A program made the position numbers and the translations under genes. From NCBI GenBank assembly GCA_033032865.1, contig JAWHQI010000028.1, positions 4,421,001 to 4,485,000 on the forward strand: DNA of 64,000 nucleotides, in the 5' to 3' direction. Positions 1 through 64,000 of the stretch are shown here, one piece after another. Numbering within the stretch: the first letter of the stretch is position 1; each line of letters begins with the position of its first letter. This stretch comes from Dactylorhiza incarnata. Lineage: Eukaryota > Streptophyta > Magnoliopsida > Asparagales > Orchidaceae. A model generated the notes under the pieces. It was given only the letters and a program-made list of their open reading frames with translations, searched no databases and was not told the DNA's origin.

Positions 1-2579
1 ATTTTATGCAGGACAATATGGAATCATGAAGTCCGATTTTGAAGATTTTCCAACTTTTTTGATGTCGTAACTGTACTCATATTTTGGAACTTTTATTGCA
101 ATATTTATAAATTTTGAAGATTTTTCATGGTTGTAACAAAGGACATTATGTTTCATTTTATAATTAAAATTTTTCTAGTAGTTATACTTATTTGTGTGCA
201 CATACAAAAAACGGTTGCAAATAACAAAATCTTGTGTGCAAATAAAATTTGTGTGCACATAGTCATTCTTGGCCTGCCTTTAACATTGCTCTATATATAT
301 ATATAACTACTTAAAAAGATATATGATGGCTACATAATTCCATTAACTGAGACATGTTTTTCATCGGGACCATCCATTCATAATCATAGCCAATGATTCA
401 AAATCAGCGACCGTTCGATTCCTGCGCACATCCACTTTAATTTGAAATCCTCGCCTCTTTATCAGGGTCATATCCCGCAATTTCGCGCTCATCTTCCTTC
501 TCCCTTCCCTAGGCGATTGGTCTTCTTTTCTATTTCTCTCCCGCTGCAACATTTTGGCGGCTATTCCCGGTACCCTGCCGTTGCCAAATGCAGATGCACT
601 TCGTGATTCCTCCTTCCTCGACGGAGCTCGACAGCACCGACCTCCTTTCTATGCCTCTAGATGGAGACGCAGAGGTCCTATCCCGGCATCTCCTGTGCTC
701 TCCTCCGTCCTCGCGATCTCCACCAGCCACGCCTCTCTCATCTCCATACGGACACACCTCTGTCAACGCCGCCGGCGTCGACCGCAAACCATAACGCCCT
801 GACACCTACCACACATCCTCGCTTCACGCACACTGCGGGACCTCCAGATCGCACAAAAATTGCTCCAGAGACCCTATATCTTCCAGCCATTCTTCACCGA
901 GCAGGTAACTCATTCGCTCCTTTCTTCCAACTCTTCTTTCCCTTCCAGGTAACTCATTCATACTTGCCCTAACGCCAGGTTTTGCAGATCACCTCAACAA
1001 GTATACTTCAGCTACTCTTCATTCGATTCCCCACTTCTTGCATAGCCCTTACATCCTCCTACAACATGTATTCTCAGGTACTCTTCCTTCTCAGGTACTC
1101 TTCGATCTCAGGATAACGACACCATCTCCTCTGTCCTCAGTTATCCAGCACCTCAACAACACCTCAACACCACCTCAACAGGTATTCCCTCCCCCCAATT
1201 TCCTTAACATGTTGTTTAAGTTAAATCCATGGCTTTTAGGAAGCTGTTCTGGTGATCTGATGATATTTAGCATGTTGTTCTCCCGAGGTTTTATCTCACC
1301 TGGAGTCTTGGACTCTCCCACTAAAAATATTGTTCCTCATAAAAACTTTTCCCATAGAAGTGTGTTGAACTTCAATTTTAAATTTGTTTAGGCAACCGCA
1401 AAATAGAATTACAATTGGATCTCTCATTTGGTTAGGCTTGGCTTTCCATTTGGAATGAAATTAGTGGCTGGAATTGAATTGGCTGGAATATTTAAGTTGT
1501 TGGTATTAAGAGGATGCTGGGTTTGGATGGGTTTAATATTGATACTAAGCAGGTTTATACTTATATGCTTGATGGGTTCTTTCGTGTACTGGAATTGATG
1601 AATTCTTAAATTAGCCCTAAGTATAATCTCAATGGCTATTTAACGGCTGACAGGGGAGGGCATGATGGGAATCCTGCATTATACATTTATTTTATTTCTC
1701 TCTCACAATTTCTAGATAATTATGAGCCCTCTTCTCCATCCTGTGCCGCACATCTGTCCTCGATGAAGCCACTGGGATCATAGTGACCTCGATGAAACCG
1801 GTATAATACTTCATCAGATTCATCTCCTAAAAGGTTATATGCAGTATTGGAATCCCGAACTGGGCCTTCAGTCTCCTAAAAATCTTATTATATATTCCTC
1901 AAATGTTTATTTTGCTATATTTTTAGATCCAATATGGTGAGTATGATCACACATGGAGTTTAAAATGTTTATTTTGCTCATTAATTCTCACTAGATCTTA
2001 TTTGCATGCGCCATCAAGTAGGAAACTGGGTTCATTTTAGTTAAATGCATATATAGAATCCGTGCTCCCGTAACATTTTTTACTCAATTATCATGCAATT
2101 GATTCATTCTTTTAGGATTAGATTTTGTTCTGTACCTTAATTCATTAAGTTGCATGATTATTTACATATGTATATACCCAATGTTTGATTTTGTCTTCAT
2201 AGTTCTCTGAAAACCAACTTTATACATGATGTTCTCTTTTCAACTTCACTGCCAATGGAATATACAAAATAGTTCTAATAGCATAATGCACAATTGAAAC
2301 CTATTGTAATGACCTATAAGGATAGTACATTTTTTGACTTATGCGCTGAATGCCAAAAAGTGGTCACCAATTACATATTTTGTTTGATGGATGTCTCCAT
2401 GTCCTGGGGTGAAAGCATAATTCATGATCTATGACATTTGTACTTTTTTACTCGCACTTGCATTGTTGCTTTAGAGACTTTTTCAAGGTTGTCGATGCTA
2501 ACAATTTTATTTTTAAAATAATCTATGACATTTATACTTTTTACTTGCACTTTTCATTGTTGCTTTAGATTCATAAACC
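1..2579. other. No gene recognised; AT-rich start, then CT-rich stretch
   Basis: Positions 1-440 are AT-rich with an AT dinucleotide run near 290-305. About 440-1200 is CT-rich and more GC-balanced, with short open frames on both strands, and resembles an untranslated leader or degraded exons. None of the short translations resembles a known family. The rest is AT-rich and looks intronic. It could belong to the gene that left the ARID-like fragment just downstream. Confidence 0.4.
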
Positions 2580-2712
2580 GAGGAAGAACAAGCTGCAATT
2601 ATGAAGGAGCTTGAGAATTTCTTCAAGGAGAGGAGCATAGAATGCCAGCTTTATTTGTGATACCATTGCAACTATCTCACTATGGTTGTGAATATGGGAA
2701 ACATGGAAAGAG
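2580..2712 (+). pseudogene. ARID-domain-like coding fragment (host gene remnant)
   Basis: The frame from 2580 to the TGA at 2658 reads EEEQAAIMKELENFFKERSI. This closely resembles the start of the ARID DNA-binding domain of plant ARID5/6-type chromatin proteins, from memory of the family. The core of the domain does not follow: the frame ends after about 26 codons. A second short open stretch in another frame runs to about 2710, where a GT that could be a splice donor occurs. A TTTAG just upstream, near 2561, could be an acceptor. It is either one exon of a degraded ARID gene or a fragment captured by a transposon. The match is short, so the family call is moderate; that it is not a complete gene is clear. 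Confidence 0.5.
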
Positions 2713-3430
2713 TAAGGGCAGGTAATTTTTTAAGTTTAAGTTTACCTTTAATTTAATTTTTATCAGAAATCTCTTTTCTATAGCATGAACTTGGTGTTTA
2801 ATGTTCTATCCATTTCTAAAATTCGTGAACTTGGTGTTTAATGTGCTTAAATCCTTTTCTAAAATCTATTCTAAACACACTTTTTTTTGGCTTTGAGTTT
2901 TATTATAGTTGTCATTTATAAAATCTGAGAACTTGGTGCACATTTTCTTGGGAATTATTATTCTTAACGCATTGAAAATTATATCATGATTTATCCTATT
3001 TGACCATACATTAGAATATTGTTTCAGTGAAACGTCTCCTTTAACCTTATAGGAATAGCATTATGTAAATAATGCTCTGCCGAAGCGAGAGGAATGTAAG
3101 CAAAAAGTCTGAAACAATTTGTAAAATATTTGCACATGTTAAATATTTCAATGTGAGTTCATGCATAGAACAAGTCCATGTGTTTTAGAGCAAGTCCAAA
3201 TTGCCTCATGCATAAAGCAAGTCTAAATTTCCATCAAGGGAATAGAGCACATGTTGAGGATTTCTACATATGGTGCCACATTTCTATAACGAAAATTGTT
3301 TTTTTGGTGGACCTGCTATATAGACTTCAACATTTAATTATTTCTTACTCACATTGAAGGCTTTCAAAGGGAGTTCAGCTCTTCAATGTATATGAGTTTA
3401 TTAGTTATGTTCATTAGTTTCCACCTGTCG
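2713..3430. other. AT-rich, nothing recognised
   Basis: AT-rich sequence without a convincing open frame, terminal repeat or RNA gene. Some short phrases recur here, for example 'gaacttggtgtttaatg' near 2787 and 2825, suggesting small local duplications. Confidence 0.4.
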
Positions 3431-3433
3431 TTA

Positions 3434-3695
3434 GTAGTGTCCGCCGTTAGTTGCCGCCCGTCATTAGTTACCGCTCCCACCAAATGTTGTCGCCCCCTCA
3501 GTTAGTGGCCACCCCCGCCTAATGTCACCGCCTCCGCCGAATGTCGCCGCCCCCGCCGAATGCCGTCGCCCACGCCGAATGCCGCCGCCCCCGCCGAATG
3601 TCGTCTCCCCCGACCATTGCCGCCGCCCCCGATCAATGCCGCCGCCCTCGATCAATGTCGCCCCCCATGACCAATGTCGCCCCACAAGTCCAATT
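3434..3695. repeat. GC-rich minisatellite, 19-bp period
   Basis: At least nine degenerate copies of a 19-bp unit near GTCGCCGCCCCCGCCGAAT, best from about 3522 to 3690, with poorer copies to the left. Because 19 is not a multiple of three, the translated repeat changes register every copy. On the minus strand the stretch stays open and is continuous with a Sirevirus gag-like frame, so the minisatellite probably expanded at or beside the broken end of that element. Confidence 0.8.
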
Positions 3696-3697
3696 TC

Positions 3698-4656
3698 ATC
3701 TTTAACCTTGGGTCTCCATTCAAACCTTTGTTTAATAGTACTGTTATGCATCAAATTTCCATTATGATTATTTTTATCTTGATGATTATAATTGTAATGA
3801 TTATTGAAAATAATTTTCATAGGAAATTTGTGCAATTCTAATTTTAAGTTGGGAGAAAAATGATTTTGTAAATAATATCGATTTGGATTTTATTTACAAA
3901 TACTTTGTGTTATTTATTCTCATTATTTGGCTTAGTCGAGAGAATCATATTCATATTAAATTTGCTTTTGGATTTTGCTTGAAATTGTGAATGAATGTTT
4001 TGAGAATTTTTTTTTATAATTTCCTTAAGCAAGTTAACTTTAGTTTCCAATTCATTATTCTTAATTTTGAGATTATGTCTAGCTATATTGTAAACAATTT
4101 TGCTATTCTTAAGAGTGGTAACAATAGAGTCAATATGAGTTTTATAATTATTTCTTAATTCTTCAAATGTTTCATCCATCTCTTTAATTTCAATTTAATA
4201 ATATTTACACTTAGCACAATTACTTTTCAAAGATGAATTTTCTAAAGACAATTTTCCATTACGTTCTTTTACAAAAATAAGTTCTTTTTCAAGTTCCTTG
4301 TATTTTTCTTTTAATTCATTAAATTCTATACAATATGTACTGTTTTCACCTAAATAGCCATGGGAAAGATTAGATACATCAAAATTTGATTCTACATTAA
4401 CTTTTGCTTTTAAATTATTATTTTCTAAACGCAATTTGCAATTAGCATTTTTCAACTTCTTAATTTTTCGTTTAACATTTTGTAGCAAATGTAATGTAAA
4501 AATAGAATTACAAACAAGGAGGGAATTTGATTTCCTTACAGCGCTTTCGAATGAGGCGAGATTTGAACATAAAGTTCCTTTATCATCTTCATCTTCCATA
4601 GATGAGTTGTTATCATCCCTTCCGCTTGATGTGCATTCCATGCATGGATTCATCAA
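3698..4656 (-). pseudogene. Sirevirus gag, coiled-coil and C-terminal part (relic)
   Basis: Two open pieces lie head to tail: 4656-4195 (153 codons) and 4179-3910 (89 codons), followed by a lysine- and asparagine-rich stretch near 3835-3700. The first begins with an acidic serine-rich run and continues as a Leu/Lys/Glu/Asn coiled coil (for example ELKEKYKELEKELIF). This matches the layout of the intact gag at 9.3 kb, where an acidic Ser region is followed by a long coiled coil. The second is another coiled-coil segment. The zinc knuckle and the middle of gag are missing, so a deletion of several hundred codons separates this part from the gag start at 5053. It is not a functional gene. Confidence 0.7.
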
Positions 4657-4747
4657 GAGAGGAGCTTTCTTGAATGTTTATGCAATCTTACATATTCTTC
4701 AGTTCTTGCGATTGTTCTATACCTATAGAAGGAGAATCGTAAGTTCT

Positions 4748-5053
4748 TTAAAGATAATTCCAAATCTCATATGCGGTAGGTAAAGTATAAATATATTTGA
4801 AAATACTTTGATCTAGCGCACAAAATAGACTATTGATAGATTTTGCATTTAACACCATTTCATTTCTATTTAATACACTAGATGACTTTTTAAAAGTAAT
4901 ATTCCAAACATTTTCATCTGAAACTTTAAGAAAAATTTTCATTAATATTTTCCACCCTTTATAATTTTTGCCCATAAATAAAGGTGGTGCTAAAGATTTT
5001 TTATTTAATAAAAAATCATCCCCTCTAGTGGATGCATGATCATGAAGCGCCAT
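4748..5053 (-). pseudogene. Sirevirus gag, N-terminal fragment
   Basis: About 100 codons from the ATG at 5053 (MALHDHASTRGDD) to a stop at 4748. PLFMGKNYKGWKILM matches the typical copia gag start in which a tryptophan follows the N/Y stretch; ALDQSIFKYIYTLPTAYEIW matches the next conserved block. The open frame extends upstream through the primer binding site to a GTG at 5101, but the ATG at 5053 corresponds to the gag start of the related element at 9327. The fragment stops where the longer gag continues with its E.T.EGT.QVK block, so it is truncated by the deletion. Confidence 0.8.
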
Positions 5054-5088
5054 TATTCCCAGTTGTGAAGTCGTTTTGGAATAACCTA

Positions 5089-5100
5089 GCTCTGATACCA
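5089..5100 (-). promoter_or_regulatory. Primer binding site, initiator tRNA-Met
   Basis: On the minus strand this reads TGGTATCAGAGC, complementary to the 3' end of plant initiator tRNA-Met. It lies two bases inside the LTR end, as usual for copia elements. It fixes the orientation of element A and the LTR boundary. Confidence 0.9.
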
Positions 5101-5102
5101 CT

Positions 5103-6453
5103 TGTTGGATCTGTATGTGCCCTTAGAGGGGGTGGGGGTGAATAAGGGTTTTAAAACTTTTCAGACTTATTGGAAAACATTTGATATTTTATTAAAAATA
5201 GATTGAATCAAAAGTAAAGTGCTAGCAATTGAAAATCAAATCAATTTTATTGAACAAGTAAAGGCATGATTATTATTTATAAAATTGATTACAAAATTAG
5301 ATTTCTATCACGCTAAAAATCAAGGCGAATAATATGAAAACTCTTTTTGTTTTCTATACCGACTCTTCTCCCTAAGAATCGATTGGCTTTAGTCGATCTA
5401 TCCCCAGATACGACTTCAAGCCGCTCTAGCCTTTCTATTCCCAGAAAGGCCTCGAGCACTTCCTAGATCTAATCCTAGACCTAGTTACCAACACAAGACG
5501 AATTCCTCCTAGTCCTTGCAAGGACCTAGTCGCCTACCATGTGCGAATTTCTCTACTAACAACAATGAGAGTTACAAACAATAATTGAATCTAAAGCAAC
5601 AAGAAAACTCCCTCAAAGAATGAACTTGAAGATGATGTAAGCGTGGACGATTCCTTCTTCAAGTCCTTAGTGTTCTTTAGCGTTGATGGAGTTCTTTGGA
5701 TTGCATGGAGGAGGCTCTTGAAATATGGCTTTTGTTCGTTGTTGACCAGCCCGCTAAATGGAGGAGAACCGATCTTTAAATAGAATCGAGACCTATCGCT
5801 AGTGGTAGTGCTACTGTCGGGGGGGGGGGGGGGGTAGCCACTTTAGGCATCTTGCAGGCATGCAGATTGAGTCATCTTTGGCAACATCCTTGTTCAAAAT
5901 ATGGTTGTCCATCCTTCCGCGCCGCGGTAATGCTAACGCCTCACGTTAGCGATATATTATTCCTTGCCGCCAAATCTCCTTCCATATTTGCTCCCCAATC
6001 ATCATCCAGATGGCGGGGTTTCCAAAAGTTACCGTCGGGCGTTAGCCTTAATGCTCTACGGTAATACTTGTTATATCTGCGTCCCGTCGACATTCTTTTC
6101 TCGACGCTGCTTCCTTTTCGACGCTGTTTCCAAATATGCTGACGTTATCACCAACGTTAGAGTTAACGCCCAACGTTATACTTGCTATATGCATCTCGAC
6201 AGTATTCCTTCACTCGATGAATATTTCCATCTCGACGATCCGTCGAGAAAGCAGCCGCTACCGCCAACGGTAGAGTTAACACGCCGCGTTAGCAACAGTA
6301 CATCGTTCTAATATCGAATCTTCGTCTTTCTTTTTAATACTTATAGGGCTTGAAAGCTGAAGTTCCTGCACACTATAAACACATGACAAGTATGATCAAA
6401 TATAATAGATTTATTATTCTCAAACCAAGAGATGTGGAAAACATGTTCCAACA
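5103..6453 (-). repeat. LTR of Sirevirus A (about 1.35 kb)
   Basis: On the minus strand it starts TGTTGGAACATG at 6453 and ends GATCCAACA at 5103. Start and end resemble the LTR of the plus-strand element at 7.67 kb (shared phrases such as TTTATAGTGTGCAGG). A TATA-like CTATTTAAAG lies at 5783-5774. Upstream of it (5850-6300) are CpG-rich inverted motifs, including GCTAACG and CGTTAGC separated by five bases near 5933-5951, and several TCGACG copies. A run of 16 G lies at 5819-5834. Confidence 0.85.
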
Positions 6454-6459
6454 GGCGGA

Positions 6460-6670
6460 ACCTACTCAAGGGTATTTAATTACAATTTCTACCCACCTCC
6501 TGAGTGATCAACCTGCATCGCCGGCTTGTGAGAGCCCGGTCGGCGGAACCTACTCAGGGGTCTTTCATTACAATTTCCAACCTGCCCCGCCGACTTGTGA
6601 GAGCCCGGTCGGCGAAAAGTACTCAGGGGTCTTTTATTATAATTTCTACCCGCCTCCTGAGTGGTCAACC
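6460..6670. repeat. 69-bp direct repeat
   Basis: The phrase AGAGCCCGGTCGGCG occurs at 6531 and again at 6600, embedded in repeated copies of about 69 bp that also share CTACTCA/GTACTCA and TACAATTTC phrases; a partial copy starts near 6455. It sits between the end of Sirevirus A and the gypsy integrase relic and interrupts the latter. Confidence 0.7.
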
Positions 6671-7665
6671 TGCACCTTCACCTCCAGCCACTTGGAGAAG
6701 TAGTCGATCATAACTAGGAGGAACCTCCTTTGCTCACTAGCTTGGGGGAATGGGCCTACCAGGTCCATCCCCCATCTTGCAAAGGTCCATAGTATTGTGA
6801 TAGTCCTGAGCCTCTGAGCTGGTAGGAGTTGTAGTTGGGCAAAGAGCTGATATTTCTGTCACTTCTTTGAATACTCCGCCGAATCTTTGCTGATCGTTGG
6901 ACAGACCTTGCCTTAGCACCATTTTCTCCAAGGTCCAACTCCCAGAAATACTCATGCACTCTCCGGAGTGGACCTCCTCCAGAACCCTTAGAACTTCCTC
7001 CTCGGAGACACACCTTGCGAGGAGCTCGGACAGAGTCTTCTGATACAAGGCCCCCTCATGAAGCACATAGTAGCTGGACTTGTATCTGAATCGTCGCTTA
7101 TCCAGGACCTCATTCGGGAATTTACCTGAGGTCAGAAAAATGATGAAAGGGTCCATCCACGTGGGCCACCGATCGATCTCCATCAACTCGCTTTCTTCGA
7201 TGGATGGCCGGAACAATTCTGTCACTGTCCCTATGGCACGAGGTCCATGCTTTGCCAGGTGGTCTGCTTGAGTGTTTTTCTCTCTTGGCACATGTCAGAT
7301 GGAGAATGTTCAGAACAACCCAATGTGCCCCTTGACCTTCGTCAGGTACCGCTGGAGAGTCGGCTCTATATTCTCGAATTCTCCCTTGATCTGCAATGCT
7401 ACAACCATGGAGTCCGTGGATACCTTCATGTCTTGGACTCCCATCTCCCTGGCAAACGGAGCCCTGCTATCACTGTCTCATACTTGGCTTGGTTGTTGGT
7501 GAGTGGAAAGCGGACATCTATTGCTTGCTAAATCTTTGTCCCTTACGGGCTTACATGACCACTCCCCCTCCTAGGGAGTACCTTCTTGATTCCCCATCCA
7601 CCAACATCTCATAGGATAAGTGCTCGGGTTACTGGGACCCTTCCACCTCAACCATATACTCTGCT
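6640..7665 (-). pseudogene. Ty3/gypsy (Tat-like) RNase H-integrase relic
   Basis: Read right to left, the minus strand shows the end of an RNase H region (PREKNTQADHLAKHG, near 7290), a spacer and the integrase zinc-binding region (YVLHEGALYQKTLSELLARC and VLEEVHSGECMS, 7080-6950). In another frame the start of the integrase core follows (WGMDLVGPFPQ and DYFSKWLEV, 6790-6670). In the zinc-binding region the second histidine expected near GECMS is not seen. At least one frameshift separates the zinc domain from the core. The 7300-7660 stretch appears to be degraded RNase H (a TNNQAKYE-like phrase). The relic is cut on the right by the LTR at 7672. Confidence 0.8.
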
Positions 7666-8029
7666 AAGAAGTGTTAGAGCTTGTGTTCCACTTCTCTTAG
7701 TTTGAGAAATAACAAATCACACTATGTATTTGATCTTGCTTGTGTTTATAGTGTGCAGGTACTATAGTTATATAACCCTATGAACAGGATGCTGATTAGA
7801 GACGACTCTCTGGAAAGTGAGATAACGCCTGCGTTAGTAGTTAACGCCCCTTGTTAACATCCGCTGAGAAGGAATCCGTCGAGAAGAAATGTCGTTCGAC
7901 GAAATTGAGTTCGGCGAAAAAATTGCGTTCGACGAACTTTGACTCCGTTCGACGAAATTGAGTTCGACGAATTGGAGTTCGACGAACTTTGATTCCGTTC
8001 GACGAAATGAATGGACGCTCCATGAATTG

Positions 8030-8290
8030 GAGTTAACTGCGCTTGACATATTGCGTTCGACGAACTGAACTGCGCTCGACGAATTGGAGTTCAACGAACT
8101 GAACTGCGTTCGACGAATTGGAGTTAACTGCGCTCGACATATTGCGTTTGACGAACTGAACTGCGCTCGATGAATTGGAGTTCGACGAACTGAACTGCGC
8201 TCGACGAATTGGAGTTAACTGCGCTCGACTTATTGCGTTCGACGAAATGAATTTGCGGTTGACGAAATGGATTCCGATCGACGATAGCAC
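8030..8290. repeat. 91-bp tandem repeat of TTCGACGAA motifs in LTR U3
   Basis: Units start at 8030, 8121 and 8212 with GAGTTAACTGCGCT, so the period is 91 bp and nearly three copies are present. Each unit holds several copies of the near-palindrome GTTCGACGAAC. Looser copies of the same motif extend from 7880 to 8330. The 3' LTR is cut before this region, so it cannot be compared. Confidence 0.85.
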
Positions 8291-8390
8291 GTTCGACGAA
8301 ATGTGTTGCGTTCGACGAAATTAGTTTCTACTCGATCCCGACGGTTTGCACGATTTCAGAAACTGCTGTACACGATGTTTAATTCGGTTT

Positions 8391-8400
8391 CTATTTAAAG
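8391..8400 (+). promoter_or_regulatory. TATA-like box of Sirevirus B LTR
   Basis: CTATTTAAAG preceded by GGTTT. The same box is at the equivalent place in the LTR of Sirevirus A (minus strand, 5783-5774), downstream of its CpG-rich motif block. Transcription would start some 25-35 bp further on. Confidence 0.6.
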
Positions 8401-9326
8401 ACTTGATTTCGTTTGCTCAAAAGGAGAATATGTATTGAAGCCTTCATTTCTAGTGATCTGCAGAGAGAGCTTTTTCATTCAGAATTCAGAGAGATCCTGC
8501 AGAACATTTTCATTCAAAATTCACAGAGATCCTGCAGAACATTTTCATTCAGTATTTCCAGAGATCTGCAGAGAGAACATTTTCATCCAGAATTCAGAGA
8601 GAACTCCTGACACCGACATTGAGGAACAAGAGTGAGAGGGAGATTTCCAACGACAAATTTGAAGAAGGACGCTTGCTTCAACTCCGACGTGGTCATGGCG
8701 TATCTTCAACATCTCCTTCAACACTCTTCATTGTAGGGAGTCATTTATTCTGATTTTACTTTATCTTTTCATTTTCCCTTGTAACTGTAGTGGATTCGCC
8801 GCCTTGCGTGTGGCGACTAGGTCCTTGTGCGGCTTAGGGGGTAATTCGCCGCCTTGCACGTGGCGACTAGGTCAAGGGTAGATCTAGGGGGTGGCTAGAG
8901 GCCGATAGATAGGCTATAGCCAACCGGTCCTTGGGAGAAGGACCGGTGAAGGAACAAAAAGTGATTTCTAAGTTGTCGCCTCCAATTTCAAGCGTCATTG
9001 AAATATTGTCCTTGTAATTTTTTTGTGAAATATAAAATTCTTTTTCAGTATATCTAATTTTTCTGGGATTGTATTTCATAAAGAAAATCATTTTGAATAT
9101 TTCTGGAAAGATACTTTTTTTTTCTGGAGAGATAGCACCCGACGTTGACTCTTAACACTAGGCGTTAGCGACAGAGCAAAAAGGTTTGTATGTTTTGTAA
9201 AATCTGTCAGTTTACCTTAAAAAACAGTAAACCCCTTATTCACCCACCCCCCTCTAAGGGCGCCATTAGATCCAACACTTGGATTCAGATCTAGGTTATT
9301 CCAAAACGGTTTCACAACCGGGAATA

Positions 9327-11267
9327 ATGGCGCATAATGATCATACTTTTGTTGAGGGTCAAGGGATTAGTAGACCTCCACTATTTACCGGAACTGATTA
9401 TAATTATTGGAAAACAAGAATGCGTTGTTTTTTAACTGCTTTAGATAATAACGTTTGGGGTATGGTAGAACAATGTTACTCTCCACCAACATTTGTTGTT
9501 GGAGAAGTCACTATGGAAAAACCTAGAGATAGATGGGATGACAATGATAAGTTGAGATGTAAGAATAACGCTAAAGCAATGAATGCGTTATTTTGTGCTT
9601 TGGATAGAACGGAATTTAATAGAACTTGTGCTTGCGAAACAGCTTATGATATATGGAATTTACTAGAAATTACTCATGAAGGTACTTCGCAGGTTAAGGA
9701 TTCAAAGCTCTTCCAACTTGAATCCGAGTATGAGAAATTCCGGATGGAGGCGGATGAAGATGTAGATTCAATGTACACAAGGTTCACCAAGATCGTCAAC
9801 GACTCAAAAGTACTTGGAAAGGTGTTCTCCAACGGCGACTTGGTGAGGAAAATTTTAAGGTCTCTCCCTCCAAAGTTCAATCCAAAGGTGACGGCTATCT
9901 TGGAATCGCACGATCTAAAGAAACTCCAAATTGAGAGCCTCATTGGGAACCTCAATACCCATGAGGTTGAACTCAAAATTCAACAACAAGAGTACAACTT
10001 GGAGCCAAAGAAGAAGGCCTTAGCATTAAAGTCAAAGAAGGAGGTTGACGGAGATGATGATGAAGAGGACGAGGAAAGCCTCTTTGTGAAGAAGTTCAAA
10101 AGGTTCATGAAGAATCCAGGAAGGAGAAATACCTTTCGGAAATACTTCATCAAGAAAGGATCTTCATCAAAGAAAGGAAGAGGAAGCGACGAGGATGATG
10201 ATGAACGACCACCACCGGAGTGCTACCATTGTAGAAAGACCGGACATATCCGGAGCCAGTGCCCAAAATATCTGAAAGAGCGTAAAGAAAAAGGGCACAA
10301 GAGAAAAGAGAGGAAGAAGGTCCTAAAGGCGGCTACATGGGATGACTCCTCCTCTGAAGATTCAAGCGGCTCATCCACTAGCGATGAAGAAGAGGCAAAT
10401 GTTTGCCTTATGGGAAAAAGTAACAAGACATCCGAGGATGAAAGCAGTGTCCAAAGCGACACTGAGGTAACTCTCCCTACTACTTATGATGATTTGTATA
10501 TTGAATATTTACAAGCATGCAAGTTTTTTGATAAAAGTTTAAAATATATTGATCTTATAAATTCTGAAAATAAACTTTTATTAAAAGAAAACAAAAAATT
10601 ATCTAAACAATTAGGGAAAGAGAAGGTATCTTGCCAAGAGTGCAATCACTCCTTGGGAAGAGTGAAAGAACTTGAAGAAGCTCTTTCTAAATCCCACTTC
10701 ACTATTGAAATTCTTACTAATGAGAAGGGGGATTTGGAAAGAACTTTAAAAATCTCTCTTTCTCAAATAGAGGATGGGAAGAAGAGTTTTGCGAATCGAT
10801 GCGTTATGTTGGTAACGGAAAATACCGCTCTAAAAGCTCGTATTCATGATTTAAATTTGGCTATTAAAATGTTTGGAGTTGGGCAAAGATCTCTGGACAT
10901 GATCTTGGCCAACCAATTCCATGGAAGTGCCAAATATGGCCTTGGATATGACTCTGGAAGCTATCGCCAGGCGTTAACTTCTAACGCCGGCGTTATCTAT
11001 AATTCCAGAAAAATTAATTCTGTTAATAATAAATCCAAAGATTCAAATGTTACCTCATTTTCCAGCAAGAGTTTATCTAAAACTTCAAAAAGGATTTCAT
11101 CCTCTTTTATATCGTGTGCCAAATGTCATTTATTTGGACACACCTCAAACTCTTGTAGGAAAAAGGGTCATAGTGTTATAAATCAAATTTGTGTGCCTAA
11201 GGTTTCCACCTATTCTATGGGAGGAACCTCTTGGGTATCCGGATCTTTACTCTCATCTCCTTTATAG
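9327..11267 (+). CDS. Sirevirus gag (capsid-nucleocapsid) protein
   Basis: Structural protein that would form the retroelement particle and bind its RNA. I chose the ATG at 9327 (MAHNDHTFVEG); an open frame runs back to 9279 but overlaps the primer site. The protein is about 646 residues. Residues 1-220 form the copia gag domain (LFTGTDYNYWKTRMRCFL, then FRMEADEDVDSMYTRF). A Lys/Glu-rich linker follows, then a CCHC zinc knuckle (CYHCRKTGHIRSQC, near 10220), an acidic Ser run (DDSSSEDSSGSSTSDEEE), a long coiled coil (10490-10860) and a second CCHC knuckle (CAKCHLFGHTSNSC, near 11115). A CpG-rich palindrome lies inside the coding sequence at 10968-10986. A single TAG at 11265 separates gag from pol in the same frame; it is either decay or a readthrough site, decay being likelier given the stops downstream. 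Confidence 0.88.
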   Translation: MAHNDHTFVEGQGISRPPLFTGTDYNYWKTRMRCFLTALDNNVWGMVEQCYSPPTFVVGEVTMEKPRDRWDDNDKLRCKNNAKAMNALFCALDRTEFNRTCACETAYDIWNLLEITHEGTSQVKDSKLFQLESEYEKFRMEADEDVDSMYTRFTKIVNDSKVLGKVFSNGDLVRKILRSLPPKFNPKVTAILESHDLKKLQIESLIGNLNTHEVELKIQQQEYNLEPKKKALALKSKKEVDGDDDEEDEESLFVKKFKRFMKNPGRRNTFRKYFIKKGSSSKKGRGSDEDDDERPPPECYHCRKTGHIRSQCPKYLKERKEKGHKRKERKKVLKAATWDDSSSEDSSGSSTSDEEEANVCLMGKSNKTSEDESSVQSDTEVTLPTTYDDLYIEYLQACKFFDKSLKYIDLINSENKLLLKENKKLSKQLGKEKVSCQECNHSLGRVKELEEALSKSHFTIEILTNEKGDLERTLKISLSQIEDGKKSFANRCVMLVTENTALKARIHDLNLAIKMFGVGQRSLDMILANQFHGSAKYGLGYDSGSYRQALTSNAGVIYNSRKINSVNNKSKDSNVTSFSSKSLSKTSKRISSSFISCAKCHLFGHTSNSCRKKGHSVINQICVPKVSTYSMGGTSWVSGSLLSSPL

Positions 11268-14200
11268 GTGTGTTGGCAGGCTAAAGACAAACAAGATGTG
11301 TGGTATTTGGACTCGGGATGCTCCAAACACATGACGGGAAACAAAGCAAAGTTCCTTAGCCTTAAGATGAAGAAAGGAGGGATGATGACTTTTGGTGACA
11401 ACGGAAAAGGAAGGATCATGGGCATCGGTACAGTGGGTAACGATTCTTTCTCAATCTCGAATGTTTTATTTGTAGATGGTTTAAAACATAATCTAATTTC
11501 AATTAGTCAATTATGTGATAAGGGTTTAAATGTATTATTTGAATCATCTACAAATTTTTGTAAAATTATAAATTCTAAAATAAATGATGTCGTACTCACC
11601 GCACCTAGGATGCATAATGTTTATATTATTACTTTTAATGATCTTTCAAATTCTTCTTTAAAATGTTTTATTTCTAAAAATGAAGATTTAGAACTTTGGC
11701 ATAGGAGGCTTGGTCACTCTAGCACTAAGCTTATTTTGAAATTATCAAAAGATAAATTAATTAAGGGATTACCTATGCTTAATGGAAATTTATCTTCTCT
11801 TTGTACGCCTTGCTAAAAAGAAAAATTTTCAAAAAATTCTTTTAAAAGCAAAAATGTAATTTCTACCACTAGACCACTTCAATTAATTCATATGGATTTA
11901 TTTGGACCGGTTAGCACTTCTAGTCTAGGAGGTAGAAAATATACTTTTGTAATAATTGATGATTATTCTAGATTTTGTTGGACGTTATTCCTATCTTCCA
12001 AATCTGATGCATTCCTTGAATTTACTAAACTATGCATTGGTATTCAAAATGAACTTGATTTAAAGATTAAATGCATACGTTCGGATCATGGAGGAGAATT
12101 TGAAAATGATTGATTTTCTTCTTTTTGTGATGATTTAGGAATTAAACATGAATTTTCCGCTCCTCACACCTCACAACAAAATGGTGTAGTGGAGAGGAAA
12201 AATAGAACCCTTCAAGAGCTTGCACGCACTATGCTTTGTGAATATGGGTTGCCTAAATCATTTTGGGCCGAAGCGGTTAATACTTCATGCTATATCATTA
12301 ATCGTGTCATGCTTCGTCCTATTTTAAAATTGACACCTTATGAGCTTTACTTTAAAAGAAAACCCAATGTATCTTATTTTCATGTGTTTGATTGTAAATG
12401 TTTCATTTTAAACACTAAAGATGCACTAGGAAAATTTGATGAAAAATGCGATGAGGGAATTTTCATTGGTTACTCTTCAACTAGCAAGACTTATAGAATA
12501 TATAATAAAAGAACTAAAGTAGTTGAAGAGTCTATACATGTAAGATTTGATGAGTTTGTTCCTTGTGTAGATTCTAATCATACAGGAAATGAAGACGAAC
12601 CTATTTCCCCTTTAGAGCATGAGGAGGATGATTCGCTTGGAGAAAAAGAAGAAGAAAAAAAGGAGAAAGAAAATGAGATAGTAGAATATGTTCCTCCAAG
12701 CGTGTTGCAGTTTACTAAGGATCATCCAAAGGAGCTTGTGATAGGAGAACCATCAAAAGGGGTAAGTACTCGTTCTTCTTTACATGAGTCTTTTTCAAAC
12801 CTTTGTTTTGTATCCGAAATAGAACCAAAATTTTTTTCAACCGGTTTAAATGATGAATTTTGGTTTTTAGCTATGAATGATGAATTAAATCAATTTGAAC
12901 GAAACAAGGTTTGGAATTTAGTAGAGAGGCCATCTAATTATCTGGTTATAGGAGTCAAATGGATTTTAAAAAAACAAACTAGATGGTGACTCTAAAATTA
13001 CAAGGAATAAAGCTAGACTAGTTGCACAAGGGTATTCACAAATCGAATGGGTAGATTTTGATGAAACTTTTGCACCCGTTGCTCGCCTTGAGTCTATTAG
13101 AATATTTCTTGCATTTGCGAGTTTTAAAAGATTTAAATTATTTCAAATGGATGTTAAAAGTGCCTTTTTGAACGGGATTATAAAAGAAGAAGTTTATGTA
13201 GAACAACCCCCCGGTTTTGTGAATGAAAAATTTCCCAATCATGTGTATAAGTTAGAAAAAGCGCTTTATGGATTAAAGTAAGCGCCACGTGGTTGGTATG
13301 GTAGATTGACATTATTTTTGATAAAGCACGGTTATAAAATGGGAAGTGCGGATAATACACTCTTCATTAAGCATGTAGATAATGATTTGATTATATTGTA
13401 AATTTATGTAGATGATATTATTTTTGGAGCCACTAATGAAGAGTTATGTAATGAAGTAATTTTAGTGATGAAAAATGAATTTGAAATGAGCTTGGTAGGA
13501 GAACTCACTTATTTTCTAGGATTTCAAATCTCACAAAAACAAGATGGTATATTTATTTGTCAAACTAAATATATTCATGATATTCTTAAAAGATTTGGAT
13601 TTGAAAACCTAAAACAAGCTAATGCACCAATGAGTGCATCACAAAAATTAGGAAAAGATGAAGCCGGTATTTTTATTGATCAAACATTATATAGAGAGAT
13701 GATAGGCTCATTGCTATATTTAAGTGCATCTAGACCCGATATTATTTTCTTTGTTTGCTTATGTGCTAGATTTCAAGCTAACCCAAAAGAATCACATTTA
13801 AAAGCGGTGAAACGTATTTTTTGATATTTAATCGGAACGTCTAGATTAGGTTTATGGTATCCTCATAATGATTGTTTTATTCTACATGGTTTTTCTGATT
13901 CGGACTATGCGGGATGTTCATTAGATCGTAAGAGCACTAGTGACACGTGTCATTTTATAGGCCCTTCACTCGTATCATGGTCGAGTAGGAAACATAATTC
14001 TGTTGCCCTCTCCACCACCGAGGCCGAATATATCGCACTAGGTAGTTGTTGTGCACAGGCCTTGTGGATGACCCAAACGTTAGAAGACTGGTGTTCATCT
14101 AAATAACATAGAATTAAAGTGTGACAATAAGAGCGCTATAGATCTCACAAACAATCTCGTACATCACTCTAGATCGAAACATATAGATGTCCGACATCAT

Positions 14201-14350
14201 TTCATTAGAGATCATATTAAGAAAGAACATGTTAAAATTAGTTTTATAGGGATTGAATCACAACTTGCTGACATTTTTACCAAACCTCTACCCGATGCAC
14301 GTTTTCACATGCTTAGGTTAGAATTAGGTGTCTTAGAAATGTCATTATAA
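11268..14350 (+). pseudogene. Sirevirus pol: protease, integrase, RT, RNase H (decayed)
   Basis: In order: aspartic protease (WYLDSGCSKHMTG, near 11304), pre-integrase region (LWHRRLGHSS, near 11694), integrase core (HMDLFGPVS near 11890, SDHGGEFEN near 12083, SQQNGVVERKNRT near 12172), reverse transcriptase (QMDVKSAFLNG near 13144, YVDDIIFG near 13407) and RNase H (FSDSDYAGCSLDRKSTS near 13890, STTEAEYIALG, HSRSKHIDVRHHF near 14167), ending at a TAA near 14348. In-frame stops lie at 11814 (TAA), 12111 (TGA), 13279 (TAA), 13399 (TAA) and 13822 (TGA). A frameshift falls in an A-run near 12966 and another near 14090. Catalytic motifs can still be recognised, but the copy is dead. Confidence 0.92.
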
Positions 14351-15901
14351 CCCTTATAAAAGCTATCAAAATTATCTTATATACTTGGTTATTTTTGTTT
14401 GCATTTTTAAAAAAAAAAATTATGTATAAAAAGGGAAAAACTATAAAAAATGTAAGAACTATAAAAATGTAAAAACTATAAAAAACTATAAAAAAAACAC
14501 TCTAAAAGAGCCTTCATAAAAACTCTATAATGTCTGAAATTTCAACTGTAAGAAGGCCTATTTATATTACAAATGTATCACTAAAAATATTTTTCAAAAA
14601 GTCAAAAAATGTTGTTCTGTCTCGGCGTTAAGAAGCTAACGCCTGGCGTTAGCCTCTATGCTCATAAATGTTTTTGTTGTTGTTGTTGTTATTTACTTCA
14701 AAAATTAAAGACAAACAAATATTATAAATATGTGCTTAAATGCTTATTTCAAGGATGATTATATGTATATTGCTTAAAGATTTTTTACAATGTTGAATTT
14801 AAACCTTCAAGTTTCTTAAAAACATTGTATTGATTTTATCATGTCTTGAATATCATCTTTAAATGTGCAAAAACAAAATTGGTTATAGAATACATGTGTA
14901 GAAATGTTTTTACATGCCTCTAAGTATGAGTAAAGTTTTTATCTTTGATAATGATTTTCTCTCTTACATATTTTTGTTAATATACATGTGTTTTAAATCT
15001 TATTGCATATTTGTGTAGTATAAGAACTTATTTTGAATCTCATAAATAGTTTACCTACACAACATTGAATTCTTTCTTGAATTCTTTGTTCTTCATGCAC
15101 TTGTGATTAGAGAAATGTGGTATTTCAAATAACAATTTCTATGTTTGCAAAAATAAGTGAATTCGGAGTCCTTAGTCACTAATCTAAAAAGCAAATAATG
15201 AATGACAAGGTTAACTCCACCAAGCACTACTTACCCTCCTGATAAGTCTTAATGAGCATTGTGAGGTTGAGCACCTTGGAAAGAATTGTAAAGTGTCTTG
15301 TGCAAACAAAATTTTCACCACTTCTCTTTAAAAAAAAATGAAAATCTTTATGTGCATTGAAATTTGTGGAAGTAAAGTTGTTTATGCTCAATTCAAGTTA
15401 TGTTCTTACATTACATAGTTTCATGTGGTTTGATTTATACTCTTGTATACTTTATCAAAACACACTTATTGAACACATCATTATCATTTATAATACTTCC
15501 ACTCATAAGAATTGGACTAAAAATTTCTCTATACAATTTTCTACAATCATGAGTAAATGCACTAGATAGCAATGCATGATCTTTACAATGTTAATGTTAA
15601 CTTGAAATGCAAATCATTTTACATTGTAAACCTATCTTTTAATGATATTTTATAATCTTGCTTGCTAACTTAAAAATTACAAATTTCAAATTAATTTGCA
15701 ACTTGTGTATCTAAATTCAAAACATCTACTTAATAGATTTAAATGCCTATTATATTTTTGTACTTACAATTTCTACAAGATGTTACAAATTGCTTTCGCT
15801 GTGTTCACTTCTATTTTACAAAAAAATGCAATTTTGTTCTCTACTAAATGCATGGTATTATATATAACTATGACTCTATCCCACCTCCTTTTGATCATAA
15901 C
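14351..15901 (+). other. Sirevirus B 3' non-coding region
   Basis: AT-rich, without a supported gene. An A-rich stretch with repeated CTATAAAAA phrases lies at 14408-14500. A CpG-rich palindrome, GCTAACGCCTGGCGTTAGC, lies at 14634-14652, just after a GGCGTTA at 14623. A (GTT)n run is at 14671-14687. Short open frames at 15357 and 15696 show no known motif. Sireviruses often carry an env-position ORF here; none is left in this copy. Confidence 0.7.
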
Positions 15902-16097
15902 AAAAGGGGGAGATTAAATTGAAGAAATAAAGAAATCTATTCTTTAGGGGGAGTACATTAGGAAATGCATTCATGTAGGGGGAGTATCCACATAGGGGGA
16001 GTATGCATGTTTATAACGCTTAACATATACTATAAACACTACTTTAATTATATTTTATTTCTTATTAGTGGATTTGTTATTATCAAAAAGGGGAGAT
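15902..16097 (+). promoter_or_regulatory. Multiple polypurine tracts before the 3' LTR
   Basis: AGGGGGAG-type tracts occur at about 15904, 15947, 15978 and 15995, and an AAAAAGGGGAGATT tract ends at 16097, immediately before the LTR. The last is the expected plus-strand primer. Repeated tracts of this kind are a described Sirevirus trait. Confidence 0.85.
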
Positions 16098-16311
16098 TGT
16101 TGGAGCTTGTGTTCGACTTCTCTTAGTTTGAGAAATAACAAATCACACTATGTATTTGATCTTGCTTGTGTTTATAGTGTGCAGTTACTATAGTTATATA
16201 ACCCTATGCTCTAGAAAGTGAGATAACGCCTGCGTTAGTAATTAACACCCCGCGTTAACATCCGCTGAGAAGGATTTCGTCGAGAAGAAATGCCGTTCGA
16301 CGAAATTGAGT
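16098..16311 (+). repeat. 3' LTR of Sirevirus B, truncated
   Basis: Starts TGTTGGAGCTTGTG directly after the polypurine tract and matches the first part of the 5' LTR through GACGAAATTGAG. It then breaks into unrelated AT-rich sequence, so about 1.4 kb of LTR is missing. Both LTRs share TAACGCCTGCGTTA. Confidence 0.9.
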
Positions 16312-17236
16312 AATGCAAAATTAGTTGCATCTCATCCGTATTATTGTGAAAACATATAAATGCATATCTTAATTCAAGAAAATAATATCTACATATTTTA
16401 AAAAAAAATTAATTTTAACTAATCGATTAAAGGCACCAGCTATATTATAAAAATAAAAGTCACTATAATTAAAAGCATAATGAGAAAAAGAAGGGAAAAG
16501 TTGGTAACTCTTATAAACAAAGGGAATTGTTATTCGCAGATCAAGATCAATTTTTTCTAGTTTACAAATTTTTATCCGCAAATCAATTTTAGACTTGAGC
16601 AATCGATATCTTTGTTCTCCTGAGCAGGGCCTGACAACGATGGAACATCTTTGACGATCTTCAGAGTACTTCAATGTGTGCACTGATCATCTTTCTTCCT
16701 CAATTTGGTCTCCATCTGCGCATTTATTTTATGAATCACGATCCGTGCACACGTTGAAGTGCTCAAAAGGTTTAAGATAATTGAAATAGAGCCTAAAATA
16801 ATTGTAAAAAATTTATTGGAATGGAATATATTATAGGCTCTACATCATCTTAGTTATTTTGTAATGTTGTCTGGCTAGAAATGAGATCAACTTTGTAATA
16901 ATTTATAACATATTTTTCAATAATAAATCATGGGAATTGTTATTGGCACTTCATAAATGACTATTTGTAACCCACGATTATTTGTACTCAAATAGAATAT
17001 TTGTACTCATACTTGACAATCGTAGCTATACATGCTAGCCTTACAAATAAATTCTTTTGCTATCATAAATTGCATCAACGTAGATATTTTTTTCTCAACC
17101 ATAAATAACATATACTTAAATGTTTTTTGCACACCTTAATAGACATTCACTTAATTAACATCAAAAAATATTTCACCCAAAAAAATACATAATATGTTTC
17201 CATATTTCAAAAAAGTACATAATGTCATTTGTAAGC
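16312..17236. other. AT-rich, no gene recognised
   Basis: A minus-strand open frame of 104 codons (16683-16369) shows no recognisable motif. A phrase similar to 'ttataacatatttttcaataataaatcat' fragments recurs near 16905 and 59640-59690, indicating a small dispersed repeat. Confidence 0.4.
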
Positions 17237-18252
17237 TGTACAACCCATATTCTTCGAGGGTGGGACCCGATTCAGGCCACATAGGCAAAAGTCAAAGTCA
17301 AAATGTCAAAGCAGAAGCCAGAAGTCAGAGATTAAAGACAACTAGCCAGCATGAGCAGTAGAAGGCCTAGGCGAGTATAGGCGAGCACAGTGGCGGATCC
17401 AGAAAATTATAAATGGGGGTGCACAAAAAATTTCTAAACACAAATGCTAGCGGGGTGAGTAGGAGGGTCGTGGGTCACATGTTCAAAATTAATTTTGGGG
17501 GTGCACATAGCTGAACTTGGTCTGTGAATAGCAAAATTTGGACTGCGAATAGCCAACTTTGGTCCGCGAATAGCCAATATTTGTCCCAAAACAAACTAGT
17601 TACGTGACGTGAGAACGCTTCCATCTTATCGGAGCTGTTTCTCCCTCATCTTGCCATCGTTTTTGACATATAAGTTGTCAAATTCATTGCCTCGACGAGA
17701 GGAATCCAAATCCACTAACAATTTCAAAAAATAATGGGGGTGCCAGTGTCCCAGGACCACCCTCTGGATCCGCCCCTGGGCGAGCATGTGCGAGCAGCCA
17801 CTCATACTCGCCAAGGTGGGCGAACATAGGTGATGCTCGCCGAAGCATAGTCGCCGAGTTGGGCTGAGCGATTAATAAGACTCTCATCCCCTTTGGTTTT
17901 CCTATAAATAGGACCTTAGAGGTACTTAGATTGAGACCTTTTGCTGAGTTTTCGGAACCCTACTTTCGAACTCTTGGGCTGGTCATCCTTGGCTGTGACT
18001 CTTGATACTCGCCAAGTCGGTGCCTTCCTCGTACCCTGCTCGACCATCTTTAGTTGTGGAGTGTAAGTCTCTTCTGAGCTTCCGGGTACATGGTGGGACC
18101 TCCATGCCGTAGGACATGGGGTCCTGTTGTTGTTGTTGTTCTAGCTAGTCTCTTCGTCGTTGTTAGTCAAGCCGTCTAGTTGGACTGTTGGGCGAGTAGC
18201 CTTCGACTGCATTGATCTGAATTTTGGAGTTAAGAATTTCCTGGCTTCAACA
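17237..18252 (+). repeat. Ty3/gypsy (Tat-like) LTR, copy 1, with nested hAT element
   Basis: Starts TGTACAACCCATATTC and ends GGCTTCAACA, and matches the LTR at 42588-43236 along its length once the 391-bp nested element (17388-17778) and its duplicated target are removed. TATAAATA lies at 17903. CpG-rich GGCGAG/CTCGCC motifs lie upstream of it. A degraded tRNA-Asp-type primer site follows at 18254 (TTTGGTGCGG). Confidence 0.88.
17388..17778. mobile_element. Non-autonomous hAT element (391 bp) with perfect 8-bp target duplication
   Basis: Terminal inverted repeats are CAGTGGCGGATCCAGA on the left and, read inverted on the right, CAGGGGCGGATCCAGA, a standard plant hAT end. The 8-bp GGCGAGCA flanks both sides (17380-17387 and 17779-17786). 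There is no transposase. Three to four imperfect 22-bp copies of a TTTGGTCCGCGAATAGCC-like unit lie at 17513-17585. It inserted into the gypsy LTR, so it is younger than the LTR. Confidence 0.95.
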
Positions 18253-18310
18253 CTTTGGTGCGGTGAGCGTGAATCGTAGCCAGAGGAAGAAAGCCTAGTA
18301 GGAAGGCGAG

Positions 18311-18476
18311 ATGATTGAAGTTATCGACCATGAGAGAGCTGTTGGTAACTCTGCAGAGGGATGCGAGTTCGTGACACGAGCTGATTTTGAAGTGGCGGGT
18401 GGGGGGGGGGGGGGGGGGCGGCTGCGGCGGAGGTGGCCGGGGTGGTGGGGGCGGCCGGGTGGCCGGGTGCAATATT
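18311..18476 (+). pseudogene. Ty3/gypsy gag start, truncated
   Basis: The ATG at 18311 opens MIEVIDHERAVGNSAEGCEF, which matches the gag start of the second Tat-like element at 43295 (MVEVGDHEGAAGNSAGGGEF). The similarity ends near 18395, where a run of 18 G (18401-18418) and a GC-rich stretch replace the gene. The remainder of the element is missing and AT-rich sequence follows. The G-run may mark a repair junction or a sequencing problem. Confidence 0.75.
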
Positions 18477-18527
18477 AAGAATTTTATCCAGATTATTAAG
18501 CTCTGCTCTCCAATACTATCACAAGTG

Positions 18528-19598
18528 GACGATTTATTCAGGATTTATGTTCTATAATTCAAGATAAAAGTACCAATTTTTTTTATTAGATAACTAAGTA
18601 TCTGCCACGTAGACACGATATGGAATCATGGAAAATAATTTTTAAATAAAATAATTGAATGTTATTTGTATGATTTAGAAGCGTAACAATGAGTATTTTC
18701 ATACTTCAAAATTTTAATATTTGCCACAATTTAATTTCTGTGACAATCTTTTTAAAATAACAATAATAATAATGCTATTTATCATATCCACGAAATATCA
18801 GCAATTTATTCAACCGCTACTTCTTGTCATTTCAATACTAGCCCCTAAGTTTTCATAAAAATCTCTGCTTGATATAAATGGTGTGCTTGTTTCGGCGGTG
18901 AGAGTTGTAGCGGGGAATGAAAGTGTTGGCAATAAGAGCGTTGACAATGGAGTGATGAGAAATAGAGGGGCTGACTGCGGTCTCAAAAAAAAATGTAAAA
19001 TAACATTTTGATAAATTTATTTAGGGTTTGCATTTTCCTCCCAATGGAGATTGGAGCAAAAACGCCCAAACCAACATAACCAAAGTGAAGTGAGTTGAGT
19101 TGTAAAACAGCTCTGATTCTGTGATTGCTTCAACTTTCCTTTTACAAAATTTTCTCCTTAACTACGGCTAATATCGAATACTCGTAAAAAATTCAAAATT
19201 ATTTTAATGATTTATAAAGCATTTGAAGATAAATAAATGAATCAGAAACGAAGTAATTCCATTTTCAAAACACAATCTATGTTACAATTAATTTTAGCTT
19301 TAAGAAGTTAAATTACTTGCATCGGATATTATTTATTTATACAAGAGCAATATTTTAAATAATATTTTCAATATATTTTTCAATAAAATTTAGAATATGT
19401 TTTTCAATAATAATTATGCTATTTTTTTCCTGCCCTACTTACAGCTTGATTAGGATTATCAAAATAAAATGTAAGATTTTATTTCCTAAAAAAAGTTTAT
19501 GTCCAGTTATAAAACCCAGTTAGTTATGCGCGCTCTCCAAATCAAAGCTGTCTTGAAATCAAAGCAGAAGAATGCCGAGGAAGAAGCTCACTTTGGCG
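18528..19598 (+). pseudogene. MADS 5' flank plus nine-codon stub, array copy 1
   Basis: This copy keeps the longest upstream region: from 18528 it aligns with the flank of the intact genes (from about 38935 and 60000). TATAAAA is at 19508 and the start codon at 19572. The stub reads MPRKKLTLA, identical to the first nine residues of both intact MADS genes, then meets the hAT end TAG at 19599. It is the only copy not preceded by a hAT fragment, which marks it as the ancestral left edge. Confidence 0.92.
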
Positions 19599-21121
19599 TA
19601 GTCGTGCGCATAAGGCCTGGCAGGCCCAGGCCTGGCCCAGGCCTGCAAGGCCCGGGCTTTTACTAGTCCAAGCCCAGGGCTGGGCCTGACTTTTGCCAGG
19701 CCCAGGCTGTCCCAGACCCTCCTTGCAAAAGAGGGTCTGGAAGGGCCTATCGGCCACGCCCCGGTCGGGCCCGGGCTAAGCCCGGGCCTGGTCAAAACTT
19801 AAAATCATGTGCTGACATTAATGTCTGCCATTTATTTTAAGTTCTTTATTAAAAATTAATATTTTCTTTTAAAATATAACATATTTTATTATTATAATAA
19901 TAAGTTTTACTAAATTTTAAATTTAAAGAAATTAAAATTTTAAAGAAAAAAATATATTTAACCAAAGCACATCTACAATATATTTTGACCAAATATAAAG
20001 AAAAAGAATTTTTTTTATTAATATTATCAAGATTGACGTACAAAATTTTAAAAACTTAAAACTTTTACTTGCATTAATAAGCCCAAAACTAAACATTAAA
20101 TTAAAATATTACAACTTAAAAAACCTTAAATGTCCAAATATTACATTGAAAATAGCAATAATCAGACTTCGTCGTTTAAATCCAATGTACTTAAGTCTTC
20201 TTCAACCTCCGATGAGCTATCTTCGATATAGGCAGTGTGTTCTCGGTTCTGCGCATCCAAGCAGTCTTTGTAGCAAATGCAAATCTCTAGCGACTCTTCG
20301 TTAAGTCGACTCCGACGTTCGTGCAAAATCCCGCCACTTAAAGAAAAAGCAGATTCTGAACTACTGTACTAGCTTGGATAGTTAGAATATCTCGGGCCAT
20401 TAAGGCCAAAATAGGATACGTATTCGCTTTATTTTTCCACCATTCTAATATATTAAAATTTTCAACTTCAATATCACTCATAAAATCTCTAAAATGTATT
20501 TTTGTATATAATCCTAACTCATTTAACGTACTAGATGTTTGCAATTTTTTTCTAGACGCGATTTAAAAAATGACATTTTTAAAACTATCGGTGGTTTGAG
20601 TGTGTGTAATATCATCTCTCGGCCGCGAGCCAAATAATTCATAATAATGATTATAAAAATTTGTAAAATTTATATTAAAATTTGAAACATAAGTATCTTC
20701 ATAATTGGACGAATTTAAATCTAAGTGCAAATTATTATTTATTTCATGTAAAAGATTTTCGACGCCTTCTACACCTATTAAAGGATTTAAAGCCGCGGCA
20801 CATGAAAACATAAGAGGTATTTCTCTATAATATTTTAAAATTTTAGTTTCCATTATTTCAATTACCGGACGCCACAATATATTTTGTTTAAAATGATTAA
20901 ATATTCTTGTAATAATTACAAAATTTTCGATAACGAGAGAACTAGTAGGATAATACACTCCAGATAAAAATACGGTAGTTCAGTGAAAACATTCTAATAA
21001 AAGCATATACTCTTCTATAATTTTCCAATCATTATCGGTTAAATTATGATTTTTCATAGATGAATAAAATTCCATTAGTAGTGTTTTTTGGCGCACTGCA
21101 CTTTTTAACATTTTGTAAGTT
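19599..21121 (-). mobile_element. hAT end with antisense transposase fragment, array copy 1
   Basis: Begins with the terminal TAGTCGTGCGCATAAGGCC and a GC-rich subterminal region, then AT-rich sequence. The transposase C-terminal half runs on the minus strand from 21121 to a stop at 20162. It includes the hAT dimerisation region (YPILALMARDILTIQAST), with a one-base loss near 20352 that breaks the following SE motif. The remaining part of the transposase and the other hAT terminus are absent. Confidence 0.9.
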
Positions 21122-22092
21122 GAATTCATGGAAAATAATTTTTAAATAAAATAATTGAATGTAATTTGTATGATTTAGAAGCGTAACAATGAGTATTTTC
21201 ATACTTCAAAATTTTAATATTTGCCACAATTTAATTTCTGTGACAATCTTTTTAAAATAACAATAATAATAATGCTATTTACCATATCCACGAAATATCA
21301 GCAATTTATTCAACCGCTACTTCTTGCCATTTCAATACTAGTCGCTAAGTTTTCATAAAAATCTCTGCTTGATATAAATGGTGTGCTTGTTTCGGCGGTG
21401 AGGGTTGTAGCGGGGAATGAAAGTGTTGGCAATGAGAGCGTTGACAATGGAGTGATGAGAAATTGAGGGGCTGACTGCGGTTTCAATTTTTTTTTTAAAA
21501 TAACATTTTGATAATTTTTATAGGGTTTGCATTTTCCTCCCAATGGAGATTGGAGCAAAAACGCCCAAACCAACATAACCAAAGTGAAGTGAGTTGAGTG
21601 GTAAAACAGCTCTGATTCTGTGATTGCTTCAACTTTCCTTTTACCAAATTTTCTCCTTAACTACGGCTAATATTGAATATTCGTACAAAATTCAAAATTA
21701 TTTTAATAATTTATAAAGCATTTGAAGATAAATAAATGAATCAGAAACGAAGTGATTCCATTTTCAAAACACAATCTATGTTACAATTAATTGTAGCTTT
21801 AAGAAGTTAAATTACTTGCATCGGATATTATTTATTTATATAAGAGCAATATTTTAAATAATATTTTCAATATATTTTTCAATAAAATTTAGAATATGTT
21901 TTTCAATAATAATTAGAATATTTTCCCCGCCCTTACAGCTTGATTAGGATTGTCAAAATAAATTGTAAGATTTTATTTCCTAAAAAAAGTTTATGTACCG
22001 TTATAAAACCCAGTTAGTTCTGCGCGCTCTCCAAATCAAAGCTGTCTTGAAATCAAAGCAGAAGAATGCCGAGGAAGAAGCTCACTTTGGCG
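21122..22092 (+). pseudogene. MADS 5' flank plus stub, array copy 2
   Basis: Fused to the preceding hAT fragment at GAATTCATGG. TATAAAA is near 22001 and the start codon at 22066, giving MPRKKLTLA and then TAG from the hAT end. Confidence 0.92.
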
Positions 22093-23618
22093 TAGTCGTG
22101 CGCATAAGGCCTGGCAGGCCCAGGCCTGGCCCACTGCAAGGCCCGGGCTTTTACTAGTCCAGGCCCAAGCCTGGGCCTGACTTTTGCCAGGCCCAGGACG
22201 GTCCCAGACCCTCCTTGCAAAAGAGGGTCTGGAAGGGCCTATCGGCCAGGCCCCGGCCGGGCCCGGGCTAAGCCTGGGCTTTGTTAAAACTTAAAATCAT
22301 GTGCTGACATTAATGTCAGCCATTTCTTTTAAGTTGTTTATTAAAAATTAATATTTTCTTTTAAAATATAACATATATTATTATTATAATAATAAGTTTT
22401 ACTAAATTTTAAATTTAAAGAAATTAAATTTTTAAAGAAAAAAAATATATTTAACCAAAGCACATCTACAATATATTTTGACAAAATATAAAGAAAAAGA
22501 ATTTTTTTTATTAATATTATCAAGATTGACGTACAAAATTTTAAAAACATAAAACTTTTACTTGCATTAATAAGTCCAAAACTAAACATTAAATTAAATT
22601 ATTACAAATTACAAAATCTTAAATGTCCAAATATTACATTGAAAAATAGCAATAATCAGACTTCGTCGTTTAAATCCAATGTACTTAAGTCTTCTTCAAC
22701 CTCCGATGAGTTATCTTCGATATAGGCAGTGTGTTGTTCTCGGTTCTGCGCATCCAAGTAGTCTTTGTAGCAAATGCAAATCTCTAACGACTCTTCGTTA
22801 AGTCGACTCCGACGTTCGTTCAAAATCCCGCCACTTAAAGAAAAAGTAAATTCCGAAGCTACTGTACTAGCTTAGATAGTTAGAATATCTCGGACCATTA
22901 AGGCCAAAATAGGATATGTATTCGCTTTATTTTTCCATCATTCTAATATATTTAAATTTTCAACTTCAATATCACTCATAAAATCTCTAAAATGTATTTT
23001 AGTATATAATCGTAACTCATTTAACGTACTAGATGATCGCGATTTTTTCTAGACGCGAATTTAAAAATGACATTTTTAAAACTATCGGTGGTTTGAGTGT
23101 GTGTAATATCATCTCTCGGTCGCGAGCCAAATAATTAATAATAATGATTATAAAAATTTGTAAAACTTATATTAAAATTAGAAACGTAAGTATCTTCATA
23201 ATCCGACGAATTTAAATCTAAGTGCAAATTATTATTTATTTCATCTAAAAGATGTTCGACGCCTTATACACCTAATAAATGATTTAAAGCTGCGGCACAT
23301 GAAAACATAGGAGGCATTTCTTTATAATATTTTAATAATTTAGTTTCTATTATTTCAATTACCGGGCGCCACAATATATTTTGTTTAAAATAATTAAATA
23401 TTCTTGTTATAATTACAAAAGTTTCGATAACGAGAGGACTAGTAGGATAATGCACTCCAGATAAAAATACGGTCATTCGGTGAAAACATTCTAATAAAAG
23501 CATATACTCTTCTATAATTTTCCAATCATTATCGGTTAAATTAAGATTTGTTATAGATGAATAAAATTCCATTTGTAGTGTTTTTTGGCGCACTGTTCTT
23601 TTTAACATTTTGTAAGTT
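22093..23618 (-). mobile_element. hAT end with antisense transposase fragment, array copy 2
   Basis: Same structure as copy 1. The transposase fragment runs from about 23618 to a stop at 22656, with frameshifts near 23050 and a stop in the dimerisation region near 22870. The hairpin arms CCAGACCCTC and GAGGGTCTGG lie at about 22204-22232 and the perfect palindrome GCTGACATTAATGTCAGC at 22303-22320. Confidence 0.9.
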
Positions 23619-24592
23619 GAATTCATGGAAAATAATTTTTAAATAAAATAATTGAATGTTATTTGTATGATTTAGAAGCGTAACAATGAGTATTTTCATA
23701 CTTCAAAATTTTAATATTTGCCACAATTTAATTTCTGTGACAATCTTTTTAAAATAATAATAATAATAATGCTATTTACCATATCCACGATATATCATCA
23801 ATTTATGCAACCGCTACTTCTTGTCATTTCAGTACTAGCCGCTAAGTTTTCATAAAAATCTCTGCTTGATATAATTGGTGTGCTTGTTTCTGCGGTGAGG
23901 GTTGTAGCGGGGAATGAAAGTGTTGGCAATGAGATCGTTGACAATGGAGTGATGAGAAATAGAGGGGCTGACTGCGGACTCAAAAAAAAATTTAAAATAA
24001 CATTTTAATAAATTTTTTTAGGGTTTGCATTTTCCTCCCAATGGAGATTGGAGCAAAAATGCCCAAACCAACATAACCAAAGTGAAGTGAGTTGAGTTGT
24101 AAAACAGCTCTGATTCTGTGATTGCTTCAACTTTTCTTTTACAAAATTTTCTCCTTAACTACGGCTAATATCGAATACTCGTAAAAAATTCAAAATTATT
24201 TTAATGATTTATAAAGCATTTGAAGATAAATAAATGAATCAGAAACGAAGTGATTCTATTTTCAAAACACAATCTATGTTACAATTAATTTTAGCTTTAA
24301 GAAGTTAAATTACTTGCATCGGATATTATTTATTTATATAAGAGCAATATTTTAAATAATATTTTCAATATATTTTTCAATAAAATTTAAAATATGTTTT
24401 TCAATAATAATTAGGCTATTTTTTTCCCGCCCTTCCAGCTTGATTAGGATTGTCAAAATAAAATGTAAGATTTTATTTCCTAAAAAAAGTTTATGTCCCG
24501 TTATAAAACTCAGTTAGTTCTGCGCGCTCTCCAAATCAAAGCTGTCTTAAAATCAAAGCAGAAGAATGCCGAGGAAGAAGCTCACTTTGGGG
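23619..24592 (+). pseudogene. MADS 5' flank plus stub, array copy 3
   Basis: The start codon is at 24566. Codon 9 is changed to Gly (MPRKKLTLG), then the hAT TAG. The upstream TATA box is retained. Confidence 0.92.
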
Positions 24593-26141
24593 TAGTCGTG
24601 CGCATAAGGCCTGGCAGGCCCAGGCCTGGCAGGCCCAGGCCTGGCCCAGGCCTGCAAGGCCCGGGCTTTTACTAGTCCATGCATAGGCCCGGGACTGACT
24701 TTTGCCAGGCCCAGGCCGGTCCCAGACCCTCCTTGCAAAAGAGGGTCTGGAAGGGCCTATCGGCCAGGCCCCGGCCGGGTCCGGGCTAAGCCTGGGCCTG
24801 GTTAAAACTTAAATCATGTGCTGACATTAATGTCAGCCATTTCTTTTAAGTTATTTTTTAAAAATTAATATATTATTTTTTAAAATATAATATATTTTAT
24901 TATTATAATAATAAGTTTTACTAAATTTTAAATTTAAAGAAATTAGATTTGTAAAGAAAATAATATATTTAAACAAAGCACATCTACAATATATTTTGAC
25001 CAAATATAAAGAAAAAGAATTTTTTTTATTAATATTATCAAGAATGACGTACAAAATTTTAAAAACATAAAACTTTTACTTGCATTAATAAGTCAAAAAC
25101 TAAACATTAAATTAAAATATTACAACTTACAAAATATTAAATGTTCAAATATTACATTGAAAATAAGCAATAATCAGACTTCGTCGTTTAAATCCAATGT
25201 ATTTAATTCTTCTTCAACTTCCGATGAGCTATCTTCGATATTGGCAGTGTGTTGTTCTCAGTTCGGCGCAGCCAAGTAGTCTTTGTAGCAAAATGCAAAT
25301 CTCTAGCGACTCTTCGTTAAGTCGAATCAGACGTTCGTTCAAAATCCCGCCACTTAAAGAAAAAACAGATTCTGAAGCTACTGTACTAGCTTGGATAGTT
25401 AGAATATCTTGGGTCATTAAGGCCAAAATAGGATACGTATTCGATTTATTTTTCCACCATTCTAAGATATTAAAATTTTCAACTTCAATATCACACATAA
25501 AATCCCTAAAATGTATTTTAGTATATAATCCTAACTCATTTAACGTACTAGATGTTCGCGATTTTTTTCTAGACGCGATTTCAAAAATGATATTTTTAAA
25601 ACTATCGGTAGTTTGAGTGTGTGTAATATCATCTCTCGGTCGCGAGCCAAATAATTCATAATAATGATTATAAAAATTTGTAAAACTTATATTAAAATTT
25701 GAAACGTAAGTATCTTCATAATCCGACAAATTTAAATCTAAGTGCAAATTATTATTTATTTCATCTAAAAGATTTTCGACTCCTTCTACACCTAATAAAT
25801 TAAGGATTTAAAGCTGCGGCACATGAAAACATAGGAGGCATTTCTCAATAATATTTTAAAATTTTAGTTTCCATTATTTCAATTACCGGGCGCCACAATA
25901 TATTTTGTTTAAAATGATTAAATATTTTGTTATAATTACAAAATTTTCGATAACGAGATGACTAGTAGGATAATACACTCCAGATAATAATACGATTGTT
26001 CGGTGAAAACATTCTAATAAAAGCATATACTCTTCTATAATTTTCCAATAATTATCGGTTAAATTATGATTTGTTATAGATGAATAAAATTCCATTAGTA
26101 GTGTTTTTTGGCGCACAGCTCTTTTTAACATTTTGTAAGTT
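24593..26141 (-). mobile_element. hAT end with antisense transposase fragment, array copy 3
   Basis: The transposase fragment runs from 26141 to a stop at 25174. A 172-codon open stretch (25747-25229) contains the dimerisation region with VASESVFSLSGGILNERLIR. Further upstream, NSTYKMLKRAVRQK is open from 26149, but the two parts are out of frame. A five-base insertion (TTAAG) near 25801 is shared with copy 5. Confidence 0.9.
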
Positions 26142-27058
26142 GAATTCATGGAAAATAATTTTTAAATAAAATAATTGAATGTTATTTGTATGATTTAGAA
26201 GCGTAACAATGAGTATTTTTATACTTCAAAATTTAAATATTTGCCACAATTTAATTTCTGTGACAATCTTTTTAAAATAACAATAATAATAATGCTATTT
26301 ACCATATCCACGAAATATCAGCAATTTATTCAACCGCTACTTCTTGTCATTTCAATACTAGCCGCTAAGTTTTCATAAAAATCTCTGCTTGATATAAATG
26401 GTGTGCTTGTTTTGGCGGTGAGGGTTGTAGCGGGGAATGAAAGTGTTGGCAATGAGAGCGTTGACAATGGAGTGATGAGAAATAGAGGGGCTGACAGCGG
26501 TCTCGAAATTTTTTTTTTAAATAACATTTTGATAAATTTTTTTAGGGTTTGCATTTTCCTCCCAATGGAGATTGGAGCAAAAACGCCCAAACCAACATAA
26601 CCAAAGTGAAGTGAGTTGAGTTGTAAAACAGCTCTGATTCTGTGATTGCTTCAACTTTCCTTTTACAAAATTTTCTCCTGAACTACGGCTAATATCGAAT
26701 ACTCTTAAAATATTCAAAATTATTTTAATGATTTATAAAGCATTTGAAGATAAATAAATGAATTCTTTAAGAAGTTAAATTACTTGCATCGGATATTATT
26801 TATTTATACAAGAGCAATATTTTAAATAATATTTTCAATATATTTTTCAATAAAATTTATAATATATTTTTCAATTATAATTAGGCTATTTTTCCCGCCC
26901 TTACAGCTTGATTAGGATTGTCAAAATAAAATTTAAGATTTTATTTCCTAAAAAAAGTTTATGTCCCGTTATAAAACCCAGTTAGTTCAGCGCTCTCCAA
27001 ATCAAAGCTGTCTTGAAATCAAAGCAGAAGAATGCCGAGGAAGAAGCTCACTTTGGCG
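26142..27058 (+). pseudogene. MADS 5' flank plus stub, array copy 4
   Basis: The start codon is at 27032, giving MPRKKLTLA and TAG. About 55 bp of flank present in the other copies is missing near 26764, which explains the shorter unit. Confidence 0.92.
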
Positions 27059-28565
27059 TAGTCGTGCGCATAAGGCCTGGCAGGCCCAGGCCTGCAAGGA
27101 CCGGGCTTTTACTAGTCCAGGCCTGGGCCTGACTTTTGCTAGGCCCAGGCCGGTCCCAGACCCTCCTTGCAAAAGAGGGTCTGGAAGGGCCTATCGGCCA
27201 GGCCCCGGCCGGGCCCGGGCTAAGCCTGGGCCTGGTTAAAATTTAAAATCATGTGCTGACATGAATGTCAGCCATTTCTTTTAAGTTCTTTATTAAAAAT
27301 TAATATTTTCTTTTAAAACATAACATATTTTTTTATCATAATAATAAGTTTTACTAAATTTTAAATTTAAAGAAATTAAATTTTTAAGGAAAAAAATATA
27401 TTTAACCAAAGCACATCTACAATATGTTTTGACCAAATATAAAGAAAAAGAATTTTTTTATTAATATTATCAAGATTGACCACAATTTTAAAAACATAAA
27501 ACTTTTACTTGCATTAATAAGTCCAAAACTAAACATTAAATTAAAATATTACAACTTAAAAAATCTTAAATGTCCAAATATTACATTGGAAAATTGTAAT
27601 AATCAGACTTCGTCGTTTAAATCCAATGTACTTAAGTCTTCTTCAACCTCCGATGAGCTATCTTCGATATAGGCAGTGTGTTGTTCTCGGTTCTGCGCAT
27701 TCAAGTAGTCTTTGTAGCAAATGCAAATCTCTAGCGACTCTTCGTTAAGTCGACTCCGACGTTCATTCAAAATCCCGCCACTTAAAGAAAACGCAGATTC
27801 CGAAGCTACTGTACTAGCTTGGATAGTTGTAATATCTCGGGCCATTAAGGCCAAAATAGGATACGTATTCGCTTTATTTTTCAACCATTCTAAGATATTA
27901 AAATTTTCAACTTCAATATCACTCATAAAATCTCTAAAATGTATTTTAGTATATAATCCAAACTCATTTAACGTACTAGATGTTCGAGATTTTTTTCTAA
28001 ACGCGATTTCAAAAATGACATTTTTAAAAATATCGGTGGTTTGAGTGTGTGTAATATCATCTCTCGGTCGCGAGCCAAATAATTCATAATAATGATTATA
28101 AAAATTTGTAAAACTTATATTAAAATTTGAAACGTAAGTATCTTCATAATCCGACGAATTTAAATCTAAGTGCAAATTATTATTTATTTCATCTAAAAGA
28201 TTTTCGACGCCTTCTACACCTAATAAAGGATTTAAAGTTGCAGCACATGAAAACATAGGAGGCATTTCTCTATAATATTTTAATATTTTAGTTTCCATTA
28301 TTTCAATTACTGGGCGCCAAAATTTATTTTGTTTAAAATGATTAAATATTCTTGTTATAATTACAAAATTTTCGATAACGAGAGGACTAGTAGGATAATA
28401 CACTCCAGATAAAAATACGGTTGTTCAGTGAAAACATTCTAATAAAAGCATATACTCTTCTATAATTTTCCAATCATTATTGGTTAAATTAAGATTTGTT
28501 ATAGATGAATAAAATTCCATTAGTAGTGTTTTTGGCGCACTGCTCTTTTTAACATTTTGTAAGTA
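27059..28565 (-). mobile_element. hAT end with antisense transposase fragment, array copy 4 (best frame)
   Basis: Carries the longest open transposase remnant in the array: 266 codons from 28403 to the stop at 27603. It contains the dimerisation domain intact by eye: YPILALMARDITTIQAST, then VASESAFSLSGGILNERRSR and EICICYKDYL, followed by an acidic tail. Just upstream, a TGA interrupts the frame near 28427. The DDE/catalytic N-terminal half expected of a full hAT transposase (600-700 residues) is absent, so it cannot transpose by itself. Confidence 0.92.
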
Positions 28566-29538
28566 GGATTAATGAAAAATAATTTTTAAATAGAATAATT
28601 GAATGTTATTTGTATGATTTAGAAGTGCAACAATGAGTATTTTCAGACTTCAAAATTTTAATATTTGCCATAATTTAATTTCTGTGACAATCTTTTTAAA
28701 ATAACAATAATAATATTATTATTTACCATATCCACGAAATATCAGCAATTTATTCAACCGCCACTTCTTGTCATTTCAATACTAGTCGCTAATTTTCATA
28801 AAAATCTCTGCTTGATATAAATGATGTGCTTGTTTCGGCGGTGAGGGCTGTAGCGGGGAATGAAAGTGTTGGCAATGAGAGCGTTGACAATGGAGTGATG
28901 AGAAATAGAGGGGCTGACTGTGGTCTCAAAAAAAAATTTAAAATAACATTTTGATAATTTTTTTTAGGGTTTGCATTTTCCTCCCAATGGAGATTGGATC
29001 AAAAACGCCCAAACCAACATAACCAAAGTGAAGTGAGTTGAATTGTAAAACAGCTCTGGTTCTGTGATTGCTTCAACTTTCCTTTTACAAAATTTTCTCC
29101 TTAACTACGGCAAATATCGAATACTCGTAAAAAATTTAAAATTATTTTAGTGATTTATAAAGCATTTGAAGATAAATAAATGAATCAGAAACGAATTGAT
29201 TCCATTTTCAAAACACAATCTATGTTACAATTAATTTTAGCTTTAAAAAGTTAAATTACTTGCATCGGATAATATTTATTTATACAAGAGCAATATTTTA
29301 AATAATATTTTCAATATATTTTTCAATAAAATTTAGAATATGTTTTTCAATAATAATTAGGCTATTTTTTTCCCACCCTTACATCTTGATTAGGATTGTC
29401 AAAATAAAATGTAAGATTTTATTTCCTAAAAAAAGTTTATGTCCCGTTATAAAACCCAGTTAGATCTGCGCGCTCTCCAAATCAAAGCTGTCTTGAAATT
29501 AAAGCAGAAGAATGCCGAGGAAGAAGCTCACTTTGCCG
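28566..29538 (+). pseudogene. MADS 5' flank plus stub, array copy 5
   Basis: The start codon is at 29512. Codon 9 is changed to Pro (MPRKKLTLP), then TAG. The junction with the preceding hAT part is altered (GGATTAATGA). Confidence 0.92.
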
Positions 29539-31039
29539 TAGTCGCGCGCATAAGGCCTGGCAGGCCCAGGCCTGCAAGGCCCGAGCTTTTTCTAGTCCAG
29601 GCCCAGGCCTGGGCCTGACTTTTGCCAGGCCCAGGCCGGTCCCAGACCCTCCTTGCAAAAGAGGGTCTGGAAGGGCCTATCGGCCAGGCCCAGGCCAGGC
29701 CCGGGCTAAGCCTGGGCCTGGTTAAAACTTAAAATCATGTGCTGACATTAATGTCAGCCATTTCTTTTAAGTTCTTTATTAAAAATTAATATTTTCTTTT
29801 AAAATATACATATTTTATTATTATAATAATAAGAATTCCTAAATTTTAAATTTAAAGAAATTAAATTTTTAAAGAAAAAAATATATTTAACCAAAGCATA
29901 TCTACAATATATTTTGACCAAATATAAAGAAAAAGATTTTTTTTTAATATTATCAAGATTGCCGTACAAAATTTTAAAAACATAAAACTTTTACTTTCAT
30001 TAATAAGTCCAAAACTAAACATTAAATTAAAATATTACAACATACAAAATCTTAAATGTCCAAATATTACTTTGAAAAATAGCAATAATCAGACTTCGTC
30101 GTTTAAATCCAATGTACTTAAGTCTTCTTCACCTCCGATGAGCTATCTTCGATATAGGCAGTGTGTTGTTTTCGGTTCTGCGAATTCAAGTAGTCTTTGT
30201 AGCAAATGCAAATCTCTAGCGACTCTTCGTTAAGTCGAATCCGACGTTCGTTCAAAATCCCGTCACTTAAAGAAAAAACAGATTCCGAAGCTACTGTACT
30301 AGCTTGGATAGTTAGAATATCTCGGGCCATTAAGGCCAAAATAGGTTACGTATTCAATTTATTTTTCCACCATTCTAAGATATTAAAATTTTCAACTTCA
30401 ATATCACTCATAAAATCTCTAAAATGTATTTTAGTATATAATCCTAACTCATTTAACGTACTAGATGTTCGCGTTTTTTTTTCTAGACGCGATTTCAAAA
30501 ATGACATTTTTAAAACTATCGGTGGTTTGAGTGTGTGTAATATCATCTCTCGGTCGCGAGCCAAATAATTCATAATAATGATTATTAAAATTTGTAAAAC
30601 TTATATTAAAATTTGAAACGTAAGTATCTTCACAATCCTACGAATTTAAATTTAAGTGCAAATTATTATTTATTTCATCTAAAAGATTTTCGACGCCTTC
30701 TACACCTACTAAATTAAGGATTTATAGTCGCGGCACATGAAAACATAGGAGGCATTTCTCTATAATATTTTAAAATTTTAGTTTCCATTATTTCAATTAC
30801 CGGGCGCCACAATATATTTTGTTTAAAATGATTAAATATTTTTATTATAATTACAAAATTTTCGATAATGAGAGGACTAGTAGGATAATACACTCCAGAT
30901 AATAATACGGTTGTTCGGTGAAAACATTCTAATAAAAGCATATACTCTTCTATAATTTTCCAATCATTATCGGTTAAATTATGATTTGTTCATTAGTAGT
31001 GTTTTTTGGCGCACTGCTCTTTTTAACATTTTGTAAGTT
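29539..31039 (-). mobile_element. hAT end with antisense transposase fragment, array copy 5
   Basis: The transposase fragment runs from about 31039 to a stop near 30089. Open pieces at 30941-30714, 30573-30346 and 30339-30118 are separated by stops and frameshifts. A short deletion near 30989 removes part of the MEFYSSIT block, and the five-base insertion of copy 3 is also present. Confidence 0.9.
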
Positions 31040-32012
31040 GAATTCATAGAAAATAATTTTTAAATAAAATAATTGAATGTTATTTGTATGATTTAGAAGC
31101 GTAACAATGAGTATTTTCATACTTCAAAATTTAAATATTTGCCAAAATTTAATTTCTGTGACAATCTTTTTAAAATAACAATAATAATAATGCTATTTAC
31201 CATATCCACGAAATATGAGCAATTTATTCAACCGCTACTTCTTGTCATTTCAATACTAGCCGCTAAGTTTTCATAAAAATCTCTGCTTGATATAAATGGT
31301 GTGCTTGTTTCGACGGTGAGGGTTGTAGCGGGGAATGAAAGTGTTGGCAATGAGAGCGTTGACAATGGAGTGATGAGAAATAGAGGGGTTGACTGCGGTC
31401 TCAAAAAAAAGTTTAAAATAACATTTTGATATTTTTTTTACGGTTTGCATTTTCCTCCCAATGGAGATTGGAGCAAAAACGCCCAAACCAACATAACCAA
31501 AGTGAAGTGAGTTGAGTTGTAAAACAACTCTGATTCTGTGATTGCTTCAACTTTCCTTTTACAAAATTTTCTCCTTAACTACGGCTAATATCGAATACTC
31601 GTAAAAAATTCAAAATTATTTTAATGATTTATAAAGAATTTGAAGATAAATAAATGAATCAGAAACGAAGTGATTCCATTTTCAAAACACAATCTATGTT
31701 ACAATTAATTTTAGCTTTAAGAAATTAAATTACTTGCATCGGATATTATTTATTTATACAAGAGCAATATTTTAAATAATATTTTCAATATATTTTTCAA
31801 TAAAACTTAAAATATGTTTTTCAATAATAATTAGGCTATTTTTTTCCCGCCCTTACAGCTTGAATAGGATTGTCAAAATAAAATGTAAGATTTTATTTCC
31901 TAAAACATGTTTTTGTACCGTTATAAAACCCAGTTAGTTCTGCGCGCTCTCCAAATCAAAGCTGTCTTGAAATCAAAGCAGAAGAATACCGAGGTAGAAC
32001 CTCACTTTGGCG
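31040..32012 (+). pseudogene. MADS 5' flank plus stub, array copy 6 (start codon lost)
   Basis: The start codon position 31986 reads ATA and an additional in-frame TAG appears at codon 4, so even the stub is lost. TATA box and leader remain. Confidence 0.9.
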
Positions 32013-33538
32013 TAGTCATGCGCATAAGGCCTGACAGGCCCAAGCCTGGCCCACGCCCGGGCTTTCACTAGTCCAGGCCTAGGCTTGGGCCTGACTTTTG
32101 CCAGGCCCAGGCCGGTCCCAGACCCTCCTTGCAAAAGAGGGTCTGGAAGGGCCTATCGGCCAGTCCCCGGCCGGGCCCGGGCTAAGCCTGGGCCTAGTTA
32201 AAACTTAAAATCATGTGCTGACATTAATGTCAGCCATTTCTTTTAAGTTCTTTATTAAAAATTAATATTTTGTTTTAAAATATAACATATTTTATTATTA
32301 TAATAATAAGTTTTACTAAATTTTAAATTTAAAGAAATTAAATTTTTAAAGAAAAAATATATTTAAACAAAGCACATCTACAATATATTTTGACCAAATA
32401 TAAAGAAAAAGAATTTTTTTATTAATATTATCAAGATTGACGTACAAAATTTTAAAAAACATAAAACTTTTACTTGCATTAATAAGTCCAAAACTAAACA
32501 TTAAATTAAAATATTACAACTTACAAAATCTTAAATGTCCAAATATTACATTGAAAATAGCAATAATCAGACTTCGTCGTTTAAATCCAATGTACTTAAG
32601 TCTTCTTCAACCTCCGATGAGCTATCTTCGATATAGGCAGTGTGTTGTTCTCGGTTCTGCGCATCCAAGTAGTCATTGTAGCAAATGCAAATCTCTTGCG
32701 ACTCTTCGTTAAGTCGACTCCGACGTTCGTTCAAAATCCCGCCACTTAAAGAAAAAGCAGATTCTGAAGCTACTGTACTCGCTTGGATAGTTAGAATATC
32801 AGCTCGGGCCATTAAGGCCAAAATAGGAAACATATTCGCTTTATTTTTCCACCATTTTAAGATATTAAAATTTTCAACTTCACTATCACTCATAAAATCT
32901 CTAAAATATATTTTAGTATATAATCCTAACTCATTTAACGTACTAGATGTTCGCGATTTTTTTCTAGACGCGATTTCAAAAATGACATTTTTAAAACTAT
33001 CGGTGGTTTGAGTGTGTGTAATATCATCTCTCGGTCGCGAGCCAAATAATTCATAATAATGATTATAAAAATTTGTAAAACTTATATTAAAATTTGAAAC
33101 GTAAGTATCTTCATAATCCGACGAATTATTTAAATCTAAGTGCAAATTATTATTTATTTCATCTAAAAGATTTTCGACGCCTTCTACACCTATAATAATG
33201 GATTTAAAGCTGCGACACATGAAAACATAGGAGACATTTCTCTATAATGTTTTAAAAGTTTAGTTTCCGTAATTTCAATTATCGGGCGCCACAATATATT
33301 TTGTTTAAAATGATTAAATATTTTTGTTATAATTACAAAATTTTTGATAACGAGAGGACTAGTAGGATAATACACTCCAGATAAAAATGCAGTTATTCGG
33401 TGAAAACATTCTAATAAAAGCATATACTCTTCTATAATTTTCCAATCATTATCAGTTAAATTAAGATTTGTTATAGATTAATAAAATTCCATTAGTAGTG
33501 TTTTTTGGCGCACTGCTCTTTTTAACATTTTGTAAGTT
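32013..33538 (-). mobile_element. hAT end with antisense transposase fragment, array copy 6
   Basis: A 217-codon open stretch (33220-32567) holds the dimerisation domain with a one-codon insertion (MARADILTIQAST). An upstream open piece (33423-33190) overlaps it in another frame. Confidence 0.9.
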
Positions 33539-34512
33539 GAATTCATGAAAAATAATTTTCAAATAAAATAATTGAACGTTATTTGTATGATTTAGAAGCG
33601 TAACAATGAGTATTTTCATACTTCAAAATTTTAATATTTGCCACAATTTAATTTCGGTGACAATCTTTTTAAAATAACAATAATAATAATGTTATTTACC
33701 ATATCCACGAAATATCAGCAATTTATTCAACCGCTACTTCTTGTCATTTCAATACTAGCCGCTAAGTTTTCATAAAAATTCCTGCTTGATATAAATGGTG
33801 TGCTTGTTTCGGCGGTGAGGGTTGTAGCGGGGAATGAAAGTGTTGGCAATGAGAGCGTTGACAATGGAGTGATGAGAAATAGAGGGGCTGACTGCGGTCT
33901 CGATAAAAAAATTTAAAATAACATTTTAATAAAATTTTTTAGGGTTTGCATTTTCCTCCCAATGGAGATTGGAGCAAAAACGCCCAAACCAACATAACCA
34001 AAGTAAAGTGAGTTGAGTTATAAAACAACTCTGATTCTGTGATTACTTCAACTTTCCTTTTACAAAATTTTCTCCTGAACTACGGCTAATATCGAATACT
34101 CGTAAAATATTCAAAATTATTTTAATGATTTATAAAGCATTTGAAGATAAATAAATGAATCAGAAACGAAGTGATTCCATTTTTAAAACACAATCTATGT
34201 TACAATTAATTTTAGCTTTAAGAAGTTAAATTACTTGCATCGGATATTATTTATTTATACAAGAGCAATATTTTAAATAATATTTTCAATATATTTTTCA
34301 ATAAAATTTAGAATATGTTTTTCAATAATAATTAGGCTATTTTTTCCCGCCCTTATAGCTTGATTAGGATTGTCAAAATAAAATGTAAGATTTTATTTCC
34401 TAAAAAAAGCTTATGTCCCATTATAAAACCCCGTTAGTTCTGCGCGCTCTCCAAATCAAAGCTGTCTTGAAATCAAAGCAGAAGAATGTCGAGGAAGAAG
34501 CTCACTTTGGCG
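33539..34512 (+). pseudogene. MADS 5' flank plus stub, array copy 7
   Basis: The start codon is at 34486. Codon 2 is changed to Ser (MSRKKLTLA), then TAG. Confidence 0.92.
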
Positions 34513-36037
34513 TAGTCGTGCGCATAAGGCCTGGCAGGCCTAGGCTTGGCCAAGGCCTGCAAGGTCCGGGCTTTTACTAGTCCAGGCCCAGTCCTGGGCC
34601 TGACTTTTGCCAGGCCCAGGCCGGTCTCAGACCCTCCTTGCAAAAGAGGGTCTGGAAGGGCCTATCGGCCAGGCCCCGGCCGGGCCTGGGCTAAGCCTGG
34701 GCTTGGTTAAAACTTAAAATCATGTGCTGACATTAATGTCAGCCATTTCTTTTAAGTTCTTTATTAAAAATTAATATTTTCTTTTAAAATATAACATATT
34801 TTATTATTATAAAAATAAGTTTTACTAAATTTTAAATTTAGAGAAATTAAGTTTTTAATGAAAAAAATATATTTAACCAAAGCACATCTACAATATATTT
34901 TGACCAAATATAAATAAAAAGAATTTTTTTTATTAATATTATCAAGATTGACGTACAAAATTTTAAAAACATAAAACTTTTACTTGCATTAATAAGTCCA
35001 AAACTAAACATTAAATTAAAATACTACAACTTAAAAAATCTTAAATGTCCAAATATTACATTGAAAAATAGTAATAATCAGACTTCATCGTTTAAATCCA
35101 ATGTACTTAAGTCTTCTTCAACCTCCGATGAGCTATCTTCGATATAGGCAGTGTGTTGTTCTCGGTTCTGCGCATCCAAGTAGTCTTGTAGCAAATGCAA
35201 ATCTCTAGCTACTCTTCGTTAAGTCGACTCTGACGTTCGTTCAAAATCCCGCCACTTAAAGAAAAAGCAGATTCCGAAGCTACTGTACTAGCTTGGATAG
35301 TTAGAATATCTTGGGCCATTAAGGCCAAAATAGGATACGCATTCGCTTTATTTTTCCACCATTCTAAGATATTAAAATTTTCAACTTCAATATCACTCAT
35401 AAAATCTCTAAAATGTATTTTAGTATATAATCCTAACTCATTTAACGTACTAGCTGTTCGTGATTTTTTTCTAGACGCGATTTCAAAAATGACATTTTTT
35501 AAAATATCGGTGGTTTGAGTGCGTGTAATATCATTTCTCGGTCGCGAGCCAAATAATTCATAATAATGATTATAAAAATTTGTAAAACTTATATTAAAAT
35601 TTGAAACGTAAGTATCTTCATAATCCGACGAATTTAAATCTAAGTGCAAATTATTATTTATTTTATCTAAAAGATTTTCGACGCCTTCTACACCTAATAA
35701 AGGAATTAAAGCTGCGGCACATGAAAACATAGGAGGCATTTCTCTATAATATTTTAAAATTTTAGTTTCCATTATTTCAATTACCGGGCGCCACAATATA
35801 TTTTGTTTAAAATGATTAAATATTCTTGTTATAATTACAAAATTTTCGATAACGAGAGGACTAGTAGGATAATACACTAGATAAAAATACGGTCATTCAG
35901 TGAAAACATTCTAATAAAAGCATATATTCTTCTATAATTTTCCAATCATTATCGGTTAAATTAAGATTTGTTATAGATGAATAAAATTCCATTTGTAGTG
36001 TTTTTGGCGCACTGTTCTTTTTAACATTTTGTAAGTT
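34513..36037 (-). mobile_element. hAT end with antisense transposase fragment, array copy 7
   Basis: A 222-codon open stretch (35877-35209) contains the dimerisation region and breaks at a one-base loss near 35186. The terminal stop is at about 35078. The GC-rich end and hairpins are as in the other copies. Confidence 0.9.
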
Positions 36038-36718
36038 GAATTCATGGAAAATAATTTTTAAATAAAATAATTGAATGTTATTTGTATGATTTAGAAGCGT
36101 AACAATGAGTATTTTCATACTTCAAAATTTTAATATTTGCCACAATTTAATTTCTGTGACAATCTTTTTAAAATAACAATAATAATAATGCTATTTACCA
36201 TATCCACGAAATATCATCAATTTATGCAACCGCTACTTCTTGTCATTTCAATACTAGCCGCTAAGTTTTCATAAAAATCTCTGCTTGATATAATTGGTGT
36301 GCTTGTTTCTGCGGTGAGGGTTGTAGCGGGGAATGAAAGTGTTGGCAATGAGAACGTTGACAATGGAGTGATGAGAAATAGAGGGGCTGACTGCGGACTC
36401 AAAAAAAAAATTTAAAATAACATTTTGATAATTTTTTTTAGGGTTTGCATTTTCCTCCCAATGGAGATTGGAGCAAAACGCCCAAACCAACATAACCAAA
36501 GTGAAGTGAGTTGAGTTGTAAAACAGCTCTGATTTTGTGATTGCTTCAACTTTCCTTTTACAAAATTTTCTCATTAACTACGGCTAATATCGAAAACTCG
36601 TACAAAATTCAAAATTATTTTAATGATTTATAAAGCATTTGAAGATAAATAAATGAATCAGAAATGAAGTGATTCCATTTTCAAAACACAATCTATGTTA
36701 CAATTAATTTTAGCTTTT
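36038..36718 (+). pseudogene. MADS 5' flank, array copy 8, truncated
   Basis: The last flank matches the others up to ATTTTAGCTTTT and then breaks at 36718, before the TATA box and start codon. The right edge of the original insertion (rest of the hAT element and of the MADS gene) is therefore missing. Confidence 0.9.
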
Positions 36719-36872
36719 AAATAATCCTTACAAGGTCAGTTATTTTAGGTGATTGTTATGTGCAAATTCATTTTAGCTATGAGCAAACCAATTTAATAAT
36801 AAAAATTTATTATAAAATTAATTAAGAAAATGCTCTAAACTAGATATGTGAAAACCAAATAAAAGCCAATTC

Positions 36873-36991
36873 TCACCAATCCTGCCACTTGAGCTTCTCA
36901 ACGTGCTGGCTGAGCAGTTCGATGCGAAGGAAGAGAGTGAAACCTTTGCCGGCGGTACTGTTAGACCTAATGTAATCCAGCTGCCCGACGC
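36873..36991 (-). pseudogene. Orphan terminal exon of an unrecognised host gene
   Basis: On the minus strand a good splice acceptor (pyrimidine tract ending TTTATCAG at 36992) is followed by 39 open codons to a TGA at 36875-36873. The translation includes GQLDYIRSNSTAGKGFTLF and LSQHVEKLKWQDW. GC content is higher than in the surroundings. I do not recognise the protein. It lies between the broken end of the array and a copia LTR, with no matching upstream exon in the window, so it is probably a stranded fragment of a gene cut by the copia element or carried in by rearrangement. The intron phase and acceptor are direct observations; the exon call is inference. Confidence 0.45.
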
Positions 36992-37067
36992 CTGATAAAG
37001 ACAGAAGAAAGACATTTCATCTCAAAGGAAACATAAAGACAAATGTCTGAGTATATACCTACTCGAG

Positions 37068-37242
37068 TGTTAGCCTTGTATCTTATCTTTACTGCTTGAT
37101 GATAAAATATGTAATGATGTAAATCAGTAATGATGTCACTGTTTACAAGTTATATATATGCATGTACTCTTATAAATTAAGAGAGCAATAAAAACTTATT
37201 CAAGTTTTCTTTCTGCCAAAAATACTTCTTCCATCTTTAACA
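37068..37242 (+). repeat. Short copia LTR (175 bp)
   Basis: Begins TGTTAGCC and ends TTTAACA, with TGTTA/TAACA inverted ends, immediately before a tRNA-Met primer site. It contains a TATATATA stretch near 37150. Its exact left edge is inferred from the end motif only, as no second LTR remains. Confidence 0.65.
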
Positions 37243-37243
37243 T

Positions 37244-37255
37244 TGGTATCAAAGC
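37244..37255 (+). promoter_or_regulatory. Primer binding site, initiator tRNA-Met
   Basis: TGGTATCAAAGC, one mismatch from the usual complement to initiator tRNA-Met, one base after the LTR end. Confidence 0.8.
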
Positions 37256-37329
37256 TTGCCATCAGAATTTTCTATAGGATCTGTTCCTGTTTATCTGTTC
37301 TTTCTTTCTCTGTGAGGTGTTTTCATCAT

Positions 37330-38890
37330 ATGGCTTCCTCCTCTTCATCTACCTTATCAACTTTCCAAAGCACACAACATGGAGTTCTAATATTCGATAG
37401 TGAAAATTATAATCAATGGCACATTCAAATGAAAACATTGTTCTTATCTCAAGGATTGTGGTCCATAGTAACAGAGGGTTATGATAAACCCACTGTCAAA
37501 CATCCATTAAGCGGTTGGGAGGCTACAACTGCAAAAGATTACGTTGAAAATATCAAGAGATAGAGATGCAAAAGCACTACTCTATATTCAACAGGGAGTA
37601 AGTAGATCCATATTCCCACGTATCATAGCAGCTGAATCATCTCAAGATGCCTGGATGTCATTACAAATAGAATTCAAAGGGTCGGACAGGATAATTATAA
37701 TCAAATTACAGTCAGCTTGGACAGAGTTTGATAACTTGCAGATGAAAGACAGTGAAACAATTACTACCTTCTTCTCCAGCTTAGGTATGTTAATAAATGA
37801 TATCAGAACTCTTGGAGATAAAATAGAAGACAAGCTATAGTAGTATTAAAAGTGCTAAGGAACTTTCCATCAAAGTATAATCAAATAGTTATGGCTTTAG
37901 AAGAAGGGAAAGATTTTAATAACTATTCTCTTCTTGAACTTAGAAGTTCCCTTCAAGCAAAATGAAGAACGCCTGAATAGGTTTAATATCCCTACTGAAC
38001 AAGCTTTACAAACTAAATTTAGTAAAAATAAAGCTCCAGTATTGGAATTAAACACAGCTATGAACTTTACCAGAGGAAGTTCAAGAGGTCCTGCAAGAGG
38101 AAGATTTAATTCTAGAGGAAGAGACGGCAGAGGAGGAAGATACAACTCTAGTTATATGGAAAATCCAAATCAGACTTATGTTGATAAGTCAAACCAAAAC
38201 CATGGTGACAAAAACAATCAATATTGTGTGGTGTGCAAACGGACAAATCATGACGTAAAAGATTGTTTTTATAAATGCAAGACATGTAAAAATCCATTTC
38301 ACCTTGATAAAGACTGTTGGAGTAAGAACAAACAACAAAATCATCATACAGAAGTGCCACTCACTGATGAGGATTATCCAGATAGAATGTTCTATTCTTG
38401 TCTTTCAACAGAAAATGATAAAAAGGATGTTTGGGTTGTAGACAGTGGATGCTCTAACCATATGAGCAATAATAGAGAGAGCTTTATAGAAATACTCCCA
38501 GTCAAATCAGCTGAAGTTTTCATGGGAGATGGCAAAACATTACAAATAGAAGGAAAAGGTAACATATCTGTATGCAGTACTCAAGGTAAAACAAAGATAA
38601 TATATGATGTGTTGTATGTACATCAATTAGCTCAAAACTTGTTAAATGTTGGACAACTAATTGAAAATGGACACAAGGTAATCTTTGAAGCTAAATGTTG
38701 TCATATTGTTGATAGCTCCACACATCAACTTATAACATTAGTACCAATGGGAACAAATTAAATTTTCCCATTGCTAATGCACTACAACACAGCTTTTGTA
38801 AGCAAGCAGAATGATGAAGCTGACTCTTTATTATGGCACCAAAGGTATGGGCACTTAAAATTTGACTCTTTATTATGCACAATATGTTAA
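37330..38890 (+). pseudogene. Ty1/copia gag-protease relic, 5' half of an element
   Basis: Gag starts at 37330 (MASSSSSTLSTFQ) with the copia gag tryptophan block (YNQWHIQMKTLFL). It shifts frame near 37555, continues as KALLYIQQGVSRSIFPRI, and shifts again near 37835 and 37930. Two CCHC zinc knuckles follow (CVVCKRTNHDVKDC and CKTCKNPFHLDKDC, 38229-38330), then the protease motif VWVVDSGCSNHMS near 38430. The pre-integrase region (LWHQRYGHLKFDS) near 38833 is in another frame, after a stop at 38759. Similarity ends at about 38890, where the duplicated MADS segment starts. Integrase, RT and 3' LTR are missing. At least three frameshifts make it dead. Confidence 0.88.
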
Positions 38891-39966
38891 TAAATAATTG
38901 AGGTCAATATTAAAAGTTGTCTCAAAATTACTAAGCTATTCAGGATTTATGTTCTATATTTCAAGACAAAAGTAGCAATTTTTTTATTAGATAACCAAGT
39001 ATTAGCAGGGGTATGAAATCACGGAAATTATTTAAAAATAAAATAATGGAATGTTATTTTTATGATTTAGAACCGTTACAATGAGTATTTTAATACTTTT
39101 AAATTTTATTATTTGCCACAATTTAATTTCTTTGACAATCTTTTTAAAATAATAATAATAATGCTATTTACCATAGCTCCAAAATATCGACAATTTATTC
39201 AACCGTTACTTCTTATCATTTTAAAATGAGCCGCTAAATTTTCATAAATATCTCTGCTTGATATAAAGGGTCTGCTTATTTCGGCGGTGAGAGTTGTAGC
39301 GGGGAATGAGAGCGTTGACAATGAAGTGGTGAGACATAGAGGGGATGGCTGCGGTCCAAAAAAGATCAAAAATGAAGTTTTGGAGCGGTGACAGTAGTAA
39401 TTTTTTTTAGTGTTTGCATTTTCCTCTCAATGGAGATGGAGCAAAAACGCCCAAACAAACATAACCAAAGTGAAGTGAGTTGAGTTGTAAAACGGATGTG
39501 ATTCTGTGATTGCTTCAACTTTTCTTGTACAAATTTTTCTCTTTAACTACGGCTAATATCCAATACTCATAAGAAATCCAAAATTATTTTAAAGATTTAT
39601 AAAGCATTCATTATTAAAACACAGTCTGCGTTACAATTAATTTTAGCTTAAAGTTATTAAAAAAAACGGCCAGTACCTTATTATAGAAAAAATAATCTAA
39701 AATGCATATACGTGGCAACAATAATTAATTAGAATAAATATTTTTAATGCATCAAAAATGCACCTTTTGATTTGTTATATGGAGTTGAATTACTTTACCT
39801 CCGACATTATTTATATTTATACAAAAACAATATTTTAAATAATATTATCAATAATTTATTTTTCAATAAAATCAAGAATATATTTTTGTCCCCGCCCTGA
39901 CAGCTTGATTGGGATTGTCAATATTAAATGTAAGAATTGATTTCCTAAAAAAAGTTTAGGTCCAAT

Positions 39967-39975
39967 TATATAAAA
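39967..39975 (+). promoter_or_regulatory. TATA box of MADS copy 1
   Basis: TATATAAAA, 58 bp before the start codon, which implies a leader of roughly 25-30 nt. The region from here to the start is strongly conserved with the other copy and with all array stubs. Confidence 0.7.
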
Positions 39976-40024
39976 GCCAGTTCTGCTCTCCAAATCAAAA
40001 CAGTCTTGAAATCTAAGCAGAAGA

Positions 40025-41077
40025 ATGCCGAGGAAGAAGCTCACTTTGGCGTACATCACCAATGGCGGCGCTCGAACGGCGGCGTTGAAAAAGCGTCGCC
40101 TCGGCCTACTGAAGAAGGCGCAGGAGCTCGCCATCCTCTGCGACGTGCCTGCCTGCGCCGTTCTGTACTCTCCGGGGGAGTCCGCGCCGGTGGTTTGGCC
40201 GTCGCCGGAGGTGGCGATGAGTCTATGCCTTAAGATCACCTCCACGGAAGGCTTCCTCAAGCCTAACACTACCATGAACCGGGAGAAGCTCCACCTGAAG
40301 CGACTGGCAAATGTGCGCGCAGGGTATAGCCGCGTCATCGCCGAAAATGCCGACCTTTTCGGCGAAGTTGTCCTCCGCGGGTGCGTCTCAGGCCGCCCGT
40401 TTTCAAATCTGAACTTTCACGAGCTCCAGTCCGTTAGCGGCGCGCTCTCTCGTCGGGCTCAGGCGGTGGACACCTGGATTCGGAAGATGTCGGAAGGTGC
40501 CGGCGAGGGTGCCCTGCAGACATCACCGCTTCCCCTGTTGACGCCGTCCGTGAAAGAAACCGTCGGACAGGACGGCGCAGAGGCATTTGACGCGTTGCAT
40601 ACAGAATGCTCTTGGATGGACGGCGTCGGCCAGGCAGCGCCGCCGGGGTGCGATCAGCCCGAGATTTACAGCGTGGAGAAATGGACGGATGATTTTGACC
40701 CGGCGGAGTGGGATGTCTTCCATGGTTCAGAGATGGAGTGGAATGTCTTCCCAGCTGGTTCCCCGCCTCCATCACCGCCTCTCCAGAACCCTGCTCCCCT
40801 GTTTTCTCTCCAGAATCCTGCTCCCCTGTTTTCTCCTCCGATGGTCGACGGGGGCGTTGGGTTCAAAGGTGCGTCGGAGATTGACGAGGCTTTAGAACAT
40901 CAGTGGTGTTCGACGGGCTCGGAAGGCGGCGGCGGTGATGCAGCGCAGGCGGCGGCCTACGATGTTACGGACATTGGCGGTGACGGGACATCCGCGGAAA
41001 TGTTTACCTCGGAGTCGGAGCCGGAGATGGAGACCTATAATTCCTTTACCTGGGACGAGTTCTTTGCCTCCTTCTAA
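40025..41077 (+). CDS. Type I (M-gamma) MADS-box transcription factor, copy 1
   Basis: Predicted nuclear DNA-binding protein of 350 residues, intronless. Residues 1-60 are the MADS domain: PRKKLTLAYI at the start, KKRRLGLLKKAQELAILCDV in the middle, then CAVLYSPGE and VVWPS. This is the pattern of the AGL80/PHERES1-type M-gamma clade, whose members act in the female gametophyte and endosperm, usually as heterodimers. No K domain is seen, as expected for type I. Residues 80-155 look helical. The C-terminal half is acidic and proline-rich, with a short repeat (QNPAPLF twice) and a terminal FTWDEFFASF. The ATG is supported by the TATA spacing and by conservation with copy 2 and the array stubs. 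Base composition (GC-rich coding in AT-rich flanks) agrees with a real gene. The exact orthologue cannot be named without a tree. Confidence 0.93.
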   Translation: MPRKKLTLAYITNGGARTAALKKRRLGLLKKAQELAILCDVPACAVLYSPGESAPVVWPSPEVAMSLCLKITSTEGFLKPNTTMNREKLHLKRLANVRAGYSRVIAENADLFGEVVLRGCVSGRPFSNLNFHELQSVSGALSRRAQAVDTWIRKMSEGAGEGALQTSPLPLLTPSVKETVGQDGAEAFDALHTECSWMDGVGQAAPPGCDQPEIYSVEKWTDDFDPAEWDVFHGSEMEWNVFPAGSPPPSPPLQNPAPLFSLQNPAPLFSPPMVDGGVGFKGASEIDEALEHQWCSTGSEGGGGDAAQAAAYDVTDIGGDGTSAEMFTSESEPEMETYNSFTWDEFFASF

Positions 41078-41086
41078 GCAATTATT

Positions 41087-41092
41087 AATAAA
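41087..41092 (+). terminator. Polyadenylation signal of MADS copy 1
   Basis: AATAAA ten bases after the stop codon, with a second AATAAA about 16 bp on. The position is close to the stop, as in copy 2 (62151). Confidence 0.55.
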
Positions 41093-41649
41093 ATGAATGT
41101 AAAATAAAAACAGGTGCATTTATGGAGATAGAATTTGATGTGTATTTAGAGTTATGAAATCTTCTCTAATACCAGTCTACTTAGATAATCAATAATGCCT
41201 CTTCTTGTCTTCTTCTTCTTCTTCTTAAATAAGTAATCCGCATTTTCAATTCCGTTTTATTTATTCTTTACATCAAATTTAATTTTGCACATTTTGTAAG
41301 ATTATTTTTTTATGGGGAAAATACATTTAGGAAAAATATATTTTTATACATTTAAGAATTCCTCAAGACGCTTCTCAAATATATTTTTATTAAATTTAGA
41401 ACTTAGATCAATATTATTTATCCCTATTCAATTCAAATAATTATTGATAATTATACAAATATGCATATAAAAATATTATTAATACCACACTCATAAATTT
41501 ATTTATGAAAAATTGAAAATTTTATAATAATAATAATAATAATCTCTTTGATACACCGGGTATCAAAATTTAATCAGAATATCTTTAAATACTTTACACT
41601 ACGACATGTGTTATTTTTCATCATCATCATAAAGACATTCATTATTCTA

Positions 41650-42515
41650 GGGCAATGTTATAAGCACACCGATTATGACTATTGACCGCCAAATTATAAT
41701 GACACATCAAAACATATTATTTTCACACTGATAAGTTATTGACACATCAAATCTACTTTTTAAATTTAGATGTCGCTCTCTCTCAGCAAGCTATGAATGG
41801 TTAAGTTGATCCTCCTTTCTCGACAAATCTGAGTGAAGGTCGAAATCACCTTATGCATCTGTTGCACTTCTCTCTAAGTGAAATCAGACAAAAAGATGAT
41901 TGAAATCCTCTCTTTAGGATCTGAAGTTTCTTCCTGAATATGGTAGAATAGCCCCTGGTGAGTATGAGCAACCATGAAATTGATCCAGTGAAGATCTCCG
42001 AAACCATGTATTCCAAATCTAGAAAAGCAGGTGCTCTGTGAATCATCCCTTCCAGTCTTCACCTTGATCGAAATTTGAGAGGTAGAATAAAGGAGGCTTC
42101 CCTCTCAAAGTCTCGTAACCTAGAAAAGCAGGGGAGGGGGAAAAGAAAAGAACCAGGCCCTGGCTTCCAGATTGGCAAGATGAGGAGAACAACCAAGAAT
42201 CTATTTCTCCAATGGATCTGATTTTTCTAGATCTTTGTCGAGCGGGTGCAGGTCTTCCACTTCCTTCAGAAAACAAACGCACAGGTAGAGAGAAACACTG
42301 ATCTTACCGCAGGTACTAGAGGAGGCGTGGTCGGGGTCGGCCGGCGAACTGGAGCTCCGACAGCATCGGGGTCGGGTGGCGTCGAGGTCGCGAAACGGGG
42401 AGGGGGAGGTGTGCGCTTAACTAGTGAGGGTGTATGCTAATATTAGGATTTTGGTGTTATTTTCAGTTTTTTAGATGTGCTACTAGCCATAATGTGTGTG
42501 CTTAGAACATTGCCC
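41650..42515. mobile_element. 866-bp inverted-repeat DNA element with 8-bp target duplication
   Basis: Ends are GGGCAATGTTATAAGCACAC on the left and, inverted, GGGCAATGTTCTAAGCACAC on the right; the inverted repeats extend about 32 bp with four mismatches. TTATTCTA flanks both sides (41642-41649 and 42516-42523). The inside holds a gene-like GC-richer part (42050-42420) with no recognised protein, so it may be a non-autonomous element that captured host sequence. The 8-bp duplication suggests hAT; the GGG start would also fit a Mutator-like element whose usual 9-bp duplication has one change. Confidence 0.85.
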
Positions 42516-42587
42516 TTATTCTAAATGTAAGGGGATAAAATACTCATGCAAGCAGGTTTGCATTGCAGAAAATAATTGAGTGGAATG

Positions 42588-43236
42588 TGTACAACCCATA
42601 TTCATCGAGGGCAGGACCCATTCAAGGCCACGTAGGCAGAAGTCAAAGTCAAAGTCAAAGTCAAAGGTCAAAGCAGAAGCAAGAAGTCAAAGACTCAAGA
42701 CAAATCAGCCAGCAGGAGTAGTAGAAGGCCTAGAAGAGTATAGGTAAGCTCGCGCGAGTAGCCCTCATACTCGCCAAAAGGTGGGCGACCATAGGCGATA
42801 CTCGCCGAATCTAGACGAGATCCCCTCCATGTCGCATAATCGCCGGGTTGGCCTGGGCTATAAATTAGACCCCCCCTCCCCTTTGGTTTTCCTATAAATA
42901 GGACCCTAGGGGTACTGAGATTGGCACCTGAACTTGAGCTTTCAGAACCCAACTTTCGAATTCTTGGACCCGTCATCCTTGGCCGTCACTCTTGATACTC
43001 GCCAAGTCGGTGCCTTCTTTGTACCCTGCTCGGCTATCTTTGGTTGTGGATGGGAAGTCTCTTCTGAGCTTCCGGGTACGTGGTGGGACCTCCCTGCCAC
43101 AGCACCTGGGGTCCTGTTGTTACCGTTATAGTTCCTCCACCGTTGCCAGTGAAGCCATCTAGGTCGGACTGCTGGACGAGTAGCCTCCGGCTGCATTGAT
43201 CTGAATCTTGGAGCTAGGATTTTCCTGGCTTCAACA
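42588..43236 (+). repeat. Ty3/gypsy (Tat-like) LTR, copy 2
   Basis: Starts TGTACAACCCATATTC and ends GGCTTCAACA. Matches copy 1 at 17237-18252 minus its nested element. TATAAATA lies at 42893; GGCGA/TCGCC inverted motifs lie upstream at 42730-42850. AGTCAA is repeated in tandem near 42632-42672. Confidence 0.9.
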
Positions 43237-43237
43237 C

Positions 43238-43258
43238 TTTGGTGCGGTTACCGTGGAT
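43238..43258 (+). promoter_or_regulatory. Degraded primer binding site, tRNA-Asp type
   Basis: TTTGGTGCGGTTACCGTGG, similar with several mismatches to the tRNA-Asp complement used by many plant Ty3/gypsy elements. Follows the LTR directly. Confidence 0.6.
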
Positions 43259-43294
43259 CATAGCCAGAGGGAGAAAATTTGGTGAGAAGGCGAG

Positions 43295-44216
43295 ATGGTC
43301 GAAGTCGGCGACCATGAGGGAGCTGCGGGGAACTCGGCGGGAGGAGGCGAGTTCGTGACGCGAGCAAATTTCGAGGAGTTCGCGCGTCGTTTGGAGTGGA
43401 CTATGCAAGCAGTGCTCCCTCCTCGCACAGAGTGCTCGACGACCTTGCCTCATCATGTGACTCTGTCCGAGGATGGTGGTCCCGCTCAGCGAGCAGGAAA
43501 GGAGCATATGGAGGAGGAGCCAGAGAGACCAAGGAGGTCGCAGTTCTATCAGCAGAGCTCGCAGGGAATTCGATTCTGCGAGATGGAGGACCAGGCAAGG
43601 TCCCGTGATACTCGGACATATGACGAGTATGAAGGTGTTGCTCGCCAGGCCGAGGATCGTTGCCTGTCAGGTGGGGGGAGCCCATTCAGTGAGGATATTC
43701 TTGCTGCTCCTGTGCCGGAAGGGTTCAGGGAGCCCGTGATGAGTTACTATTTTGGGAGGGATGACCTTGTCTGACACCTCCAGTGGTTCAAAGATGTAGT
43801 CTCCATTCGAACCATGTCGGACGCTTTCAAGTGCAGGCTCTTTGCCATCACCTTCCGAGGAAAGGCCAGGGACTGGTTTCACCAGCTAGCAGCAGGTTCC
43901 ATCTACTACTTTGAAGACTTGCGCCGAGGAGTGACGATGCGACTCGCCACGGCCAAGAAGAGGAAGAAGGAGGCAACAACCCTCTTCTATTTGGTGCAGG
44001 GAGTGCGGGAGACGTTGGGGAACTATATCGACCGCTTTTAGGAGGAAGTGTTGGACATCCAGGAGGTGGATGGCTTCACCCTACTGCTTGCCCTGACATT
44101 CGGCCTAAGGGAAGGCCTCTTCAAGCTGGAGATCAGCTGGGATCCTCGCATGTCCTATGAAGAGCTTATTTAAAGAGACAATAAGTTCGTTCAGTGGGAG
44201 GCCCCTAACGTGGCTT
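43295..44216 (+). pseudogene. Ty3/gypsy (Tat-like) gag relic
   Basis: The ATG at 43295 (MVEVGDHEGAAGNSAGG) opens a frame that is interrupted by a TGA at 43772, a TAG near 44039 and a TAA near 44172, but otherwise stays in register. The retrotransposon gag core is clear between 43814 and 44170: DAFKCRLFAITFRGKARDWF, FEDLRRGV, then FTLLLALTFGLREGLF and YEELI. Two of the stops (43772 and 44039) are compatible with single C-to-T changes. After 44216 an Arg/Glu-rich stretch continues in a shifted frame. Its function would be the structural capsid protein; this copy is defective. Confidence 0.85.
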
Positions 44217-45733
44217 CATGGCCAAGCTCACCAAGCTAACCAGAGAGGAGGAAGAAGAGGAGAAGGCCCCCGTGCCCAGAAAGCGGGAGGAGCCCCGAAG
44301 GCTGGAAAGGAGGAAGCCAGAGGAGAGGAGAAGAGAAGATCCCAGGAGGGAGGAGCCAAGGAGGCGAGAGGAGAGGAGGCGCATAGTGGCTCCGGAACGT
44401 TGGCAGGAGACAAGGCGCTATCAGGTCCCAGCTAATAGGCCATCGTGGAGGCCAGCGGGTAGTCCCTAGCGTCAAGGTCCGGGAAGGAGATTATCCCCGG
44501 AGAGAAGAAACTTTAACCAGCCAAAGAGGTGTCAAGAGAGAGGAGGCGAGGAAGCGATGGCCGTTGCCCGACAGGGTAACAGGCCGACCAGGAGGAATCA
44601 GAGGAGGAGGCCGCAGGCGGAGGAGATCCCCCTCTATTGCGAGCTGCACTAGGTGGCATGGCATGGGACGATGGCTTGCCCAGATTTTTGGGAAGCCCGG
44701 AGAAGGCTAGCTGCTGGAGAAGTGGGAGGAGAGCCGCGAAGGCTAGAAGCCCCTGCCAAGCCATTGGTATATCAAGCTGCCGCTCGGAGGAGGAATGAAG
44801 ACAGAGTCAACCAAGGATGTTGAGGAGAAGTCATTCTGGGGAACGGAGGAGGATGAGCAGCTATAAGGGTGATCCACGGGGGAGCAGGGTTGGGAGCCTC
44901 CCGCAAGGGTAGTCTCCATCAGATTTACCGAAGGAGCATCTCCTCGACCTCGCAGGCCCCGCCCCCGTTGGAAGAGATCACGTTCTCGGAGGAGGACATG
45001 CTCTCGTGGTTCAGGCCACCATGGAGGACTTCACCGTTGATCGGATTCTGGTAGACAACGGGATCTCCATGAACGTTACCTTCAAGAAAATGTTTGACGA
45101 ACTTAGAGTCGAGGCAGGAAGGGTGATGGCGCCAGATGGTCCCCTCTTTGGCTTCTCGGGAGATAGGAAAGAGGTGGAAGGAGGGGTGGATCTGCTGGTT
45201 ACCCTCGGTGGCATCTTGCTCAAGTGTCGGTTCATCATCGTCGACGCCCCGAGCTGTTACAAAGCGATCTTTGGGAGACCGCTCATCAACATCTTCAAGG
45301 CCGTCCCATCCTCCTACCATCAGTGCTTGAAGTACTGCTAGGGGGATGTCTAGGTGAGGATCAGGAGCGATCTAAGAGCTGCCCGCGAGTGCTACCTCAG
45401 CGTGGTCAGCACCATCAGCTGGATGACGGACGCAGAGGAGCTGGAAAAAGCGTTGAAGGGAGCAGCTAGGCTGGGAGCAGTGGAGGAGGTGGAAGAAATT
45501 GAGGTACTCTCAGAGGCAGGAGTGTCTGGATTGCTGAAGATCAGAGGGTCACTGAAGACCGAGGAGAAGATCGAGATGGCGACATGTCTGCAAGAGAATG
45601 TCGACATCTTCGCCTGGAGTGCTGCTGAGATGCACAGGATTGATGCGGAGGTTGCCTGTCATCGCCTCAACTTAGACCCTGCGGTCCAGCCCATCAGGCA
45701 AAAGAAGAGGTCACTGTTGGAGTTCCTGAGGTG
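44217..45733 (+). pseudogene. Ty3/gypsy (Tat-like) gag C-terminus, protease and pre-RT region, broken
   Basis: 44218-44470 encodes a highly charged Arg/Glu stretch. Near 44955-45010 the phrase LEEITFSEEDM precedes a frameshift into the aspartic protease (FTVDRILVDNGISMNVTF at 45025, GFSGDRKEVEGG, YKAIFGRPLIN at 45259). The pre-RT region follows (AARECYLSVVS at 45376, ENVDIFAWSAAEMHRID at 45596, CHRLNLDPAVQPIRQKKR at 45658). The frame stops at 45734, where a copia LTR begins; RT itself is missing. The protease has DNG in place of the commonest DSG/DGG pattern, which also occurs in this clade. Confidence 0.88.
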
Positions 45734-46762
45734 ATCTCAAAGCAATCAACAGTTAGTCTTATTGCCAACGCAATATGAGCCTATAGGGTCGCACATAAAA
45801 GCATTTGGAGAAATTGGAGAAAGGATTGTGTTGGTCTTACTCATATTGGATATGAGTGGAGGACCAATCCTGTGACTACTTAGAATTAAGTTGAGAATGT
45901 CTCAACGGGAAATCGTTTAAAGGGTTTAAACGAATGAGTATTTACTTGCCAAATTCGGTTAAAGGGGTTAACCGAATTAGCTTGATTCGACTAATGAAAT
46001 TCGGCTAATATGATTAACCGAAATTATAACTGATTCGACTAAAGGGTTTAGCCGAATCATGTCAGTTCGACGAAAGGGTTTTGACGAATTGATATAGCCA
46101 AATTTGAACAGACGAATTCGTCGAAATGGTTTCACCGAATTTGAGTCGAATTCGATTAATTTGATTAGTCGAATTCGGCGAATGTAAATCTGAGCAGATA
46201 TTCTGCTTTTCCCTTTGGTCTGCGGATAGACTTTCTTGTACCTTGCGTATAAAAGGGAATGCGATTAGGTCTTCGGAGGACACAGTTTTGAACTTAATAC
46301 TTTCGCGATTTTGGACGTGAAGCCGATCGGAACTGTTCCGCGCGAGGGCATCTCGTTCTTCCCGTCCGCCGATCACCTTCCACCGCCGCTAGTCGCCGCC
46401 GTCAGTCGCCGCCTCCCCTGGATCGGATCTAGCAGTCCGTGGGGACGTTGAGAGCCTCCTTCTCCGACCTAGTTCTTGTACGACAAGAAGCTAGGGTTCT
46501 CCTTTGCTTGTGTGGACTTCTGTGGAGGGATCGATCCATTTCGATTCTTGAAGAACTCAAAGGCAGATCTTTGGATTTCTCTTTGGAGCACATTGGTTGA
46601 GTGTTGACTCAATCCTGCAAAGGTACTTTATATTTAGATTTGCTTATTCTCTTGAATCATGAAAAACCGCAAGATCCGTCAGCTTCTTTTGGGTTGTTCT
46701 TGTTATTTCCGCTGCGCATATTTGATATGTCATCCCTTTCGAAGGGTATTGAAAACCCAACA
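45733..46762 (+). repeat. Copia-type LTR inserted in the gypsy element
   Basis: Ends with a typical copia LTR end (TTTCCGCTGCGCA, then AACCCAACA at 46762). TATAAAAGG is at 46248. Upstream of it, 45955-46195, is a block of TTCGGC, TTCGACTAA and GTTCGACGAA motifs in both orientations, similar in design to the Sirevirus LTRs. The left edge is put at the TGATCTC that interrupts gypsy pol, but could lie further right. No primer site or coding sequence of its own follows. Confidence 0.6.
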
Positions 46763-46770
46763 AAGGGTTT

Positions 46771-46911
46771 GTGTCTGGATTGCTGAAGATCAGAGGGTCA
46801 CTGAAGACTGAGGAGAAGATCGAGATGGCGGCATGTCTGCAAGAGAATGTCGATATCTTCGCCTGGAGTGCTGCTGAGATGCATAGAATTGATGCGGAGA
46901 TTGTAAGCTTT
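46771..46911 (+). pseudogene. Second copy of a 130-bp gypsy pol segment
   Basis: Repeats 45525-45655 almost exactly (SGLLKIRGSLKTEEKIEM through AEMHRIDAE), between two LTRs. It implies that the gypsy target was duplicated or that two related gypsy copies were joined when the LTRs inserted. Confidence 0.85.
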
Positions 46912-47656
46912 TCAGAATTTTGCAGCAATGTGGCTTCAAAAGCAGGAGAAGAAGAATGCTTGATGTTTGCTGCAGGACTATTTCTCAATTCTCTCTTTTC
47001 ACTTGGGAGCTTTACCTCTTTTTCAATATGTATATGGTGGATCACTTCTTATTTCTCTCTGCCGACCTCCTTGTTATTTATAGCTCTGTTCATTAAAATA
47101 ACACTATAGGAGAGTAATAAATTAGCAGGCAGAGTATTAGAAAGAAAGAGAAATTTCCATAACAATTATATCCATAGAAGGAAAGACTTCATTCTGATTT
47201 CAAATAATGTCCATAATGGATTTAATCAAATTAGCCAAGAATCTATTAGAGAAAAAGAATGATTCAGAACAGCTATAAAACATAAATTGATTCCATATAA
47301 ATCAGATCTATAAAAGAAGGAAAGAGATCTGGCGTTTTTTGAATTAAACATAGAAATCGACGTGCGTCGATTACTATTCGACGTAAGCGTCGAATTCATC
47401 CTGGCTGGACGTCGAGAGGACAATAAGGAAGGTGCGTCGACTTCTCTAGATGCGTCGACTAGAAGTCAGAGCTACGTCGACATAAGATACGTCGAATTCT
47501 TCTTAGAGTTACTTCGACTCATTCTGAAAGAAACGTCGACACCATTTCGACGTTGCGTCGAATACTATTCGACGCATATTTACTTAACCTTGATTTTTCT
47601 TTCTTAGAATTCATATTCAACTCATTTCTATGGGTTAAGAGAAATCATTTCCCCAA
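46912..47656 (-). repeat. LTR with TCGACG hairpins, probable solo or partial LTR
   Basis: Read on the minus strand it starts TGTTGGGGAAATG (47656) and ends AGCTTACA (46912). The block 47357-47580 contains inverted pairs such as GCGTCGAA and TTCGACGC five bases apart (near 47552-47572) and TTCGACG and CGTCGAA three bases apart. A TATA-like CTATAAATAA lies on the minus strand near 47085. No target duplication or coding region is visible. Confidence 0.55.
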
Positions 47657-48177
47657 CACAACTTATTTTCAATAAAAATCCTCACCCCCTGAAAACATGG
47701 GGCGGAGTGAGTCTTTTGTCTCTTTCAGCAAAATGTTTTCAAAATAAAAAAGAAAAGAGAGCAGGTGAAATCGATCTCCACGACTGGTTGGGAAACATGC
47801 CTCCGACTTGATTCTCGTAAAACCCAGAACGGATGATGAGACAGTGCCTCAGGTGTGAGTTCTCTTAAGACCAAGCCTCTACACTGATGGTCGAGATCAG
47901 CTCCCCCCTTGCATGTTGGCCGCAGTTACCCTCCCATTGCACTTCTCATCCGACTGGAGAGATTATCAGAAGAAAGTCTGGACGCCGACCTCCCAACTCG
48001 ACGAAGAGCTGATCAATTTAACTGGCCAGAGGGACCCTTGAATAAAGGCATCGTATACCCTCAAAGAGCTAAAAGCCCGCATCAAGGAAAAATACTTTTA
48101 TTGTCCCATCCAATCATGAGTTGGTGTGCTTAATCACCTCTGATTGTTGAGTAGCCTGGAAAATATATCCTCTCAGC
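47657..48177 (+). other. Probable 3' region of the Tat-like gypsy element, unassigned
   Basis: Short open frames (for example 47909-48133) without recognised motifs. Placement before the 90-bp repeat suggests a degraded region downstream of gypsy pol. Confidence 0.35.
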
Positions 48178-48705
48178 ATTTAGCATCACAGTAGGATGGA
48201 TGCTTAGGGATGGTGTGTCCCCTTGGACCTCCCCAACTGTTAATCCCTACTTAAACGATCCTTTTTTGCATTCAGCATCGCAGTAGGATGGAGGCCTCGG
48301 GATGGTGTGTCCCCTTGGACCTCCTCGACTGTCAATCCCTACTTGACGATCATCTCAGCATTCAGCATCGCAGTAGGATGGAGGCCTCAGGATGGTGTGT
48401 CTCCTTGGACCTCCCCTACTGTCAATCCCTACTTCACGATCCTCTCAGCATTCAGCATCGCAGTAGGATGGAGGCATCAAGATGGTGTGTCCCATTGGAC
48501 CTCCCCGACTGTTAATCCCTACTTGACGATCCTCTCAGCACTCAACATCGTAGTAGGATGGAGGCCTCGGGATGGTGTGTCCCCTTGGACCTCCCCGACT
48601 GTCAATCCCTACTTGATGATCCTCTCAGCATCAGCATCCAAGTAGGATAGAGGTCTCGGAATGGTGTGTCCCCTTGGACCTCCCCGACTGTCATTCCCTG
48701 CTTAT
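48178..48705. repeat. 90-bp minisatellite, about six copies
   Basis: CATTCAGCATCGCAGTAGG-type unit starts occur at about 48178, 48269, 48359, 48449, 48539 and 48629, giving periods of 90-91 bp. A multiple of three keeps some frames open and produces repeat peptides that I do not regard as a gene. Tandem repeats between pol and the 3' LTR are a known trait of Tat/Ogre-type elements. Confidence 0.92.
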
Positions 48706-49174
48706 TCTTCTTATTCATATTATTGCTATTGCGACATCTTAAAAACTTTTATCAGGTAAAGGGAAGAAGCCTTAAGAGTGTGCGTTCTGCAGACCCCCCT
48801 CAAGTGTTCTTCACAGCACAAGCATCATCAAGAACTATGAAGCAGGTAATAATGCATATAGGCGAGTATCTACCGTGCGAGCATGCAGGTGCGAGTATGC
48901 CATATGTGAGTAAGGTATTATCGGTCACCTCAAGTCCCTCCCAAGGTCGCATCAATCGTGATGGCGATCACTCGACCTCACTTCGAGCCTATGAGCCTAG
49001 CGAGCACTCATCGAGTTCGAGCCTAAGAGCCTACCGACTTACACAATGCATGCGAGTATCGAGAAGAGCGAGCAGGCAAAAGAATATCTTTTTTCATATA
49101 TATATATATGCAAGTATTACATCCACAAAAAGCTATACAAAGGTCGCCGAGCGATCAAAAAGGTGATCTGGCGA
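48706..49174. other. Gypsy 3' region with GCGAG motifs
   Basis: No supported gene. GGCGAGTAT, TGCGAGTATG and CGAGC phrases recur (48850-49080), echoing the GGCGAG motifs of the Tat-like LTRs in this window. AT repeat at 49098-49110. Confidence 0.4.
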
Positions 49175-49285
49175 CTAGTCCTCATCCTTGCCATCCACAT
49201 CAATATCGGCATCATCGTCATCGTCTGAGTCCTCATCCTCGGAATCTCCATCGTCGGCATCACTGGACTGCGGGGAGGGAACTTG
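49175..49285 (-). pseudogene. Acidic C-terminus of a minus-strand ORF, truncated
   Basis: On the minus strand, 36 open codons run from the edge of the neighbouring LTR to a TAG at 49177-49175. The sequence is Asp/Glu/Ser-rich (DSEDEDSDDDDDADIDVDG). It lies antisense to the gypsy element, beyond its minisatellite. Tat-type elements such as Grande are known to carry an antisense ORF between pol and the 3' LTR; this would be the end of such an ORF, cut by insertion of Sirevirus C. The identification rests on position and composition only. Confidence 0.45.
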
Positions 49286-50837
49286 AAAGTCTTTAATTAA
49301 GGGTAGCTAATCACCTAGAGGGGGGGGGGGGGGGGTGAATAGGTTATTTTAAATTCTAATAAAATTCTTGATCAAATTCTAAGTGTATGTGAAATCTAAT
49401 CAGAGCTTTCAAGAAACAAACACAAACACACATAATTTTATAGTGGTTCCTCTATCTTGGGTACTCCACTTTCCCCCTTCTCCCTTCTAGCAGTGTGCCA
49501 GATAGGGATTATATCTTCTCCAAAACTCAGACCACAAAAGGTCTTACAGCTCAGATCTCAACAGATCTTACAGTCTCAGATCTCAATAGATCCTACCTCA
49601 GGCTTTATAACAATAGGCTTACACTCAGATTCACTCCTGAATCTTACACCTCAGATCACAACTGATCATACAACTCAGATCCATGAAAGATCCTACACTC
49701 AGATCTGACAACTCAGATCCTACATGAATACAAAAAGAAGGATAGTAATATGACTTAGACTCAGATTCTTCAATGTATTGAGTCTTCTTGATCTATCTGA
49801 ATAATCAGACAGAAATCTTCAACAGATCAGCAACAGCAGAATAGTCTTCTTGAATCGCACAGGCTGTGATGACTGTTCTTCTTTAGGAAAACAGATTCTT
49901 CCTACTTAACCTTCTCCTTTCAGAAATAGTATCAGCACCAGATTTCTGAAAGAATTTCTGCAAGTTAGAACAATTCTGAAAGAGGAGATGACTTCTTCAG
50001 ATTCTTCCTTAGATCTCGCCTTGAGCACTGGAGAAGATGATGGCATCGATTAGGAATTTACAACTACAAAACTTCTTCTCAATCACGAATCATCCTTTTC
50101 TATTTAAAACCCTCGGCCCACGCCATCTGAGATAACCTTTAGGTCAACATGACGTCAGATCCTTAATGATCCTTAGTGGCTTCAGAATGGATGAGGAGCT
50201 GAGCTTTGGTCATCGTCTTGACATGGCTCAGCTTGCTGCAGATGTACTGTCACGCAATTCTTAACTCAGAGCTTTGGAGGAAGAGAGCGTTGAGCAATGT
50301 GTATCTCTGTCGACGCTTTTTCTTTAAGGTGTCGAGCGATGTGTAGAAGCTCGACACTTTCTGCTTAGACTGTGACTCCCAGAGATTTCTTCTTAGGCGT
50401 CGAGCAATCTTTAGTCGATCAGCGCTCTTTATCTGTAGACGTCAAGCAAAGTAAAGGAGCTCGACGCTTTTTAACTTTGCCTTCTCATCTAGACTCTTCT
50501 TGCTGTCGTTGAGCTAACTGAAGTTGATCGACACTTCTTATTCCATGGCGTCGAGCAATGTTCCTTGGCTCGACACTTCTTGACTTAGTCTCAGATCCTC
50601 AGTCAGTGACTTTGCCTTTGAGACAGCAGACATGGGTCGACGCTCCTGAGTCACAGGCGTCGAGCAATGTGTGGTGTCTCGATGCTTGTGAACTTAGATG
50701 AATTTCTTGAGCACCTAGCTTGACCTGATCTTCTGCACAATGATTTTAGATAACATATCAAATACATTGTGAGGTATATCTTTGACTCAGGAATGGACTT
50801 CTCCAAATCTAGGACTTTGTGGGCAATGGTCCAAACA
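49286..50837 (-). repeat. 3' LTR of Sirevirus C (about 1.55 kb)
   Basis: On the minus strand it starts TGTTTGGACC (50837), directly after the polypurine tract, and ends near GACTTTCA (49286), the latter edge being inferred. U3 (50270-50700) contains at least four inverted pairs of GTGTCGAGC/GCTCGACAC type separated by 11 bases. A TATA-like TTTTAAATAG lies at 50109-50100. A degenerate CAGATC repeat lies at 49530-49740. A 16-G run is at 49320-49335. Confidence 0.82.
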
Positions 50838-50850
50838 ATCTCCCCCTATT
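50838..50850 (-). promoter_or_regulatory. Polypurine tract of Sirevirus C
   Basis: On the minus strand AATAGGGGGAGAT, ending at the LTR start. Matches the tract of Sirevirus B. Confidence 0.85.
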
Positions 50851-51208
50851 TGAAGAAGTCATAACCTTAGTCAATGATAGACCCCTCTTTTTAGAAAAAT
50901 AACCACTATTTTCTACACAGGTAATCACAACAAGATGAATATAGTACTTTACAAAATCAGATTACCATAACATTCTAACAAAAAGAAAATATCTCAGGCA
51001 TGATTTAGAATATGATCACAGAATCACAATTTACATGATCTACATCACAAGCAGTTCAGAATAAATCATGTAAATATAAGAAATATCACATCACAGGCAT
51101 ATATATATTTATGATGATAATAAAGGTTAGTTTGTTCTGAGAGCTCATCAAGATTGTCCAAAAATTATACAACACATTGTTTGAATTTCTAGAAGAAAAT
51201 AATAAATT
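50851..51208 (-). other. 3' untranslated region of Sirevirus C
   Basis: AT-rich, no gene seen. Lies between the env-position ORF and the polypurine tract. Confidence 0.6.
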
Positions 51209-53790
51209 CTATGGTTGCACAGGCTCCTTGATCTCCATTCCCTTCTTAGCTTTCTTGACTTGAGCTTCATCAACCTCTAGCCTTCTTTGAAAGTAGCCAA
51301 ATGGCTTAGGGAAATATCTGATTGGCTCCTTGACAGTTGCTTGAACTCTCCCAACTGCCTTATCAGCTTTGAATTTCATCTTCAGCTCTTCCTGCTTCCT
51401 GTGCTTTGTCCACTCAACTTCAGAATACCATTTACCCCTTTCTCCAAGATTTACTTTGACTGCTTCCCATGCTGCAAGGATAACTTCCCTTGAGGAGGGA
51501 GACCAGTGTTCATAGTCATCCCTTGCCTCAAGTTCTTCTCTGAACTTTCTCTTGCTTGACTCAACTTGTTCATCAACAATAATCTTTCCTTTGTTCTTGC
51601 CTTCAGGACTGTACATCTTGGCAATCTACTTTTGAACTTGAGTAGGAGAAGAAGGCTTAGACTCAGAGACTTGATCATTATAATTTATGGGAGGATGGCA
51701 TAAGGTTTCTCTGATGCAATTTGATGTCCAAATAGCATGATCAGAGCTGGCTTGAATCATTGACCTCTCCCCCTTTATGACTTCTTCCACTATGTGATCT
51801 CTGAGTACATCCTTTTGAAACCTAATCTGACCCTCCAGATGATTAATTCCACTCTCAATGGTTTTCTTGACCCTGAGGAGATGGTCATCAATATTATCTG
51901 AAGTCATCTTTACCTGATTCTTCATAGCAGAGGAGCTTTCCTCAATCTTAGCTAGCATGTCAGTATCATGCTGTTGCAGCTTGGCTTCTAATTTGGCTGT
52001 ACCAGTGAGAATCTGTGCTACTTGTTCTTTGTACAACACTTGCATATTGTTGCTAAGAATTTCTTGATTCTTCTGAACATCATCTGCAGTCTTTTCAATT
52101 CCTGCTTGTTTTTCTTTGATTTCCTTTGAAGTCTCTTTGATTGAATCTAGCTGTTCAGTGGTATAGTCCACAGAAGCACCAGCTCTTTTGAAAAAATTTA
52201 CCATTTCCTTTCTCAATGCACCCATCTGAAGGTTTACTTCAAACCTTACTAATTTCATTTGAAAATCAACTTCATTTTCATCTTTTTTTTGTTATCCTCT
52301 ATGTACTGCTCCAGTAATCTTCTTTGATTATTGAGCAACACCTCCAGCTGAGGAAGTATAGGACTTAGGTCCACATTGATTTCTCTTGCTACTCCAGCAC
52401 TTCTACTACTTTCCTCTCTGATAAAAGAGTCATCTCTATGGCTCATATGTGAGCTGGAGGATTCTATTTTGATCACCTTCTCAGCCTCTTTCCTTGTGGC
52501 TGCAGACTCTCTTTCCACATCCATAGCCTCAACAGCAGGATTCTCTGGAGCAACATTCTCCGGGGCAGGAATCTCAGGAGCAGGGATCTCAGTCTGAAAC
52601 TCCCCCTCAAATTCTGCATTATCAATATTGAAGTTATCTTGACCAGGGATCTCATTCTGAGACTCCCCCTCAATTGCTGCATTATCAGCATCAGCATTTA
52701 CTTGAGCAGGGATCTCATCCTGAGCCTCCCCCTCCACTATAACCTCCTTCTCAGCTAGAAACTCCCCCTCAGCTTTTGCAGGGGATTCAGAGGGAACTTC
52801 CTTCTCTACTTCTTCTTGGTTTTTCTCTCTTTGATTTTTGTTGATCTCATAAACAACTTCCATGATTTGAATAGTATCTGTTTGGATATCAGGAATGCTA
52901 TCTCTTGGCTGTGACACTGCTTCTTCTTCAGAGGTTGTGAGGTCAGGGTTATGAACTGGGGTGGACTTAGATTTTCTGTGGGATGATGATGATCTAGAGG
53001 AGCTGAAGGGGACATGCTTCTTCTTCTTCTTCTTTTCAACTATCTTCTGCTTAGGGGATGATTCTGCTGGTGGATGACTTGACAGAATCCTTTCCCATCT
53101 TTCTAGCATCCTTATGTCCATTTTCCTCATATGATTTATTTTAGATCCCAGTCTATTATTTAAAGAATCAGGGATTACCTTCACTAGGTACAAAGACAGT
53201 ATCCTACCCATGTTGGGTGCTTGTATACATTTAATCATTCTATCAAACACTACCCTTCCCCAATCAATTTTCAGTGAATAGATAATTCTTGTCAGCTGAA
53301 TGAACATTTTTCTTGAGATTTTATCATGGGACCCTGTCTTACATAACAGTCCCTTGCCAATAATATCTGCCAACAACTTTCCTCTCGGGTTCATCCCTTT
53401 CCTCAGCACACTTCCAATAATCTCTTGGGACGTTTCGATTCCACACCAGACCTGGGCTAACTTTATCTGCGCAGAACTTACTTCGTCTTCTTCATCATCA
53501 CTCTTGAGCCTCGGCAATTCAAGTGCCTTAGCGAGGCTTGTAGGTGAAACCTTAATCTTCTTTCCATTTACAGTAGTTTTGAGCTTCGAGTTGGTGGTGT
53601 ATATTATTGCATTGGAGAATAGTTCTAGAACCTCTCGTTTCCAAATTAGAGAAGATTCAGATAGAATGAATTCTAGTCCTGATTTGTAGATTAGCTCAAT
53701 TGTGGTCTTGATTTCCTCTGGAACTGCCTGGAATCCATTGCGAACGAGCTCTCCTCTTTCGTAGAGGTAGTCACTGTTCTTGGGAGGCAT
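51209..53790 (-). pseudogene. Sirevirus env-position ORF (ORF3), broken once by frameshift and once by a stop
   Basis: Three open pieces: 53790-52255 (511 codons), 52258-51626 (210) and 51616-51209 (135). The first two meet in an A-run near 52288, where a one-base change shifts the frame; the second and third share a frame and are separated by one TAG at 51626. Together about 860 codons. The first 240 residues look globular (VNGKKIKVSPTSLAKALELP, KIDWGRVVFDRMIKC) and loosely resemble the plant-transposon-associated domain often found next to LTR elements. Next come a Lys/Ser-rich stretch, then acidic Pro-rich repeats (EGESQNEIP, EGEFQTEIP), then a long coiled coil (EQLDSIKETSKEIKEKQAG). I see no convincing signal peptide or membrane segment, so 'env-like' is by position. 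A captured host gene is possible but less likely. Confidence 0.75.
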
Positions 53791-53902
53791 TGTAGTTGTT
53801 GGTTTTCGGTTGAAGATTTGATGGAGAGATTTTCTAGGGCAGAGAATTTGGAACTGGGAATTCTAGGTTCAGGAAAGCATAGGTACTGACGAAGTGTCTT
53901 CC

Positions 53903-54113
53903 CTATTTATAGAGTTTCTAGATTTAGAAGATGAAAGGACACGCGCCAGACTTGTTTCATAAGATTGATCTAATGGTTCAGATTCAACCTGTCTCGGGAC
54001 AGCCTTACTCTCCTTGTAAAGGCGTTGAGACCGTTCGACGCCAATTGTCTTCGCTTAGCGCTCGGCGCTAAGTATACGCGCTCGACGCTGAGTGTACGCG
54101 CTCGACGCTAAGT
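53903..54113 (-). promoter_or_regulatory. Promoter-like module upstream of the env-position ORF
   Basis: On the minus strand, three 20-bp repeats (54113-54054) of the type ACTTAGCGTCGAGCGCGTAC, flanked by further GGCGTCGA copies, lie about 140 bp before a good TATA box, CTCTATAAATAG (53914-53903). The ORF start follows 113 bp later, after an AC-rich leader. The CpG motif is the same kind as in U3 of the element's own LTR. Promoter function is inference. Confidence 0.55.
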
Positions 54114-54178
54114 TGACTTTTCTCGACGCCAGGTATAACTTTGCTAACTTTTGAACTATTGAGTATTTCAAAATAATT

Positions 54179-55215
54179 TCATTCCATATTTAACATTCCT
54201 AGTTCAATTTTAAAGTTAATAAATTTTGTTTCATCCAAAGGTTTAGTAAATATGTCAGCCACTTGTTTGTCTGTGGGTACATATTCAATTGTGATATCTC
54301 CATTTTCTACTTGTTCTCTAATAAAGTGATATCTAATCTCTATGTGTTTTGTTCTACTATGTGATACATGGTTATTGGCAATAGCAATAGCACTAGTAGA
54401 ATCACAATACAAAGGAGATTTACTTAGCTGGATTTGATAATCCTGGAGTTGATGTTGAATCCACAGAAGCTGAGCACAGCAGTTTCCAACTGAGATGTAC
54501 TCAGACTCTGCTGTAGACATAGCTACACTAGTTTGCTTCCTGCTACTCCAGGATATCAGCCTTTTGCCAAGGAATTGACAGGTGCCTGAAGTGCTTTTCC
54601 TGTCCTCCTTGCATCCTGCAAAATCTGCATCTGAAAATCCAGTTAGTTCAAAATCATTGCTCCTAGGGTACCATAGGCCAAGATTAGGAGTACCCTTCAG
54701 ATATCTCATTATTCTTTTTACTGCAGTATAGTGAGATTATTTAGGGTTCACTTGATACCTAGCACACACACATGTAGAGAACACAATGTCTGGCATGCTA
54801 GCAGTTAGGTAGAGCAATGAGCCAATGATGCCTCTGTACAAGGTTTCATCAATAGGTTTCCCTTTGTCATCCTTGTCCAGTGACATGTTGGCAGCCATTG
54901 GGGTTTTCATGACAGTGGAATTTTCCATTCCAAACTTCTTGAGAATCTCCTTAGTATACTTGGTCTGAGAAATGAAAATTCCTTCCTCAGATTGTCTTAC
55001 TTGGAGTCCCAGGAAGTATTTTAGCTCTCCCATGCTGCTCATTTCAAATTTCCCTTGCATAAGGCTTGCAAACCTTTTGCAAAGGTTATTATCAGTTTAG
55101 CCAAATATTATGTCATCTATATATATTTGTACTAGGATTATATGACCTTTAACTACCCTAAGAAACAATGTTTTGTCTATCTTTCCCCTTGAGAATTTGT
55201 TCTCAATAAGAAAAG
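54179..55215 (-). pseudogene. Sirevirus C RT C-terminus and RNase H
   Basis: The minus-strand frame begins inside RT (KIDKTLFLRVVKGHIILVQI, then YIDDIIFG near 55110). It continues through the RT thumb (MGELKYFLGLQVRQSEEGIF, SLLYLTASMPDIVF) into RNase H (GFSDADFAGCKEDRKSTSG near 54630, STAESEYISVG, YCDSTSAIAIANN, HSRTKHIEIRYHFI) and ends LGMLNME at 54179. All pieces are in one frame, interrupted by TAA codons near 55096 and 54736. The catalytic aspartates of RT and RNase H are present, with Ile in place of the usual Val in the RT motif. Left-hand domains are lost at the break at 55215. Confidence 0.92.
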
Positions 55216-55489
55216 CCATGGGCTCGAAGTGGCGTTTAAGGGTAACGATCACTTCTACCCTCATTTGGACATGTTCTAGTCCATTCCTTGCATCGTTGAG
55301 GCCCCTACCCAAAAGGGTGAGGTCGTGGCCTCCGACGGGTCGATTCGTGTTATCCCCGTCAAATCTTGCATACATGTAGAGTCCATGTGTGGAATGGACG
55401 TAGGCGCGCTGTGTGAAGCCCATCCGAGACGATTCGTCCGGATTGGTGATGCTTTTTGGTATTGTGCGTGTCGGGGGAAAACTCCGTGT
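55216..55489. other. Unassigned GC-rich segment between two elements
   Basis: No recognised coding motif on either strand. It may be internal sequence next to the LTR at 55490. Confidence 0.35.
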
Positions 55490-56813
55490 TGTTACACTGC
55501 TTCGTAGGACTAGATGGTGCTACTGCATGCGCAGCAACGCCCGGGGGTGTGCCCCGGGGAGCACCCGAAGTTAGAAGCAGAAGTGGAGTTCTGTTCAGCT
55601 GTCGCTGGCGACAGTGACTGTCGCCAGGCGATAGCTTCCCAGATTTGGTTCTGGTGATTTTGGGCGTTCTGAGGCAGTGGGAGTGCTACTGCATGTGCAA
55701 CAATGCCTGGGGGTGTGCCCCGGGAAGCACCCACAGCTAGAAGCCAAAATGAGGTTTTTGTTCACTGTCGCTGGCGACATTGAATGTCGCCAGGCGACAG
55801 CTCCCAGGCTGAGTTCTGGTGATGTTGTTGTGCCCACCTGTTGAGAGGACCAGAGGTCGGTGTGCCCGACCTGTAAGGGTGTCCTGGTGGATGACTTAGC
55901 GGCCCGTAGAGCCGGCTAATTGAGAATACCTGGGCTGAGGGGACGTCATACCCGCATTTCGTGTTGTACAACGAGTGTGTGAACAACGGGCATTTGGCGA
56001 ACCCGCACCCGAACCATTGTGCGCCTGATTAGTAAGCCTCGCTCAGCATGTCGGGAAGCAATGGGGAAGAGTCTTCGGACTACGATATGTTCACAATTAA
56101 AGCACGGGAGAGCCCTGGTATTCGGGCCGCCGACTTTAGCCTCGAAGGGCAAAGCCATCAAGAGTGGATGGTGGTGGAAGGCGGAGTACACCAAAGAGTG
56201 CCTGAGTGCACGAGACGTGGAGGCCATTCCCACGTTTGTGATTGTTGCATATGTATGAATTGTTGTGGGCTTTGCTAGTCGCACTCTTATATATATATAT
56301 GCTGCTGAGATTGTTTTGCATGGATGGTTAGAACTGCCACCCCCTCGAAGGGGTGGGGTCGTTATAATTTGGTCAGCTTTAGCTGACCGTTGCCCTGTTT
56401 TGCCACCGTTTTTGGTGGGCTTGTTGTACAGGTGCTGGACCGAGCGGGAACATAGCGGGCTGAAGCCCCTGCGCTGCTGCGGCCCTTGAAGGCCCTTTTT
56501 GATGTTCCTTTTGCTTTTCATGTATGGCCGGCTTGCGCGCCGATGTTGGTAAACTGTAAGGCCGTCGTGCCTAAATTTTGTGTTGTAAAACATTTATTCC
56601 TATTTTAGTAAAAGTGGACATACCCGGGTTCGGGTTTTGGTGGTTTATCTTGTCTCTTTTCTGCTTCCGCATAGAATGCTCTGAGTTAGGCATCGTTGTA
56701 TAGTGTTGTTCGATATTTCAATTAAGTGACGTTCCCGTTTGTTTTGTAGTATATGGCGTGGGGCCCCGGCCGGACCTTCTGCTATATGCTCCCGAACGGA
56801 TGGGGGTGTTACA
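55490..56813 (-). repeat. Chromovirus-type LTR (1.3 kb)
   Basis: On the minus strand it starts TGTAACACCCCC (56813), a common start for Ty3/gypsy chromovirus LTRs, and ends CAGTGTAACA (55490). An AT-rich TATA region lies near 56288-56300. It interrupts the protease of another chromovirus relic. The flanking five bases do not match, so it is not a clean solo LTR. Orientation is inferred from the end motif. Confidence 0.65.
55518..55840. repeat. Two direct repeats of about 165 bp with CpG hairpins
   Basis: TGCTACTGCATG starts at about 55517 and 55684, and both copies share GGGGGTGTGCCCCGGG and a hairpin. The hairpin arms are TGTCGCTGGCGACA and TGTCGCCAGGCGA, separated by four to five bases (about 55600-55634 and 55764-55801). 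Confidence 0.85.
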
Positions 56814-56814
56814 T

Positions 56815-57110
56815 GCAGTCTATCTGAGCGGCGTTTGCTATCAGCCAATCCATGCCCAAAATGTGGTCGAATACAGGGATTCGTAGAATCGCTGCCTCGA
56901 CTACGAACACTGCATCATCCAGCTGTGTCATGAATCGAAACCTCTTCATTGTCGTCACTGTAGATCCATTGGGTATACAGACTCAGAGCGACTCACCATC
57001 ACACTGGTGCACGAGTCTCTCTCCGTGGATAAAGTATGAGGAGGCGAAGGAGTGGGCGGCCCCTGTATCGAAGAGAGTCCTCTCCGGGTGGTTGTTCACC
57101 ATCACTATGC
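56815..57110 (-). pseudogene. Chromovirus aspartic protease region
   Basis: Minus-strand frame with VMVNNHPERTLFDTGAAHSF near 57095-57045, the retropepsin active site DTG followed by AAHSF, and near 56870 the conserved FDHILGMDWLIANAAQID. One TGA interrupts near 56983. The sequence stops at the LTR at 56813. In the family this region processes the polyprotein; this copy is inactive because it is truncated and carries the stop. Confidence 0.88.
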
Positions 57111-57232
57111 CTACGTTGGTTGTATGTTAATAATTCAAATTGCATAAATAGCCAATTGGGGGAGGCAATTATATAATGTAATATTATATGACGGTAATGA
57201 AAATAGTAGCAACAAAATTTGACAATGTGTAC
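57111..57232 (-). other. Intron-like 122-bp interruption between gag and protease
   Basis: On the minus strand it begins GTACACATTG and ends CCAACGTAG, so it has GT-AG ends. It is much more AT-rich than the coding sequence on either side and has a TTAAC branch-like site about 18 bp before the AG. Gag linker and protease frames agree across it, with the interruption falling inside one glycine codon. Seen: ends, composition and frame. Splicing is inference. Confidence 0.6.
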
Positions 57233-58103
57233 CTGTCACCACGTCAACTGGTGTAGGGCCTCTCTCTAGATATAGGGCATAAACCCTCGTCTCCACTGAC
57301 ACAGGTGGAGGGAGGAGCTTCGGTGGCTGTCGAACATGATGGCCTCGACCACGAGATCATGCAGGTCCCGTCGGTTGGCAAGGGTGCTGGTACTACTGCT
57401 GTGACATCTGAGGTAAGCCCCTGAGCGTAGGGCACTATGCCCTCATATGGCCGGACTGACGACAGTGGTTGCAGTTCCCATGGAACTGCTTGTCGGGTCC
57501 GGGTATCTGAGCTAAAGGTTGTGCTGGGATTGGATCCAATGCCAGATCCGCACGAGGAGGAAAAGGAAGGTGTTGCCTTGGCCTGTTTCGGTAGCCGATG
57601 TTGTCCCTCCTGCCCCTCTAGGCATAAGCAGGCGGCGATGTCTCAGCTGGCCGCTTTGAGGCGGTGTGAGATCTCCTCTGTATATCGGTGAGGTTGGCCT
57701 CCAAGGCATTGACCGCATCCAGTATCTCAGTAAAGGGCTTTCCCCTAAGTGCAATCATCGGTGCGCGCAAGGAGTCCTTCAATCCCTTAAAGAACTTCTT
57801 CGTCAGCTCTGCCTCAAAAATTGCAAAACATCATGTGTACTTCGCCAGCTGGCGGAACTCTCGTTCGTATGCGGTGACCGACATGTCCATTTGTCTAAAG
57901 TGTAGTAAACGCTCCTACAAAGCATCCCTATCAGTCTGACTGATAAAATGACTCGTCACTACGTCAGCAAAGTCCTCCCAGGAGATCCGCGCCACAGACC
58001 GCTCACAGATATCCTTCAGGATTGCGGATCTCCACCACGCTTGCGCATTCATATGTAGTAGAGTAACCACAAATGTCACGTACCTGTCCGCTGGGCACTG
58101 CAT
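57233..58103 (-). pseudogene. Chromovirus gag
   Basis: The retrotransposon gag core reads FVVTLLHMNAQAWW and RISWEDFADVVTSHFI (58070-57940), then ERLLHFRQMDMSVTAYEREF and QLAKYT (57913-57835), FFKGLKDSLRAPMIAL, and a CCHC zinc knuckle (CNHCRQSGHM) near 57470-57440. Stops occur near 57915, 57834, 57620 and inside the zinc knuckle (TAG near 57437), but the frame is otherwise kept. The last residues before the intron-like gap are PVDVVTG. The protein would be the capsid-nucleocapsid; this copy is dead. Confidence 0.88.
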
Positions 58104-58194
58104 GCCTCCCTGCCGTGCTCATTCATGCTTGAGTTGCCCAAGTCACTAGCCATCTATTCTTCTTATGCATCAACCACAAACTTGAGTGAAAGGG

Positions 58195-58206
58195 CTCTGA
58201 TACCAA
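58195..58206 (-). promoter_or_regulatory. Primer binding site, initiator tRNA-Met
   Basis: TGGTATCAGAGC on the minus strand, seven bases inside the LTR end. Confidence 0.9.
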
Positions 58207-58213
58207 CTATCAT

Positions 58214-58979
58214 GGACTTGTCTCCTTACAAGCTCCCGTGCGGCCTTAGCTCCTCCATGCCACTCCGCGCAGCCAAGCTAAGTCTGCCTCTCCCTGCAAG
58301 AACTAGGTGTGATGAAGAGAAGAGTGGGAAAACAACTTAAGAGAATGCTCACTAGTGAAAGAACTCAATTGTTTGTCCAAAACTTGGATTAATTGGATGA
58401 GATTAATGATGAGATCTTCCCCTTTTATAGGCCCCAAAGAGGTTTCCCTCTAAAATACAGAATATTCTAGACACATCTAAATTATTCTACACTCATCTTA
58501 TAACTATGTACAAGCCACCACACTATTCTACAATATTCAAGAGTATTCTAGAATATTCTAGATTACTCTCAATCTCTACGCACTTCTAGATACTTCTACA
58601 CTATATAATTTACATGAATTCTCTAGAATGCTCCCATGAGACAACTCTAGAATTCTTTATCATCTTCCTATGCACTGTCCCAGATATTTCTATAATCTTC
58701 CCAAACAATAACCCCAAAGATGATGATCCATCTTCAAGACTTCTCTCCACTATTCCGGAGACTTCCGCATCCTCTTGCGTCATAGGATGTCATGTCTTTG
58801 CTTGGGCATGCTCCGCTCATGCATGAACAACTCGAGTATGAAGTCATGCTTATACCAAGGGCTCCCACACCCAAGTCCTTGACCTCCTCGAAGCTTTGTC
58901 GCATCAACATGCGACCTATTGTACCAGCCACGCATGCATACATGGTCACAATTGTGTCTTGAGCTATAAGACCGTGACA
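58214..58979 (-). repeat. 5' LTR of the chromovirus (766 bp)
   Basis: On the minus strand it starts TGTCACGGTC (58979) and ends AAGTCCA (58214). CTATAAAAGG lies at 58430-58421. The stretch 58490-58620 is rich in repeated TTCTAGAATATTC-like phrases. Confidence 0.75.
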
Positions 58980-59344
58980 TGACGCATGTGGTGGCTCCTG
59001 ATATGCAGGAGCTTCTGGTGGATGAGATGCTCACAACCATGGTTCGGGAGAAGTGCAAGGATGCGGAGATGGCTGCCCAGGCCGCCTTCGAGTCGACGAC
59101 ATTCACTGCCATCGTCGCCAGGACTGCGATGGAGCACTACCGGTCAGAAACGCAAAGGAGAAACTCCATTGACTCCAACAGTCTGAAACGAAACAAACGT
59201 AGGCACGAATACACCCATTCAAACTCATGCTCCAGTTCCTTTGACCTCAGATGCAGAGTAAGTAGGGTCAGCTCTCTCCAAATTGAGTCGGAGCATCCGA
59301 GGAGCAAAGATATTTTGTCCGCCGAGAGCGACGGCGATGATTAA
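58979..59344 (+). pseudogene. Unrecognised open frame, likely 3' end of a host gene cut by the LTR
   Basis: 121 codons from an ATG that overlaps the LTR edge to the TAA at 59342. The first 55 residues look helical (ELLVDEMLTTMVREKCKDAE, AFESTTFTAIVARTAMEHYR). The rest is Arg/Asn/Ser-rich, with a KRNKRRHEY stretch that could be a nuclear signal, and ends SAESDGDD. GC content and codon use look gene-like compared with the flanks. The real coding region probably continued upstream, where the chromovirus LTR now stands. I do not recognise the family and see no splice acceptor to fix the exon edge. A chance open frame is possible. Confidence 0.45.
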
Positions 59345-59960
59345 CTCGTCGGGCAACAATGACTAAGGCTCATAGTTTTGCAGGACTGAGAAAACATGAT
59401 ATCAAAGTTAATAACCTGTTGTTCGATAGCAATGACCGAGGCGTGAATGAATGATTTTATTTTCTACTTATGCGAGCCCGAGCTCTGTTTTAAGGGGAGT
59501 TGGAGGCGTCGGGCGGCTTCGGTGAGAGGAAGGAGGAAGGAGACGTCGGGTTGCGGATAACTACATAAAAAAAGTGTTTTTTTTTTAATTTTGGGGTGCG
59601 GAAAGCTAAAGACGGTTGCGGCTAACAATTATCATAATTTATAACATATTTTCAATAATTTATAACATATTTTTCAATAATAAATCATATATATTTCAAT
59701 CACAGACGTTATCCAAAGACGATGAATGTTATTTTTCCTCATGGCAAAATCATTTGTGCGATAATTTATTAATATATGCGACATAAAGTTCCTACACCAA
59801 AATAAATTTAAAGATCTTTACAAGCATTCAACTAAAAATAAATAGAATTACATCTCTTCATACAATTTTCGTAGTAGAATGGTTATCACTTATTCTTGTA
59901 ACTGTCTGGATCATCTTGCATAGCATAGTTTATGGATGCATTGGACATTAATTATCATGT
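59345..59960. other. No gene; possible 3' UTR then AT-rich sequence
   Basis: GC-moderate to 59560, then AT-rich with the small dispersed 'ttataacatatttttc' phrase near 59640-59690. Confidence 0.4.
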
Positions 59961-61026
59961 TAATTGAGGTCAATATTAAAATTTGTCTCAAAATTACTAA
60001 GTTATTCAAGATTTATGTTCTATATTTCAAGACAAAAGTAGCAATTTTTTTATTAGATAACCAAGTATTAACACGGTATGAATTCACAAAAAATATTTAA
60101 AAAATAAAATAATTGAATGTTATTTGTATGGTTTAGAACCGTGACAATGAGTATTTTCATACTTTAACATTTTATTATTTGCCACAATTTAATTTCTTTG
60201 ACAATCTTTTTAAAATAATAATAATAATGCTATTTACCATAGCTGCGAAATATCGGCAATTTATTCAACCACTACTTCTTGTCATTTTAATATGAGCCGC
60301 TAAATTTTCATAAAAATCTCTGCTTGATATAAAGGGTCTGCTTGTTTCGGCGGTGAGAGCTGTAGCGGGGAATGAGAGCGTTGACAATGAAGTGGTGAGA
60401 CATAGAGGGGATGGCTGCAGTCCAAAAAAGATCAAAAATAATGTTTTGGAGCGGTGGCAATAGTAATTGGAGGTTTACCAAACATTTTTTTAGCGTTTTT
60501 ATTTTCCTCTCAATGGAGATGGAGCAAAAACATGATTTTGTGAACTTTTCTTCCACAAAATTTTCTCCTTAACTACGGCTAATATCCAATACTCATAAGA
60601 AATCCAAAATTATTTTAAAGATTTATAAAACATTTGAAAAATAAATAAATGAATTAGAAAGGAAGTGATATCATTTTTAAAATACAGCCTGTTACAATTG
60701 ATTTTAGCTTAAAGTTACTAAAAAATTGGCCAGTACCTTAGTACAGAAAAAATAATCTAAAATGCATATATGTGGCATCAATAATTAATTAGAATAAATA
60801 TTTTTAATTCATATAAAATGAACCTTTTGATTTGTTATATGGAGTTGAATTATTTTATATTCGACATTATTTATATTTATAAAAGAACAATATTTTAAAT
60901 AATATTATCAATAATTTAGTTTTCAATAAAATCAAGAATATATTTTTCTCCCCGCCCTAAGAGCTTGATTGGGATTGTCAATATTAAATGTAAGATTTGA
61001 TTTCCTAAAAAAAGTTTAATTCCAGT

Positions 61027-61034
61027 TATAAAAG
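61027..61034 (+). promoter_or_regulatory. TATA box of MADS copy 2
   Basis: TATAAAAG, 56 bp before the start codon, at the position equivalent to that of copy 1. Confidence 0.7.
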
Positions 61035-61082
61035 CCAGGTCTGCTCTCCAAATCAAAGCACTCTTGAAATCAAAGCAGAGGA

Positions 61083-62138
61083 ATGCCGAGGAAGAAGCTC
61101 ACTTTGGCCTACATCACCAATGCCGGCGCTCGAACGGCGGCGTTGAAAAAGCGCCGCCTCGGCCTTCTGAAGAAGGCGCAGGAGCTCGCCATCCTCTGCG
61201 ACGTGCCTGCCTGCGCCGTTCTGTACGCTCCGGGAGAGCCCGCGCCGGTGGTTTGGCCGTCGCCGGAGGTGGCGATGAGTCTATTACGTAAGATCAACTC
61301 CACGGAAGGCTTCCTCAAGCCCAACAATACCATGAACCGGGAGAAGCTCCACCTGAAGCGACTAGCAAATGTGCGCGCAGGGTATAGCCGCGTCATCGCC
61401 GAAAATGCCGAGCTTTCCGGCGAAGTTGTCCTCCGCGGTTGCGTCTCAGGCCGCCCTTTTTCAAATCTGAACTTTCACGAGCTCCAGTCCGTTAGCGGCG
61501 CGCTCTCTCGTCGGGCTCAGGCGGTGGACACCTGGATTCGGAAGATGTCGGAAGGTGCCGGCGAGATTGCCCTGCAGACATCGCCGCCTCCCCTGTTGAC
61601 GCCGTCCGTGAAAGAAACCGTCGGACAGGACGGTGCAGAGGCATTTGACGCGTTGCATACAGAATGCTCTTGGATGGACGGCGTCGGCCAGGCAGCGCCG
61701 CCGGGGTGCGATCAGCCCGAGATTTACAGCGTGGAGAAATGGACGGATGATTTTGACCCGGCGGAGTGGGATGTCTTCCATGGTTCAGAGATGGAGTGGA
61801 ATGTCTTCCCAGCTGGTTCCCCGCCTCCATCACCGCCTCTCCAGAACCCTGCTCCCCTGTTTCCTCTCCAGAATCCTGCTCCCCTGTTTTCTCCTCCGAT
61901 GGTCGACGGGGGCGTTGGGTTCAAAGGTGCGTCGGAGATTGACGAGGCTTTAGAACATCAGTGGTGTTCGACGGGCTCGGAAGGCGGCGGTGGTGATGCC
62001 GCGCCGGCGGCGGTCTACGATGTTACGGACATTGGCGGTGACGGGACATCCGCGGAAATGTTTAGCTCGGAGTCGGAGATGGAGATGGAGACCTATACCA
62101 ATTCCTTTACCTGGGACGAGTTCTTTGCCTCCTTTTAA
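61083..62138 (+). CDS. Type I (M-gamma) MADS-box transcription factor, copy 2
   Basis: Intronless, 351 residues, about 95% identical by eye to copy 1. The MADS domain is intact (PRKKLTLAYI, KKRRLGLLKKAQELAILCDV, CAVLYAPGE, VVWPS). Differences include Asn-Ala for Asn-Gly at residues 13-14, Ala-Pro-Gly-Glu-Pro for Ser-Pro-Gly-Glu-Ser, Arg-Lys-Ile-Asn near residue 70, Glu-Leu-Ser for Asp-Leu-Phe near 110, and one extra Thr near the C-terminus. The acidic Pro-rich tail and FTWDEFFASF end are kept. No stop or frameshift in either copy suggests both are, or recently were, under selection. The same clade call and caveats apply as for copy 1. Confidence 0.93.
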   Translation: MPRKKLTLAYITNAGARTAALKKRRLGLLKKAQELAILCDVPACAVLYAPGEPAPVVWPSPEVAMSLLRKINSTEGFLKPNNTMNREKLHLKRLANVRAGYSRVIAENAELSGEVVLRGCVSGRPFSNLNFHELQSVSGALSRRAQAVDTWIRKMSEGAGEIALQTSPPPLLTPSVKETVGQDGAEAFDALHTECSWMDGVGQAAPPGCDQPEIYSVEKWTDDFDPAEWDVFHGSEMEWNVFPAGSPPPSPPLQNPAPLFPLQNPAPLFSPPMVDGGVGFKGASEIDEALEHQWCSTGSEGGGGDAAPAAVYDVTDIGGDGTSAEMFSSESEMEMETYTNSFTWDEFFASF

Positions 62139-62150
62139 GCAATTATTATT

Positions 62151-62156
62151 AATAAA
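62151..62156 (+). terminator. Polyadenylation signal of MADS copy 2
   Basis: AATAAA thirteen bases after the stop codon. Confidence 0.55.
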
Positions 62157-62256
62157 AATGAATGAAACTGCTGCATTTATGGAGATAGGATTTGATGTGT
62201 AATTAGAGTTATGAAATCTTCTTTAATACAAGTCTACTTAGTTATAATGCCTCTTG

Positions 62257-62282
62257 TTTACCTGGGACGACGAGTTCTTTGC
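62257..62282 (+). repeat. Templated copy of MADS C-terminal coding sequence in the 3' flank
   Basis: TTTACCTGGGACGA, then CGA, then GTTCTTTGC repeats the coding sequence at 62105-62128 of the same gene with a three-base insertion. Copy 1 lacks it at the equivalent place (near 41195). Confidence 0.85.
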
Positions 62283-62740
62283 TATAATCAATTAATAATG
62301 CCTCTTCTTTCTTGTCTTCTTCTTAAATAAGTAATCCGAGCATTTTCAATTCACTTTTATTTATTCTTTATAGCAAATTTAATTTTGCACAATTTAGAAG
62401 ATTATTTTTTTTGAGGAAAAAATACATTTCAGATAACATAATATTATTCTGAAAGAATTCCTCAAGGCACTTCTCATAATTTTTTATTAAAAATATACAA
62501 AATTAGATCAATATTATTTATACTTATTCAATTCACATAATTATTGATTATTTTACAAATATGCATATAAAAATATTATTAATATCACACTCATTAATTT
62601 ATTTATGAAAAATTGAAAATTTTATAATAAAATAATTTGACATAAAATCTAGTTGATACATCCAAGTATTCAAGTATAAATACTTTATAACATGACATGT
62701 CATTTTTCATCATCATCATCATAAAGCTATTCATTATTAT

Positions 62741-62985
62741 TATGTGAACTAATATATGAACTGAATCATCAATTATGCCCACTAATATGAATTCAGGAAA
62801 AAATATCAACCGCTCATCAAAATTCAATCATTCAAGAATGCTTGAGCTAGTCACCTTCGACCACCCACCTTGTCAACCTACTAGAATCATCAATGAGCAT
62901 CAAGAAGTGGAAACTAATACGTAGCTCAAAACTAATCTTGGCGTAGTGCATGCTTCAGAGAAACGATCATCTCTACTTCAAACAG

Positions 62986-63035
<50 letters not shown>

Positions 63036-63289
63036 TATCAAAATTTCACTTGGAAGTTAGCATAATTAATGGTTGCACCATTCATGCTTTTGAAATTACA
63101 GAAGCCTCCCCTGTAAGTTTGTGCTTCATAACATCTATTCGCAAAAAAATTCCCTTGGATTTAAATTTCAAGGTTTTTTTTGTGCATGAATGTTATGAAA
63201 TGTACTCTTACATGGATGTTTTTTGTAATTTCAAATGTAAGAGGGTGCAGCTTGCAATTTAGCAAACTTAGAGGGTAATTATATATATA
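62741..63289. other. No gene recognised
   Basis: AT-rich sequence with a GT microsatellite; short open frames are without known motifs. Confidence 0.4.
62991..63032. repeat. (GT)21 microsatellite
   Basis: An uninterrupted run of 21 GT units preceded by GTGTTT. Likely polymorphic in length. Confidence 0.97.
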
Positions 63290-63880
63290 TAGAGAGAGTG
63301 TGTACAATAAGGCTCGAAAGGCCCAGGACGGGCCCGACCTTTTCCTAGTCGGGTTCGGGCCTGGCTTCTACCAGGCCCAGGCCTCCTCTTCATGAGGGGG
63401 CTTATCTAGGCCTTGCAGGCCGGGCCTGGCCCGACCCCCCAAAATTTAGTTATTTAATTAAAAAAAACCAAAAAATAATTAATAAACAAAAAACCATAAA
63501 TCCCGCCCTCAACAGGATTTACTATGTATTTCCCGGCCAGTGGCAGGTTTTACCATGCCCGGTGGGATTTACAGCTTGGCCTAGCATCGGGCGCACGACA
63601 GGCTTGCGCTGAGCCTAGGCTTGCGCTGAGTCCAGGCTTGTGCCGAGCCTAGGCTAGGCCTGAGCTGGGCCCAGACCAGTCCTACGTCGGGCCCAGACCA
63701 GGCCTAAGCCGGCCCCATGTCAGGCCGAGATCCTGGGCTTAGCATGGGCGTGGCTAGGGCTGGGCACCAAGCCTGGCTTATGGATGAAAATGGGGCCTTG
63801 TTAGGCCCCTATGCTTAGCTCGGGCCTTTCCAGATCGGGCCCCAATGAGCTTTCGGACTCAGGCTTTTTGGACACGTCTA
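63290..63880. mobile_element. GC-rich hAT-like element, non-autonomous
   Basis: The left end GTGTACAATAAGGCTCG and the inverted right end GTGTCCAAAAAGCCTGAG resemble each other and the hAT end in the tandem array (GTGCGCATAAGGCCTGG). Inside are GC-rich GGGCCTGG/CCAGGCCC motifs (63311-63440), an AT-rich middle, and repeats of GCTTGCGCTGAGCCTAG type (63603-63660). No transposase. The target duplication is not evident, so the edges are approximate. Confidence 0.55.
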
Positions 63881-64000
63881 GTCCACACCAAGCATGATTA
63901 AAGATATTGAGTTAATAATATGGAATTGTAATGTGCAAGCCATATCGTCTATTCACATACTAAAAAATCTATAAATTTTTTAGTGAGAATTTCGGCATGC
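63881..64000. other. AT-rich end of window
   Basis: Nothing recognised in the last 120 bases. Confidence 0.4.

Follow-up and report, generated by a model that had tools for sequence, protein, structure and literature searches.

The closest described systems lie in maize and Drosophila. At maize b1, seven 853-bp repeats of a sequence that is unique in the genome are situated ~100 kb upstream and have been functionally tested (PMC3798267), and at pl1-Rhoades five identical 2092-bp repeats, composed mostly of transposon fragments, start ~14 kb downstream and have been linked with RdDM and paramutation (PMC11166354). Drosophila Su(Ste) is organized as tandem units and produces antisense piRNA against Stellate (PMC7874207). 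Tandem direct duplications are also generated by reversed-ends transposition of Ac, with junctions containing a transposon terminus and 8-bp target duplications (PMC3744419).

The array described here is situated in a 64,000-nucleotide stretch of the Dactylorhiza incarnata genome (GCA_033032865.1, contig JAWHQI010000028.1, positions 4,421,001-4,485,000 of the forward strand), referred to as the window, and is considered only within it. Judged from its sequence, it most probably represents a MADS paralog that was disrupted by a transposon and then duplicated in tandem to a low copy number. Self-comparison of the window reveals seven complete head-to-tail units plus a partial eighth of 681 bp (18621-36717 in all), as anticipated by an earlier sequence-only reading that had reported seven to eight units of ~2.5 kb. 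A full unit comprises ~980 bp of type I MADS upstream sequence plus nine codons, followed by ~1.5 kb of hAT sequence in which the C-terminal half of a transposase lies on the minus strand, antisense to the MADS direction; the same reading had placed ~0.97 kb of MADS upstream sequence, a TATA box and nine codons next to ~1.5 kb of hAT sequence with an antisense transposase half, and both descriptions agree with the units found. The array and its flanks are organized as follows.

18534..18620, + strand: native MADS upstream sequence, 87 bp, before unit 1 only; matches the upstream sequences of gene A (from 38937) and gene B (from 60002)
18621..21120: unit 1, 2500 bp; MADS part 18621-19600, hAT part from ~19599
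21121..23617: unit 2, 2497 bp
23618..26140: unit 3, 2523 bp
26141..28564: unit 4, 2424 bp, with a 54-bp deletion in the MADS part
28565..31038: unit 5, 2474 bp
31039..33537: unit 6, 2499 bp, with ATA replacing ATG
33538..36036: unit 7, 2499 bp
36037..36717: partial unit 8, MADS upstream sequence only, ending abruptly at 36717
36718..38894, + strand: right flank, ~300 bp followed by a truncated retroelement, inferred to be Copia-type (Pol_BBD domain in 37934-38761)

Unit 1 alone is preceded by the native 87-bp segment (18534-18620), in place of which units 2-8 have hAT sequence; the segment marks the founder locus to the left of the duplication breakpoint. A candidate remnant of another MADS gene in the left flank (17237-18390, matching 42588-43374) was rejected, as the stretch runs into a gag-like-looking frame at 43295, for which no Pfam family was found.

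To the right of the array are two intact genes related to the MADS part of the units.

38895..40024, + strand: upstream region of gene A, homologous to the MADS part of the units
40025..41077, + strand: gene A, intact type I MADS, 350 aa; SRF-TF domain (PF00319, E 5.6e-13); relatives in Platanthera
61083..62138, + strand: gene B, intact type I MADS, 351 aa, 95% identical to A; PF00319, E 2.6e-12

Both are predicted to be type I MADS genes, having an SRF-type domain and no K-box: no second Pfam family was found in either protein at E 0.001, and the K-box domain is a mark of type II MADS. Their grouping with M-gamma, the class given by the earlier reading, rather than with M-alpha is tentative: the ten matches, from 7993 scored candidates sharing the most words, include proteins named MADS20, AGL80, PHERES 1 and AGL86 but also one AGL28. 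The upstream sequence of gene A that matches the units begins 2.2 kb past the array, and the ATG of gene A lies 3.3 kb past it; the distance of ~2.2 kb to an intact gene with the same promoter, noted previously, holds when measured from the array end to the homologous upstream region of gene A. Gene B is a second intact copy in the window, beyond the one recorded before. A and B contain an extra stretch of 128 and 127 bp, respectively.

The MADS parts of the seven full units have TATAAAA in one common alignment column. In three of the seven (units 1, 2 and 4) the nine codons encode exactly MPRKKLTLA, and in units 3, 5 and 7 one residue is changed. In unit 6 the ATG is replaced by ATA and codon 4 is an in-frame stop. 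TAG follows codon 9 directly in all seven. The majority sequence of the MADS part differs from genes A and B by 13.7% and 14.0%, whereas A and B differ from each other by 8.2%, and the founder is therefore likely to have been a third paralog. No selection on the promoter part was seen, in that it shows no conservation above neutral and is no better conserved than the hAT part.

The right part of the unit is predicted to be hAT transposon sequence, with a match to the Hermes transposase (E 1.3e-8) and a hAT C-terminal dimerisation domain (PF05699, E 1.3e-20 in unit 4, minus strand). Of 41 related proteins, four are annotated in Platanthera zijinensis, where the hAT matches have identities of 54-63%. 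Two stretches in viral contigs fitted a pattern for relatives of the hAT part and neither was confirmed; Rfam gave no matches at gathering scores. Neither part had been thought to be a repeat by itself, and this stands for the hAT part within the window, where no 16-mer is common to it and the sequence outside the array on either strand, but not for the MADS part, which occurs twice more at genes A and B; the hAT part, in addition, has its relatives in P. zijinensis. The majority sequence has an open transposase frame of 321 codons, with the stop counted, and all seven full units contain frame-shifting indels in it. Missense, silent and stop changes number 117, 39 and 14, and the rest of the unit predicts 116.9, 33.0 and 12.5, so that the changes fit neutral decay. 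Such decay is silent on any function borne by RNA or chromatin.

The junctions and associated features are as follows.

19572..19601, + strand: truncated MADS reading frame of unit 1, MPRKKLTLA, then a TAG formed at the hAT end
19599..19619, + strand: presumed hAT terminal sequence at the left junction, TAGTCGTGCGCATAAGGCCTG; junction present in 7/7 full units
21115..21131, no strand assigned: duplication junction from hAT to MADS upstream sequence, within the WNST motif of the transposase; TC overlap assigned by eye
27603..28403, - strand: longest transposase frame among the listed array frames (unit 4, 266 aa), with the hAT dimerisation domain
63280..63880, no strand assigned: second hAT-like element, presumably non-autonomous, limits by eye; supports the hAT end of the units

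The left junction resembles a hAT end, the TAG of which would provide the stop after codon 9. This presumed end begins TAGTCGTG, with the TAG at its start and a GC-rich subterminal block. Of its first 21 bases, 16 agree with the end of the second hAT-like element (at 63880, minus strand), a match that is modest alone, since 16 agreeing bases also occur somewhere in 4 of 100 random sequences. The GC-rich block aligns with the other end of that element with a score of 46 (maximum of 500 shuffles, 31) and does not match the other part of it (score 27, shuffle maximum 29). The units hold this one hAT end only, and the other is absent from the array. The right junction is at one and the same place in all seven hAT-to-MADS joints, with an exact 15-mer in six of them; the start of unit 5 carries substitutions. 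The RWNST sequence is present in 6 of the 41 related proteins. The recurrence of both junctions along the array bears out the view that the fusion itself was amplified as the repeat unit.

Divergence between full units is nearly star-like. K2P distances have a mean of 0.048 (range 0.038-0.056) and lie between 0.044 and 0.050 at unit lags of 1-6; each full unit has 52-69 differences from the majority sequence, with differing indels. Internal branches in trees of the units are at most 0.011 and terminal branches 0.011-0.041, and 314 of the variable sites are singletons against 50 that are shared. The MADS and hAT parts diverge alike (2.24% vs 2.54%, Fisher p 0.20). The 50 shared variants nevertheless exceed a pure star (simulated mean 21, maximum 35 in 300 runs); one A/T-run difference in units 2 and 4 accounts for six of them, and the remaining 44 are still above the simulations. 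Units 3 and 8 have five sites in common over 181 columns, and this, with the excess of shared variants, argues for some shared descent or conversion.

The array is probably a relic that arose in three steps: a cluster with a hAT insertion, a burst of duplication in place, and mostly independent decay. Three type I MADS paralogs would have been clustered head-to-tail at the start, and a hAT element would have landed in codon 10 of the first of them, its transposase running opposite to the gene. The second copy of the target site has been lost, and we infer the insertion event from what is left. A segment that begins ~950 bp before the ATG and stops midway through the transposase would then have duplicated in place at a junction sharing ~2 bp, followed by fast expansion to at least eight copies, perhaps by unequal exchange or by a rolling-circle or template-switching burst. 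The distal half of the hAT element and the remainder of the gene would have been lost, and the copies would since have decayed mostly independently. They look like slowly decaying debris, presumably without function.

Could these copies instead be the product of misassembly, which is frequent in tandem repeats? Artefactual copies would be nearly identical, whereas the full units differ by 3.8-5.6% (K2P) in a nearly star-like manner, which argues for an amplification burst; given the 52-69 differences that separate each full unit from the majority sequence, and the differing indels, an assembly artefact, the first of the possibilities that the sequence-only reading had named as refuting it, is extremely unlikely. 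A direct origin of the duplication by aberrant, reversed-ends hAT transposition is likewise scarcely credible. A hAT element does take part in the breakpoint, and Ac, the maize precedent, is itself a hAT-family element. Ac makes tandem direct duplications, but the expected junction contains a transposon terminus and 8-bp target duplications (PMC3744419), and that of the array lies inside the transposase coding region. The lack of a hAT terminus at the duplication junction speaks against a hAT-made duplication, a reading that could be rescued only if the joint had later undergone an internal deletion.

Other readings ascribe an activity to the array. It may be a small-RNA source or paramutation-like hub that methylates itself and the promoters of genes A and B in cis or trans, which we regard as unlikely. 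Its form and number parallel the seven 853-bp repeats of b1 (PMC3798267) and the five 2092-bp repeats of pl1-Rhoades (PMC11166354), and several direct repeats lie near a potential target, with 2.2 kb between the last of them and the homologous region of gene A. Exact 24-mers are common to the units and the upstream sequences of A (54 of 1136 positions) and B (40 of 1128), but these are few, A and B having 226 in common. C-to-T type transitions in the units occur at 7.4 times the rate of A/T transitions and are more frequent at CG (4.0%) and CHG (3.8%) than at CHH (2.4%; p 0.012 and 0.033, uncorrected), although the bias is not clearly above that of the A/B branches (ratio 5.1, 23 vs 11 changes), so that methylation-type decay was not clearly seen to be stronger in the array than in these genes (7.4 vs 5.1). 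The deep array branch, which the sequences used cannot polarise, was left out of this comparison. The promoter part, moreover, is no better conserved than the hAT part. Silencing by the array is weakly suggested at most. A more specific version, in which 7-8 type I MADS promoter copies joined to an RdDM-attracting hAT piece form a transposon-born promoter array that would set the methylation of both intact MADS genes downstream, is distinctly improbable; seeds of the orchid family are without endosperm. It is highly unlikely that the seven MADS promoters would transcribe the hAT part in antisense and so dampen the hAT family: the aligned TATAAAA of all seven full units and the antisense orientation of the transposase favor this, but the promoter part lacks conservation above neutral.

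No MADS/hAT tandem or satellite array was found described in open-licence PubMed Central titles and abstract starts, and as far as searched the chimeric array is new in composition. Its presentation as a new satellite-like kind was overstated, since pl1-Rhoades already provides a plant gene accompanied by 2-kb-scale tandem repeats composed mainly of transposon fragments (PMC11166354), Su(Ste) provides tandem units of gene plus transposon sequence (PMC7874207), and the array is low-copy. The many copies and homogenised units of a satellite were not seen, the window holding 7-8 units with a mean K2P of 0.048 and nearly star-like divergence; the units are hardly homogenised and their transposase frame has decayed neutrally, which points to a low-copy duplication rather than a satellite kind. 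The array offers a readable birth of a tandem array, with a gene-copy insertion, one junction of ~2-bp overlap, a burst, neutral decay and a visible founder edge.

In form, the array parallels the repeats of maize b1 and pl1-Rhoades and of Drosophila Su(Ste). As in Ac reversed-ends duplications (PMC3744419), a hAT-family element is involved in a direct tandem duplication, but the junction of the array is inside the transposase gene. Transposon sequence joins a tandem unit here as it does in transposon-derived tandem repeats and satellites, which in the cases described come from the transposon sequence itself (PMC9659126), whereas here one array of 7-8 units was seen, with gene upstream sequence making up 40% of the unit. 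Gene and promoter sequence are combined with a DNA transposon, as in Su(Ste), which has a defective one inserted in its promoter (PMC7874207); in the array, the antisense part is the transposase rather than the gene, and it is not known to give rise to small RNA. Like b1 (PMC3798267), it places seven units in tandem upstream of a regulatory gene, but these are of 2.5 kb and have a copy of the promoter of the neighboring genes and a hAT piece. It shares with pl1-Rhoades (PMC11166354) a head-to-tail arrangement on the 2-kb scale, few copies, a majority of transposon fragments and a position near a regulatory gene, and differs in that the units are ~5% diverged, lie upstream and contain a MADS promoter. 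If it is only debris, such an architecture can adjoin an intact MADS gene long enough for ~5% divergence. Because its unit carries the promoter of neighboring intact genes and a transposon piece, the array has the architecture of known silencing arrays, here outside the maize pigment genes; elsewhere, arrays so built can silence genes.

The array extends from position 18621 to 36717 and consists of seven complete units of 2424–2523 bp followed by a 681-bp partial eighth, as delimited by BLAST of the window against itself and by repeat families recurring in register; the window sequence contains no N. In a 2538-column alignment of the eight unit sequences, the seven full units are 94.6–96.3% identical in pairwise comparisons. 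In every full unit the leftmost ~980 bp (the MADS part) share homology with sequence upstream of two intact genes of the window, A and B.

Intact MADS genes of the window
40025–41077, gene A, intact type I MADS gene, same orientation as gene B
61083–62138, gene B, intact type I MADS gene, same orientation as gene A

Genes A and B are duplicated as a 2.8-kb block (38895–41646 and 59961–62738; 87% identical by self BLAST). Their proteins are 95% identical, and a dN/dS of 0.45, from the small counts of 19 nonsynonymous and 13 synonymous differences, suggests moderate constraint. Gene A has its best matches among Platanthera proteins (54–58% identity), and these, with the Platanthera matches of the hAT part and of a Copia frame, point to an orchid; a passage in PMC9023349 describes orchid seeds as lacking endosperm.

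Within each full unit the MADS part leads into nine codons and then a TAG, which follows codon 9 in all seven, and the TATAAAA motif of the MADS part occupies an identical alignment column in 7/7. The peptide MPRKKLTLA is exact in three full units and altered at one residue in three others; in unit 6, ATA replaces ATG and codon 4 is a stop. The TAG is included in TAGTCGTGCGCATAAGGCCTG, with GC-rich repeats next, and we interpret TAGTCGTGCGCATAAGGCCTG and these repeats as a hAT terminus. The first 21 bases of this presumed end match the end of a second hAT-like element (63880, minus strand) at 16 of 21 positions; since that many matches occur somewhere in 4 of 100 random Markov sequences, the position at the element's end carries much of the weight. 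The block adjoining the hAT end scores 46 against the other end of the second element (shuffles ≤31, n = 500); its score of 27 against that element's right part (shuffles ≤29) is not significant. If the TAG opens the element, CTTTGGCG, the 8 bp before it, would be a target-site copy whose second copy was lost.

Beyond the GC-rich repeats, in antisense, are the stop codon and then the C-terminal half of a transposase, recognised as hAT by PF05699 and by a sequence match to Hermes; besides its best match overall, at 64%, the hAT part has four Platanthera zijinensis matches at 54–63%. The transposase is cut within its WNST motif, where the MADS sequence of the following unit starts, and at this joint TC is common to both sides (by eye). 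RWNST is present in at least 6 of 41 related proteins; the count takes one motif from each protein, the first, and many of the 41 are fragments.

Left of unit 1 only, 87 bp (18534–18620) are homologous to A and B, and in later units hAT sequence takes the place of this native stretch. Since unit 1 alone extends into A/B-homologous sequence, the duplication took place at this locus. The majority sequence of the units' MADS part differs by 13.7% from A and 14.0% from B, whereas A and B differ by only 8.2%, which argues that the founder was a third paralog. Neither the distal half of the hAT element nor the rest of the founder gene is seen in the window by self BLAST. Unit 8 is cut at 36717, the site at which A and B have extra sequence (128 and 127 bp, respectively) missing from the units, a correspondence that may be coincidental. 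About 300 bp then separate the array from a truncated, Pol_BBD-containing retroelement, and between the two, 36840–37020 (minus strand) resembles one host-gene exon, VGQLDYIRSNSTAGKGFTLFLRIELLSQHVEKLKWQ.

Several other features lie in the window. Nested 34/91-bp tandem repeats at 7893–8284 are abundant in TTCGACGAA-like words, and a 90-bp tandem repeat of six copies at 48167–48703 is unrelated to the array. A Copia-type retroelement (9279–12989) has long open frames with gag and SH3-like domains; for a Copia frame, the second-best match is from Platanthera. A shared retroelement-like fragment lies left of the array (17237–18390) and downstream of gene A (42588–43374), continuing into a gag-like frame at 43295. 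The second hAT-like element (63280–63880) is GC-rich, presumably non-autonomous and ~1.1 kb downstream of gene B, with a GT microsatellite (62985–63032) ~250 bp before it.

K2P distance among full units averages 0.048, with no rise as units lie farther apart in the array (0.044–0.050 for lags 1–6). Variable positions comprise 314 singletons and 50 shared; under a pure star, 300 simulation runs average 21 shared positions and never exceed 35. Six of the 50 derive from a single A/T-run difference common to units 2 and 4, and the other 44 are still above the simulated values. Units 3 and 8 have five sites in common across 181 columns, and in FastTree phylogenies internal branches among units are ≤0.011 and terminal branches 0.011–0.041. 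The array thus arose in a brief burst, with a small amount of subsequent exchange or shared descent. With substitution rates between 2e-9 and 1.3e-8 per site per year, the burst would date very roughly to 2–12 million years ago, a figure that is no measurement.

The transposase frame is open in the majority sequence (321 codons including the stop), and all seven full units carry frame-shifting indels in this region. Its substitutions (117 missense, 39 silent, 14 stop) compare with 116.9, 33.0 and 12.5 predicted when rates are taken from the remainder of the unit, and the MADS part is no better conserved than the hAT part (167/7455 versus 269/10590, p 0.20). C-to-T type transitions per site are 7.4 times A/T transitions in the units, somewhat higher at CG and CHG than at CHH (p 0.012 and 0.033, uncorrected), a bias weakly consistent with methylated DNA; A and B have a similar bias (ratio 5.1, small counts).

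For a possible mode of action like that of maize pl1-Rhoades and b1 or of Su(Ste), the only positive signs in the sequence are the array's form, some exact 24-mers shared by units with A (54/1136 positions) and B (40/1128), and the weak methylation-type bias. In form, pl1-Rhoades and b1 have units of comparable size or number close to a regulator gene, and Su(Ste), as the array, is built of gene-plus-transposon units.
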